From contig JBBPSI010000082.1 in the NCBI GenBank assembly GCA_038093515.1, positions 38,415 to 102,414 on the forward strand: a DNA stretch of 64,000 nt, written 5' to 3'. Origin of the DNA: Butyriboletus loyo. Taxonomy: Eukaryota > Basidiomycota > Agaricomycetes > Boletales > Boletaceae. Made by a program: the position numbers and the translations under genes. This document shows positions 1 to 64,000 of this stretch, piece by piece. How positions within the stretch are numbered: position 1 is the first letter of the stretch; each line of letters opens with the position of its first letter. The notes under the pieces were generated by a model. That model had not been told where the DNA came from and did no database searches. It saw only the letters and a program-made list of their open reading frames with translations.

Positions 1-78
1 CCAGTCTTGCACGCACCCAGGGTGGGTACCAAGAAAGTCAATGGCATCTATATGGGCGACGACTGACTAAGGGCACAG

Positions 79-3000
79 AGGCTTCCCAGTCACCATTGCC
101 CGCCTCCCCATTACATGCCAAAGTGGTCACATTTGAACTCCAGTGCCCGGCGTGCCTCCGTATCTGGCGTTCTGCTGCTTCTCGCATTCTGCATTATCAC
201 CTGTATCCCATTGATATTCCATCGTTGTTGTTTGACGCAGAGAATGAAGATAATCTACTTGCGCATGCTTCTGAATTGCGACCTTACTTTGTCGACCGCA
301 GAGGGCCACCCCTCTCCTTCCAGATCCACTTCCATTCGGGGGATTTACGATCTCGAAATAACCCGATATTTCGTTATGCAATCCAACATCTCATCTGCAC
401 CAAGCGCAGTGAAAACGATGTTATCCTAACGGACCATCTCTCAATATGGAAGCCAAAGAACTACAACTTTGATGGGTGGTGGCTCTTGACACAATTCGCA
501 TACGGGGTTAAAAACATGTCTCTAAGAAACTATGTGATTTCTACCGCTCACACTTCTAACGACGTCTTGGCTGCTCAAGCACACTGTCCCGCGGATTTCT
601 CCCTCGACGAATTCATCGCTTTTGGAAACTTGCAGAGTGGTAGCTCACTCAAGTGGTTCAACATCCTGAGGGGGCTGCACAGTAGAACTCTTAACCTTCG
701 TCGTCTCGATGTGCATTATCTCCTTACCCAAGTGGCCTTTCAAGTCGGACCGCTCGATTTGAATACAGGAGGGTGGCTTTGGCATACAGAGCTTCAAGAG
801 TCGTCTTTTTGCAATGCCCTTTTGGACGAGCTCGCAAATCTGCTCGTGGGGATCAGAGTCAGCTCGATTGATGGTGTGATGATCAGCACCATCTGTTTGT
901 TGCTCACACGGGTGCTTGCATCGAGCCCAAGCGAACGCGTCTCGGAACGAGCCATCGCACTTCTTCGAGCTGTACGCAGGAAGGCATTCGGCTGGGTGCA
1001 GGAGCTATCATACAACTTCGCAATGGCACCTACAAATGAAGAACGGGCCAATCTCTTGCAGGACATGGCTGCCACTTGTCGAAGCACCTTTGACGTTGAC
1101 CCTACTACTTTCCGCAAGCTCTTCCATTCTGCAGGGGACGTCAGTGTCATGCTTTCTTGTGCCTTCTTAATACGCACACTACAGTCTAGATGTATGTCCA
1201 ATTCTTGAATCTCAAGCACCTTCTAAACTCACTGAGTAACTTCAATTCTTCAGCCACTGATGACAAATATTCACGACTTCTCCTTCAACGGGACCGTCGT
1301 CTCGCTCATGCTCTCGAGGGAATCCTGGGGGATGTAATCCGCGCGGAGGTGTCAGACTATGGCGTTGACTCTGCAGTCGGCAAGATTTTCGCTAGCCACA
1401 AGCCAAGTGCTCATAGATGGGAGCAGTTGCAGGGTCCCAACGCTCGTTGGTTTACGTGCGAAACTCGAGCGACCGGAGACCAACAGCCGCAAACCGTGCA
1501 TCTTAACCTGCTCGATGGTGTGCTTCGAGTGGACGGTCAACCATTTGGTGGATTGCCATGTGCGATTTGGTCCTCTCCTGAATGCCGGCGAGTCTTTCGT
1601 GATGTGCGTACATGTTGTAACTTCCGATATTACCACACGTCCTAACTAGAGTTTGCAGCAAGGCATTTTTGTCATACCATCCAATCTCCCAGGAATGGAT
1701 TTCACGACCATAACCATGATGTCTACACACAAGGTACGTGAACCAACCTCTCATGACAAGATCACGATGATCCAAACACACGCAGGTCCACTTTTCGCTA
1801 CGAGGTGACAATCTAGTAGTTCGAGCACAATGCAATCAAACAAATGCGATCCTTGAATTGGTTCCCTCAGGAAAACTGCGCCAAGACCTTCCACCAGTGC
1901 TCGTTGATGGTCATGTTCATTGGTTGAACCTGTCCACAAGGATCATCGAAATACGTCCTCTCGGACAGCCTTGGGAACAATCTTCAGAGAACTGGAGGAT
2001 TGATTGTGCATCTGGGCAATATCATGTGTACAAAGGTCGGGAGACCCTCGTGGATATCCGAAGCCCAACCTGGGAAATGGTTTCAAAGTGTTTTGAGTGT
2101 CTCAACAAAATCGGCGTAAACTCGAAGAGCCAGTCCAGAAATCTCCTAATCACCACATCTCCCGTCAGCTCTCTCCAATCTGTACCCATGCTAGGATTGT
2201 CTCAGATTGCATTGCCTCATTATGGGTTGTCCTTCTTCGTCAATGAGCGGGGAGAACTTGAGTCCCGTGACTTCAAGGACATGGTTTACGACGAGAGTCA
2301 ACATGTTGGGGCGTTGTTGGGGTTAGAGAACTTCCTCGTTCTCCGGCAGAAGACTCACCTTCCAGAAGAACTCATTCCCAGACGCATCATCATACCGAGT
2401 GGACTTCTTCAAAAGCATGGCGATCATCGTGTTCGGGTTGGGAACGAACCCACCGCCTATCATACCTACAATGTGGATACCGAACTGGGTTGCTTGATAG
2501 GGGATGGCAGCTTGATGAGCACACGATATCTTGCCTGTCTGCATGCCGCGACTAGCCACCATAGACCCGATCCTCTGACAGGAAAAACGGGTGCTCAGGC
2601 AGCACTTCATCTCTTGCAGTCAGGTGGATGTCGGTCAATCATGAAATGCAAAGCTTTCTATGATGACCTGAATGCAAGTCGGACATCAACTCAATATCCC
2701 CAAATCAATGCTGCACACCAGGAAATCCTTCATAGATATTACTGGAATCGCCATGCATATAAAAGCCGGCAAGCCGTCGGTGTACGACACAAGCGCGCAG
2801 CACAACGAGCTGGGCATCTATTTCCCTCGAATGCCACTGGACTGTCCCCAGAAGACTGCGACGACATGGACTACTTGACCCTAGAGTCGGATTCGGAACT
2901 TGAGGACGTCACCTTCACTGCAGTATCTGCAGTCTACCGTTGGTCCCTCAGTGTGCCCAATATCAATACCATACTAGAATGGGCAGAACTGTGGAGCGAT

Positions 3001-6000
3001 ATCATGCGTGCAGATACTGCTGCTGACTCACTCTCCTTGCACGGTGACGGTGCGGGAATACGGCCGAGTCCCGATCTTGTGCGGACACTAACGGTCAAGG
3101 TACATGACATCCTGGAGAAGACAAAGGGAACTCGTCAACGATTTCAACTGCTATTCCTACTTCCCACAATGGTGTACTGTTCACCATGCCATCAGGCCGC
3201 CTTCCTCTCGATGTTCATGATATTCGCTAAGCAATCACGGTCTCATTCGGGCGATCCACCAATCTACGTTAACTGCAAGATATTGGATGGATATCGTCCC
3301 ACTAAGGAAGTCCTGCGGTACAAGATTCATGGGTCTCGCCTCAAGGAGCAGCATTTAAATGTAGACGTGGAGAAGAATACAGTCGATGTTGTGGTAAAAC
3401 ACTTGCTCAACTTGAAGGTTTGGCCATCTGATACCCCTCCGATGGTCTCGTTGGATTCTCGTTACTGGGACGTGGCAGGTTTAACAGACAGCCTCCGAGA
3501 ACTGTTCTTCAGCTGCTGTCGCAACTTCTATCTCAAGGAACATCTTATGCGCGTCCTCGCAGACGGACTACCCACTCTTCAACGCCCGGTCTCGTCTCTG
3601 GAATATCTTCTCAATGAGCACACACCATTGCAAATCACAGTCGATCAGCTGCTTTCAAGCCGACCGGCGCCAGAACTACCACCCCGTAGTTATTTCTTGT
3701 GCGACAGCTACAAGAACAACAAGACGTCATCGAATGATACTCCTACATTGGACCAACTATTCTCCTCTCTTCGAACCAACCCCTCAATCAAACGGGCATA
3801 CATCACTCGCCTTAATGCCAGCGCACAACATGTTCGCGAGGATTCCCAAATACCACACAGGGTAGCAGCGGAGACTCTCATCCAGCCACTGAAGAAGCAC
3901 TACGCACAGTGTAGAGTAACCTACATGGATGCTTTGGCCATCCTGAAGAAGAGTCTTGGTCCAACAACTGAGATGCATGAACAAGTACTCGAGCGATTTG
4001 GCCAATGGCCACCGATTACAGCAGACGTCCTCTTACGATATCTGGCATCCACGTCGTCGATCAACCTCCCTAGACAGTGGGAGAAATGCTTGGTGTCATT
4101 AGCCCTACTCCTTTTGGACCTTCAGCGTGCCCGGAGATTGCTTCGATTTGCTCTGGACGATCTTGAAGAAGAGCTTTCGATGGAATTGCAGAACGAAGGA
4201 TGTGACGGTTGGAATGCTGAAAACTACCCAGATTGGCTGTTGATCCAGGTGCGTTTCATCCGAGGAATGGTCCCTACTAACGATGCTGTTCTACTTTGTC
4301 AGATTCAGGGAAACTTTCTGATTCGTCGCACGCAGGTAGTGGCCGCAATGGAGATGATGTCCCCACAATCCGGGGAAAATACTGTAATGCAGGTCAACAT
4401 GGGCGAGGGGAAATCATCTGTGATCATTCCCATCGCGGCTGCCACTCTCGCCGATGGCAAACAGCTTGTCCGTGTCATTGTTCCAAAAGCACTGACGGTC
4501 CAAATGTTCGAATCACTCGTTTCTCGCCTCGGCGGACTCGCCAATAGGCCAATATATCACCTACCCTTCTCTCGTACCCCAGAGTACCACCGTGGCAAAT
4601 TGATTAGCCTTCAAATTGATGACTTACACAAGCTCATGTCTCAATGCATGGCTGAGCGTGGAATTTTACTCGTCCAGCCCGAGCACGTTGCGTCACTCAA
4701 GTTGATGAGTGTGGAGGAGCAGATACGTACAGGCAAACCTTTCGCCAACACGTTACCGAAGCTTCAGAAATTGATTTACCAGCACATTACGACAGCCCAA
4801 TCGGTGAGCACGAATATTATGTCTATGATCGTTTGATACAGCTGACCATTTAACCCAGCTGCCGGGTGACACCCTTGTGGGAAACATGTTTCGACTGCAG
4901 TTGCCAAACCACATGAGTAAACAGGACACTGCTCATGTTAGCCAGCATGGCGAGCGCAGCGGGGATGCTCACAGTACTTCGGACAGCGCATCTAAGTGGC
5001 TGAGCTTTCAGAAGTGGATTCATTCTCATGCTCGAGATATCCTGGACGAGAGCGACGAGATCCTTCATCCGCGATTCCAACTGATTTACACAATCGGCCA
5101 CCGGCAACACATGGACGGATACCCTGATCGATGGACCATTACTCAACGGGTCCTCATTCTTGCGAAGAAGCATGCAGATTCCCTTTCCAGATATGTCCCT
5201 GACTCCATGGAGTATGAACGCGGTCCACCTGGATCATTTCCATACACCCGCATTGAGCGAGCCTCCGACGTTGGTCGAGACCTAATATCGTCCATTGCGG
5301 AAGACGTGATGGCTGGACAACTTCCCGTTTTCAAGTTTGAAAACATCTCCCCCACCCTGCATGACGCGATTCGCAGTTTCATATCCGAAGAAGATGTGCT
5401 CCGTATTCCCGGTACGCTCAGCATGGTGGAGGAGTACGCTAATGGTTTGCACGAAAGTCATCTGTGGAGTGGACTACTACTACTCCGTGGTCTCCTGGCC
5501 TCCAACATCCTGTTATTTGCTCTCACAGAGCGGAGATGGCGTGTTGACTATGGCCTTGACCTGCGCTCGCGAGACTCCGACCGTTCCAAGCCCTCCACAA
5601 TGTTTGCCGTCCCGTATCGCGCAAAAGACGTGCCTTCCCTCAACACCCAGTTCGGCCATCCAGATATTACCATCATTCTCACGTGCCTATCTTACTACTA
5701 TACTGGCCTCAGCGAGAAGCAGCTGAGAGTTTCATTCGAAGTCTTGCTAGACCAGGACGACCCAACGATGGAATACGCACTTTGGATGAAAGAGTACTAT
5801 TCGGAGACAGTGCCGGAATCGCTCCAGGAACTCGGCGAGATCAACCTCAAGTCATCGGAGCAATGGGACAAGGTCGTATTCCCACTTTTCGCTCGAAATC
5901 AGGCAGTGATAAATTTCTACCTCTCGCGGGTGGTGTTCCCACAGGAAGCCAAAGAATTTCCTTCGAAACTTTCCGCGTCTAGCTGGGATTTAGCAGAGAA

Positions 6001-8085
6001 ACGGGAAAAGGCTATCACCGGTGAGTGAATCCACAGTTTATCCCGTGCCGTCCAACCCGGTCGCTGAACCAAGCGCCAGGATTCTCGGGCACGAACGACG
6101 GTCGATGGCTGTTACCCATGTCTATTGCTCAGCGCGACCTCGACCACCAGCAAGGGACCAATGCCAGGGTTCTCGCATACCTTCTTCAACCCGAAAATGA
6201 CTTTTATATGCTAACTCACGAGAATGGCAAACGACGGACTACGGTTGAATTCCTGTACATGGTGGTCAAGCAACAGCCCGAAATTCGTGTCTTGCTGGAT
6301 GTTGGTGCACAAATCCTTGATCTTACCAATCGTCAGGTGACCGAAGCATGGCTCGACATCGCCCGGGATGCTGCTGGTGCCATCTATTTCGATGCGAATG
6401 ATGAATTAAGCGTGCTCATGAAAAATGGCACCACTCAATCATTGCTATCGTCGCCGCTTTCTCAGCAGTTAGATCGTTGCGTTGTCTATCTGGATCATGC
6501 ACACACAAGGGGCACCGACCTCAAACTCCCTATCGGGTCACGAGCAGCTGTCACACTAGGACCCAAGGTCACAAAAGATCAGCTGGTGCAAGGTTTGTCT
6601 CAGCACTATCATTCGATGTCTCAGTCTCACGGTCTGCGATTCCCAGGCTGCATGCGGATGCGCAAGTTGGGACATGGTCACTCGGTCATGTTCTTTGCTC
6701 CACTCGGGGTTGATCAGACCATCCGTGCTGTGGTCGGCAAAAAAGATGCGAACACCCAAGTGTCTACCATCGACATTTTATGTTGGGCAATACACGAGAC
6801 CTGTACCGATATACACGAACGAGCTCCTTATTGGGCACAACAAGGCATGAGCCACAAATCGAGACACGACGCTTGGTCCCGTTTTTGCAATAATGAGGTC
6901 GGGCCAGATCAACTGTCGGATGTATGGCTTCAGCCAGCACTCAAATCGCTGGTGAATCTATATGCACCCTGTGACACTAAAAATGCCTTTCGTACGTTGT
7001 CAGCGCTGGATCCAGGGATCCGCCAACGCTGTAAAGACCTCGGGGTTCTATCGCTTCCCACTGCACAGATGGAAGAGGAACAAGAACGGGAGGTTAACCG
7101 TGAGCGGGAGCGCGAACGAGAGGTGGAGCTGCCTCCCAAGGCAGAACCGGCGGAGCATTATCTTCATTCAGACGTCGTCAAATTCGTCAAGACTGGTGTC
7201 ATCCCCCCATTGTACCCTGGCAGCGCCTTTCACCCCGTCTTCACAACGCTCGAAAATAGTTCTGCAGCTACCCGTGAGGCAGACGTCTGGAGCCCATTTA
7301 TCTTAGCGACGGCGGACTTCTGTAATACGATCAGACCCGAGTCCACTCTCGGGACCATAGATCAATATCTTCGACCTGTTCAGTGGATTCTCTCCCGTAA
7401 ACCCCTGAAGGACCGCGACCAAGTACTCGTTCTGCTGAGCCCATTCGAGGCTGATCTATTGATGCCAGATATCAGGGCAAGCGAATACGTCCACCTTCAT
7501 GTGTATGCACCCCGTACATCCCAGGGAATGACATCATCCAACGATCTCAAACTTTATTCTATTCCTCCCCTGCCCTCCGACTGGACTCCACCTTGGGCTC
7601 TGATCGACCAGCTCAACGTGTTTGCTGGGCAGCTCTATCTTAGAGACTATCAATCGTACCTCCGGCTATGTCGTTTCCTTGACGTACCTACGAAAGATTC
7701 GCCGAACGATACAGCAGTCCGGTGGAATCTGTTCGACATCCCTGGTAGCTTCGAAGATAACGAAATCAGGTTCTCAGGTTCACCGTTGCCTTGCGTGTGG
7801 GCACTGCTTGCCATTCGGAACAGAGGGCGACCCTTCACACAGACACACATGGGCAAAATTCTTCAAGGGCAGTTACTAACAGAGAAAGACTTTGAGCGGC
7901 CAACGTCACACGGTGCCACCTCCAAAGCTATACTCCCATCGCCTTGGGACATGCAGTGCGATACACAACTGCAAGACAACCCTGCGTCATCGGCCCTCCC
8001 TCGATCATCCAAACGGGGATTGGAAACGGCTGGACTATCCGTCGCAGATTCAGAACCACCGCAAAAGCGTCTACGTACGGATTGA
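79..8085 (+). CDS. DUF3638/DUF3645 giant protein, 5' end outside window
   Basis: This is the C-terminal 2,550 or so residues of a very large fungal protein; the first part lies upstream, and bases 1-21 look like the end of the preceding exon before a GT donor. Exons read 79-1191, 1254-1603, 1659-1733, 1786-4248, 4303-4803, 4859-6020 and 6080-8085, with phases that agree at each joint. The 54-nt intron at 4249-4302 has no in-frame stop and is inferred from the family pattern. A Walker-A-like motif (QVNMGEGKSS, 4390-4419) marks DUF3638, DESDE follows at 5045-5059, and the DUF3645 core (VPYRAKDVP, then FGHPD) lies near 5608-5670. The tail has an acidic/arginine-rich run near 7066-7125 and ends with a basic PPQKRLR patch that could be a nuclear signal. 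The biochemical role of the family is not established; databases sometimes label such proteins ubiquitinyl hydrolase, but I see no protease motif. The assignment is firm, the function unknown. Confidence 0.9.
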
Positions 8086-8591
8086 TGATTTATTGCGCAT
8101 GAGTGGCGAGTTCCTCGATAATTCAAGAACTCTCTCTCTCCTTTGCAGCCTTGCCCGCTGCCTGTATTCCGTTTCCCACCCATGCCGTCATCATGTACTT
8201 GATTTATTTAACAAGGCTTTTTTATCTGACATATTTGCTCTTCCGTGTCCCCCGCAGTCTCGAGTTTGGGATAAACATCATGCTCATTGTCATTGGATAC
8301 CTCCAAGTCTGAACGCGACTAATGAGAAATCACAGTCAGGCCAGTGGGAGAGATAATGGTTCTTTTTTTTTCTCATACGTCGTATCATTCGGATTGCGAT
8401 TCCCAAGGCCGCCGGCCCGGATCAGAGAAATGAAGTTAGCCGAGAACAGCTCAGAACAGGTTCTTAGCTGGTAGCCCATACATTGATTGCAGTAAAAGAC
8501 AGTGATACTAGTATCAGTAATTTTAAGCTGAAAGCGTCGTAATTCCAATACAAAATGAAATGTCCACAAATGTCCAGAGAGAGAAACAGGT
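8086..8591. other. intergenic region between convergent genes
   Basis: About 500 bases lie between the stop of the DUF3638 gene and the stop of the minus-strand zinc-finger gene. Both 3' untranslated regions must lie here. I see no conserved coding frame and no RNA gene. Confidence 0.6.
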
Positions 8592-10213
8592 TCAGGAATG
8601 GTTCATCAACGCAACGATCTGAGGGTATAGAGGGATGAGATCTTGCGTTGGTTTTATCTCCTTTCCACATCGTTGCGCCTGCATTTGCACGGTGAGACAC
8701 AACACTATCAACAGCTCGAGGTCCTCGTGTTGGTCTTTTCGCTTCGGCTTCAATATATCGAATAAATCGTGACCGAAGAGGATGATGAAAATCTCGTGCA
8801 CCACCGCAATGTGACGCTTCAGTGCGTCCTTTCGAGACAGACTGAACGGAACGATATCAGAAAAAAAACAGCCCAATGGAGGTATAAATACAACGAGACT
8901 CACGGTTTGCAGGGCCTTCCAAGTATCAGACATATTCTACAGATAAAATCGCCATCATCGGAAGGTCTCTTCTTCTTGCGTGGCTGCTCAGTGCAATCAG
9001 CGGCGATGTGGTTGTTGCATGGCTCAATACCCTCGTTCAGGTCGTCCTGCATCGGTTGAAACGTCAGTTGATGAAATATATGCCATACTGTCAGACCTAC
9101 CGCATCCGTGGATTTCTCCTGTCGCTCGTTTTCGGCACGATCATCCAGGTTGTCTTCCGAACGCCGACGTTTCATGGCCGAGCGACTGGTAGACGCAGTC
9201 GACGATGATTCGGCCACAGAATGGCTTGGAGGGTGAACGAAAGATGCAGAGGGTGATGAGCACGCTGACGTCGAGGCCGAAGCTGTTGTGCTTAAGCTCG
9301 CCGATCCCATTCCCTGATCCATCTGTGTGTGCTGCGGAGGTAGTGGGTCGGCGGTGTCGACTTGCGAATCCAGACCCGCAGACTGCCCTTCATTCGGTTT
9401 CAGCGGAGCCATAGAAGTGAAGACTAATTCTGCAATCTGCTCCGGCGACAATACGTCCGGGCGTTCCTTGATGAATAAAGACAGAATGTCGAGGCAAATC
9501 GCTCCGCAGCCAGAGCACGTAGTCAACGAATTGTCCGAACAAATGTGAAATACGATGTTGTCCCCTGAACCATCGGCTTGGTTGTCTTGACCGCTGCAGG
9601 GATCCACACCCGAGCAGACGAGAGGCACATGAGACTCTTCATTGCTCTGATACTCTTCTCTATGGACGTCCGCAGTTTGCTGGACGGATTCCTCCACTGC
9701 GAGGTCTTCCCGAGCGCGCTGCGTGTCGTGCTGAAGGTGCTGAACTTGTCGCTGATCCAGAGCCGCTTCGGGCTGCGTAGGAAGTGGGAACTGGAACGTG
9801 AACGGGTAAGGTTGCTCAGTCAAGGGAGCGGTGGTGCCAATAGCGTTTCCAGGAGACGCGTCGGGGAAAGGGTAGCGCGTCGCAGACAGATTGGTGTTGT
9901 TCATCGATGGAACTGGACCCTGCATAGATGGAATGAAGCCTGTCTGGAAGTGGTGTGTGTGGTGGTCTTGTTGGTTCGGCATGTTGTAGATGCCACGCGC
10001 ACCGTACGCAACCGGGACCGAGGAAGAGAATGCAGGATAGGTGGCATCAGGGGGCGAGGCCAAAGGGGGACGTGACGCTCCCGGCAATGGGTACAAGCTG
10101 GGATAAACTCTCCTCTGTGCCATGTTAAATGGAGCACTGGGAAGAGCTGTGGCGCCTTGATACGTATTTGGATGTGTCGCTCTCGAAGCTTCGGGCAGGT
10201 GTGCGAAAGACAT
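8592..10213 (-). CDS. hypothetical protein with C-terminal zinc-finger-like module
   Basis: Two exons on the minus strand, 10213-8904 and 8841-8592, joined over a 62-nt intron (GTGAGT..TTCAG), give about 519 residues. The N-terminal three quarters are Pro/Ser/Gln-rich and low in complexity. Near the end, DDGDFICRIC at the close of exon 1 joins a second exon carrying KDALKRHIAVVHE, so Cys-x2-Cys and His-x4-His form a C2H2-like finger with a longer loop than usual. A basic stretch (MKRRRSED) could be a nuclear signal, so a DNA-binding role is possible but is inference. The frame stays open to an ATG at 10306, but the TATA box at 10318-10324 would put the transcript start after that codon, so the ATG at 10213 is preferred. 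A decayed paralogue lies at 23230-23790. I do not recognise the family. Confidence 0.65.
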
Positions 10214-10317
10214 CGGTTGAGAGTGGAATGATACGAGAAAGGTGGGTGGATAAGATCTCCCAGACGAAGGATCACGAGCAGACGTAGTTCTGAGGGAGAT
10301 AGACATCAACGAGCTGA

Positions 10318-10324
10318 TTTTATA
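10318..10324 (-). promoter_or_regulatory. TATA box of the zinc-finger gene
   Basis: TATAAAA on the minus strand, about 105 nt upstream of the ATG at 10213 and only 11 nt upstream of the ATG at 10306. Its position decides in favour of the downstream start codon. Confidence 0.5.
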
Positions 10325-13300
10325 GCCAGAAGTTGGAATCCGGAGCTAACATGGTTAAACAATCATTGTTGTCCGCACGCTTAACGAGTGGCACCTATAT
10401 GTCAAAGCACCCTCGAGTTTCTAGAAGAGTTAGCATCCGTGACAGCAAGTCTTTGGAAAAGAACCACGAGGTTGTGTGACTGGCACCACAACACGATCGG
10501 ACAGAGGGTGGGCAAAAATAGAAAATCAGTTCAAAAAATATATTCAAATTTGTGGACCTACAATGGGCGGTGCTCTGAACAATGCAACGCTGTCGCTTTG
10601 ACCGACATTGATAAGACGTTTCAGTCGACAGACTCGTATGCCCATCTCAGTTCAAACTGAATAGGATATATCGAGACACAGAGTTGAGAGATCTGTTCGT
10701 TTACATCGATGGACTGCTTGAAAGTAGCATATCCCTTTCGAAAATGTGCCGTCACATTAGAAACCATCGGCGAAAGCAGTTCACCCACCTTGCACTGACC
10801 GAACGAGCGAACGGCCCGTTGTCGTGGTCTGCTGAATGGTCCTGGTGGAGATGCGTCCACTTCGGGCGGAAAAAGGACTCGGCGGATGAACAGAGGAAAG
10901 CGGTGCACGTTAGATTTGACGCCAAGCAACCACAAGTTTCCAGGACCTTCCGTGAGGGTCAGACGGCCTCGCAACTGGGCGATGCTACAATTGACAAAGG
11001 GCGCGACGGATGTACCCTTCGACGACGCAATCGACAGCTCCAACGCGTAGACGCCAAAGCTCGGACGAATAGGTAGGCCATAATTCGGATCTATGTGGTC
11101 GAATGCCGAACGCCACTTTGACAGGCTTGTTGACTTGGTTTTGCTGGACGTTACGCTTTCGCCCAGCATCTACAGCACGCAGGCCAATGTCTACTAGTCG
11201 CTCTGGTTTCCGCGCAGGCCTGCCCACGAAAACACGTTTTCTTCCAGCGCTCGTAAACAAGTTTATTTCCTCGACGCCAGATTAGCCTGTCGCATGCGCC
11301 ACTTTTGGTTGTCATCAAGGCTTGCATCAACCCAGATGCACGTGCCTCTCGCCACCAGCTTGAACCACTAGGTCAGTGGATTGCATTACATTTTAGGACA
11401 ACTCACTCCAGAATATCCCATATGTAGCACCTCAAAGAGGGGTCGCCACCAGATGCAACTACCAACGAACGTAGTCACCCCGAACACTTGGGACAGAGTC
11501 GCAGACTGTTTTACCGACCAGTCGTCGGGGAAAACCCCAGCTACCTTGAAAAGATGATGACCTCCTAACCGATTATAAGCACAATATCAACAAAGGGACT
11601 ACAACCCAAGAGAAAATAAACAGGCAAACCATACTCTGGCAAACGAACGGATGACGACTTACCTAGGAGTGTTTCGTCTTGTAAAAAATGTGTTGATGAT
11701 CGCGGACACGACCGTGAGTCACGGAAGCAACCAGGCGCAGAAAAAGTATACCGAACGGTATGGTAGAGGAAGGGGGAAGAGAGAAGAGAAGACAGCGACA
11801 TGCACACCCAGGGAGGTATCACTTATAACCTTGTTCTGGTGTCTGACCCACAAGCCAGTGCGTGGAGATCCGGCGTGATGCCAGGGCCTTCCAATCTGCC
11901 AAAAATTCGGCCCACCTAGACTGACAACGATGACAATACACAATTATGATCGTGGAAAGTTCAAGCTGCGATGCCGATTAGAACTTCACCGCGCCGCGAG
12001 TGATCTTGATTCCTGGGCATAATATACTTGTGTTCTGAGGACACGATGTCGGGAGCAACTTGAAGACTCGTCGGTCCATTGTTTAGCGACATTGTTTTGG
12101 CAAGATCGGCGGTAGAGTCTATTTTCGGCAAGTTTGTTTGTTTACAATCACGTGCCAGTACTTGCTCCGATTCTGACTTTAAAACTATTACACTACATCA
12201 TTACACTTGCTGACCGAGTCCCCCGAAAATTGCCATGTGCGCACGCTTGGATTTTAGTACATGTTGCACTGGCAACTACAGTGCGAGTTCATCTTCATCA
12301 GCAAAGGTCGTCGCTCATTCACGCTGGGGGACCCACCCTCCTGTCACAGAACCGTAAAAGTAGTAGTCATAGATCCAGGGAGAGTGTGCTTAAACAGTCC
12401 AACTCGCTCTGGGGGGTTGTGGATCGCACTTGACACTAATTTCTCTAGTGAAGGTCGCTGGGGTCATGATTGGCGGAGGTATGGAAACAGATCGCCGATG
12501 AAGCGAAGGAGCTGTTGGTGCTTCTTCCTCACGGGTAACCTACCTTGGCAAGGTCACATCTATACCCCGGGTGCAGAGGCCTATTGTGTTGGGTTACAGA
12601 ACCGAGGATTAGGTACGCGGTGCGATGGTGGGGCACGGCCAGCTCGTTCCCGCAAAGTCCACGCTTGATCCCATGTTGTTAGGACCGTGGAATCCGGTAC
12701 ACTGTGTAGTATCGCAGTATTCTGAATTCGCAATCCAGGATGCCTTCCATGGATACGGGCGAGTTGGCTAACGAGGTGGGCGTAGTTGTGATGTGAGGAC
12801 GATATTGACGCTGATATCATTCTGACTTCTTATACGCCTGGACGCTAATTGGTACTGGTGCAGGTGATCACCATTAACAGAGATATGACTTTCGAAGGCC
12901 GTAGCTACTCCGATAGTCAACGAGTGCGATATGATGAGATGAATAGCATTCATACATGGGTTATCGCATTGAATATGGCATGGACTCGGTGCACTAATCA
13001 AGAGTGTTTAGTAGATCGTGTGGCCATCCCTTGCTCCGTCAAAGCCTCTCAGACTATTGGTCGGATTTCACGAATGATATACCATCCGTCAGTCATCCTC
13101 TACGTATATGGGCCCATAGCAAGCCAGTCAGCAGAAGAGACATGCGGCGCAAACTTCACGACACTACCTGACTACAATATTCCATTGCGCATCGACTACG
13201 CCTAGCTCCACGTCGGGGGTAATCCAATTCTAACCTTCGATCGGACTCGGTTAAAGTCAAGGGTATTGGCATTACACGCTGCGCAAAGACAGACTTTGGA

Positions 13301-15019
13301 CTTGAAACAACCGCTCAGGAAATACTGGAAAGCTTTTCGGACGCCGGGAGATGAAGGCAGCACTGGACAAGGCAGACAATCACCACGGTTAACATCATAA
13401 TATCCCGGTTATCTACAAACACCCCAGCTAACATAAGCGCATCGCAATAGATGCAATCTACATGAAATTCGATGATTAATATTCATCCTCAAGCTGAGTG
13501 CAATGATATCAGCATCAGTTCATGTCAGAGTGAAATATGATGTGGACGACCCCACCAACTTGTCAAGTCGACAGTGGCATAGTAGCCCATGCTCGCAGGA
13601 ATATGGACCTCTACGATGATGTATCTTTAGCAACTTCTCTATTCGGCTCAGCGTGTCAAGGGCTCAGCCGATCTTGCATCGAATATGCTTATTGGACTTA
13701 TCAAACTGACTCTCAGGAAAATAAATGCTACACTTTAATTAGGGCGATCCGGATCAGATGATCCATGACACTCTCAGGCAACCGAAGTCCCTGCTTCGGG
13801 CTGCAAACGAGAGCTTGGACAGCGCAGGGTCCGTCGTTGCAACAGACATGCCCGTTGATAGCAACGACGACGTTGCATTCCGAGGGAGAACGCTCGATTG
13901 GGCGACGATGGGGAAGGGAGAGACAGTAAGCGCTTAAGCGCTGGCCCTTTCAAATTCCGTTTACCTCGGGGGAGCCTCACAACAGAAACTGCTCAGCCAA
14001 TGCTGTCCGTTCATTTATGGACGCCTTGCACTGCTTAAATCCATCCAGTGCTCGTCGGCAACTGCTTCAGGTTGATCGACCTCGTGGGCAACACTCTCAT
14101 CAAGAAGACTTGATCTTGGCATGGTAACATAGACTTTTGCCAGATTGGCGCTGAGATCTACTGGCAGTCCACTGGCAACACGGCTGTTGTGATATCCTAT
14201 GCGCTCGGAAACCTAGATATCCAAGTCAACGATGTCACTTAAACTAGTGGTCAACTCCAGATCATGTTGAACAGCGTCAGCGCTCGTACTGCTGACGAAA
14301 CTGGACCTTGTGATTCGGATGCTCGGCCGAGGCTGGGCTGGGGGAAGAGCGGGCAGCCGGAACATCCAGACTCCGAGTCTATCGACACGGCTCAGATGCT
14401 GACTCGACTCGGACGGATATGGCTGTGTATGTCTAATGTTTGACACTTGGAGAATAGAGGTTGCCACGTCCTTCCACATGTGGGGAATCCTGATGCGTAT
14501 TTGAGGATGAGCATGGATGATCTGCAGCCTGTGGTCGCACATGGCTAGAGTTGCTTTCCGGACTCGATGTCTCTGAGTCACCGTGCAGTGCGCAACTGAA
14601 ATCCGTGGTAGCACGGATATGGTCAAGACTGAGGCTTTAGGGTTTGCCTCGTGGCAGCGCATTGTGCACGCCAGTTACCAGAGCTATGTACCCAATTTCA
14701 AGACAGGTGGAGCAGGTGACCGGATCTAGGGAACTGTATCCTGTGACATCGCCACGGTCCCTCATGCTCGCAAGGACTTGGTGCCCATTGGAGTGTGATC
14801 GAATATACCTCCGAGCAAGCTTGGGAATGAGGTCGTGCTTCTTGGTCGTGGGCCGCGGCAGACGTTGGATGAACCCAAGACCTATGGACGCTCTATGTCC
14901 GCATTTCGTCTAGCATATCAGACGCGCCGGCAATGACTCAGTACCAAAAAGGCGGGGTCTCACGTGATTGGCACTGTACCTGGAGTGGGACCGGGCTAAG
15001 AGCCGACAACTCCACCCTT
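10325..15019. other. gene-poor stretch with weak ORFs only
   Basis: About 4.7 kb without a gene I can support. The longest frames are 10621-11169 (minus, 182 codons), 12261-12668 (plus, 135 codons), 12849-13205 (plus, 118 codons) and 14213-14662 (minus, 149 codons). None shows a recognisable domain, a consistent exon chain or biased composition. A short plus-strand stretch near 14143-14232 reads GAEIYWQSTGNTAVVISYAL and looks protein-like, but nothing joins to it. The region could hold decayed genes or a lineage-specific gene with several introns. Confidence 0.4.
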
Positions 15020-15293
15020 GGCTTTAAAACCGTCCACGTCCCTTCTCTCAACGACCCCTCCCAACCCCAGCTCCTCTTCGCAAGGGCTGATCTCTCATTA
15101 ACATTCGTCTCTGTATCGTCCTCTGATCACTCTCTATTTCTGTCATTGAACTCTGCAACCCTGGCACCCCTACGCCCGCGCAGACGCATGTCACCCAGTC
15201 CACAAGCCTCTTTTCGATAACTAGCCCTAAACCACACATCTATATCAATCTCGAATCATCCTCGTACACTTCTCCTATTCTTTTGCTCTAATC

Positions 15294-17515
15294 ATGAGTG
15301 CTGCATTCCGTATCTCATCCGCGCTCTGGGAAAAGATCCACCATTTCGCGTCCTTTCCCCAGACTGGAGGTCAGTTGTTCGCTCTGCTCTCCTCGTTGAT
15401 CTCGCTTTCTCTATCCTGTCTCTCCTTCCGTCTGTGGCGGGACCTCAGTACCGTTTCTGAGTTCAGGGTCCTCCGCGGACATTCGGATTGCGAGACAAAG
15501 TAACTCGAGATCGTAGATGGTCTTACGAGCCCAAGGATAGTGACACGTAAAGTACTGTCTCTATCTATTTCCATGCCTTTTATGATCGTTCTCGTGTCTC
15601 ATGTGATACTGATCGTGACCTCATGCAACAGTGTCCCTTCAACAAATGGTTCTCTTCGGGCAGCATCCCAGCCAAGGTACTCTTCTGAAAGCCAGCCAGT
15701 TTTTAGTTGGTAAGTTGCCTCTCGAGTTCGATCCACTCACTCGTCGAGTTGTTCTAACTAATGCACATTCTCGTCATTCCTCTGATCTTGATGCAGAGGA
15801 ACTTCCGGTTCGCCTTGCCCACCGTGTCAAAGAGCTTGATGAACTCCCATATAACTTAAGCGAAATGCTCTCCATACGTAAAGTTAAGAACTGGTACGCG
15901 CAGAGTTTTGAGGTGGGTTATTAATCTCAAATTATTTGAATTTCTTCGAACCCTGAGTTATTCACATTACGTTTCATCACTGTCGCAGGAATTGATCAAT
16001 TTTCCGTCACTTTCCTTATCACCTGCTGCCCGACAGTCGTTGTTTGCCCGTTTGGACAAGGAGGACACGAATATATTTCTCCCGGAGAGTGTCCCTAATC
16101 CATCCCTCATCACCTCCTACCTTGACGGAGACGGCGCTGCCAGCGGCTTGGCGTATGGTGAGAAGGAGGGTGCCGTGTATGGGAGCAAGGTGGGCAATGG
16201 AACATACAATGGAAACGGAAATGGTGGTGGGAATGGCAACGGGGTGTGTGGGCTTCGAAATGGGAACATCAAGCTGCGTGTTCCAATCGAACGAAGGTCG
16301 GTGTGGTCCCTGTACGATCTTCTTTTCTGATTCCCATGATCCATACAGATACTATGCCCAAACCCCTTCCCGTACCTACCCACCGGAAATCCACGACTAT
16401 AATGCCCGATTCACGAAGACGTTGGAAACCATCAAGCGTAGACATGATCCCACGGTGACCACTGTCGCTCAGGGTGTGTTAGAGTGGCAGAGGGCAAAGG
16501 GAATTAAATCAGGTATGGGAGTGGGGTTGCCCGCGTACGGGCAAAGCGGAGGTGAAGTGCAGGCGTGGTTGGATAGGTTCTACATGTCGCGCATCGGGAT
16601 ACGGTTCCTAATTGGACAGCGTGAGTATTTCATTCCATGGATTTCGTTCGTCTTGTTGACTCTGATTAAGATGTGGCGTTGAATAACCAACAACCGCACA
16701 AGGATTATGTGGGCATTATCTGTACCGAAGCTGTGAGTTCCTATCGCTTGTCGTTGTGTTGTCTCACGATAGCTTCCTCATATGCATGGTCTTCGTTTAA
16801 CAGAATGTGCATGATATCCTGCAGGAAGCCATCGAGAATGCCCGGTTCGTCTGTGAAGAACATTATGCGATGTTCCGAGGACCGCCCGTGCAACTCATTT
16901 GCCCTCCTGACCTGACGTTCGCTTATGTACCGGGACATCTATCCCACATCGTTTTCGAACTGCTCAAGAATTCACTGCGAGCTGTCGTGGAGAGGTTTGG
17001 GCCAGAGTACGAAGACTGGATGATCGAAGACTCTTCCTCGGGCGGAAGCAATGGTGGATACCCTCCGATCAAGGTGATCGTGGTTGAGGGGAGCGAGGAC
17101 ATCACCATCAAGATCTCCGATGAGGGGGGTGGTATTCCGAGGAGTGCCATCCCGCTTATTTGGACTTATATGTACACGACCATGGGTGGTCAAAGTATCG
17201 ATCAAGACTTCCAGGTAAGGACATACCTTGGCTTCGTGGACGGGCCATGCGTTGATCTCATTGTTACAGGCGGACGACTTTCAAGCGCCGATGGCAGGCT
17301 TCGGATACGGCCTACCGCTCTCTCGACTGGTGCGTCATCCACGAGGATCTTTCACGTGTTGTAATCTCACTGGGGATCTGGTTGTTTTGTTTTTGTTTGG
17401 ATAGTATGCGAGATATTTTGGTGGCGATTTGCGCCTCATCTCCATGGATGGCTTTGGCACAGATGTGTATATCCATCTGAACAAACTCTCGAGTAGTCGA
17501 GAGCCCTTGCCTTGA
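15294..17515 (+). CDS. PDK: mitochondrial pyruvate dehydrogenase (or BCKDH) kinase
   Basis: Nine exons (15294-15369, 15632-15709, 15797-15912, 15989-16296, 16349-16620, 16671-16732, 16804-17214, 17270-17329, 17405-17515) give 497 residues with all phases in agreement. The product would phosphorylate and switch off the E1 subunit of pyruvate or branched-chain keto-acid dehydrogenase in the mitochondrial matrix. The N-terminal helical domain shows [17 protein letters not shown] and [14 protein letters not shown]. The GHKL ATPase domain follows, with N-box [12 protein letters not shown] (the Mg-binding Asn is present), G1 box DEGGGIP and G2 box [18 protein letters not shown]. An unusual Gly/Asn-rich insert lies near 16195-16270 between the two domains. 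Intron 1 (262 nt) is the longest in the gene. The sequence alone does not decide between PDH and BCKDH as substrate. Confidence 0.95.
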
Positions 17516-17856
17516 TTGGCTCGGGGGTCAGGCAGACGTACTATATTATACGTTTTGTCGTACCCGGCATCCTACTGATGGAGCAGAGATAGCAGTGGTG
17601 GATGCATGACGATCTTAAACACGAGTGGAGCGCGAGGCTGTTGTACCCAGGTAACACAAGGATCGTGTGCATGTACATGTACTGTAGGCCGAGTTCTGTT
17701 CCTGTGCTCTTTGCGTATTTTTTATTATCTATTACATAATAGTGCGATGACCCCTCCTATTTGTCGCTGTTTGGCATGGCTTTCGACTGCAGCGTGGCGC
17801 GGTTTCGTATGCGTAGAATTGAGTGTAGCCATATTCAAGGTGATTGGCTGCGCGGC
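17516..17856. other. intergenic region upstream of the SWI3/RSC8 gene
   Basis: About 340 bases between the kinase stop and the chosen ATG. The downstream frame is open back to 17761 with another ATG at 17776, so part of this may be leader or extra N-terminus. No other feature was seen. Confidence 0.5.
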
Positions 17857-20046
17857 ATGGACTCGCCAAAACGTGCTGGATCGCCTTCCCCTTCCTCTGA
17901 AACGAAACGTATAAAGCTTACAGTTCCATTAGGCCAACAATCACAAGGTGCTACCCCCGTTGACCCCGAAAATGCACCAGGAAAGCGCTCAGAACTCGAC
18001 CCCATTCAAGGTGGTGAGATTGGCAACATACACAACGACATAGATGGCGGTGGTGGTGGAACAAGTGGAGAAGGCGCCGCTGGAGAGGTGCGGGTGTTGA
18101 AAGAGGGCGAGGGCGAGGAGGATGCGGGCGACGTGTCGATGGCTGAGGTCGTCGATGAAGACGTCGAGTCGGGGGACGAAGGCGACGACGAAGACCCCGC
18201 CCAACTCGAGGCGACACGGTTAAAACTCGAGGAACAAGCCCGAAAATACCTCGCAGCGCAGACGCACGACGTCATCATCCCTTCTTATTCGGCTTGGTTC
18301 GACATGTCGACCGTTCATCCTGTCGAACGTCGTGCGCTCCCAGAGTTTTTCAATTCGAGGAATCGATCCAAGACGCCTTCGATTTATAAAGAGTACCGCG
18401 ACTTTATGATTAACACGTATCGTCTTCGGCCGACGGAGTATTTGACGGTGACGGCGTGTAGACGAAACTTGGCTGGCGATGTCTGTGCTATCATGCGTGT
18501 CCACGCGTTCCTCGAACAGTGGGGACTTATCAACTACCAGGTGCGGTTTGTTTCTGTAGTCTTGATGTCTTTTTCGTGCGTGCCAACCGAATGGCTTTGA
18601 AAGATCGACCCAGAACAAAGACCGGCAGCACTTGTCCCTCCATTCACGGGACATTTCCGCGTCATCCTCGACACACCTCGTGGCCTTCAGTCTCTCCATC
18701 CCGGAACACGCCCTTCTAACACCCACCTCGCTGCCAATGGCGTGCCAAAAAATCACATGGCGTCCCAACAGCTCGGCGCTGCATCCTCTACCCTCAGTTC
18801 CACCGCCATTTCCGCTTCCCTCGAACTCCGCAATTCCATTTACCAAACCACCTCGAAAGCCTCCCGAGAACTAAAACCCGCCGAAGCCAAAACGCTCGCA
18901 AACGGTATTTCCTCGAATGCCAGAGGAAACATGTCGTACCAATGTGATACCTGCGGGACCGACTGTACCGCACTACGGTATCACAGTCTAAAGGTCAAAG
19001 ACTTTGAGCTCTGTGCATCGTGTTATCTCGATGGGCGGTTCCCCTCGACCATGTTCAGCGGCGACTTTGTGAAGTTGAGTGCTGCACCGCCTGGCGTTGG
19101 CCATGGTGCAGATGACGAATGGACGGATCAAGAGGTGTTGTTACTACTGGAGGGAATTGAGATGTATGACGATGATTGGACCGCTATCGAGGATCACGTC
19201 GGGACGCGCACGGCACAACAATGTATACGCAAATTCCTCTCGTTACCGATCGAAGACCCGTACATTGCAGCGGAAGGGGATCAGGGGCCGCTCAGATATG
19301 GGAAGATTCCGTTCGAGCAGGCGGATAATCCTGTGATGAGCGTAGTGGCGTTCCTCGCGGGTGCGGTGAACCCTGCCGTTGCCGCCGAAGCAGCCAAGAC
19401 GGCCATGCACGTTCTCGCCGAGGGCGGTGCGTCAAAAGAAACCGAGACCAAAAAACAAGGGAACATGAAGGAGGATGTGGACGACGAGAAGCTCGAGAGG
19501 GGGGATGCGATGCAACAAGACGTCCCAGAGGCACCATCTGTACCACCCAATGGTGAACCGTCGATCAAGAATGGTACGGAGGGTCCGCAGGGAACCGACA
19601 TGGTCGTTGACCAACCTACGGAGTCGACCAAGCCTATGCCGAAAATCTCTCATTCCCACGTAGCGCGCGCTGCGGGACTCGCTCTCAAATCCTCTGCGCG
19701 TGCTGCATCGGCACTTGCGGATGCGGAGGACGCGACGATTCGAAGCACGCTTGCGTCGTTGATCAAGTTGACGCTGACCAAACTGGAGCTGAAGATGACC
19801 GCGTTTGAGGAACTGGAAGAGCTTTTGGAGGAAGAACGAAAAGGTCTGGAGAGCACACGGATGGCGCTCGTCAACGAGCGGGTGAATTTGAAACGGATGT
19901 TGGACGGGGTGAGAGCCGAGCTGGGCAAGAATGCCAATCTTGGGACGACGAGTCAGGGGACGCCGGTGAGCGAGGTGCCGTCGGGGACGCCGATAGAAGG
20001 GGACGTGGGTCCGGTGAGCGATGGTAGTTTTGCGCAGCTGGGTTGA
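17857..20046 (+). CDS. SWI3: SWI3/RSC8/SMARCC-type chromatin-remodelling subunit
   Basis: Two exons (17857-18540, 18604-20046) with a 63-nt intron give 708 residues. The protein is a core scaffold subunit of SWI/SNF or RSC nucleosome-remodelling complexes in the nucleus. Order of domains: Ser-rich basic N-terminus ([12 protein letters not shown]), acidic linker, SWIRM domain at about residues 138-240 ([20 protein letters not shown]; cut by the intron after LINYQ), ZZ-type zinc finger at about 337-385 ([10 protein letters not shown], then [11 protein letters not shown]), SANT domain at about 399-447 ([20 protein letters not shown]), then a C-terminal leucine/glutamate coiled coil near 620-668. 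The ATG at 17857 was chosen because it begins the conserved-looking basic start; an in-frame ATG exists at 17776. The domain set is exactly that of the family. Confidence 0.95.
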
Positions 20047-20432
20047 ATACGAGGGGGGGGTGGAGGGACGGTTTTCGAGAACGTGCTATGATTATTCTCT
20101 GCTATTGCGATGCGTGTTGTCTGCTTACTTGTGGTGCTCTCTCTCTCTTCCCCCCCTTATACTTACACGGCTGTGTACGTTCATGTCGCTTCGAATCCGT
20201 CTACACAACTTACACGTATACGGCGGCCCTTGTCGCTTTTTTCTCGAATGGCGCTCGTGTCATGATCACGATCGATTCGTGATTCAGTTGTAGCCCTGCT
20301 GGAGGCAGCAGGCTGTGCGCTGGATTCTACTACCTGCGAGCACCTCCTGAGTCAACTACATCCCGTTTCTGTTCAAACGTGGCTTACAGGCACCTCCATT
20401 CTCGACTACCCACTAACCACCAGTATATAGCT
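20047..20432. other. intergenic region between convergent genes
   Basis: About 390 bases between the stops of the SWI3-type gene and the HET gene; it must carry both 3' ends. It is pyrimidine-rich near 20130-20160. No gene was seen. Confidence 0.55.
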
Positions 20433-22661
20433 CTAGACTAGTACCGTACGTTCCATGCCAGCGGCACGTTCGTCAAAGATCTGCTGTGCAAGACAACTCG
20501 CCTCCACCTCACCCAGATCGTCGATCCCTTCCTTTAGCATCTTCTCCACACCCTCTCGCTTCAGCGTCTTCCTGTGACCAGGCAAAAGGAGCTCCATCGC
20601 CCGGCTCCCCACGAGCACGAACCATCGATGGAGGTCCTCGGGACAATACACCTCTCGCGTCGTCGTCGCCTCAAGGCGCTCGACGAACCCGACGAGAAGT
20701 CCCTGAATCGTCTCCGTCGAATTTTGGTATCTTCGCTCGTGCGCGTCATCTTCACCTCGAAGTACCGTGATGCACGCGTGATCGAGGAAACACATCGCCC
20801 GAAGCGCTCCGACCGTTTTGTGCTTATCCCACCAATCCTCCATCCGTCCCCTCATCTTGCCGAGCCCGGTGACAATGAGCATCGTCGGCACCTGCCTACG
20901 ACAAATGTAGTCGTAAAAGAGGCGGTAGTTGGTTTCCACTGCACGCGTGACCCTGCTCCCGACCATGCACAGCCATATGAGGTGGATACCACCGGCGTCC
21001 TTGACTTGTCGGACGAGGTGGTACAGGTGTCGAATCGCAGTCTGGTAGTTTTCGAGATCGAGATATGGGTCTCTGGGGCCGATGGTGTAGAATATGCGAA
21101 TGTTTTTCGATCGGAGCGTGGTATCGATGACCGTGACCGCCATCATTTCGCGGTCATAGTCTGTGAGTGGCTTGATGATAGTATCACCAGTGATAATGTT
21201 GATCACCCTGCCCGCGGCGACACCTGGCTCACCACAGACGACGACGTTGGTTGTCTTGACGCCAGGAGGGTGTCGAGGGAGCTGAGCGATACGTTCGGCT
21301 TCGGTGGGTTCGGGGAGGGAATCCGGATCACCGGTCGGTGGTCTCTGTCGGTCATCGGAGGGGCACTCTCCATATCGGCTGACCACGTCGATGTCCCGCA
21401 ATGAGTACCCCTCCAGCTTCGATTCTTCGTCGCTCAACTGCTCCAGACTGCCTGGAGCGCTGTTCATATCATCCGTCTGGTCGTCTCCCTCTCCCTCCCC
21501 CTCCCCCTCCTCCTCCGCCTCGCCGCGCACAAGGTGCACTCGGATGTATTTCAACGGGCCGATTTCTTTCAGGTAGATGACGAGAGGACGTTGGGGCTTA
21601 TCACCATCGGGAGGTTCGAAACTGCATCGTAGGACCGCCTTCCAGAGTTGTCCCTTTATATGTTTGATAGGGAGGGAGATGCGAACCAGGTTGTTAGTGA
21701 TGGAGAACTGCGACCGATAGCTATGCTCTCTGATCCTGTCCACGTAGTTCTTGCGGAAGTCGTTTTCAGAGATTTCGTAGGATGCTCGGTATTGGGATGG
21801 AGAGGATGCGAGGAATCCAGTGGGTGTGTTTGGAAGGATACCCGTATCGCCCTCGACCGACTCCGGAATTGGATCGGGAGCTGGGTCAGGAGCTGGGTTT
21901 GCGTCCGCCATCTCGACGTCTTCAGGTTGAGGGGTATCATAGTACCAAGCGAAGAGGGTTTGGTCGGCGTATTTTGTGATGAGTTTGTGTTGCAGGTCTT
22001 CAAAAGCGTCATCGTCTATCCCATAGTTGGGAACCATGCTCACGCCGAGTATACCCAATAGCGAGTACGCCTTGTCTTCCACTTTGACCGTTTCTCTCTT
22101 GGCCGCCCAGAACATCTTTTGAGATATGGTTATGTCTTGGGGAATTTTACCAGATCCAAGGATCTCGTCGCTGATCCCCGTGTGGTCTGCAATGAGGTCT
22201 ACCAATTCCTCCCGAGTACCGATACATTCCCAGTCTTTCGTAAAGAACTTGAGTACTTTTGGTGCGATCAGCTCTTGTAGCGTCCAACCCCTCGAGAACC
22301 AATCGCTCTTGGTGAACTCGGAGAGATCGCTGACATCGTGCAGATAGGCATAGCATACTTCCGATTTCTGATACCACTTGTACATCGAGTTGATCGCCTC
22401 GCCGAGTTCTGTGCTGTTGCTCTTATCGATGCAACAGGTGTCCAACCAGACGTAGTTGAGCCCGTCTTGCATCGCCTGGGCGCAGGAACCCAAGAGCTTG
22501 TGGTAGCCCTTGCCCTTGCCCTCAGCGCGCGCTTGTTCACCAATGTCGGTGAAGAGAACCTCTTCTGATTCATCACCCCATCGATGGGATACGATCGCGT
22601 AGGGAGCAAGACGGTGGTGTAATAGCTCTAGTTGTTTCGACCTGGAATTGAGAAGACGCAT
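20433..22661 (-). CDS. HET-domain protein with degenerate GTPase-like C-terminal half
   Basis: One uninterrupted frame of 742 residues. The N-terminal part is a HET domain of the fungal heterokaryon-incompatibility type: APYAIVSHRWG, then YVWLDTCCIDK, SVCYAYL-like EVCYAYLHDV, and WFSRGWTLQELIAP, followed by the usual extension ending AYSLLGILGVSMVPNYG. Such domains trigger cell death in non-self recognition. The middle is acidic and low in complexity. From about residue 470, NVVVCGEPGVAAGRVINIITG resembles a P-loop in which the usual GKS/T is replaced by AGR, and YRLFYDYICRRQVPTMLIVTG resembles the later part of AIG1/Era-like G domains seen in basidiomycetes; the NKxD-type motif is also missing. 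The second half is therefore read as a non-catalytic G-domain relative, which is inference. Lack of introns is unlike its neighbours. Confidence 0.85.
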   Translation of the reverse strand: MRLLNSRSKQLELLHHRLAPYAIVSHRWGDESEEVLFTDIGEQARAEGKGKGYHKLLGSCAQAMQDGLNYVWLDTCCIDKSNSTELGEAINSMYKWYQKSEVCYAYLHDVSDLSEFTKSDWFSRGWTLQELIAPKVLKFFTKDWECIGTREELVDLIADHTGISDEILGSGKIPQDITISQKMFWAAKRETVKVEDKAYSLLGILGVSMVPNYGIDDDAFEDLQHKLITKYADQTLFAWYYDTPQPEDVEMADANPAPDPAPDPIPESVEGDTGILPNTPTGFLASSPSQYRASYEISENDFRKNYVDRIREHSYRSQFSITNNLVRISLPIKHIKGQLWKAVLRCSFEPPDGDKPQRPLVIYLKEIGPLKYIRVHLVRGEAEEEGEGEGEGDDQTDDMNSAPGSLEQLSDEESKLEGYSLRDIDVVSRYGECPSDDRQRPPTGDPDSLPEPTEAERIAQLPRHPPGVKTTNVVVCGEPGVAAGRVINIITGDTIIKPLTDYDREMMAVTVIDTTLRSKNIRIFYTIGPRDPYLDLENYQTAIRHLYHLVRQVKDAGGIHLIWLCMVGSRVTRAVETNYRLFYDYICRRQVPTMLIVTGLGKMRGRMEDWWDKHKTVGALRAMCFLDHACITVLRGEDDAHERRYQNSTETIQGLLVGFVERLEATTTREVYCPEDLHRWFVLVGSRAMELLLPGHRKTLKREGVEKMLKEGIDDLGEVEASCLAQQIFDERAAGMERTVLV

Positions 22662-23229
22662 GTTCCTGTGTGGATTGTGAGGACGATAATACTGAATCCC
22701 GCAACGACGTGCGACATACTTTTGGAGACGGTTGAGGAGTCCTTATCTGTCACCTCTGTTTCGGTCGAATGCTAGTCTGTTCGCAAGGTATTAACGCTCT
22801 CAGGTAGGCGAGTCAGAGTAGTAACACATACGTCGATCGGAATGAGAGGAATGTAGGCTGGAGACAACCAAGGGAACCCAGGTTGCGGACGATTATATGA
22901 ACAGGGAACGTGAGGCAGGCGAGCGCTTGTTCGCACTGCCATCAGGACTGTTGTTCCATTTTAAACATTGTCGGCCGCAGTGAAGCTATATCTGCACCTA
23001 CAGCAAGTCTCGAGATGAGAAACAAAACGTACCTTTCACAGCATGAAAGTTCAGTTCAAAACTCGGGTTTGTGAGGTTGCTGAAGGCAGTGTAATGGGAT
23101 TTCTAAATTTCTGAAAGGCATCCTCAAAGTCCAGAGCATTGCGAGGCAGTGGCTCCTGGAAAACCGTAAGGGTTTACATAATCGGGCGAATAACACTGTC
23201 TCCAGTTTACTGAACAATGCGCCAGTTCA
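22662..23229. other. intergenic region upstream of the HET gene
   Basis: About 570 bases holding the HET promoter on the minus strand. I see no clear TATA box and no coding frame. Confidence 0.5.
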
Positions 23230-23790
23230 AACGTTCACCCACCTCGGCCCCAAGTTCAGCACGGTCTTCCGCCCTTGAAGCCACTCTGTGGCTGCATCAT
23301 CATCGACAGGGTCTAACGGTCGCTCTGTCGTGAAACACGTTACACCAACGTTCCGAGGACCATTTGGAAGATCGTGCCGAAAAACAACGACACGAGAGGA
23401 TGCAGTAGGTCTGACAGTATGGGATACACTTCATCATCTGATGCTTCAACCACAGCACGGTGACCTGGACGATCATGGTGAACCCTGCAGGCCCCTGATT
23501 GCAGCGAGAAGCTGCGCAAGAAGAAGAGATCTTCCAATGATAGGGAATGCATTTGCAAGGGTTGATTGATACTTGGGAGACCATGCAAACCGTGCGTCTT
23601 GTTGGGTTTTATATCCTCAATTGGGCTGTTTGTGCTGACGTTGTTTGTTCAGTTTTTGGCGCAAGGACGCATAGAAGCGTCACATTTTGTCGCTGCACAA
23701 AATTTTGTTCATACTTTGCGTCGGGGTTTCAAGATGTCGAACGATTCGATATCCTCAAGCCTTGACGCAAATATGAACATGAGGTCCTTA
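23230..23790 (+). pseudogene. decayed copy of the zinc-finger-like gene at 8592-10213
   Basis: Base-level similarity to the 3' part of the minus-strand gene at 8592-10213, here on the plus strand. Shared landmarks include the stretch around 23280-23315, the phrase DAVGLTVW (23400-23423), the AAGAAGAAGAGA run, the LGRPCKP segment near 23571-23593, the intron, and the exon-2 segment GGACGCA..GAAGCGTCACATT. Frameshifts break it: after DAVGLTVW the frame runs to a stop at 23567-23569, and the zinc-finger Cys pair is lost. Because the intron is still present the copy arose by DNA duplication, not by reverse transcription. Confidence 0.8.
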
Positions 23791-24324
23791 TAGCTGCCAC
23801 AAGAAGCTGCGTTGTTGTGGATGCCCACCAGTTTAAATATTGGTGAAATCAATGAGTCTATGTGAATTTGTATGTGTTCAGAGGGCAGAATTTTCCTGGT
23901 GTTGTCGCAGCATCTGTTTTGCATCACAATGCCAATGCACTACTCAAAGGATATAATTTATTATTATCATTATAGGCAATGTAAATGGTCGGAGACTCAT
24001 GAAAGTACTGCGTTTGCTGGACAGGAAATATGCATGCAGCAAGAGGTCCGATTCTGCGTGTTCTTCTATACGACGGTATGTTGGAATATCATGATCCAAT
24101 AATGCGCTAATTTTTCTTTGTTTTTTGTCTATGGCAGTTTCCGGGGTCCTAATTTTCGTCAATGTTCGGATATGTCCGTCTTCTCTCAGTTTAGCAGAGA
24201 AAAAGCCCGAGTGTTAACAGGGCACGTATAACTCTAACTCCACGTGAAAAACAAAACTTATTTTGTCCGGCCAGCCTGAGGTTCGTTATAACGTCAAAAA
24301 GCCCACCGCCTCTTAATGCTTTCG
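23791..24324. other. AT-rich intergenic region
   Basis: About 530 bases between the pseudogene and the micro-exon array. It must include the 3' untranslated region of the micro-exon gene. No coding frame or RNA gene was seen. Confidence 0.45.
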
Positions 24325-25148
24325 GTGGTCACTGTTGCTACAGAAAAATCATGGGCGATAGTCAACGCACACTGGACGCTCAGTCTCTCCCGTAGTTCCT
24401 ACAGAAAGCCCATGGGCGATAGACAACACGCTGAATACACAATAGTCACTCACTGGGTATTGCTTCTACAGAAAATCTGTGAGCAATAGCCAATGCATGC
24501 TGAATGCACGGTGGACACTCACGACGACCCATTGTTCCTACAGAAAACTCGTGAGCAACAGACAACACGCTGAATACACAATGGTCACTCACTCGGTATT
24601 GCTTCTACGGAAAATCCGTGAGCAATAGCCAATGCATGCTGAATGCACGGTGGACACTCACGACGACCCATAGTTCCTACAGAAAACTCGTGAGCAACAG
24701 ACAACACGCTGAATACCCAATGGTCACTCACTCGGTATTGCTTCTACAGAAAATCTGTGAGCAATAGCCAATGCATGCTGAATGCACGGTGGACACTCAC
24801 GACGACCCGTTGTTCCTACAGAAAACTCGTGAGCAACAGACAACACGCTGAATACACAATGGTCACTCACTCGGTAGTGCTTCTACGGAAAATCCGTGAG
24901 CAATAGCCAATGCATGCTGAATGCACGGTGGACACTCACGACGACCCATAGTTCCTACAGAAAACTCGTGAGCAACAGACAACACGCTGAATACCCAATG
25001 GTCACTCACTCGGTATTGCTTCTACAGAAAATCTGTGAGTAATAGCCAATGCATGCTGAATGCACGGTGGACACTCACGACGACCCATTGTTCCTACAGG
25101 AAACTCATGAGCGATGGCAAACACACTGAATATACGATGGACACTCAC
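24325..25148. repeat. hierarchical tandem repeat (70/139/278 bp) of intron plus micro-exon units
   Basis: The phrase GTTCCTA recurs at 24534, 24673, 24812, 24951 and 25090, exactly 139 bp apart, with GTTCCT also at 24395. Each 139-bp unit holds two diverged half-units of 67 and 72 bp (57 plus 12 nt intron and exon, then 55 plus 15), about twelve half-units in all. Neighbouring 139-bp units alternate in variants, giving a 278-bp higher-order period. The first half-unit at the 24325 end is the most diverged. Confidence 0.9.
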
Positions 25149-25327
25149 TGGCGGCGGTTGAAGTTGAGCCCTTCGGGCCCTCTGACTTCGATGTCGATAT
25201 CCACGCCCACGCCAGGCTCATGCTTCACCGCCTTCGTGTCAGGGGCACCATAGACGGAAGGTGAGATGGGCAGCGCAGCTACCACTGCAGCGGTGCTGAG
25301 CCAGAGCATGAGCCTGTTGCGCAACAT
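24380..25327 (-). CDS. predicted secreted repeat peptide encoded by ten micro-exons
   Basis: Twelve exons on the minus strand. Exon 1 (25327-25149) encodes an N-terminal signal-like segment (hydrophobic core LMLWLSTAAVVAALP, then small residues) and a linker ending LNFNRR. Then come micro-exons 25093-25079, 25021-25010, 24954-24940, 24882-24871, 24815-24801, 24743-24732, 24676-24662, 24604-24593, 24537-24523 and 24465-24454 (alternately 15 and 12 nt), and a last exon 24398-24380 ending in TGA. All eleven introns are 55 or 57 nt, start GTGAGTG, carry a CTCAC or CTCAT branch-site-like motif and end in TAG; all are phase 2. Every exon joins in frame to give 110 residues. Residues 61-105 are five nonapeptides of the form NNGSSSNTE or NYGSSSNTE (one STTE and one SNTQ variant), then NYGRD. 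The NN units contain N-G-S glycosylation sequons. Role unknown; a secreted effector-like or wall peptide is a guess. The model is unconfirmed by transcripts, but the regularity is hard to explain otherwise. Confidence 0.75.
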
Positions 25328-25353
25328 GATGTTCACGGGCGGAGATGAGTTAT

Positions 25354-25739
25354 GAGTCGATTTTAAATACGTGCGTCAAGGAAAGGGGCGGGACTGTTTT
25401 CCTAACTCACTTCGCCAGCATGCTCAAACACTTCAGTGTTTGAAGAGGGCAGACAGCTGCCACCACATGTCACAGTCAATGACGAGTCTATGGAAGATGC
25501 GGTGACGTCCGCTGTTTACACGGGCGGAGATAAAAGTTATGTTAGTTTTGCAAGAAGTTCGCTCAGGTAGGTGATGATGGATTTTCAGCGTCGAAGAGTC
25601 GATTTTAAATATATGCGTCAAGGGAATGACCTGGACTGTTTTCCTGACTCAGTTCACCAGCACCATCAAACACAGTGTTTGACGAGCCGAGGGTAGATAG
25701 CTGCTACCACACGCCATGGTCGATGGCGAGTCCATGGAA
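25354..25739. repeat. direct duplication of the micro-exon gene promoter
   Basis: About 144 bp at 25354-25497 recurs at 25596-25739, beginning AGTCGATTTTAAATA and running through ACTGTTTTCCT, CAGTGTTTGA and GAGTC.ATGGA. The two copies are 242 bp apart and moderately diverged. A further shared block, CACGGGCGGAGAT, lies at 25335-25347 and 25517-25529, so the duplication reaches the start of the gene. The outer copy may be the remains of a second gene 5' end. Confidence 0.7.
25361..25369 (-). promoter_or_regulatory. TATA-like box of the micro-exon gene
   Basis: TATTTAAAA on the minus strand, about 34 nt upstream of the ATG at 25327, which implies a very short leader. The same box recurs in the duplicated copy near 25603-25611. 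Confidence 0.45.
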
Positions 25740-26329
25740 AATTCACAAGTATTACTCTACACTGCGAAGTGGTGCCGTTTCTTGCTGAGCAGTTTCCGCG
25801 GAATGAAGCACGTTATAACGGGTCCGAGACATCTGAGGTAGGCTGATCCAACTTTAGACGTCGGACACGGAGCCATATTTGATGTTCCGTCTTACTTACA
25901 GCTAAATTCAAAACATTAGACCGGTTTCTGCTGTGTTCGCCTTGATCCTTGGTTTATGCTGGTTTATGCTGGTTTACGAGTACAAATAGAGTTTAGCCAA
26001 ATCGGGATTGTACCGCTGCCAATCATGCGTGCGCGTGAGTCTTGTGATGGCGCAAGTTCAGCGCCAGCGTTCAACGTTCAACTTTCAACTGCAATGCCAT
26101 ACGGAAATTGTTGTCACATACCGCCAGCAGCGAAAGAGCAGAGTGTCACAAGAGCTTAGTCAAACGTTGGGATTGTTGATCTCAGTAGTGACACGATTTT
26201 CTGGAGTCTGCACTGATCACCAAACCACTCGCTGTCTGCCAGAGCAGGCCCCCATACATTGACTAGTGGGCCTGCGGGCTTGAAACAAACGTCTGTAATG
26301 CGATAACCATGCGGATGAGAATGGAGAGC
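25740..26329. other. intergenic region without recognised content
   Basis: About 590 bases. A short direct repeat GCTGGTTTATGCTGGTTTA occurs at 25958-25976. I see no gene. Confidence 0.45.
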
Positions 26330-27430
26330 ACGGATAGCTTTCTCTACGTCCGCGTGCGCAATGAAACTGGGGACTCTATCCTCCACGTCGCATTCGATTG
26401 TCATCTCTCCAGTTGAAGAGTATGCTTTGGAGGTCACAAAGCCTAGGCTATCGATCAGCCACGGCTGTGATGCTTTTCGAGGCCAATCCCGATAGCATGA
26501 GTAACTCCCCTCCACATTGCTGACATGATGTTGTTGAGCGAGGGTATGTCTCTGTTGCGCGATATCTCATTTCTATTGATACTCCTCTCCCCCCCGAGTC
26601 ATTGCTCATCTCACCGAAAGCACGGCCGGGGGCATCTAGGACTCGGAGAGGACTCCAATGCTCCACCTCCTGGTAGAGAACGGAGCCAATGCCCAGCTAC
26701 GCTGTAGTAATAGAGACACGGTCCTCCACATCGCATTTCCATCTCTCTCTGAAGCTGATGCATGATGCCTTGGCAGCTACGAATCTCTTGGTTGATCGCG
26801 GTCACGGTGTTCTCAAAGCTGATTCCCGTGGCAACACACCTCAGGTTGTCCATATCGCCATCAAAGGAGGGCATGGTTCTGCTGCCGAATATCGATATCT
26901 TCTTTCGCTTAGTGCACGCATCCATCCTGACCTGCTCGTCACGTTTCGGAGGTAGCCGTGGATCAGGGAGAAAGGTACCGACGCTCCACCTCCTGGTGGT
27001 CATGCGTACTATAGTGAGGTTGGTTGCTCTGTGCTCCATCTTGCGTTGCTCTCAGTGAATCCAGATAACATCCTGGATTGAAGCTGCGAAACTCTTAGTC
27101 AGTCATCTCATGGGTTGTGGTGTTCTCGAGGTCACTCTTCATAGCTTCATGGATGATGGCAGAACACTACACCACCTCGCCAGTCGGCGCCGAACGAGGT
27201 TGAATATGTCTCTGTCGTCCAATATCTCCTTTCCCATGGCGCGCCCGTTCCTTCCGACCTTGCTTGTTGCCACATTGAAATCGTGGTATGTACGAAAAAA
27301 GAGTACCGATGATTTCCGAGTCATGGTCTCAGGCTAGTCGTGAACGATGCACTCGCACGCACTGAATTGAAATGGGAGACTCTATTCTCCACTTTTGCAT
27401 TAATGTTGTTCATATTGCCAGTGGTTCTCT
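26330..27430 (+). pseudogene. decayed ankyrin-repeat gene
   Basis: Short ankyrin-like pieces occur on the plus strand in different frames: GDSILHVAFDCH near 26371-26406, TPMLHLLVENGANAQL followed by RDTVLHIAF near 26653-26736, GNTPQVVHIAIKGGHG near 26832-26880, VLHLAL near 27030-27050, GRTLHHLA near 27157-27182 and GDSILH near 27373-27390. These match the ankyrin core TPLHxAxxxG. Stops and frameshifts separate them and no exon chain restores one frame. The host gene would have been a repeat-rich ankyrin protein. Confidence 0.6.
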
Positions 27431-29003
27431 TTCGAGGACGATGCCTTAGAGGTCGCCAAGTTAGTATAGTCGACACACGGCCGCCGCTGGAGATGCTCCC
27501 GCCGGAGTCCGAGTGTCGAAGTCAATTCTCGTGGAAAGAGTCAAGACACCCCCTCTCACTGGCAGAATCCAGATTGCAATAGAAAACGAAAATGAGAATG
27601 GATACGTCCCAGGCCCTTGTGGAATACCTTTCATTCGACTGGCGCGCCTCCAAGTATCTCGGTCCTTGGTCCTTGCGACGCCTTGCCCGTTGCATCGGAC
27701 TCGGAGGGGGAAATACGGATGCCAGTGATCAAATACCTCGTCGATCATTGATTCACGGAGCCAGTGTTTTACATGGATAAAGCTACCTGTTGTCACGCGG
27801 TAGTAGGTATCGACGATGAAATTGAACGGAATCCTATCCTATCTCTTTCTCAAGTTCACCTTGTCTCCGAGTGCCAAGTAACTCGTCGTGGAAAGAAGTC
27901 TGTGGTGTGGGCGGGGGGAGGAATTGAATGCAAGTAGGCCTAGGGAGATAACGTCGCCGAACGAGGCAACAGGGGCCGCTGAAGAGTGGGCCGATTCTCT
28001 TTCACAGCAAACTCTTGCTCGCGCGTTTTAGCCCATTCTCTAAGATCTATGGACCACCCGTGCCGATGTCGTTCTATCAGATCTCCAGTCCGGCCCAGGT
28101 GACCGCGTTCAAAATTCCATAGGGATGTCCACTGGAGTCTGGCACCCGTGGGCTGCGCTGCGGTGCTTTCGATACCACCTTCGAGTTAACACCTTGTCAT
28201 CAAAGTATGCTCAGATTTTGTCGATGCTAGCGAAAATAGGCTGGTGGCTGGTGTAAGTCAAGTGTACGTACGTGCGACGTCCACCTGTCCGAGTAGCGAA
28301 CGCAAAAACGTGGAGGTTGTCCCATTGAATGTGAGTGTGACGCGATTCGGGTTCGGGTGGTGCAATCATTCGTCTCCCAGCTTGTGGAAAAATATGCTTC
28401 TGGAGCGATAGCACACCCTGTATGGGGAGGGTCATGGAATGCACGCTTTTTTTAAGGAACGGGGTAGCGCGAGTGGGTTTGATGTGGATTGTAAACCCGT
28501 CAGGAAGCGAGTTCTGCAGTCAAGACATGACGAGCACTCACACATCTCAGGATAGAGCGACCCTTGGCAATGGGACAAAATGTCACGGATGTCAACCGCT
28601 TGTCTGGTCTTTGCAACGAGGTCACTTGGTTTAAATCTGAGTGAGAATAAGCACGAGGCGTCAACTGAGACCCATATGGAGAATAAGGAAACGTGTTCAT
28701 GAAACAGCTCCACGCAGCACGAGTGAACCGAAACCATCTTTTTTTCCCCATTCTTCGAAGCTCCGCGACAGTGTACCATCGCTGAGGATGTCGTCGACAA
28801 AGATCGGTGTGTAGCAGTGCCGAACATGGCGATGAATGCTGACGATCTAGCAAGATCCAACAACAGCACTTGACGCCGGTCGCTCTGGTATAGCGTGGGC
28901 AGTCGCAGTCCATGGGCCTGACAGAAAGCGTCTTTTCGGCGGGAGCGACGATGGGATTCACCGATGGCGCCTTGGAGACAATCCAGAGGTCGGAAAGCAA
29001 TCA
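27431..29003. other. region without a supported gene
   Basis: About 1.6 kb. A minus-strand frame at 28500-29000 (166 codons) is the longest, but it has no recognisable domain. It may contain further decayed ankyrin or WD40 sequence. Nothing is supported. Confidence 0.4.
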
Positions 29004-29260
29004 GAAGTGGACTCGAACTTTGCCATCTCTGTGTCAAGAGATCACAAGTGGATAGTGTGTGGGACGTGCGAGCCTGAGGGCGCAAGTGTGTGGGACGCAG
29101 AGGTGCATGCAAAGGCCATCACTGTGGAGGGGGGAAACCAGGTGACTTCAGTCACGTCAGTCGACGTCTCCCCGGATTTGACCAGGTTTGCCACTGGGAC
29201 TGAAAGAGCAGGGGTGAGCATCTGGAGCATAGGGATGGCGAGAATCAGACAAGGCAATCC
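29004..29260 (+). pseudogene. WD40-repeat gene fragment
   Basis: The frame reads FAISVSRDHKWIVCGT, then GASVWDAEVHAKAITVEG, then SVDVSPDLTRFATGTE and GVSIWSIGMARIRQG, which is two successive WD40 blades of a type common in basidiomycete repeat proteins. No further blades follow and the surrounding frames are closed, so this is a remnant of a larger beta-propeller protein. A small internal duplication (ACTTCAGTCACGTCAGTC) makes the segment TSVTSVDV. Confidence 0.65.
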
Positions 29261-30328
29261 TTTCCATCACATTTCCCGCATGGATGTGTTTTGGCTCAGG
29301 TACAGAAGATGGGACCCATTGATCTACCACAGGATTCCTTACAATACACATAGATACCATTCTGAACATCATCACAGTAGACTAACTACTACAATTTCAC
29401 TGGAACATGTTACTCTTAGTGGAGTGCTTCATCCTTTCCTTGCTCATCAATCATTGTAGCCAACTGCAATTGATCTGAATTTGTATCTCGCCTCCGCATC
29501 ATCCATACGACACGACCATAACTCCAAGTCCTCCCACAACTAACATCGGCGCGTTGCGGAGTCCGTGCAATGGTCCAGGTCACTCTGCCTTACAGTTACA
29601 GTACCGCCCACCCAAGGACTCGGAGTCCCCCACGCAGAGCCTGTCGTCGTTTCCTTCCTTTGTTGCGTAGCCATAATGGAATGTCCGAAGAGCCGTTGGG
29701 ACTGGGACTCGTTTGACTCGATAGAGAGCTCGTACGCAGGTACGTTTTCAGTTCACTCCGCATGTGGGGTTAGTCCTACTATATATACGACACAGCCCGG
29801 GGGGGGAGGGGGCGTATATGCGCGCCATCCTTTTCTCCTTCGATCTGCTTCCAAGTTTTGAGATTCGGCGAGTCCGCCGTTCCCTTTCAACTGCACTCGA
29901 AAACGTGACACGTTTTGCATCACGAATGGCACGAGCGGTCACTGAAGCGACCGAACGTTCCATATTCGTGTTCGCATGGATTCCTGGCACCTGCATATTG
30001 AAACGTCTTGGAGCTCGAGGCCAGACAGATGGGATATTGAATATTGGATGCCCGTACCACGCCTTCTCTCAAACAAAATTCTTCATGCCTCTGATTGAGA
30101 TTTGTGGGGTGGACAATATGGATGCATCAGGCATGCTTAGTTCATTCCCCCAAATCCATGTTTCATCGTATCAGCCACGCACGAACGTCATTTCGAATAA
30201 CACATTTTTAACATCGCATCGTTGCAAGTTTATCACCCAAAGAACCTTGATCGATACTCGCGAAAAGCATTCGTCGGTATCATCGTAAAACGCGACCACC
30301 CTCCTCATCTTCGGTCAACATCGTCACA
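29261..30328. other. intergenic region downstream of the MFS gene
   Basis: About 1.07 kb. The plus frame 29764-30288 (174 codons) has no domain or exon support. A run of Gs lies at 29800-29812. The 3' untranslated region of the minus-strand transporter must lie near 30328. Confidence 0.45.
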
Positions 30329-32505
30329 TCATGGGATGTACCTAAACCCAGGCGCCTATGTACGGATCGCAATCTCAGCATCCGACGCCAACGTCTTTTG
30401 TGGTTCCGGTTAACGCTCACCTTGTCAGCCAACTCGCTCGTGTCCACAGGCGCATCCGGATCAGGACGTCCATGCAACGCCTCTCGTCTCGCGCTGTCCC
30501 GCTTGTACGACGTGTAGAGGACCACGGCAAGTACGCCACCGAGCGCATTGAGCGCGCACGTCGTCGCGAACCCAGTGCTATGAAAACCAAAACCCGACAC
30601 CCGTTAAATAAACGACGACGACCTCCAACAAAAAAAGAAAAACGCGGGGGGAGACGAACACGTACATGTACCGAGGACCATCGGTGGTCGGGTAAAGATG
30701 GGCACCCAAGATCGATCCACCCTGGCCGATAGACATGAACATGGGTATGCCCGTTGCCCGTTTGGATTCCGAACCGAGGTTATGCGCGAACCACGCGATG
30801 ACGATACCGATGGCCGTGTATGTCCCGCTGGTGATGCAAAACACGGCAAAGTACCGCGCGTGCGGGTCGGTCGGCACGACCAATACGATCAGATACCCGA
30901 TCGCAGCGAGGAAGCATGAACTGGCGATGACGAGACCGCGGGTTTGGAAACGATCAGTGAAGTAAGCAGCACCGCAAAGAACGATGGCGGCGACCGCGTA
31001 TGGAGGGACGGTAAGGAGTTGGGCGAGCGCATTGGCTATACAGCGATCAATGTTTTACAGTAGAAAGAAAGAGCAAGACTCACTATATCCAAACGTCGTA
31101 ATGATCGTGGGAAGGAAAGCAGAAATACTTGCCAAGGCACAGTTGAGACCAAAGTAGATCACTCCACCGGTGTAGATACGCCAGTCGGTGAGTGCTGCGA
31201 AAATGTGCGCTACAGCCCGGGATCAGATATCATCATCAAAGCGGTAACAAACGACAACGACTAAATGGCAAGAAGGCAATTGCTCACCTTTGTTCACGAC
31301 TGCCCCGATATCAGCTTTGGTTCCCCTTGATCCACGTTCCAAGGCGATCTCCCGCTCTCTCCTTGTGAAGAATTTCGTCGACTCTGGTCGGTTGGGAAGG
31401 ACGAACAATGTGATGACTCCGAGCAAGATTGCAGGAATACCCTACGCGATCGACAGAAAGATGCGTCAGCTCGTACTCATCTTTCCTGGCAGTGTGTATG
31501 TGTATGTGATACCTCGACCAAGAATAGAAGCCTCCAATCTGACTCGCCACCACTCCCACCAGCAGTCTGCAGGGGGGGACCAAAGTTGATGTGTTGGATG
31601 CCGAACGCGATCAGTCCTCCAAAGGCACCCGCGACGGCTGCAAAGCCGAACCAGTATCCCATACGAAGACCAAGCTCGGATCTCGTGTAAAAGAACGCTG
31701 GTTTTCGTGGGCAAGTAATGAGTGGAGGTCACCGGGCGGGCCCAAAGAAAAAAAAAGACAGCCGAAGAGACACCAAAGAATTCGACACATACAGAAGTAA
31801 AGAGGGATGACTGGACCGAATCCAGCTTCAAAGACCCCAAGACCGAGCCGGCCGCAAATCAGTCCTCCAAAATTGAATGCGGACGCCTATAAACCGACAA
31901 TACCGATACCAGACATCAGAAGAGAGTCTTGAGCGAAAATGGTTCGTGGTAGAAACCAATACTCACCGACAAAGTAGAACAGATCCCCCATCCGATGGCA
32001 GTTGCTGCCATCCAATAGGACGGGGGGAAAAGCTTGGAAGTGACCGCTGCAGGAACTTGGCAAAGGATCTGATTGTATGGGATGGGATGGAATGACATCA
32101 CAAGTCAGTATTCACACCAAGACGGGGCACAAGCCCTTGCAACAAAAAAAGAAAAAGAAAAAAAGGGACACGAGTGAACTGACGTATGCAAAGTAAAATG
32201 CCGAATTGACCCAGTTGTACAGAACGCCTGTGGGATCACCGTGAAGAGTTTCCTGAGGGAGTCCTTGTAGGCGAGCATTCCCCAAGTTGCTTCTGTCCAG
32301 ATCTATATTGGCGCGGCTGATTAGCGAGAGCTGTACGGGAAAAGCGAATGAACTTACAAGCACAAAGGTAGAGAAGACACGTGATGGGTAAGATGTGCAG
32401 GTCGATCTTCCTGACGAGGCGCCTCTCCTCCTCAGGCGTAGCTAAGGCAGGAGCGGGGGACCCAGAGGTAGATCGTTTCTCGACAGACCGTTTTTCTTCA
32501 TCCAT
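30329..32505 (-). CDS. MFS transporter, anion:cation symporter (Dal5/Tna1-like) family
   Basis: Ten exons on the minus strand: 32505-32358, 32302-32184, 32068-31967, 31886-31793, 31697-31513, 31441-31288, 31209-31084, 31035-30666, 30577-30421 and 30355-30329. They join in frame to 493 residues. Landmarks of the family are present: VRKIDLHILPITCLLYL, AYLDRSNLGNARLQG, the loop GRLGLGVFEAGFGPVIPLYF, FFYTRSELGLRMGYWFG, the second-half NPGxE-like region, and a C-terminal tail ending APGFRYIP. Twelve membrane spans are expected, in the plasma membrane. Relatives carry nicotinate, allantoate, pantothenate or other organic anions; the substrate cannot be read from sequence. The short last exon (27 nt) is easily missed, but it restores the usual family C-terminus. 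The gene appears intact. Confidence 0.92.
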
Positions 32506-33253
32506 GGTATCTGGGGAGCGTCAAAAACGTACATGTGGGAATTTGACGATGAGAGCGTAATAAGCCGGCGGGGCACGGACTCTGTTGTCTAAATTTAAGT
32601 ATCTCCTGCAGGTCGACGGGAGTCTAAGGCCGATGGGCCAGCAAGTAGGTCACCAGGGAAGACGACACCTCGACTCGTGAGCGAAACCGTCGACACCCTC
32701 ACCTGCGACTTCGCAACCCCGAGTCTGGTGCGTTTGTAGTCCCTTTTTTTATTAGTGGCCCAAGGCCCTAAGCACCATCGAGCTCCGGGTTGCCGCAACA
32801 TGATCGTCGTGATCATCTGATGCACGTGGCGCTACACGCTGTGCTGTAACGAATGACCATATATATGGTAGTGAAACCATAGCTACAACGCTACTACTAG
32901 GAGGGACCATACATAACACATTGGCTTCTCGTGTGACTCTGACAGCAGCTCATTCGAGGGCTCAGCGTCGCAACATGTATCGACATGTAGGGCACACCAG
33001 AGAGTCAGTTGGGATCGAATCTCGGCATCTCCCGTTCCGATCGTCGCATGTGTTCATGACAATCCCCTGCAGACTGCAATATCAGGAATTGATCTGCATC
33101 TAAATCGTTGTGTACTATAACTGGACGTCAGCCAAAAAACATTTACAACACCGGGCCCAAGAAACCAAGAAACCAAGAACCGAAACTCCCAGTCTGGGCA
33201 TGAACGTCCGATACCGCTGAGACGACGATTCCTAGTCCTTCAACCATCATTAA
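32506..33253. other. intergenic region between tandem minus-strand genes
   Basis: About 750 bases holding the transporter promoter and the 3' end of the F-box gene. A repeated AAACCAAGAA motif occurs near 33160-33180. No gene or tRNA was recognised. Confidence 0.5.
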
Positions 33254-34841
33254 TTACACTCCTGACTCTGACGAGTCGGACGACGAGCTATCGAACTCCT
33301 CCAAGTGAGTCTCAACTTGTTGCCACGCCCATTCATATTCAATGATCTGTTGGACGTCTGTTCCTGGCGGCCTCAGAAACTTCGCGTCCACTGCTGTCAC
33401 GGACGGAAGGTATTTAAACAGAAAGTCTGCCACCGGACGAGCCTCGTCGATGGGTGATTCTGGCACGATGAGGCATGCGAAGGCTGTCTCGCGAGCCTGA
33501 ACCCCTTCGACCACTGGGACTTGCCTGGCATCGAGAGGTAGACTGACCGTGTGCAGTCCTGGGCAAGAATTGACGAGCGACAGCAGGCCTAGAAGGGTTG
33601 CATACTTGGTCGAGGACGGAGGATATCCCCCACGGCCGCAATAGAAATTGAACACCTGAAGTAAAGGCCAGCTGCGAGCCAAATTCGCCAGTTCGTCATC
33701 GTCCAAAGAGATCTGTTCGCTCCATTCAATCGTGAGCACACGAAGAGACCTGAGGACCATCAGGGGCTCAAGTGTCTCATATGAGAGACGATAGCGCGCG
33801 GCTTCACTTGTCATCTGGTCTGCTGGAATGGGATGGGAAATATCCCCAGATGATAGAGTGATGCTCCGGAGGGGGTTTGGGCGGGATCGGGATGTAAGCA
33901 AATTAAAAAAGTTAACGACGACCTCCGATGTCTGTCGGCCTTGGTAGTACAGACAAAAGGTATGGAATATTTGGTCGCGAGGTCGGAGGAGGTTGGTAAC
34001 AAGATCAAGATCCGATGTGATGAACTCCAGTTCCTCGACGCTGCAAAATAGCGGGTCGGTGGGCAGGAAAGAGTCTGCTCGTAGTCTTGATATTTCGGAA
34101 AGATCGACCGACAGCACCTTGAGTGTTGGCAACGTGCACAAATACGTCAAAGCAATTCTGTCGATGGGATCATGAAGAACGACTTTCTCAAGGGTCTCTT
34201 GACTACAGATTGCCCGCGAAAGCGCTTCAGTGGTCGTCCTAGACTGTGGCGGGGCTGAAAAGCGGAATTCGACAGATTTCAAATTCCGACACAAGAGAGG
34301 GAAGTTATCGAAGAAGGACAACAGCGTCTCCTCATCTGCTTCGGCCAAGGTGGCCTCGAGGGAAATGAGTGTGGGGCTGAGCAACCGCTGGATGAAGATA
34401 ATAGGAATATGAGGAGTAGGGACGTGAGGACTCCACTTGAGAACCATCAAGTTGGGTAAGAGACAAAAAGGTCGCATGCTGGTGCATTGCAAAAAGCGCA
34501 CAGAAGCGTTCCCGTAAACGGTGAGTTCCCAGATGCGGTACGAGTATTTTTCAATGACAGCGAATTGGGAGGAGGTTGGAGGGACCTGTGGCGGTCAATA
34601 TCAGTCAAGATATCAAGACAGGTGATCACGGAATTACCACTTCATCCACACTCGTACTCGTGTAGCACCGGATCAGGGGTTCGAGTGAATACAGCTTCCT
34701 CCATAGACGATCGAGTGAAGGTTCTGAGAACGCACGACATGTTTGAGCCAAAGCAAACAGTGCTCGCCGTCCGCCGATTGTAGGACGAAAGCAGTCTAGG
34801 ATATTATAAAATAACTCTGGAATCGTCAGAGGGTTGCACAT
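33254..34841 (-). CDS. F-box/LRR-like protein
   Basis: Two exons on the minus strand, 34841-34638 and 34585-33254, with a 52-nt intron, give 511 residues. The N-terminus reads MCNPLTIPELFYNILD and then FALAQTCRAFSEPSLDRLWRKL, the F-box pattern usual in mushroom genomes. The rest is a leucine-rich series of degenerate repeats (LKVLSVDLSEIS, SLRVLTIEWSEQISLDDDEL, LLGLLSLVNSCPGLHTVSLP), followed by an acidic Ser/Asp tail. The protein would be a substrate adaptor of an SCF ubiquitin ligase; the target is unknown. The upstream frame is open to 34955, but the ATG at 34841 starts the F-box itself and fits relatives best. It is divergent from the GPI16 gene. Confidence 0.85.
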
Positions 34842-35576
34842 TCCAGCGCGTGGATCGAGCGTCGAACGACGTCTTTGCGTATGCGTATCAACGTGGAGCT
34901 TTGGTTTTTGATTGGGTAAAGACAACTGAATCGTGATCAGTAACCGAATATACATATCCTCAAGGTATCTTTACTTACCTTCGCACACCTAATGAAAACA
35001 GGATCGGTCGGAATGAGTCTGGTCTGCTGGCCGAACGTAAAATCAGACTCGGAGTGGAGCACGCTGGAGATCACGATCACAATACGGGACGTCAGCGAAA
35101 TAAGAGGATGGCTCGTTGAAATGGAGGAGAGTCTCTGGTGGGAAGTCGGAGAAATAAATAAAATTGTGCAAGTGTGTTCTTTGAGGCGGCATCGGAGAAG
35201 CGTACTCAGTACATAAACAAACACGGCGTGTATCGAAATTCGCGAGTTCCAGAAAAACAGGCTCTCGTCAAGAAATATCCTGCCCACGTTCCTGTCGTAG
35301 TCGAGGACGAATCGACAATCGGAGACGGTAGGCATTACTACAAGGCTGGACGGGATGGGATAGGATGGGATGGCCTAAACTTGCCACGTTGAGCTCGTAC
35401 ACTTAGGTATATCTGATGAGTCCAATAACGTTGCGTGATATACGCAAGTTGGTGTGGAGGTGGAAGTTGGCCATGACGACTCAAGTTTCGCCAATGCCAA
35501 TTTGTGTTTGGTTCCCACTTCAGCTTGTTCAAGAGGGTCGGGAAAGTTGTCAAGCGACCATTATTGAACAGCTATC
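34842..35576. other. shared upstream region of divergent F-box and GPI16 genes
   Basis: About 735 bases between two start codons facing apart, so both promoters lie here. A minus-strand frame at 34937-35335 (132 codons) has no recognisable domain and may be leader sequence of the F-box gene. Confidence 0.5.
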
Positions 35577-37591
35577 ATGGCCAAAAGAACACTCACGTCG
35601 GTATTCGTGACGGGCTTGTTCGTGGTCCCAGCCATCTCGGACGCGATACCCACCGTGCTTCAGGAACGGTACCACGAGGACCTCACCATCCGACCACTCG
35701 GCGACGGCAAGGTGGTGACCGCCTTCACGTTCACGACACTCCTCGGAGGCGCCTCGCCTCGAGATCCTCGCGACTCGGAAAGTCCAGGTGGGCACACCCC
35801 ACTCGTCCCTGCCCATGTCGTGCTTACGAATGGACGCGGTCGACAACCCGTCCTAAGCCCAGCATTACACGCTCTTTCCACTTACCCTCGGTCAAATCCT
35901 ACGCGAATACTCAGTAACTGAGCTCCATCTTTCTCTCAACGCTGGAAAGTGGAATTACGATAACTGGGGCTATCCCGACCATCCTAGCGTTGGCACGGGC
36001 GCCGAACTCTGGGCGTGGATGGCAGATGGTGGGCCACTGTCGTGAGTCCTTACTCCGCATCGATTTGGCCTATTACATATTTTACATCCCACGAAACTCG
36101 ATGCGTCTTCCTCGTCAGCGTGGACGATCGTTGGATAGGTCTGCGCAACGCCCTAGCAGGCCTCTTTTGCGCTTCCCTCGGCTCCCTCGATGACCGACGT
36201 ACCTCCTCCCCCACTTCGGCTTTCCCCCTGTCATCTGTACCCTTCCCAAAAGATCCGATCCCTTATGCTCTGCGATATGCCACTCTCCCTTCAGAGCACG
36301 TGTGTACGGAAAACCTTACGCCGTTCCTCAAGCTTCTACCATGTAAATCTCGCGCCGGCCTAGCGAGGCTGTTGGACCCGCAACGCGTATTCGACGCTGA
36401 TTGGCATGGTCTTGGGGTTCACGTGCGTTCGACTGAAATTGGGGTTGAGTTGAGTCTGGGAGCGCAGGCCGTGTTCGATCCTGTGCGGCGAAGTGGAGAG
36501 AGACGACGAGGTGAGATCAGGCGGTCCCCACTTGATTCCGAGGTTGACCGTGGTTTTCAATGTGTCAGATTGGTCATTTCAGTCCTTGTTCGATCGTAGC
36601 ATTGACGTGTCGTGTCCCGTTGCAAGTTCGAGCGTTATCCATCTTGTCGCGCCAGACGTCCGTGGATGCAAGCTTTCACCTGAACCGGTGTCTAGCAATG
36701 ACACTGTTAGCGTCTACAGTCCAACTTCTCGTAAGGATGCACGTTTTTTTGGATGGAGTGCGGATGCTGACATGATTCGTTTTTTGAGATGTACCTCTTG
36801 ACGTTGCAATGGCCTGGCCCGATGAGCATGCTTTCAGGTACCGTATGTGCTTCTTCGCGTCGAATTTACATGGCCCTCACAGCTCTCGATAGCGTTCCCG
36901 CCTCCCGCTCCGCAGACACCTCTTTCGATTAAGCGCACGCTTTATGGATCCTCTCAGACGCGTGGCGTTCTTTTCGTCTCCCTCTCAAATAACGATTACG
37001 TCCCCATAACGGTTGGGTATCTCGAAACCCTCCCCGCCCTCGTTACCCTCTGGATGCACACGATGAAGGTAGACGTAGGGGGCATCCCTCGAGGTACATC
37101 CCCTCTCTTGTTCTTTAAAAGTCTTTCCACATTCAATAATGCACACAGATGATCTCATGTCCGACATCATCTACCACCCTCCACTTCTCCTCGCGAATGG
37201 ACACCACGGACCATCGACGTTCCAAGCGATGCTGACGATCCCGGCCAAGAGCACGCTCCGCCTCTCGATCGATCTCAGCAAGACGTTCCTCAAGTATACC
37301 GAACATCCCCCGGACGCGATGAGGGGCTGGGACCTTCCCCCTGCCGTTCTCTTCCCCGTCACGGGGCGCGACGGGGCGCTGCTGACGAATGCGTCGTTGG
37401 GTGGTGGTGGTGGTGGACAAAGCATTCCGAAGCGAATGTACACGCCCACGCTCCTCGTCGATCTCCCGACGCCTGATTTCTCCATGCCGTACAACGTCGT
37501 CATTCTCAGCTGCACGTTGATCACGTTGGTGTTTGGGAGCATTTTCAATCTGTTGACGCGCAAGTGGATCATTGTGGAAATCCAAGACTGA
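35577..37591 (+). CDS. GPI16: GPI transamidase subunit GPI16/PIG-T
   Basis: Seven exons (35577-35787, 35858-36041, 36119-36510, 36569-36730, 36789-36842, 36893-37093, 37149-37591) join in frame to 548 residues. The protein is a luminal subunit of the ER complex that attaches GPI anchors. An N-terminal signal sequence (VFVTGLFVVPAISDA) precedes the conserved EDLTIRPL and FTFTTL segments; HYTLFPLTLGQILREYSVTE and ELHLSLNAGKWNYDNWGYP are hallmark motifs. Near the end, YLETLPALVTLWMHTMKV lies before a single membrane helix (NVVILSCTLITLVFGSIFNL) and a short cytosolic tail RKWIIVEIQD. Two splice sites are less usual: the acceptor AAG at 35855-35857 and ATAG at 36892, both chosen because only they keep the family sequence. 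The gene looks intact. Confidence 0.95.
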
Positions 37592-38020
37592 GCGAGCACT
37601 GGGTAGTGAGTGATCGGGGAGTGTTGTGGCTGTACAAGGATAGGAGGAGTAGAGCGGGTCAGAGAACGCCGAGGGAGAGTGTACGCCTGAGAGACAGCTT
37701 GTCAGTAGGCAGTGCGGTCGGTGAGATCTTGAGAGTGGGAGTTGTATGAAGTGGCGGCATCGAAAGGCATAGGCATCGGGCAGTATCAGAACCGGGATCG
37801 GACGACAGTATCTCTTCTCGTTCCCCTCCATCGTCAACGGATAGGAACCAACCAACGCTCTCACCACGTAGAAGAAATATATCAGCGCCGTCAGAACTGC
37901 AAGGACCGAGGAAACATCGCTAGTCCCCGCAGTCTTTACTTCACCATCCACGAGCAGACTGCGAACCGCCTCCCAACCAGAAGACGGACAAACACCCCCC
38001 TCCCTAAAACCGTCACGCAC
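37592..38020. other. intergenic region downstream of GPI16
   Basis: About 430 bases. The frame that includes the gag-like relic is open from 37742, but conserved-looking sequence begins only at the ATG at 38021. No other feature was seen. Confidence 0.45.
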
Positions 38021-38701
38021 ATGGCAAACCTCTCCCTCAGGACGTCAAAAGCCGCCATCGCTACAGCCGAACCCAAAGTTGTAGCTCTGTTCCGCGGCGG
38101 CTACAGCGAGAAGGCACCACCAGCAGAGTGGTTCGCACTTTTTTTACTTGGCCTGCCTGACAGCTGGGGCGAGGCGAGAAAAGTGACACGATTTGAACTC
38201 CAGCTCGCCCCTGGCAGCCTAGCGGAGGAATGGTTCGACGCACTAACCACCAGAGACAAATTCTACATGGATACCCTACGAGCGGCGTTCCTAAAAAGAT
38301 GGCCGCTGAAGAAATGACCGGTATGGTCAAAGGCGCAGCAGCGCGCGCGGATCAAGCAAGTCGCTGGGAAAGCGGAAAAAGAAGATATCGGAGAATGGAG
38401 AGAGGGCGGTGGCGTAGGCGACCATGGGCAGAACGTATGGGCGGTCAAAATTACGAGGCTCGCGCTCAGCATGGGCGACGTAGAGGGTAATCTCGTGAAC
38501 CATGCCATCCGACACGCACCAGGAGTAATCAGAGAACGACTCGCGGACGACTACGATACATGGGAAGAATTCACGGATGCGGTACGCGCAATCTCGCAAG
38601 AGATCGACGTTGACTCTGAGGTAGTAAGGAGGGATTTGCCCCGAGCGACGTGCATGTCAATCCACCAAAATAACGATCCTGTAACAGTCATGTCGATCTG
38701 A
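38021..38701 (+). pseudogene. retrotransposon gag-like fragment, frameshifted
   Basis: The frame from 38021 reads PPAEWFALFLLGLPDSW and FELQLAPGSLAEEWFDALTT, then RAAFLKRWP, the pattern of a retrotransposon gag capsid domain. It hits a stop at about 38315. A shift of frame there continues with QQRARIKQVAGKAEKED and LSMGDVEGNLVNHAIRHAPG to a stop near 38701. No pol sequence or LTR accompanies it, so it is an orphan relic or a decayed domesticated gag. It differs from the G1 and G2 gags further right. Confidence 0.6.
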
Positions 38702-38859
38702 TGGCCACCGCAAACAGGATGTCTCCACTTGGTATCTCTCCAAGTAGCTAGGTGGCCCTCCATCGCCTCCGAATGTATCTCATACACAGTCTGCAGGGAT
38801 TGATTTACACATACAAACACACTATCGGGGTTTACAAAGTCCCTGGTCTTGTCCGTTAT

Positions 38860-40322
38860 TTACTTTGACGCATCCAAGACTATCCTTCCCGCCACCTTTC
38901 CTTCCTCAAGATCATAGTATACCCTGGCATCACGCTCGTCAGTGAGAGCGAGGCTCGATTACAACACTCACTGCTGAAGGTCTGTGAGGCCTTTCAGTGC
39001 ATATTTCACCTTAACCTTTCCAGAGGCAGCGATGTCAATCGCCTCGATCGAGTCCTGACGATTCCCAACATAAGAGCCCTTGATGGAGATGTTCTGTGGC
39101 ACACGCAGTGAGAACGTTCCCTTTGAAATAGGATGTTTATCGTCCGCACCTTGAGTACCGTCCAAAAGATGGAACACTCAAGTTTGGCGTCCGCCGGAAG
39201 CCCGACTGCCATCAACGTGCCGGCAGGTCGCAAATAATCAATCACTTGGGCATAGCCTTCACTGTATGGGGATGTGACGATGGCAGAGTGCGCGCCGAGT
39301 CCGTCGCACGTTTCCTTGATTTCCTTGACGAGATCTGTAGTTTTCTTGAAGTCGATCCATTTCTCTGCCCCGAGCTCCAGACAGAGCTTCTGTTTTTCCG
39401 CGCCAGTATCTGTTGAAAGCATTGCCATCTGGGAAAGCTGACGTACAAAGGACACGATTTACCTATCGCAACGACTCGCAATCCCATGGCCACCGCATAC
39501 TGCACAGCTAGATGGTTTTGTTCGACGAGATGTATTGCTCCCACAGGGAAAGTCTGTTACCTAGATGGCCGAGTCCACCGCCTGCACCTGGAAGGACGAC
39601 CCAGTTTCCGATTTTAGTTTCAGAGTATTTGAGTGCTCGGTAGACGGTCACGCCCTAAACCATTCAGCTAGTCACCAGCATCTCCTCGAACGGACGAACG
39701 GACTTACCGCACAAAGTAGCGACGCGGCGGCAAAGCTATCTATGGCCTCGGGAATCGGTGTGACACTGTGCACCCAAGATACCTGAAACACTATGTTGGA
39801 CGATGGCAGCTACATCAACGACACCCTCGTGCGTACCACATACTGGCTGAACGTTCCATCGACGGTGAACCCGCTTATTTTCGCATCGGCGCAATCTAGA
39901 ATTCAACACGTGTCACATCAACTGTTTTTCGAGAGATGTTTCAGTGACGGGCGAATCGACCTACTCTGTTCGAGGCCGATGCGGCATTGCTCACAGTCGC
40001 GGCAAGAATATGCGATCCACTTGATTCCAACACGTTGACCGAGCTTGATTGGGGACGCTTCCGTGTGGGCCGCGATGGCGACCACCTCGCCGACGCCTTC
40101 GTGACCGCCAATGAGAGGTGTGACGGCCTTGACTGGCCAGTCCGACCTGCTGACATGAAGATCTGTGTGACACACGCCCGTACAGATCATCTTGACGAGA
40201 CACTGGCCAGGCGTAAGCTGGGAGGGTTGTGTGACGGGGACGTCGCGCTGTACTACCAAGCCCTGCTCGGGGCCGGGGACGACAGCGGCGACGTGGGTCT
40301 TTGGGATGTGGTAGTAGGACAT
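38860..40322 (-). CDS. ADH: zinc-dependent alcohol dehydrogenase (ADH1 type)
   Basis: Eight exons on the minus strand: 40322-39965, 39895-39837, 39782-39708, 39654-39561, 39507-39463, 39409-39150, 39093-38972 and 38923-38860. All phases agree and give 358 residues. It is a medium-chain dehydrogenase interconverting alcohols and aldehydes with NAD(H) in the cytosol. Catalytic zinc ligands are visible in GVCHTDLH and GGHEGVGEV; the structural zinc site is SCRDCEQCRIGLEQNC; the nucleotide-binding turn is GAGGGLGHLAVQYA; and a closing segment GKVAGRIVLD is typical. Exons of 45 and 59 nt make the gene look broken in a plain frame search, but it is intact. The substrate in vivo is not given by sequence. 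Confidence 0.95.
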
Positions 40323-41003
40323 GGCAAGTTGGAAGAAAGATTCGGCGCAACTCAGGCGAGGAATTTTCCGACGTGGGCCAGATTGCGGGCTTGGTCGGCG
40401 CTTTATGCAACAGGATACATATCACATTCCGTGACTAGTGTGACATTGCAGCGTGACAGGGCGGTCTTCAGTCAGCGCGACATCGGATACAGTAAGGTGT
40501 ACAGAAATCATGATTGTACGGTCACGTCCGATGACCCAAATGATCAATCATATCAAATATGTAGATCTAGTATATAAACTAGATAGCGGACTCTCAATAC
40601 GATAACACGTATTGCGCCCAAACCCTCATCTAAGCGCGTTCACAATCGTCTCATGCTTATTCGTCCGATTACATAACACACATCACACTGCATCTGTGTA
40701 CACATACTACTACAGTCGACCCATACCTCTCGGGACAGGCCCAGGGGTATGGGTTTTGGGAGAGTATGGGTTTTGAATGAGGTTGACATTGACGAGACAA
40801 AGTTCATTAATTGTCTATATACCTGTATATGTACATTCAAACCTATCATAGAATATGAACTATTTATGATCAAAATAAGTGGTCAATTTCATGTTCATTG
40901 TGTGTTGCACTGCAAGGACCTGTGTCCTTTTCCCCAGCAAGCCCAGCATTGACTCCAACTTGTGCATAAACAGATTGTCAAGTTTGTTTATGTATTCTCC
41001 CAA
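40323..41003. other. intergenic region upstream of ADH, edge of the retroelement nest
   Basis: About 680 bases, increasingly AT-rich to the right. It holds the ADH promoter (minus). No gene was seen; repeated sequence begins at 41004. Confidence 0.5.
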
Positions 41004-41383
41004 TGTTATAATCATATCTCTTATAACAGACTTTGCATTCGGACTTTGTCATTTTTCTTTCAAAGGTCATGTGACTCAGTGCACGTGATTGTGGGATTAT
41101 ACATGTGACCATAGGCTGACTAAGCATATGATGTCATGGTCCAGACTGGCCCAGACTCTATGACATCATGCCTCATGTATTTAATCTCTGTTTGCTTCTC
41201 TTCTTTTTGATCGCTGTCAACTTCTATTTAATCTCCATCGACCCTATGCTTCTTATCATATGTACATGTATAGTAATTAGTCTCACACACTGCTTGGTCT
41301 GTGCGCATTCCCTTGTAATATAAAAGGCTTGTGGTTTGGGCTAGGATTCCCTAGCTTTAACCACTTGTCTATTTGCTGGAAAC
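41004..41383 (+). repeat. family A LTR, diverged and truncated (A0)
   Basis: Begins TGTTATAATCAT and follows the other family A LTRs through GTGCACGTGATTGTGGGA, GACTAAGCATATGATGTCATGG, a TATA box (AATATAAAAGG) and ACCACTTGTCTAT, then stops where A1 starts. It is the most diverged copy. Family A is the LTR of element G2. Confidence 0.75.
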
Positions 41384-41719
41384 TGTTATAATCATAACAT
41401 TTATTTGTACAATTTGAACTTTGGACTTAGTTGTTTTGATCCAACTTTCACTTTCAAAGGTCACGTGACTCAATGCACGTGATTGTGGGAACTTACATGT
41501 GATCCCTTGCTGACTAAGCATATGATGTCATGGCCTAGACCAGGCCTAGACTCTATGACGTCACAACACATGTATTTAATCTCTGTTTGGTTCTCTTCTT
41601 TTTGATTGCCATGCCTCATGTGGTTAATCACCGTTGCACTTCTCTTCTTTCTGATCCCTGTTGACCCTGTAATCTACCCATGTATAGTAGTTCATCTCAC
41701 ACACAGCTTGGTCTGTGCA
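41384..41719 (+). repeat. family A LTR, 3'-truncated (A1)
   Basis: Starts with the near-palindrome TGTTATAATCATAACA and matches A2 (42473-42985) up to TTGGTCTGTGCA, where the G1 LTR at 41720 cuts it off. It abuts A0 head to tail. Confidence 0.8.
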
Positions 41720-42146
41720 TGTTACGCTGGGCGCTAACAATCAGAACAGCGAGGAGGCACTCTGGAGTGGCCTCGAGACTCGAGAGACGATTCTGGGCGA
41801 AGTCTCAGACTATGTCTTAGTGCGCACACTAAGAGTCTGGAAGTGAACTAATTGCTAGCAGATTGCTGCGTAGAACTAGATAATGTACATGGTGTAAAGA
41901 CAGAGTCTTTATACTACTGGGGTCTGCGCACAGACCATGCTCCCTAATTGAGTCGCGAGAGCGAAAGTACAAATGAGGAAAAGATACTCTAGAATGTTCC
42001 AGAGTGTGAAAGAAAACGTGTCTGTGCGCGGGAAGTGATGACTAAGCTGGAACGGTTGTTACCGTTCAAGTGGAACTAGCAAAAGGCTAGGTGAATGTAA
42101 CAGTCCCAACGGTAATGGAGAGAAAAAGTAGACCACTACCGTAACA
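41720..42146 (-). repeat. family B LTR (3' LTR of G1 copy 1)
   Basis: 427 bp, read on the minus strand as TGTTACGGTAGTGG to CCCAGCGTAACA, with a TATA box (TATAAAG) near 41915. Other copies are at 49582-50008, 52422-52848 and 61769-62194. Confidence 0.92.
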
Positions 42147-42162
42147 TTACCCCCTTCCCATG
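42147..42162 (-). promoter_or_regulatory. polypurine tract of G1 copy 1
   Basis: On the minus strand GGGAAGGGGGTAA lies directly before the 3' LTR, where plus-strand DNA synthesis would be primed. Confidence 0.75.
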
Positions 42163-42197
42163 GTGGAGACTCCGACTCCACAACTTGAAAGCTCCCT

Positions 42198-42472
42198 TCA
42201 CTGAGACTCCCCCTCGTTGACATCGTAGTCGTAAGCGTCATCGGCATTGAAATCTGCCCAGACGTCGTCCCGGAACGTGCAGTTGGCGACGATGTGGCCA
42301 ATGGCACCGCAGAGGTCGCATACCCGTTCTGGGCAAAACTCCTGAATATGACCCGGGGCAATGCGGTGACAGAAGGGACATGTGTAGTTGGGGCACTCCC
42401 TACGAAAGTGGCCGACGGTGCTGCATTCGAAGCAAAGTTGTGGGCGGACAAGGCGAGGTCGAGCAGGGTGAG
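42198..42472 (-). pseudogene. C-terminal fragment of the G1 3' ORF (zinc knuckles)
   Basis: The frame reads LCFECSTVGHFRREC, CPFCHRIAPGHIQEFC and CDLCGAIGHIVANC, then an acidic tail ending DVNEGESQ and a stop. It is the true end of the 3' ORF, separated from the rest by the family A LTR at 42473. The knuckle segment is repeated at 43043-43236, so the break involved a duplication. Confidence 0.75.
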
Positions 42473-42985
42473 TGTTATAATCATAACATTTATTCGTACA
42501 CTTTCACTTCGGACTTAGTCGTTTTCACTTTCAAAGGTCACGTGACATAGCGCACGTGATCGTGGGAACTTACATGTGATCTCATGCTGACTAAGCATAT
42601 GATGTCATGGCCTAGACCAGGCCTAGACTCTATGACGTCACGACACATGTATTTAATCTCCGTTTACTTCTCTTCTTTATGATCCCCGCGCCTCGTGTGG
42701 TTAATCACCGTTGCGCTTCTCTTCTTTAGTCTAGCCATGTATAGTAGTTCATCTCACGCACAGCATGGTCTGTGCGCATCTCTGTACAATATATAAAGGC
42801 TCGTGGTTAGACTAGGATTCCCTAGTTTTAACCACTTGTCTATTCGCTGGCAACAGTTGAGGATTAAGTTGAAGCTCCAGCCTTATCACCTGCCTGTGCT
42901 TTGTGTAGCGCAGCAACTGTTGTATAGGACCGCTTGTGGCAAAGGTATTCATGCTAGCATTCGACTGCACGTTGCTTGCGCAACA
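42473..42985 (+). repeat. family A LTR (A2) inside the G1 3' ORF
   Basis: 513 bp from TGTTATAATCATAACA to TTGCGCAACA, plus orientation, with TATA box AATATATAAAGG near 42789. It shows no target duplication; 42986-43042 after it is of unknown origin. Confidence 0.8.
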
Positions 42986-43019
42986 AGTTTAGGGCCGACA
43001 GGTGGGATCGTCGTTTATA

Positions 43020-44198
43020 CTATGGGGTAATCACAAGTCCCTTGTTGGCGACAATATGGCCAACGGCACCGCAGAGGCTGCATACTCGTTCAGGGCAAAA
43101 CTCCTGAATATGACCTGGGGCAATGCGGTGGCAGAAGGGACACATGTAGTTGGGGCACTCCCTTCGAAAGTGGCTGACGGTGCCGCATTCGAAGCAAAGT
43201 TGCAGGCGGACGAGGCGAGGTCGAGCAGGGTGTGGGCTGCCGACAGGGGATCTGTCGTCAAGGACGATGGGGGCATCACGAGTCCCATGATTGGCGAGGT
43301 AGGGGGGCGGGGCTCCATACGAGGAGTGGGAAGAACCAGCCACTGCTGCGACGGGGGAGGTGACTCGAGGGATGAGCTGAATGGCGGGGGTTCCGTGACG
43401 GGTGGACGGTTGGGGGGTGACGGAACGAAAGGCCCTATTGGCGATTCTTCTCCCTGCGGCAGTGAGGGTGACCGATCCTGGGACAGATCCAACCTGGAGA
43501 AGCGTCTGGCGAGGTTGGCAATGCACAGTTCGAGGCGGTAGAGGGAAGTGTCGACGAGTGACCTGGGGCTCATCAACGTCGGTCCGAAAGGACTCCAGGG
43601 ACTCACTGGTTGTTTCACAGGAAGAGTCTGCTACCAACGTGGTCACAGGTGAATCTCTTGTGGGTGGCGCTGGAATAGGTAGTGGCGGAGGAGATCCTTC
43701 CGTGGCAGGACGAGGAGGAGGATTGGGGCCGCGAGCGGTGGGGCGAAGAAATCCAATCCTGTCGTTGGACTGAAAGTAAAACTCTCTCTCCCTAGGGGCG
43801 AGAGCAACGAGGATAGGGCGAAGGACGGGGGCGAGGATGCCTGGGAGGAGTTGGTCCACGACATATCCAAACCCTTCAGCATGAAGGATGTCCAGGGTGT
43901 ACCCCCTAGCCTCCATCAGGGAGGTCTCTAGGGCGGTGGCGTATACGGGCGGTTGATTGTCAGGACAGAGGCGGGTGTGGACGGTGCGGGCTAGGGCATA
44001 TGAGCGGTAGAGTGAAGCGAGGGTGCGGAGAACATAGTCTCCAGTGAAATCCATACGCTGCTCGAGAGCATACGTAGCAATGGGGTTTTCGAGGACTGCG
44101 GCGTAAAGGACGCGACGGGAGGAAACTGGGAGACGAGAGGAGCGGACAGGAGGCTGCTGGGGTAGGGGAGCATTGTTTTCTGCGGGTGGAATGGCCAT
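43020..44198 (-). CDS. G1 3' accessory ORF with tandem CCHC knuckles, interrupted
   Basis: This frame begins with an ATG 45 nt after the integrase stop (MAIPPAENNAPLPQQ) on the same strand. The first 170 residues are probably helical (RRVLYAAVLENPIATYALEQ), the middle is Pro/Ser-rich, and the end has three knuckles: CFECGTVSHFRREC, CPFCHRIAPGHIQEFC and the start of CSLCGAVGHIVAN. It is cut at the last knuckle by the family A LTR; the missing end is at 42198-42472. Gag of the same element lies at 48196-49191, so this is an additional product. Its position is like that of env or accessory ORFs, but it has no signal or membrane segment. The function is unknown; RNA binding is likely from the knuckles. 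Confidence 0.7.
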   Translation of the reverse strand: MAIPPAENNAPLPQQPPVRSSRLPVSSRRVLYAAVLENPIATYALEQRMDFTGDYVLRTLASLYRSYALARTVHTRLCPDNQPPVYATALETSLMEARGYTLDILHAEGFGYVVDQLLPGILAPVLRPILVALAPREREFYFQSNDRIGFLRPTARGPNPPPRPATEGSPPPLPIPAPPTRDSPVTTLVADSSCETTSESLESFRTDVDEPQVTRRHFPLPPRTVHCQPRQTLLQVGSVPGSVTLTAAGRRIANRAFRSVTPQPSTRHGTPAIQLIPRVTSPVAAVAGSSHSSYGAPPPYLANHGTRDAPIVLDDRSPVGSPHPARPRLVRLQLCFECGTVSHFRRECPNYMCPFCHRIAPGHIQEFCPERVCSLCGAVGHIVANKGLVITP

Positions 44199-44242
44199 CT
44201 TGTTGTTTACTGAGAAGATGGGGAGGGAAAGTCCTTGGGGTG

Positions 44243-45472
44243 TCACAGTTTATAAGCCTTGAGAAGGGCTTGCGCATGGACCAAGTTCCCATTTGGCTCC
44301 CAGGTGTTCTCCGCTGCGGAGTACCCTTTCCAGGAAACCAGGAACTGGCGGCGTCCCTTGGAGCCACGGTGGGATAAGATCCGATCGATCTCGTACTCTT
44401 CATCTCCGTCTATTTCTTCCGGAGGGGGATTGGTAAAATTCGGGCCGTGTTCCACTGTTTCGCGATAAGGGGTTAGGAGGGACACGTGGAAGACATCATG
44501 GATCTTCCATGTCGGTGGCAGTCGGAGTCTATACGCCACAGGGGAGATGACTTGTGCAATTTCAAATGGACCTTCCCGTCTAGGGGCGAGCTTCTTTGAC
44601 GGGTACCTGAGTCTCAGGTTGCGCCCTTCAAGCCAAACCTTATCGCCTGTCTTCCATGGGCGGAACTTGGACGAGATCCGTTCCTTCATTAATCGCCGTG
44701 CCTTCTCATGGGCTTCTAGAGCTTCCGTTCGGGCTCCCGTGAGTTCCGAGAGTCTGGACTCGAGGGCAGGGAGGAAAGTCTTTCCGATTGGAGGATAAGA
44801 CCTCGGCTCATACCCGACCATCAGGGAGAATGGGGTCACATTTGTCGAAGAGTGAGTCATGGAATTGTGGGAGAATTCGGCCATAGGGAGGAGTTCGGCC
44901 CATCGTTCTGGGTGACCGTCGCAGAAAATCCTGAGATACGTTTCCAACTCCTGATTGACTCGTTCAGTTTCGCCATCCGTCTGAGGATGATATGCGGAGG
45001 AGAGGGCGAGATTGTAGTCCAAGAGTCTTGCAAGCTCTCTAGCAAAAGCGGAGGCGAACTGAGGGCCACAATCCGAGATGCAGTGGGAGTGGAGTCCGAA
45101 TTGAAGGAAGACTGTTTTGAAAAATAGTTTGGCGACTCCTGCCGCATCGATGTCTTTGTTGCAAGGGGAATAAATTACCCCCTTCGTAAGCCCATGGTCT
45201 ACCACGACCATGACAGAATCATAACCCAGAGAGGGGGGAAGACCGGTGATGAGATCAACCGAGACCTGTTCAAAGGGGCGAGAGGCCACGCTGGCCAAAG
45301 GAGTGAGAGGAGGAATGGTGGGATGAGTATTAACCTTGTGTGCCTGACAGACGGCGCAGCCGGAAACGAAGCGGCGGACCAGATTAGCCATGCCTGGCCA
45401 CCAATAATCCCTTTGCACCAGGTTCTGGGTGCGGAAAATGCCACCATGACCGCCAGTGGAACTCTCATGCAA
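44243..45472 (-). pseudogene. G1 copy 1 integrase with chromodomain
   Basis: 409 codons on the minus strand. The HHCC zinc domain is seen as GCAVCQAHKVNTHP with upstream histidines; the catalytic core has VDLITGLPPSLGYDSVMVVVD, SDCGPQFASAF and TDGETERVNQELETYL, so the D, D and E residues are present, though the usual SDRGPQF reads SDCGPQF. A chromodomain follows at the end (EYEIDRILSHRG, then FLVSWKGYSAAENTWEP), which in related elements directs insertion to heterochromatin. It is part of the pol frame, separated from its upstream part by the TGA at 45476-45478. Confidence 0.9.
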
Positions 45473-45475
45473 AGA

Positions 45476-45823
45476 TCAGATGAGGTCGACATGTGCAGCC
45501 TCAGGGATATACCACTTCTTGCGGAAGTATAACTCTTTTCCATCAAAGTCCCAGTCCCCAGCATTCATTTTAGGGAAGAGGGGAGAGTCTTCATAAAGGG
45601 CTTGCATGCACCGCTTGATCATAGGGTCGCTGGGAGTCGAGGCGGCAATTTTTTCTGTGAGTGCAATGTTGATTTTCCTGGAGAACAGGTTTTCGGGGAG
45701 GAGGGTGACCTCCTGGTTGTCGGCGGAAGTGTCAACGTCGTCTCGTCGGGATAGGGCATCTGCAGGGCCCATCTGAGTTCCAGGGATGTGGTGGAAGTGC
45801 AGGTCGAAATCCTGTAAGAACAT
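45476..45823 (-). pseudogene. G1 copy 1 RNase H to integrase connection
   Basis: The frame reads FLQDFDLHFHHIPGTQMGPADALSRRDDVD, the end of RNase H, and runs to KKWYIPEAAHVDLI before a TGA. Its upstream part is separated by the insertion at 45825-46270, and the next codons (SLHESSTGGH) begin the integrase frame. Confidence 0.8.
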
Positions 45824-45824
45824 G

Positions 45825-46270
45825 TGTTGAAACAGTAGTGTTCTATCTATATTTCACTTACAGCCACTACGTTTCTAGACGAGTCTATATGACATCATTG
45901 TCTAGACCTAGTCATGCTTATCACATTACAAATAGCTCTTATTATGCTATTGGACAATATGCTTAGTCTTATCTCTTATCTCTATCATATCGTCATGTAT
46001 TTCATACTATACCTTATAAAGGTACTATACAGAACATAAGTACAAACACTCATGTACTGTATATAAGACAGCCCTTATGGCTTGTCACTTTTCTCTAGAT
46101 CTTTCAGTTCTATCATCACTACTGCGATATCTCTAAGTTGAGCTTTGCTCCTTATACTCTGTTTGCAATACTCTCACTCTCGTATTATCAGTGAGTCTTT
46201 CCACTGATAGGTTTACCCTTGCATCCTTCATTGCCCTCGGTGCGCCTGCTCGGACTTTACCAATTCCGAA
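45825..46270. mobile_element. 446-bp insertion of unknown family in G1 pol
   Basis: AT-rich sequence between two copies of AACATG (45819-45824 and 46271-46276). Removing it restores the RNase H frame (LMF then LQDFDL), so it is an insertion with a 6-bp target duplication. On the plus strand it starts TGTTGAAACAG and has a TATA-like TTATAAAGG near 46013, so a solo LTR is possible, but the other end (CCAATTCCGAA) lacks the usual CA. Confidence 0.65.
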
Positions 46271-47536
46271 AACATGAGCCAGCAGGCTTGCCAGCGGGAC
46301 AGTTTGTTGGGTTGGCAAAAGTAGGTGAGATTCTTGTGGTCGGTGAGAATCTCCACTTGGTGACCCATTCCTCGCAGGTAGTGTTGCCACTCTTCCAGTG
46401 TGTGAATGACCGCGAGCAACTCGCGATCGTAGATATCGTAGTTGCGCTCTGCGGGTGAGAGCATCTTTGACAAGTAGGCACAAGGATGTAGGTCGCCGTT
46501 GACATCCTTTTGCATGAGTACTGCACCAGTGGCAGTGAGGGAGGCGTCTGTCATAACGGCGAACAGTTTCGTGACATCAGGCATGGAGAGGACGGGTTGG
46601 CGCAAGAACAACTGCTTGATTGCTTGGAACGCCTGTTCACAAGCCGGAGTCCATGCCCATGGAGAGTTCTTCTTGGTTAAGTCATGGAGGGGTTTTGCAA
46701 TGTGGGAGAAGTCTTGTATAAACCTTCAATAGAAATTGCAAAAGCCTATGAAGGACCTGACAGCCTTCACCTGGGGGGTTCCATTCGTGAATGGCTTTTA
46801 GCTTGGTGGGGTCCATTTTGACTTGACCCTCCCAGACCATCATCCCGAGGTATTCGACTTCCTCAGCGTCGAACGAACATTTCTCCAGCTTGAGAAATAG
46901 TTTGTGTTCACGGAGACGTTCCAGGACATGAATCGTCCGTGCTTCGTGTTCAGCAGGGGTGGCGGAGTGGATCAGAAGATCGTCCATGTAGATAATGAGC
47001 CATCCTTCGGCCATGAGGTTGCCGAAGATATGGTCCATCAGCGCTTGAAATGTTGCTGGGGAGTTGCAAAGCCTGAAGAACATCACTGTTGGCTCGAACA
47101 AGCCTTGGGGGGTGATGAATGCTGCTTTCCAGTGGTCGTTCGGTTTAATGAGGACGTTGTTATATCCCCAGCGAATGTCCATCTTAGTGAAGATCTTTGA
47201 TCCTTTGAGGCGATCAACGAGGTTGGAGATGAGAAGGAGGGGGTAGGCATTCTTGACCATGTGGGAGTTCAAATACCGGTAGTCTTGACAGGGGCATAGC
47301 GAGCCATCTTTCTTGGATACGAAGAAGAAAGGGGCTGCTTGCGGGGACTTGGAGGGAGTGATTTTCCCGGATTTGAGGTATTCTTCGATGAACACCTTGC
47401 ATGCCTCTGATTCCTTCGGGTTCAGAGGATAGACCTTAGCGACTTTGGGTACGAAGTCTTTGTCGAGGTCAATGGCGTGGTTGAACGACCTGGATGGGGG
47501 TAGCTCCTTGGTGTTCTTTTTGTCAAAAACGTCCAT
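46228..47536 (-). pseudogene. G1 copy 1 reverse transcriptase and RNase H
   Basis: The RT frame 47536-46682 includes the conserved DIRWGYNNVLIK, GLFEPTVMFFRLCNSPATFQ and YMDDLLIH (catalytic DD present). A frameshift near 46775 changes frame before the thumb, and a TGA lies at 46726-46728. RNase H follows at 46611-46271 with TDASLTATGAVL, AERNYDIYDRELLAV and TDHKNLTYF (the D, E, D residues are present) and runs into the insertion at 46270. Confidence 0.88.
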
Positions 47537-47599
47537 GAAGGACTTGAATGGGGTTGGGAGAACTGCTTTCTCCTTGATGGTCTGAGCAGCGATCTCAGT

Positions 47600-48178
47600 G
47601 GCAATGGTTGCCTTTCTGACGGGGTAGGTGTCCCTTGCCGAAGTGTCTACTCACTTCTTCCAGAGCTTGGCAATCTTGGAGTCTGGATCCAAGTCAAGGT
47701 ACTGTACCAGGTAGCATTGAGCAATTGCCCGAGGGGAGTCGTGTCAGGGCTTCTTGATTTGATCCGGGAGATCGATATGGCCAGTGGCCCAATCTATTAC
47801 CGGGTTTGCTTCTCGTAGCCACGGTAATCCCAGGATCATGTTTTCTCTTCCTATATTGAGGACCAGGAAACTTCATTCCTCCTCGGTTTCTCCTATCCTG
47901 ATGGAGATGGTGACCTTGTGTCATATTACTCCTCCTTGGTTGTTTGACCCGTCCATGTTTTGGGCACTAAGTGGCTTGAGTAGCCATTCCATCGGCAATT
48001 TCTTTTGCTTTACTAGATCTTGGTCTATAAAGCATCCGCTTGTGCTGCTGTCCACCAGGGCGAATGTGTCGATGATTTGACCCCCTTCATGCATGAATAA
48101 AGACACAGGAACTCGAATAGATTGCACATTGGGGTTCGATAAAACTACAGGGGCGATTACATGGAGAGGTGAAGACAT
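47600..48178 (-). pseudogene. G1 copy 1 protease region with mutated active site
   Basis: The frame 48178-47921 reads FALVDSSTSGCFIDQDLVKQ where copy 2 has FALVDSGASGCFIDRDLVKR, so the catalytic DSG became DSS. A TGA at 47921-47923 stands for CGA in copy 2. Further stops follow at 47738-47740 (also present in copy 2) and 47651-47653. The changes fall at CpG positions. Confidence 0.85.
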
Positions 48179-48195
48179 CGAAACTTCCCTCTCTT

Positions 48196-49191
48196 CTAAA
48201 AATCCTTCAGCCAGGCTTCGGCCACCTTGGTTGCTGCAACGGGCAGCCTTTCTTCATCCTCGTTGAAGCATGCCTTGAGGACGTTTAAGACATCTTCCTG
48301 TTGGGTGCCTCGACCTTTCAACTTGGACAAGTAGTCGACGAGTGGGGAGGGCTTTGGTTCGGGGGGTGTGACAACGGCAGCGCGTGCGTGCTGAGGGTTG
48401 CAAGGGGGATGAGAGGTCGGTCCTCGGGAGTTCTGCCCATTGCGAGGGGGATGGGGATGGTTGGTCAATCGACAGCCAACTTGGTGGCAGACAAAGCATT
48501 TGTTCTGCTTCATATACTCTGCACGTTGCACTGGAGTAAGTCGGATGGTGTCAATGTCCATAGCATTGGGATCCCTTTGGCTAGACGAGGGCTTGGAGGA
48601 GGAGGAGAAGGTGGGGATGTAACGCTTCCCTGTGCATAGGTCGTTGATGAGCTTGTGTTGCGCATGGAGGGCGGAAGTCTTTTCGGCCCAACTGGCGAGT
48701 GTGGTGGGGGGTTTCTCGCAAGAGAGGACGGATTCGGCAAGGCGGGGGTCAAGACTGTGAATAAACCATTCAATGAGCACCTTCTCATCGATGATTCCTG
48801 ACTTGGCGGCGAGGAGCTGGAACTCCATGATGTAGGTGTTATAGCCGTCTTTGCGGTTGGCTTTGTTCTGGGTGAGGTTCCCCAGGTCAATTCTGGCACT
48901 TTCGCCTACGTCGAAGGGGTGGAAGACCCTGTGAAAGTCCTCACAGACCGTCGAGAACTCCTTTTGTTGCTCGGTGGGGTGTCCGTCTAAGAGAAGGGCC
49001 ATCCAACCTTCTGAAAACGTTTTTCCTTTCCCTTCGCTCATTTTCATGAGGAGGGTGTTGATCTTTGACTGGTCATTGGGAAAAGCTGCTTGGTTGGCAT
49101 TAAAGTACGTGCGCATGGCGAGGAGCCATCGTGAGGCGTCTTTGTTCAAGCCGGTGAAGTCCTTATGGACAATATTCTTTTTGTCGGACAT
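48196..49191 (-). CDS. G1 copy 1 Gag
   Basis: 331 codons from MSDKKNIVHKDFTGLN. The capsid-like region includes MRTYFNANQAAFPNDQSKIN and FEGWMALLLDG-like FSEGWMALLLDG, then IEWFIHSLDPRLAESVLS. The knuckle is CFVCHQVGCRLTNHPH. The stop lies in a UUUUUAG context that also allows a -1 shift into the protease frame. Upstream the same frame stays open through a proline-rich stretch to the LTR, without an ATG. The protein packages element RNA. Confidence 0.82.
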   Translation of the reverse strand: MSDKKNIVHKDFTGLNKDASRWLLAMRTYFNANQAAFPNDQSKINTLLMKMSEGKGKTFSEGWMALLLDGHPTEQQKEFSTVCEDFHRVFHPFDVGESARIDLGNLTQNKANRKDGYNTYIMEFQLLAAKSGIIDEKVLIEWFIHSLDPRLAESVLSCEKPPTTLASWAEKTSALHAQHKLINDLCTGKRYIPTFSSSSKPSSSQRDPNAMDIDTIRLTPVQRAEYMKQNKCFVCHQVGCRLTNHPHPPRNGQNSRGPTSHPPCNPQHARAAVVTPPEPKPSPLVDYLSKLKGRGTQQEDVLNVLKACFNEDEERLPVAATKVAEAWLKDF

Positions 49192-49569
49192 ATCATTGTC
49201 GTTGTTGTCGTCAGGGAAGGCTGCAGGAGGATAATACGGTGGGGATGGAGAGCGGGAGACATGGGGGGTTCTGTCAAGCCAGTCGCTGTTATAACCGTCG
49301 TCACCAGGTGTTGGTTCAGATTCCTGCCCTAGACCCTGGTCCTTGGGTTGATAGGAGGATTCGGGGTCTGACTGGGGTGGAGGGTGAAACTGGGGTTGAG
49401 GGTCTGGCTGGGCAGGAGAGTGTGGCGGTGATGGGTTGTCAACAACGATGGGTTCCGGTTCGGTGGAGGGAACATGGAAAGAATGACCGACACGTCTAGA
49501 TTGTGGGATGGAAATGTTGGGCGAGAGGGGAGGGCGGCTTTACTGCTGAAGAGCAGAAGCGAGGTGAAG

Positions 49570-49579
49570 ATCTAGTTCT
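49570..49579 (-). promoter_or_regulatory. self-complementary primer-binding site of G1 copy 1
   Basis: AGAACTAGAT, two bases after the 5' LTR, is the exact complement of ATCTAGTTCT in the LTR (49734-49743), which lies about 31 nt after the LTR TATA box and so is the predicted 5' end of the RNA. This is the Tf1/sushi self-priming arrangement. Confidence 0.7.
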
Positions 49580-49581
49580 TT

Positions 49582-50008
49582 TGTTACGCTGGGCGCTAAC
49601 AATTAGAACAGTGAGGAGGCACTCTGGAGTGGCCTCGAGACTCGGGAGACGATTCTGGACGAAGTCTCAGACTATGTCTTAGTGTGCACACTAAGAGTCT
49701 GGAAGTGAACTAATTGCTAGCAGATTGCTGCATAGAACTAGATAAGTTACAAGTGTGTACCAACTGGGTTTATATACTGGTGGAGTCTGCGCACAGACCA
49801 TGCTCCCAATCGAGTCGCGAGAGCGAAAAGATAAATGAGGATGGAATACTCTAGAAGCTTCTGGAGTATGAAGGAAAGTGCGTCCGTGCACGTAAAAGGA
49901 TGACTAAGCTGGAACAGTTGTTACCGTTCAAAGGGAACTAGCAAAAGGCTAGGTGAATGTAGTAGTCCAAGTGGTAGTGGAAGGAAAAAGTATACCACTA
50001 CCGTAACA
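49582..50008 (-). repeat. family B LTR (5' LTR of G1 copy 1)
   Basis: 427 bp with TGTT..AACA ends; very similar to 41720-42146. The TATA-like box on the minus strand is at about 49769-49775. It abuts the truncated end of G2 at 50009. Confidence 0.92.
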
Positions 50009-50870
50009 CATTGGGTTTGAGTGACTTGATCTTGTACGGACCAATCCAATGCTGTGTGAGTTTTCGTGTAGTATATGGTAACTTCAAGTTTTCCGTAGAT
50101 AACCACACTCTATCTCCAATTTTGTAATCGGGCACATCTTATCGTCTATTATTGGCCTGTGATACCATGCGCTTCCTAGCTTCTTCTAACGCTTCTTTGA
50201 CTTCGGCATGCGATTTCCCAGCGGCACATGTGAAATCTCCGGCTAGCGTGTTGGAAGACTTTTTGAAACCGACTTGTGGATAATAGTTACGAGTAATAGA
50301 GAATGGGATAGTACCCATGGCAGTGGTGAGGGAGTTATTATGATTAAACTGGGCGATCTTGATCCAATCGGCCCATGTTTCTTGTTTTTTCGCCACGTAG
50401 GTATGTAAATATTGTTCCATTTCCCTATTTATCCGTTCGGTTTGACCATCAGTTTGTGGATGATATGCCGTTGAGATTTTCTGGGAAATGCCAAGAAGCT
50501 TGCAAAGCTCTGTGGTAAAGTCCGATACAAATTGTGGACCTCGGTCCGAAACTATAGAGATAGGAAGTCCATGAATGCACCAAACATTGTCTCTAAATAT
50601 AATTGCTAACTCTTTGGAAGAGGTAGTTGTCTTACAAGGGACATAAACACCTTCTTTGGAGAAGCAATCCACTATCGTACAAATGGCGTCGAAGCCATTC
50701 GAAAGAGGAAGTCTGGTGACAAAATCTACAGATATATCTTCCCAAGGGTGACTAGCCGAGGGAAGTGGTAATATTTTACCTGCTGGTGCATTTTGTTTAC
50801 CCTTCGTGAGGGCGCATGCTTGGCAAGATTCTACATATCTTTTAACATCCTTTGTGACTCCAGGCCACAT
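50009..50870 (-). pseudogene. G2 integrase, C-terminally truncated
   Basis: The frame 50870-50139 has VESCQACALTKGKQ of the zinc domain, DISVDFVTRLPLSNGFDA, SDRGPQFVSDF and TDGQTERINREMEQYL, so the D, D, E triad is intact. A stop at 50139 is followed in the same frame by DYKIGDRVWLS and WIGPYKIKSLKPN (the GPY/F module) up to 50009. Stops at 50139-50141 and 50871-50876 and loss of the end make it non-functional. Confidence 0.88.
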
Positions 50871-50876
50871 GAAATG

Positions 50877-51614
50877 TCACGTAAGAAGATGGGCCATACG
50901 GGCTTGACCCGAGTGTCCCGCTATTGGAGAGTCGTGACATATTTTAAGTAACTCTATTCTAAGTGCCTCAGGCACCAAGACTTTTTTCTTTTCATTAATA
51001 AATACAGATTGTTCCGAATCGTAATAGAATCCTGGGTATTCTTTTGTTTTTTCTTTTTCTGATTCTTTTTGTAAGGTATTGTAAAAGGAAGAAGAAAGGG
51101 AAACTTTATTAAGGAAAAGGTTCGGGGGAAGTACCGTAATATTGGTATTATAGTCCGTGACAGCATCACCGTGGTCTGCTCGACGCGATAGCGCATCTGC
51201 TCTGCCATTGGTTGAGCCTGGTTTGTAAACAAATAAATAATTGAATTCTTGAAGAAGCGCATGCCATCGTGCTTGTCTCCCAGACAGCGTTTGCGGCTTC
51301 TTCCAATATTCTAGATTTTTGTGATCGGTCCAGATTTCAAATCCTTCTCGACCAATAAGATAATGGCACCACTCTTCTAGCGCACAAATAACTGCTAATA
51401 GTTCTTTGTCATAAATTGGGTAATTCCTTTCAGCAGTGTCGAAGGAATGTGACAAAAAGGCACAGGGTCGCCACAGGTCGTCTGATCCTTTTATGGAAAG
51501 AACTGCACCAACCGCTATATCCGAGGCATCCGTTTCTACCCGCATCTCCTTGTCTCGATCTGGGTAGGCTAAAAGCGGAGCCGAAGTGAACTTTTTCTTT
51601 AGCGTGTCAAACAC
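50877..51614 (-). pseudogene. G2 RNase H and connection domain
   Basis: 245 codons. It has VETDASDIAVGAVLS, AERNYPIYDKELLAVICALEE and WTDHKNLEYW, then FVYKPGSTNGRADALSRRADHG, so catalytic D, E and D residues are present. A TGA separates it from the RT frame (near 51675) and another separates it from the integrase frame. Confidence 0.88.
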
Positions 51615-51674
51615 TCTTTGTTCATCTAAGCCCCATTTGAAAGGGGTGTCCTTTTTTGTTAAGTTGTTGAGGGG

Positions 51675-52153
51675 TCAGGCAATCTCCGAGAAACCCTCAA
51701 TAAATCTACCATAATAGTTGCATAGTCCTAAAAACACTTGAACTTGCTTCAGATGCGAGGGCATAGGCCAGTCTCGGATGGCATCTGTTTTCTTTGATTG
51801 CATTTCAACGCTGTTTCGGGACACAACCATACCTAAAAAGTCCACTTTATCCAAAGAGAATACACATTTCTCCGGTTTTACAAATAAATCATTTTCTCGA
51901 AGGCACTGGAGTACTTCTTTAACTTTTTCCTCATGCTTGGCCCTCATTTTTCCTTTGGTGAATATCATAACGTCGTCGATATAAATAATGACATAGGCAT
52001 ACATATCATTGAAGATGTCGTTCATCATGTTTTGGAATGTGGGAGGGGAATTGGTAAGCCCGAAGTACATGACCATGGGTTTGTAGGCTCCAATGGGTGT
52101 GACAAACGCCGCTTTCCACTCATCGCCTTCTTTGATACAAATATTATTAAATC
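51675..52153 (-). pseudogene. G2 reverse transcriptase, second half
   Basis: Reads FNNICIKEGDEWKAAFVTP, MVMYFGLTNSPPTFQNMMND and YVIIYIDDVMIF (catalytic DD present), then the thumb FLGMVVSRN to FIEGFSEIA and a stop. The upstream half is beyond the solo LTR C1 at 53408. Confidence 0.88.
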
Positions 52154-53407
52154 TGTTACGCTGATAGCGCACAATAGCTAGCAGCGAGCACTTATAGGGG
52201 CTCGAGCCTAATGAGGAAACTAGCCGACTCGTGTAGACAACGCTATCGGGTGTCTTGCAAAGCAAGTGTTGGCGAGATCTTGAGTGGTGGCGACCAGACG
52301 AGATCAAGCAGACTCTTATCGGCTTTATCGGCAAGAAGAGGGTATACTGCTAGATTACTATGCACTTGGTAGATGCGTAGAATTAGCTAGGGAACTCGTA
52401 CTATCCTAAGTGCGAGTATATTGTTACGCTGGGCGCTAACAACTAGAACAGCGAGGAGGCACTCTGGAGTGGTCTCGAGACTCGTGAAATGTTTCTGAGC
52501 TGGGTCTCAGACTATGTCTTAGTGCGCACACTAAGAGTCTGGAGTGAAACTAATTGCTAGCAGGTTACTGCGTAGAACTAGATACTGTACATGGTATAAA
52601 GGCTGGGTCTTTATACTACTGGGGTCTGTGCACAGACCATGTCCCTAATTGAGCCACAAGAAGGGAAAGTACAAATACGGAAGGAATATTCCAGAAGATT
52701 CCGGAGTATGAAGGAAAGCACGTCCATGCGCGAGAAGTGATGACTAAGTAGGAACAGTTGTTACCGTTCAAAAGGAACTAGCAAAAGGCTAGGTGAATGT
52801 AATATTCCCAATGGTAGTGGAGAGAAAAAGTAGACCACTACCGTAACATATATATACTGATACATATGGCGCACAGACCGAGCTGTGCGTGGCAGCGAGG
52901 GTAGGGGGTTATGAGTCGATGCGAGTCATAACGGCAAAGTGGGGGAGCGGCAAAGTGCCGGTAACGAGGGAGCTATGCTCCGAGCAAGATGGCGACATCA
53001 TCAGCGAATAGGAAGAGCTGAAGGCGAAGTGACGATGTCCACGAGGTACGGCCCACAGGGCAAAGGGGTCGCAAACAGCAGAGCCCTTGGATACGGGTCT
53101 CGACGCAAAGGTACTGACATGTCGTAATCTAGTCATGTGCTAGTCACGTGATGAACCAAATGTCATTGGATAAAGAAAGGAGGGACGCGACAGCTCAGCT
53201 GTGGGTCTGGCCCGATGGGGTGACGAGACAGGGGCTATCTTAGTGTAGCGACACTGAGACTTGCAGGAGCGACCAGGGGAGTGGATAACGTCCACTAGGC
53301 AACTAGGGAGCGGGCGATGGGCGGCATTGCAAGACGGCAGGGGTGATGGGGATATGTAAGCGTGGGAAAACGAGTGGCGGGGTACGCTTAGGGGTAAAAC
53401 TGTAACA
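52154..53407 (-). repeat. solo LTR C1, interrupted by a family B LTR
   Basis: Family C LTR with TGTTACGC and ACTGTAACA ends (plus-strand reading), flanked by AAATC at 52149-52153 and 53408-53412. Without the nested family B LTR and its duplication it is 822 bp. It sits inside the RT of G2. Confidence 0.92.
52422..52848 (-). repeat. solo family B LTR nested in C1
   Basis: 427 bp, flanked by TATAT at 52417-52421 and 52849-52853. No internal sequence is attached, so it is a solo LTR of the G1 family and younger than C1. Confidence 0.92.
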
Positions 53408-54716
53408 AAATCCCCATCGGAGATCCAACGCTGTGAAGATGTCGGCGCCTTTCAGCTGATTGATCAACTGCGGAATCAGGGGTAATGGGTAACCGTTTTT
53501 AATGGTTCCGTCGTTTAAATATCAATAGTCCATTACAAGTCGCTTATCTCCGGTCTTTTTCGGAATAAAGAACACGGGCCATCTGAGGTGACTTGGACGG
53601 TCTTATGTAACATTTCTTGAGTTCTTTTTCCACAAAACCTCAGATTTGCTCTTGTTCTTCTTTGGACATGGGAATAATGCGACCCTTTTTTGGTACAAAA
53701 TCGGGTTTGAGATCTATCGCGTGATCCCATGGTTTCCTTTCAGGCATTCTTGCTGCCTCGTCCTCGGAGAACACATCTAAATAGTCGTGGTAAACCTTGG
53801 GTACCTTTCCGGCAACCTCTGGTTCTATAGTACAGCAAGAAGTAATGTTCGAAGATGAAATAGAGTCTCTGATAACACTACAGTAAGGGGAACAGTGATT
53901 AAATTTAATGGTTTTAAAACACCAGTCAATGTCTGGGTTATGACGTGCAAACCAATCGTAACCAATAATCATTTGATGAGAACCAAGAAGAGAGACATAA
54001 GCCTTGATCGATTCGTGGTGCCCATCAATTTCCATAAATAGGTAGGCTTTGTGTGTAATGCGACCTATTGCTCCTTTAGAGCTGTCAGCATTGATAACCT
54101 CCATGGAACATTCTAATGGTACAGTGTCTATTTTTCGTGTTTCGCAATAATTTTTGTCAATGAAGGTATTGACTGCTCCTGTATCCAGCAAAGCTTTAAG
54201 CGAACGAGTTCGCCAAGTAGCATTTGACTGGTAGGTGATTTTCACCACCGGGGAGTAATCTCCACCAAACATTAAAGAAGATTTAGGGGATTTATAATTA
54301 GAAGGAGACAGAGATGAAATCGGAGATCTGGTTTTCATTTGTCTCAAAAGAGAATTAAGCACACTTTTGTGCGCCGCGCTCCCATCAGGAGACGCTCTTT
54401 CGAGTTTTTCTATAGATAATTCATTTGATTTGATACATGATTCAAGAAATTCATCCTCTTCGCAATCAATTAAACCAGGAACATCCACGCTTACATCTGA
54501 AGACGAATTCGTGAATACCGATCCAATCGAAAGCTTAGATTCAGATGGTACATAAGAATGTTCATCTGTGTCTACGGAATAGTCCACAAATGTAGATAAA
54601 GCAGAGAAAGAATTTGAAAAAGAAGAAGTTGAAATATTGTCCAGTCCTCCAGGTACCCCTACATTGGAAGACTTCTTTATTTTAAAGACTGTGAGGCCTT
54701 TTCCTTTGCTTCGCAA
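53408..54716 (-). pseudogene. G2 protease and start of reverse transcriptase
   Basis: The frame 54716-53640 has a Ser-rich N-terminal part, then the aspartic protease (SLKALLDTGAVNTFIDKNYC with DTG intact; MIIGYDWFARHNPDIDW), a linker and the RT start (PWDHAIDLKPDFVPKKGRII). Further RT sequence, including KSPQMA and [19 protein letters not shown], continues to 53408 in changed frames with a TGA in the DYRYLN motif. There the solo LTR C1 intervenes. Confidence 0.85.
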
Positions 54717-54738
54717 GTGAAGACATCTGCCCAGTATG

Positions 54739-55561
54739 TGTTACAGTTTTACCCCTAAGCGTACCCCGCCACTCGTTTTCCCATGCTCACGCGTTCCCGC
54801 CGCCCCCCGCCGTCCTGCGATGCCGCCCATCGCCCGCTCCTTAGTCGCCTAGTGGACGTTATCCACTTCCCCGGTCGCTCCTGCGAGTCTCTGTGCCGTT
54901 GCACCGAGATAGCCCCTGTCTTCTCGCCCCGTCGGGCCGGACCCACAGCTGAGCTGTCGCGTCCCTCTTTTCTTAACCAATGACATTTGTTACATCACGT
55001 GACTAGCACGTGACTAGATTACGACGCGTCAGTACCTTCGCGTCGAGACCTGTATCCAAGGGCTCCGCCGTTCGCGCACCCTTCGCCCTGTGGGGCTCAC
55101 CTTGTGGACATCGTCACTTCACCTTCTGACCTTCTCATTCGTTGACGATGTCGCCTTCTTGCTCGGAGCTTGGCTCCCTCGTTACCGGCACTTTGCCGCT
55201 TCCCCTTTCGCCGCTATGACTCGGACAGACTCATAGCCCTTAGCCCTTCGCTGCCACGCACAGCTCGGTCTGTGCACGATAGACATTAGTATATATACTC
55301 GCACTTAGAGTAGTACAAGTTCTTTAGCTAATTCTACGCATCTACCAAGTGCATAGTAATCTAGCAATATACCCATCTCTTGCCGATAAAGCCGATAAGA
55401 GCCTGCTCGATCTCGTCTGGTCGCCACCACACAAGATCTCGCCGACACTTGCTTTGCAAGACACCTGATAGCGTCGTTCACGCGAGTCGGCCATTTCCTT
55501 ATTAGGCTCGAGCCCCTAGTCAAGTGCTCGCTGCTAGTTATTGTGCGCTATCAGCGTAACA
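54739..55561 (+). repeat. solo LTR C2
   Basis: 823 bp from TGTTACAGTTTTACCCC to ATCAGCGTAACA, plus orientation, flanked by GTATG at 54734-54738 and 55562-55566. It separates the gag and pol frames of G2. Confidence 0.92.
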
Positions 55562-55567
55562 GTATGC

Positions 55568-56716
55568 TCAGGCGTCTTCTCCCATGTATGTGGCACGCTG
55601 GGAGGTTTCTTGTGGCACTGCTCCAACCGCTGGTGGTGCCGGTAACGGCCTTGACTGATACGATGTATTAGGAGGGGTTACCTCTGCGGAATTTACTTGA
55701 ACCCATCCCTGGACGTAGGTTCCATTGGCCTGCTGGACCCACTGCTGCCTTACTTTTGGGCGAGGAGCGGTACCAGTTTTGTCCTGATGGTTCGGGTTCT
55801 GGGGGCAATTTGGACGGATGTGTCCGGCTTGCCCACAGCTGAAACACGTTCTGGTTTCAGGGCCAGATTGCTGAGCGGATAAGTCCATTGGGGCTCCGCG
55901 GTCCGGTTGAGTTCCGACTGGTGTGAAGCCAGGAGGAGGTCCTTTTGGAGGGGGGTAACCTCTTTGGGGCTGCTGAGTATACAGCCTCCATTGCCGCACT
56001 TGCCCTGTTCCCCTCTCTGCATACATCTGTTCGAAGGACCTTCCTGTCCTCCTGAACTCTTCCACCAGACTGTTGAAGTCTTCTAGAACGTCCTCTGAGC
56101 ATGAGAGAAATACTTGTTTGTAGATCTCATATTTTACAGCTCGCTTGAGGAGCTCGATGGCATGCTTTGGTTCGCACTCCGACTGCCGATAGAGGACTTT
56201 AAAATGTTCTAGGAAAACGTCGATTTGTTGCTGGCCCTGAGTGAGAGCAGCCAATTTCCTTAGTGCCTGGTGACTTAGCATGTCAATCTGAAAGTGGCCC
56301 CTGATCATGGCCTGAAGATAGTCCCATTCTGGCCATGCCAGATCCTTCTTTTTTCCTTTGGACCTGTCGAGGGGATCTATGTATCTTTCCTCTTCCACGA
56401 CATAATCCTCCAGGATGAGCTGAGAAAAGTCCTGGCCTTTGCCCTTAATGCGGCTAAGAACGGCCACCGTACGGAGCTTGTCTGATTTCCAGGTGTTGAT
56501 GGACACCCAGACTTTGAGGGAAGTCCACCAGTGGTGGAACTTTTCTCTATCGCCGTCCCATTCGCCTGGGTCAGCAACCTTTTTCGAAATTCCTCCTTGT
56601 TGATCTTTTTCCAGCCACTGCGCGAAGAGGGCGTGCAATGTCTGATCGTCGTAGGTGGGGGCGGCAGGGACATAATCGGTGGGAGCGGGGGCGTAAGACG
56701 GACCAGGATCTGACAT
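55568..56716 (-). CDS. G2 Gag
   Basis: 382 codons from MSDPGPSYAPAPTDYVPA. The capsid-like region includes EWDGDREKFHHWWTSLKVW and GQQQIDVFLEHFKVLYRQ; the knuckle is CFSCGQAGHIRPNC (CCHC). The frame looks intact and ends just before the C2 insertion. In the uninterrupted element, pol would have begun in the -1 frame at once after this stop. Confidence 0.85.
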   Translation of the reverse strand: MSDPGPSYAPAPTDYVPAAPTYDDQTLHALFAQWLEKDQQGGISKKVADPGEWDGDREKFHHWWTSLKVWVSINTWKSDKLRTVAVLSRIKGKGQDFSQLILEDYVVEEERYIDPLDRSKGKKKDLAWPEWDYLQAMIRGHFQIDMLSHQALRKLAALTQGQQQIDVFLEHFKVLYRQSECEPKHAIELLKRAVKYEIYKQVFLSCSEDVLEDFNSLVEEFRRTGRSFEQMYAERGTGQVRQWRLYTQQPQRGYPPPKGPPPGFTPVGTQPDRGAPMDLSAQQSGPETRTCFSCGQAGHIRPNCPQNPNHQDKTGTAPRPKVRQQWVQQANGTYVQGWVQVNSAEVTPPNTSYQSRPLPAPPAVGAVPQETSQRATYMGEDA

Positions 56717-57449
56717 CCTTTTTTGGTCGTCGTCTGGGAAGTCCGTAGAGTATTCGGAACCCAGTTTGGTAAGCGGGAATTAAGAAGTTGGGGGCGGAGG
56801 AAAGGGGGTGATTTTTGAATCTTCTTCGGCAACCTTTTCTTCAGCTGAACCGGCTTCTTCGGCAACTACAAGTTATAAAGACCCTTACTGTCCCCTATCT
56901 TCCAAGGTGACTCTGGGGGACTCTACAACAAGTAGAACGTAAAAAGTATTTCTTCGAATGGAGGTAGTATCTCCGATGAAGCTTGGTCTGGTAATGGACA
57001 GTTACAGGTAAAAACCTAGTTACGACTAGTTGACAAATTTTGAAATATTTTTCTGTGTTCTACCTCCCGTGTTACCACAGGGACTACAATTTGAGAATGA
57101 CTCAGCCAAAGGGATTTGGGGGTCCCTAAGTCGTCCTTCGCAAATTGGGCATGACCCCAACGCAGACTATCAACTCCAAAGGGAGCGACAGAGAATGAAT
57201 TTTACAAGTGTTTATGTGAGACGCAAAATCTACCCTTCCAAGGGGTTCCCCTAAAAGTAGTGGGGGCAATCAGAAATAAAAACTGCTGAACACGCAGTGA
57301 CGGCTCTAAACCCTGAGCACCAGGTTATCCCGTAAGAGGGAAGTTCTGCTCCGTCAAGTGGAGGCCTACTGGAAGTGCGGATAAGGGAAACGAAACGGGT
57401 ACGCTATTGGCCAAACGCCAACAAGCACGCTACCCCTACCCTGGGGACT
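56717..57449 (-). other. G2 5' leader
   Basis: About 730 bases between the G2 gag ATG and the solo LTR C3. No long coding frame on the sense strand except a short one overlapping the gag start. Packaging signals would be expected here but cannot be identified. Confidence 0.55.
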
Positions 57450-58269
57450 GTTACGCTGGTAGCGCACAATAGCTAGCAAGCGAGCACTTATAGGGGCTCG
57501 AGCCTAATGAGGAAACTAGCCGACTCGCGTAGACGACGCTATCGGGTGTCTTGCAAAGCAAGTGTCGGCGAGATCTTGAGTGGTGGCGACCAGACGAGAT
57601 CGAGCAGACTCTTATCGGCTTTATCGGCAAGAGAAGGGTATATTGCTAGATTACTATGCACTTGGTAGATGCGTAGAATTAGCTAAAGAGTCTGTACTTC
57701 TCTAAGTACTTGTATATATACTACTGGGTATCGTGCACAGACCGAGCTGTGCGTGGCAGCGAAGGGCGGAGGGTTATGAGTCTACTCGAGTCATAACGGC
57801 GAATGGAGAAGTGGCAAAGTGCCGGTAACGAGGGAGCTATGCTCCGAGTAAGAAGGCGACATCGTCAGCGAATGAGAAGAGCTGAAGGCGAAGTGACGAT
57901 GTCCATGAGGTGAGCCCCACAGGGTGAAGGGTGCGTGAACGGCGGAGCCCTTGGATACGGGTCTCGACGCGAAGGTACTGACACGTCGTAATCTAGTCAC
58001 GTGCTAGTCACGTGATGAACCAAATGTCATTGGATAAAGAAAAGAGGACGCAACAGCTCAGCTGTGGGTCCGGCCCGACGGGGCGAGAGACAGGGGCTAT
58101 CTCAGTGTAGCGACACTGAGACTTGCAGGAACGACCGGGGAAGTGGATAACGTCCACTAGGCGACTAGGGAGCGGGCGATGGGCGGCATCACAAGACAGC
58201 GGGGGCAGCGGGGACGCGTGAGCGTGGGAAAACGAGTGGCGGGGTATGCTTAGGGGTAAAACTGTAACA
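57450..58269 (-). repeat. solo LTR C3
   Basis: 820 bp with TGTTACGC and ACTGTAACA ends (plus-strand reading), flanked by GGGAC at 57445-57449 and 58270-58274. It lies in the G2 leader just after the primer-binding site. Confidence 0.92.
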
Positions 58270-58289
58270 GGGACCGGGTGTGTATCTGA

Positions 58290-58300
58290 AGTTTTAACCA
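58290..58300 (-). promoter_or_regulatory. self-complementary primer-binding site of G2
   Basis: TGGTTAAAACT, two bases after the 5' LTR end, is the exact 11-nt complement of AGTTTTAACCA at 58449-58459 in the LTR, about 35 nt after its TATATAAAG box. This is the same arrangement and spacing as in G1. Confidence 0.7.
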
Positions 58301-58302
58301 AG

Positions 58303-58810
58303 TGTTGCGAAGGCAACGCACAGTCAAATGCTAGTATGAATACCAAGCCACAAGCGGTCCACTACAGTTGCAGGTATACACAAGTACCTGGCAGGTATAA
58401 GACTGGAGCTTCAACTTAATCCTCAACTGTTGCCAGCGAATAGACAAGTGGTTAAAACTAGGGAATCCTAGTCTAACCACGAGCCTTTATATATTATACA
58501 GAGATGCGCACAGACCATGCTGTGCGTGTGATGAACTACTATACATGGCTAGACTAAAGAAGAGAAGTGCAACAGTGATTAACCACACGAGGCGTGGGGA
58601 TCAAAAAGAAGAGAAGTAAACGGAGATTAAATACATGTGTTGTGACGTCATAGAGTCTAGGCCTGGTCTAGGCCATGACATCATATGCTTAGTCAGCATG
58701 AGATCACATGTAAGTTCCCACAATCACGTGCGCTATGTCACGTGACCTTTGAAAGTGAAAATGATTAAGTCCAAAGTGAAAGTGTATGAATAAATGTTAT
58801 GATTATAACA
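58303..58810 (-). repeat. family A LTR (A3), 5' LTR of G2
   Basis: 508 bp on the minus strand from TGTTATAATCATAACA to CTTCGCAACA, with TATATAAAGG near 58486-58495. It interrupts G1 copy 2 pol at 58811 and is followed by the G2 primer-binding site. Confidence 0.82.
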
Positions 58811-59815
58811 GCTTGGAATGCCTGTTCACAAGCTGGAGTCCATGCCCACGGGGAGTTCTTCTTGGTCAGATCGTGGAGGGGCTTTGCGATGTGGGAGAAG
58901 TCCTGAATAAATCTCCGGTAGAAGTTGCAAAACCCAATGAAGGACCTGACTGCCTTCATTGAGGTCAGGGGGTTCCATTCTCAAATGGCTTTCAACTTGG
59001 TGGGGTCCATCTTGACCTGACCTTCCCTGACCATCATTCTGAGGTATTCCACTTCGTCAGCGTCAAATGAACACTTTTCCAGCTTGAGGAACAACTTGTG
59101 TTCACGGAGACTTTCCAGGACATGAATTGTTCGTGCTTCGTGTTCAGTGGTGGTGGCGGAATGGATCAGGAGGTCGTCCATGTAGATAATTAGCCATCCC
59201 TCAGCCATGAGGTCGCCGAAGATATGGTCCATCAGGGCCTGGAACGTAGCAGGAGAGTTGCATAGTCCGAAAAACATCACTGTTGGTTCGAACAGTCCCT
59301 GGGGAGTGATAAATGCTGCTTTCCATTGGTCGTTCGGCTTGATCAAGACGTTGTTGTATCCCCAGCGGATATCCATCTTAGTGAAGATCTTTGATCCCTT
59401 GAGGCAATCAACAAGGTCGGAGATGAGAGGGAGGGGATAGGCATTCTTAACCTATGGGAGTTCAAGTACCGGTAGTCCTGACAAGGACGTAGCGAGCCAT
59501 CTTTCTTTGAGACGAAGAAGAAAGGTGCTGCTTGGGGGGACTTCGAGGGAGTGATTTTACCAGACTTGAGGTGTTCTTCCACGAATGCTTTGCATGCTTC
59601 CGACTCTTTTGGATTCAAGGGGTAGACCTTAGCAACTTTTGGGACGAAATCTTTGTCAAGGTCGATGGCATGGTTGAACGATCTGGACGGGGGCAACTCT
59701 TTGGTGTTCTTCTTGTCAAAAACATCTGCAAAGGCGGCGAACGGGGTTGGAAGAACTGCTTTCTCCTTGACAGCTTGGGCAGCGATCTCGGTCGCGATAG
59801 TTGCTTTTCAAATAG
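58811..59815 (-). pseudogene. G1 copy 2 reverse transcriptase, truncated
   Basis: Starts near FADVFDKKNTKELPPSRSFNHAID-type sequence, continues in 59696-59343, shifts frame near 59455 (a small change in YLNSHMVKNAYP), then 59376-58981 with DIRWGYNNVLIK, VMFFGLCNSPATFQ and YMDDLLIH, and 58959-58811 with SFIGFCNFYRRFIQDFSHIA to ACEQAFQA, where the G2 LTR interrupts it. Confidence 0.88.
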
Positions 59816-59936
59816 GGTAAGCTTCCCTTGCTGAAGCGTCTACTCGCTTCTTCCAGAGCTTGGCGATTTTGGAGTCTGGATCCAAATCCAGGTACCATAC
59901 CAGGTACTGTTGCGTGATTGCCCAAGGGGAGTCATG

Positions 59937-60407
59937 TCAGGGCTTCTTGATTTGATCTGGGAGATCGATGTGGCCAGTGGCCCAATCTATTACCGGGTTT
60001 GCTTCTTGTAGCCACGGTAATCCCAGGATCATGTTTTCTCTTCCTATATTGAGGACCAGGAAGCTCCGTTCCTCCTCGGTTTCTCCTATCCTGATGGAGA
60101 TGGTGACCTTGTGTCGTATTACTCCTCCTTGGTTGTTCGACCCGTCCACGTTTTGGGCACTAAGTGGCTTGGGTAGCCATTCCATCGGCAATTTCTTTCG
60201 CTTCACTAGATCGCGATCTATGAAGCATCCGCTTGCGCCGCTGTCCACCAGGGCAAATGTGTCGATGATTTGTCCCCCTTCATGCACGAATAATGACACA
60301 GGAACTCGTATGGATTGCGCATGGGGATTTGATAAAACTACAGGGGCGATTACATGGAGAGGCGAAGACGTCGAAACTTCCCTCTCTTCTAAAAATCCTT
60401 TGGCCAA
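59937..60407 (-). CDS. G1 copy 2 protease
   Basis: 156 codons overlapping the end of gag by 19 bases in the -1 frame. The active site FALVDSGASGCFID is intact here, unlike copy 1, and the second part has LVLNIGRENMILGLPWLQEANPVIDW, the usual retroviral-type flap and end motif. It ends at a TGA after PDQIKKP that copy 1 shares. Confidence 0.85.
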   Translation of the reverse strand: MAKGFLEEREVSTSSPLHVIAPVVLSNPHAQSIRVPVSLFVHEGGQIIDTFALVDSGASGCFIDRDLVKRKKLPMEWLPKPLSAQNVDGSNNQGGVIRHKVTISIRIGETEEERSFLVLNIGRENMILGLPWLQEANPVIDWATGHIDLPDQIKKP

Positions 60408-61381
60408 GCTTCGGCCACCTTGGTTGCTGCAATGGGCAGCCTTTCTTCATCTTCATTGAAGCATGCCTTGAGGACGTTCAAGACATCTTCCTGCTGGGTG
60501 CCTCGACCCTTTAACTCAGACAAGTAGTCGATGAGTGGGGAGGGCTTTGGTTTGGGGGGTGTGACGACTGCGGCGCGTGCACGCTGAGGGTTGCGAGGGG
60601 GACGAGGAGGCGGTCCTCGGGAGTTCTGTCCATTGTGAGAGGGGTGAGGGTGGTTAGTGGAGCGGCATCCGACTTGGTGGCATATGAAGCATTTGTTTTG
60701 CTTCATGTACTCTGCACGTTGTACAGGAGTAAGTCGGACGGCATCTACGTCCATGGCGTTGGGGTCCCTTCGGCTGGACGAGGGCTTGGAGGAGGAGGAG
60801 AACGTAGGGATGTAGCGTTTCCCTGCGCGAAGGTCATCGATGCGCTTGTGTTGCGCGTGGAAGGCAGGTCTTTTCAGCCCATCCGGCGAGGTGGTGGGGG
60901 GTTTCTCGCATGAGAGGACAGACTCAGCGAGGCGAGGGTCGAGTCTGCGAATGAACCATTCAATGAGCGCCTTCTCATCAGTGATTCCTGACTTAGCGGC
61001 GAGGAGTTGGAACTCTGTGACATAGGTGTCGTAGCCATCCTTGCGGTTGGCCTTGTTCTGGGTGAGGTTCCCCAGATCGATCCTGGCACTCTCTCCTACG
61101 TCAAAGGGGTGGAAGACTCTTTGGAAGTCCTCGCAGACCAACGAGAACTCTTTCTGCCGTTCCATGGGGTGTCCGTCCAGGAGGAGACCCATCCATCCTT
61201 CTGAAAAGGTCTTTCCTTTTCCTTCGCTCATTTTCATAAGGAGAGCGTTAACCTTTGACTTGTCGTCGGGGAAGGACGTCTGGTTGGCGTCGAAGTAGGT
61301 GCGCATGGCGAGGAGCCATCGAGAGGCATCCTCGTTGAGACCAGAGAAGTCCTTGGGGACAATGTTTTTCTTTTCAGACAT
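60389..61381 (-). CDS. G1 copy 2 Gag
   Basis: 330 codons from MSEKKNIVPKDFSGLN; closely follows copy 1 with many changes. The knuckle is CFICHQVGCRSTNHPH. It ends KDF-stop in GAT TTT TAG. The same frame stays open upstream to the LTR through a Pro/Ser-rich stretch, as in copy 1. Confidence 0.85.
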   Translation of the reverse strand: MSEKKNIVPKDFSGLNEDASRWLLAMRTYFDANQTSFPDDKSKVNALLMKMSEGKGKTFSEGWMGLLLDGHPMERQKEFSLVCEDFQRVFHPFDVGESARIDLGNLTQNKANRKDGYDTYVTEFQLLAAKSGITDEKALIEWFIRRLDPRLAESVLSCEKPPTTSPDGLKRPAFHAQHKRIDDLRAGKRYIPTFSSSSKPSSSRRDPNAMDVDAVRLTPVQRAEYMKQNKCFICHQVGCRSTNHPHPSHNGQNSRGPPPRPPRNPQRARAAVVTPPKPKPSPLIDYLSELKGRGTQQEDVLNVLKACFNEDEERLPIAATKVAEAWPKDF

Positions 61382-61768
61382 TTCGTCGTCGTCGTCATCT
61401 AGGAAGGCTGCGGGAGGATAATATGGTGGGGATGGAGAGCGGGAGACGTGGGGGGTTCTGTCAAGCCAGTCGCTGTTATAACCGTCGTCGCTGGGTGCTG
61501 GTTCAGATTCTTGCCCTAGACCCTGGTCCTCGGGTTGATAAGAGGGTTCGGGGTCTGACTGGGGCAGAGGGTCAAACTGGGGTTGAGGGTCTGGCTGGGC
61601 GGGAGAGTGTGGCGGCGATGGGTTGTCAACGACGATGGGTTCCAGTTCGGGAGAGGGAACGCGGAAGGAACAACCGACGCGTCTGGATTGTGGGATGGAA
61701 ATGTTGGGCGAGAGGGGAGGGCGGCTTTACTGCTGAAGAGCAGAAGCGAGATGAAGATCTAGTTCTTT

Positions 61769-62194
61769 TGTTACGCTGGGCGCTAACAATCAGAACAGCG
61801 AGGAGGCACTCTGGAGTGGCCTCAAGACTCTGAAGACGATTCTGGGCGAAGTCTCAGACTATGTCTTAGTGCGCACACTAAGAGTCTGGAAGTGAACTAA
61901 TTGCTAGCAGGTATCTGCGTAGAACTAGATAATGTACATGGTGTAAAGACCGAGTCTTTATACTACTGGGGTCTGCGCACAGACCATGTTCCTAATCGAG
62001 TCGCGAGAAGGAAAGTACAAATGAGGAATGAGTACTCTAGAACATTCTGGAGTATGAAAGAAAGTGCGTCCGTGCACGGGAAATGATGACTAAGCTAGAA
62101 CGGTTGTTACCGTTCAAAGGGAACTAGCAAAAGGCTAGGTGAATGTAGTAGTCCCAACGGTAATGGAGAGAAAAAGTAGACCACTACCATAACA
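61769..62194 (-). repeat. family B LTR (5' LTR of G1 copy 2)
   Basis: 426 bp, with the start on the minus strand changed to TGTTATGG. It is followed (61757-61766) by the same AGAACTAGAT primer-binding site as in copy 1. Confidence 0.92.
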
Positions 62195-63480
62195 ACTCTG
62201 AAGGGTGGGCGGAATAACAATGAGGAGAGGATATGGCTTGTGAACATGATGGACACATAGACAGTAATTGTTACAGTTTTACCCCTAAGTGTACCCTGCC
62301 ACTCATTTTCCCACGCTCACACGTCCCCGCCGCCCCCACTGTCCTGCGATGCCGCCCATCACCCGCCCCCTAGTCACCTAGTGGATGTTATCCACTCTCC
62401 CGGTCATTCTGTCGAGTCTCAGTGTCGCTACACTGAGATAGCCCCTGTCTTGTCGCCCCGTTGGGCCAGACCCACAGCTGAGCTGTCGCGTCCTCTTATT
62501 CTTTATCCAATGACATTTGGTTCATCACGTGACTAGCACGTGATTAGATTACAATGCATCTTTACCTTCGTGTCGAGACCCATATCCAAGGGCTCTGCTG
62601 TTCGTGTCCCCTTTGCCCTGTGGGCCACACCTCGTGGACATCATCACTTCGTCTTCTGCTCTTCCTATTCGCTGATGATGTCGCCACCTTACTCAGAGCT
62701 TCGCTCCCTTGTTACCGGCACTTTGCTGCTCCTCTCTTCGTGGTTATGACTCGATGCGACTCATAACCCTTCGCCCTCGCCGCTATGCACAGCTCGGTCT
62801 GTGCACTGTATCTATTAGTATATATACCAGTGTACTTAGCATAGTACGGCTTCCCTAGCTAATTCTACGCATCTACCAAGTGCATAGTAATCTAGCAGTA
62901 TACCCCATCTGCTGATTGAGCCGATAAGTCTCTACTCGATCTCGACTGGTTGCCACCACTCGACATCTCGAAGACACTTGCTCAGCAGAAGCCCGATAGC
63001 ATCGTCTACGCGAGTCGGCCACTTTCCTCATTAGGCTCGAGCCCCTAGAAGTGCTCGCTCGCTAGCTATTGTGCACTACCAGCGTAACAGTAATGTCCGC
63101 TGCCATGAGCATCATGCATCCTGAGATATATGACTTAGTGCGGGAGGTGATGATCCAACTCTGGTGCATCTCATTGGCAGAGGACCTCAACAACATGCAG
63201 GGGGTGCTGGAACTCTGGCCATCCATATTCAATAGTCTTTCTGCCATGGTTAACAGGTCCAGCCCCTGCCATCTGGACAAAAATGGGCTTCCACAATGGT
63301 TTGATCAACTTCTCACAGTCAGGAATTACAGCGGCCTCAACCTCACCTTTCCAAGGCAGGAGCTGAGGTTATGGTAACCACCTGGGACTGTGGTTGCATT
63401 TTCAGGCAGGCTGATTGTCCATGGGGCGGCGGAGGTAGCAGAGGATCACTCATGCATTGCATGGTACATGCAGGACAAGG
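62195..63480 (+). pseudogene. remnant resembling a basidiomycete 2OG-Fe(II) oxygenase/KDZ-linked gene
   Basis: Sequence before (62195-62268) and after (63090-63480) the solo LTR C4 belongs together. It reads IYDLVREVMIQLWCISLAED, GLPQWFDQLLTVRNYSGLNL, then PPGTVVAFSGRLIVHGAAEV and HSCIAWYMQDKV. The GTVVAFSGRLIVHG pattern resembles the last strands of dioxygenase domains (TET/JBP-like) that accompany KDZ transposons in mushrooms; this is recall by eye and uncertain. It is broken by LTRs on both sides and by stops. Confidence 0.4.
62269..63089 (+). repeat. solo LTR C4
   Basis: 821 bp from TGTTACAGTTTTACCCC to ACCAGCGTAACA, plus orientation, flanked by GTAAT at 62264-62268 and 63090-63094. Confidence 0.92.
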
Positions 63481-63975
63481 TGTTACGCTTGGACTGGGTA
63501 AGTACGAGCGTAGACTTGGATATAGTTCTGGAACTCAAGAAGTCTTCTAGACGTTCAAGTCTAACCTTCAAGATGAAGGATTTATCCGGTGTTCGAGTTG
63601 AAGAAAGACAACTCGCTACTAGAGACGAGAGGACGAGGATATCGATGATGATTCCAAGTAGATCTAGCTTAGAGTACAACGTAGCTAGATCTCATCGTAT
63701 TTATAATACAGGGGAACGCGCACGGACCAAGGATAAAAGAGGAAAGAGGGCTATCGTACGATATGGAGGAGAATTGCCATTGGGCGAAGGGAAGTCGTAC
63801 AATAGAAGGTTATGGAATATTCCATAGGAGTACCTTAAAGGGAAGCGATAGATCGAGGGTTGGATCTCGCTATCTAAGAAGTGAAAGAAGAATATTCCGA
63901 GTTGCGTCGGCTAAAGGATAAGCTATCGTGAGATATGCTTAAGTAGAAAAGAAAAGAAAAGAATGAATCGTAACA
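63481..63975 (-). repeat. family E LTR, 3' LTR of an element beyond the window
   Basis: 495 bp with TGTTACGCTTGG and GAATCGTAACA ends. To its right the minus strand has a polypurine tract directly before the LTR start, so this is the 3' LTR of a minus-strand element whose body lies outside the window. Confidence 0.8.
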
Positions 63976-63989
63976 TTACCCCCCCTTTA
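63976..63989 (-). promoter_or_regulatory. polypurine tract of the next element
   Basis: AAAGGGGGGGTAA on the minus strand abuts the LTR at 63975. The same GGGGGTAA end is seen before the G1 3' LTR at 42147. Confidence 0.7.
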
Positions 63990-64000
63990 CATTGGAAGTC

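Follow-up and report, generated by a model that had tools for sequence, protein, structure and literature searches.

The window, a 64,000-nucleotide stretch of a Butyriboletus loyo contig, carries on its minus strand, from 25327 to 24380, a gene (C82) that reads as a first exon followed by eleven successive segments, each running from GTGAGTG to TAG. Taken as introns, these segments—six of 55 nt and five of 57 nt, together spanning 25148–24399—leave ten internal exons of 15, 12, 15, 12, 15, 12, 15, 12, 15, and 12 nt (Table 1). The rebuilt gene model confirms several claims made in a sequence-only reading of the locus, namely that micro-exons of alternately 15 and 12 nt separate the 55/57-nt segments, that all eleven introns are in phase 2 with every internal exon a multiple of 3 nt, and that the predicted product has 110 amino acids and contains repeats such as NNGSSSNTE; its signal-like N-terminus is supported by eye. 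Loss of the donor in the last unit is likewise borne out, the site reading CTGAGCG. The CTCAC or CTCAT reported near each acceptor was found in 10 of the 11 introns, the last one having CCCAT instead. Tandem Repeats Finder gave a period of 139 nt, 5.4 copies, and 93% matches for the array, in which the 139-nt unit is accompanied by a higher-order period of 278 nt. Downstream of the relic intron lies a stretch that, by eye, is like the terminal exon of the paralogues C404 and C369. At the other end of the gene, the promoter-like stretch with TATTTAAAATCGACTC has a second copy further upstream, 83% alike and 242 bp apart.

Thirty-two open reading frames (ORFs) of at least 170 amino acids were considered in the window, and a Pfam scan was run on 17 of them. 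Among the retrotransposon matches, those to gag and protease were weak, with the gag ones falling below Pfam's cut-off. No Pfam family matched C82 exon 1 or the C82 product at E ≤ 0.1, no Rfam match was obtained at E ≤ 1 between 23500 and 26500, and a tRNA scan of the whole window found none.

Table 1. Features of the C82 gene and its surroundings, in window coordinates
Feature	Position	Strand	Remarks
Mitochondrial kinase gene	about 16044–17404	+	ends by eye
Gene with SWIRM-associated, Myb, and ZZ domains	18742–20046	+	
HET-domain gene	20433–22661	−	
Relic intron	24338–24383	−	donor lost, acceptor CTGTAG kept; by eye
Last exon, 19 nt	24380–24398	−	15-nt unit with lost donor; TGA at 24380
Intron 11, 55 nt	24399–24453	−	branch-like site CCCAT
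Micro-exon 11, 12 nt	24454–24465	−	
Intron 10, 57 nt	24466–24522	−	
Micro-exon 10, 15 nt	24523–24537	−	
Intron 9, 55 nt	24538–24592	−	
Micro-exon 9, 12 nt	24593–24604	−	
Intron 8, 57 nt	24605–24661	−	
Micro-exon 8, 15 nt	24662–24676	−	
Intron 7, 55 nt	24677–24731	−	
Micro-exon 7, 12 nt	24732–24743	−	
Intron 6, 57 nt	24744–24800	−	
Micro-exon 6, 15 nt	24801–24815	−	
Intron 5, 55 nt	24816–24870	−	
Micro-exon 5, 12 nt	24871–24882	−	
Intron 4, 57 nt	24883–24939	−	
Micro-exon 4, 15 nt	24940–24954	−	
Intron 3, 55 nt	24955–25009	−	
Micro-exon 3, 12 nt	25010–25021	−	
Intron 2, 57 nt	25022–25078	−	
Micro-exon 2, 15 nt	25079–25093	−	
Intron 1, 55 nt	25094–25148	−	can be aligned to the lone intron of the two-exon paralogues
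Exon 1, 179 nt	25149–25327	−	ATG at 25327; signal-like N-terminus, pro-region, end ...NFNRRQ with RR right before the array; homologues in own genome and Boletaceae
Promoter-like region	25354–25431	−	by eye, resembles sequence upstream of other members of the family
Second copy of promoter-like stretch	25596–25673		
Retrotransposon matches	43020–61381	−	zinc knuckle, Tf2-1-like integrase with chromodomain, reverse transcriptase

Related loci in the genome and in other boletes

Homologues of exon 1 followed by similar arrays had been proposed as worth seeking in the genome and in relatives. DNA and protein searches of the genome (30.3 Mb, 420 contigs), with scoring of the best candidates, yielded at least 14 further family loci, and homologues of exon 1 were also found in Boletaceae. 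Four of the loci are of the array type, with 3–6 introns and internal exons of 12, 15, or 24 nt: C206 (six introns; internal exons of 15, 12, 15, 12, and 15 nt), C404 in two inverted copies (three introns; 15 and 24 nt), and C369 (four introns; 15, 24, and 24 nt). The first donor of C369 (L011 around 2012) is GC, not GT, and a public exon-1 ORF, P0001, reads through it. The inverted duplication of C404 (L010 968–2359 and 2634–4028) comprises copies of ~1.39 kb that are 99.3% identical and separated by a spacer of ~275 bp; lying near a contig end, it is either a real palindrome or an assembly effect.

C201b and C109a are two-exon coding genes with one intron each. Six further paralogues—C30a, C30b, C109b, C36, C201a, and C6 (L012, L013, L015, L016, L017, and L058)—have a stop that precedes the intron and keep an intron-like stretch, which would be 3′ untranslated; in C30b, no YAG acceptor occurs 45–85 nt from the donor. 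The two remaining loci, outside the set of gene models, are C19, which lacks exon 1, and C210, which is degraded by eye. A search of viral contigs with alignment A2 gave 167 pattern matches and 0 relatives.

In the six distinct gene models (C82, C206, C404, C369, C201b, and C109a), internal exons measure 12, 15, or 24 nt only, every intron is in phase 2, and the length of exon 1 always equals 2 modulo 3, whereas intron lengths are 53, 55, 57, 62, and 64 nt; shifts in length by other than a multiple of three are thus seen in the introns but in neither exon 1 nor the internal exons. The numbers of introns form a series among the paralogues (1, 3, 4, 6, and 11), which supports the proposal of the sequence-only reading that the repeat grew by duplication of intron plus micro-exon. 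C82 and its sister genes with shorter arrays may therefore show gene growth by joint copying of an intron and a tiny exon.

Protein comparisons extend the first junction to other species. Aligned with an annotated protein of Boletus coccyginus, the spliced product of C201b shows no gap over its junction (CNTSPDGSQNQG versus CSISHDGTQHIG); against an annotated protein of Imleria badia, a gap of three residues falls immediately ahead of it. For the C369 product, only the N-terminal part aligns with the I. badia protein P0005, and the repeats do not. In 7 of 11 unannotated relatives from outside the genome, Glu stands right before the stop (p about 1e-6 if they are independent, which they may not be), an ending that would fit an unspliced phase-2 GA/GTGAGT donor. 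Among 5.8 billion proteins, with ~8,000 candidates scored in each of the two later searches, the matches from the genome's own loci were the unspliced exon-1 ORFs P0001–P0003 (C369, C404, and C201b), which look as if they had been called without introns, and no spliced array product was found. This negative is weak, given the number of candidates scored and the apparent calling of the ORFs without introns.

Splice signals, divergence, and alternative explanations

We infer from the sequence that the C82 array is spliced. Because duplication has left the intron copies of one gene almost identical, agreement among them carries little weight, and conservation was accordingly compared across paralogues. 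The comparison used half of the 20 internal introns in C82, C206, C404, and C369, with intron 1 and near-copies excluded. In these ten introns, every donor column (6 of 6) is invariant, as are three of the four acceptor columns and three of the five branch-site columns; outside the signals, this holds for 10 of 36 columns (Fisher p = 0.0006 for donor and acceptor together versus the rest). The mean pairwise difference is 0.000 in the donor columns versus 0.267 in the others. Furthermore, the BLOSUM62 similarity is highest in frame 0, of the three frames, for five of six gene pairs; C82/C206 is the exception, another frame outscoring frame 0. By eye, the neighboring kinase gene contains four introns of 50–75 nt, two of them with GTGAGT donors.

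Two other measures were set aside. The spread of micro-exon differences over the three codon positions (5/9/2) is not significantly uneven (p = 0.10) and was rejected as evidence of coding. The generic pattern GTRAGT-N44..64-YAG-N6..36-GTRAGT occurs at 391 places genome-wide versus 605 in the reversed control; it is thus uninformative, and matches to the pattern alone mean nothing.

In one of two gene pairs, the micro-exons clearly diverge faster than the introns. Across five exons and five introns, C82 and C206 differ at 27 of 69 micro-exon sites (39%) versus 49 of 279 intron sites (18%), with p = 0.0003 for copies that are non-independent and p = 0.018 for a single non-redundant unit; between C404 and C369, the difference (8/39 versus 20/174) is not significant (p = 0.19). 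The values of pN and pS in the micro-exons are 0.43 versus 0.16 for C82/C206 and 0.26 versus 0.12 for C404/C369, whereas those in exon 1 are 0.25 versus 0.31 and 0.07 versus 0.22, respectively. No purifying selection at the codon level was thus detected in the micro-exons of either pair, pN exceeding pS. This pattern fits a mature peptide that changes fast while the splice signals stay fixed; relaxed constraint on the micro-exons is the alternative reading.

It is unlikely that only exon 1 (perhaps with intron 1) is used and that the array is an untranslated minisatellite tail; in that case, the splice-like signals of the tail would derive from an intron that founded the repeat. Exon 1 alone is indeed an ORF with a TGA at the donor, the stop precedes the intron in six paralogues, and the micro-exons show no constraint at the codon level. 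The chain of C82 exons does read open, as the sequence-only reading had pointed out, but so do 11 of the 12 frames obtained when the micro-exons of each of the four array genes are joined; openness is therefore weak evidence, has been rejected as an argument for coding, and leaves the idea of a tail untouched. Against such a tail stand the internal-intron donors, invariant across four diverged genes, the internal exon lengths, all multiples of three, and the annotated bolete protein that runs across the homologous first junction (as does another with a small gap).

An assembly artefact, affecting the repeat number of C82 but not the array itself, appears improbable. Of 139 sites, one differs between units 1 and 3, two between units 2 and 4, and seven between the neighbors 1 and 2; pairs as alike as the first two are hard to assemble from short reads. 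However, unit 5 differs from units 1–4 at 15–17 sites, both ends of the array pass into unique sequence, and paralogues carry arrays too. The few differences among the micro-exons of C82, already pointed out in the sequence-only reading, reflect a very young array.

Another account, to which we give quite a low probability, is that of a decaying two-exon gene whose units multiply by unequal crossing-over without an important product. The 3′ end of C82 with its lost donor and relic intron, the state of C19 and C210, the missing YAG acceptor of C30b, and the high pN of the micro-exons all point that way; yet four separate array genes keep their internal donors and their frame, whereas decay should have cost some of the donors. 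Repeated insertion of mobile introns (introner-like elements), suggested by the many near-identical introns of C82, is highly improbable, since the introns come with their own micro-exon in a fixed order, as in tandem duplication, and since all 16 matches listed in a search with the 139-nt unit (six candidates scored) lie in the family loci C82, C206, C369, C404, and C30, so that growth most likely occurred by tandem duplication of intron plus exon.

Proposed precursor and its processing

The units and their phases, the invariant donors, the paralogue series, and the homology of a two-exon paralogue across its first junction in other species, all evident in the sequences themselves, lead us to regard C82 as probably belonging to a family of secreted precursors in boletes whose genes share a single old phase-2 intron. 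In some of these genes, the intron together with a tiny exon would have been duplicated in tandem, lengthening the mature peptide. The precursor would consist of a signal peptide, a short pro-region, Arg-Arg as a Kex2-like site, and a short hydrophilic peptide. In the putative ancestral gene of two exons, a single phase-2 intron of 55–57 nt would have split the C-terminal peptide, with each extra unit of the array members then bringing one intron of 53–64 nt and a coding piece of 12, 15, or 24 nt. Spliced, secreted, and cleaved by Kex2, the product might have a role on the surface of the cell or in encounters with other organisms.

In intron definition, the splice sites are paired across the intron, not across the exon. 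The short introns of the array are most likely removed singly in this manner, and exons of 12 nt could therefore be tolerated. If so, 12-nt exons between 55-nt introns would be a hard test of the minimum exon size under one-by-one intron recognition, and genes of this kind will be overlooked by annotation that sets a lower limit on exon length.

The secreted precursor would most likely be cut after RR, giving in C82 a lengthened mature peptide of 51 residues with the NNGSSSNTE-like repeats, which look disordered. A [KR]R stands immediately ahead of the array in C82, C206, C404, and C369 and ahead of the peptide in C201b but is absent in C109a; C82 and C206 each have one (at residues 58 and 38, respectively), and both C404 and C369 contain three, of which the last is at residue 59. 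No [KR]R lies inside the repeats of the four array products. In C201b, Cys54 and Cys68 flank the junction, and a similar pair is seen by eye in the annotated bolete proteins P0005, P0012, and P0017; the C109a product has no such junction-flanking pair. Since the products of C82, C206, C404, and C369 contain no Cys, a small peptide framed by Cys may have given way, through the array, to a longer hydrophilic one rich in Asn, Ser, Thr, and Gly. The mature part of I. badia P0005, or OG21DRAFT_1513668, contains two 8-residue repeats, GGNGGSNI and GGNDGSGM, between Cys residues; these correspond to 24 nt, the size of the longer micro-exons of C404 and C369, and a similar array may be present there.

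Shorter forms of the C82 peptide could also arise. Because every C82 donor is GTGAGT in phase 2, retention of an intron places a stop codon directly past the junction and leaves the last residue as it was, for 11 of 11 introns, so that incomplete splicing would yield clean shorter forms; in C206 and C404, some steps of retention alter the last residue, and in C369 a retained intron 1 reads on. Skipping any single C82 exon keeps the frame but requires an intron of at least 124 nt, and with C82 introns of 55–57 nt, retention is the likelier source of shorter forms. Isoforms with different repeat numbers are a prediction of the gene model. A bolder and tentative proposal, which we consider doubtful, is that the array serves as a repeat counter built by splicing: peptide length would be set by the number of near-identical 55–57-nt introns removed in turn, one gene could release a ladder of 0–5 repeats, and the ladder lengths of gene copies would differ by recent duplication of units.

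Comparison with known systems

In agreement with the earlier statement that no family with such small and regular exons is known in basidiomycetes, no fungal family of this build was found among the matches listed in the open-licence PMC literature, and the available text of a Rhizoctonia paper mentions microexon only as a read-mapper option (PMC4014442). If the splicing is real, micro-exon repeat genes, as found in schistosomes and aphids, would extend to a basidiomycete.

Introner-like elements occur in unrelated genes in hundreds of copies, according to the part of the source available (PMC4457414). Both they and the array consist of near-identical spliceosomal introns that have multiplied, but unlike these dispersed elements, the intron copies described here lie in tandem and within one family among the matches listed, where single short introns elsewhere could be missed. 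KEX2-processed repeat proteins (KEPs), present in Agaricomycetes, combine a signal peptide, a dibasic site, and short repeats with KEX2-site flanks, as far as the accessible description goes (PMC9769878). The C82 family resembles them in its signal peptide, dibasic site, and short peptide repeats; its identification as KEPs fails, with no dibasic sites between the repeats and the only [KR]R of C82 preceding the array. A weak match in Mycena metata, P0018 (E 0.012), has a similar signal-like start and RGSDSNRDW repeats separated by dibasic sites, and is KEP-like.

SP7-like genes, the partial parallel named in the sequence-only reading, encode secreted effectors of arbuscular mycorrhizal fungi with hydrophilic repeats, the first of them preceded by a conserved intron; they have paralogues scattered in the genome and are specific to Glomeromycotina, according to the sections available (PMC11333574). 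Each of their repeat units closes with a conserved island, and a KEX2 site is predicted within the repeats of SP7 and of three relatives, as given in the accessible part of a second source (PMC5293756). The parallel holds for the hydrophilic repeats after a signal peptide (by eye) and for the intron before the first repeat in the gene models; it does not extend to the micro-exon array, which the available text does not describe for SP7-like genes.

Aphid bicycle genes encode a signal sequence, contain many tiny internal exons bounded by introns nearly all in phase 2, evolve fast, and have ~17 exons on average, in the portion of the paper at hand (PMC9168663); saposin-like folds are reported for the proteins in the available part of another (PMC13041983). 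The phase-2 micro-exons of the six distinct models are like those of bicycle genes. Unlike these insect proteins with their CYC motifs, however, the array products of C82, C206, C404, and C369 have no Cys, and near-identical tandem exons of 12/15 nt are not described for bicycle genes in the text available.

The micro-exon genes (MEGs) of Schistosoma form a multigene family encoding secreted proteins, with internal exons mostly of 15 bp and mostly multiples of three, introns from 100 to almost 5000 bp, and isoforms arising mainly from the central exons, as described in the accessible part of the source (PMC10526429). The array genes likewise contain several internal exons within the 6–81 nt of that description, all multiples of three (10 in C82, 5 in C206, 2 in C404, and 3 in C369), with secretion judged by eye. 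They differ from these genes of an animal parasite with long introns in having introns of only 53–64 nt in the six distinct models, and in their near-identical tandem exon copies, a feature that the available text does not describe for MEGs. Overall, the array gene may work like a MEG, which is a closer structural parallel than SP7, the likeness being one of build, without known homology.
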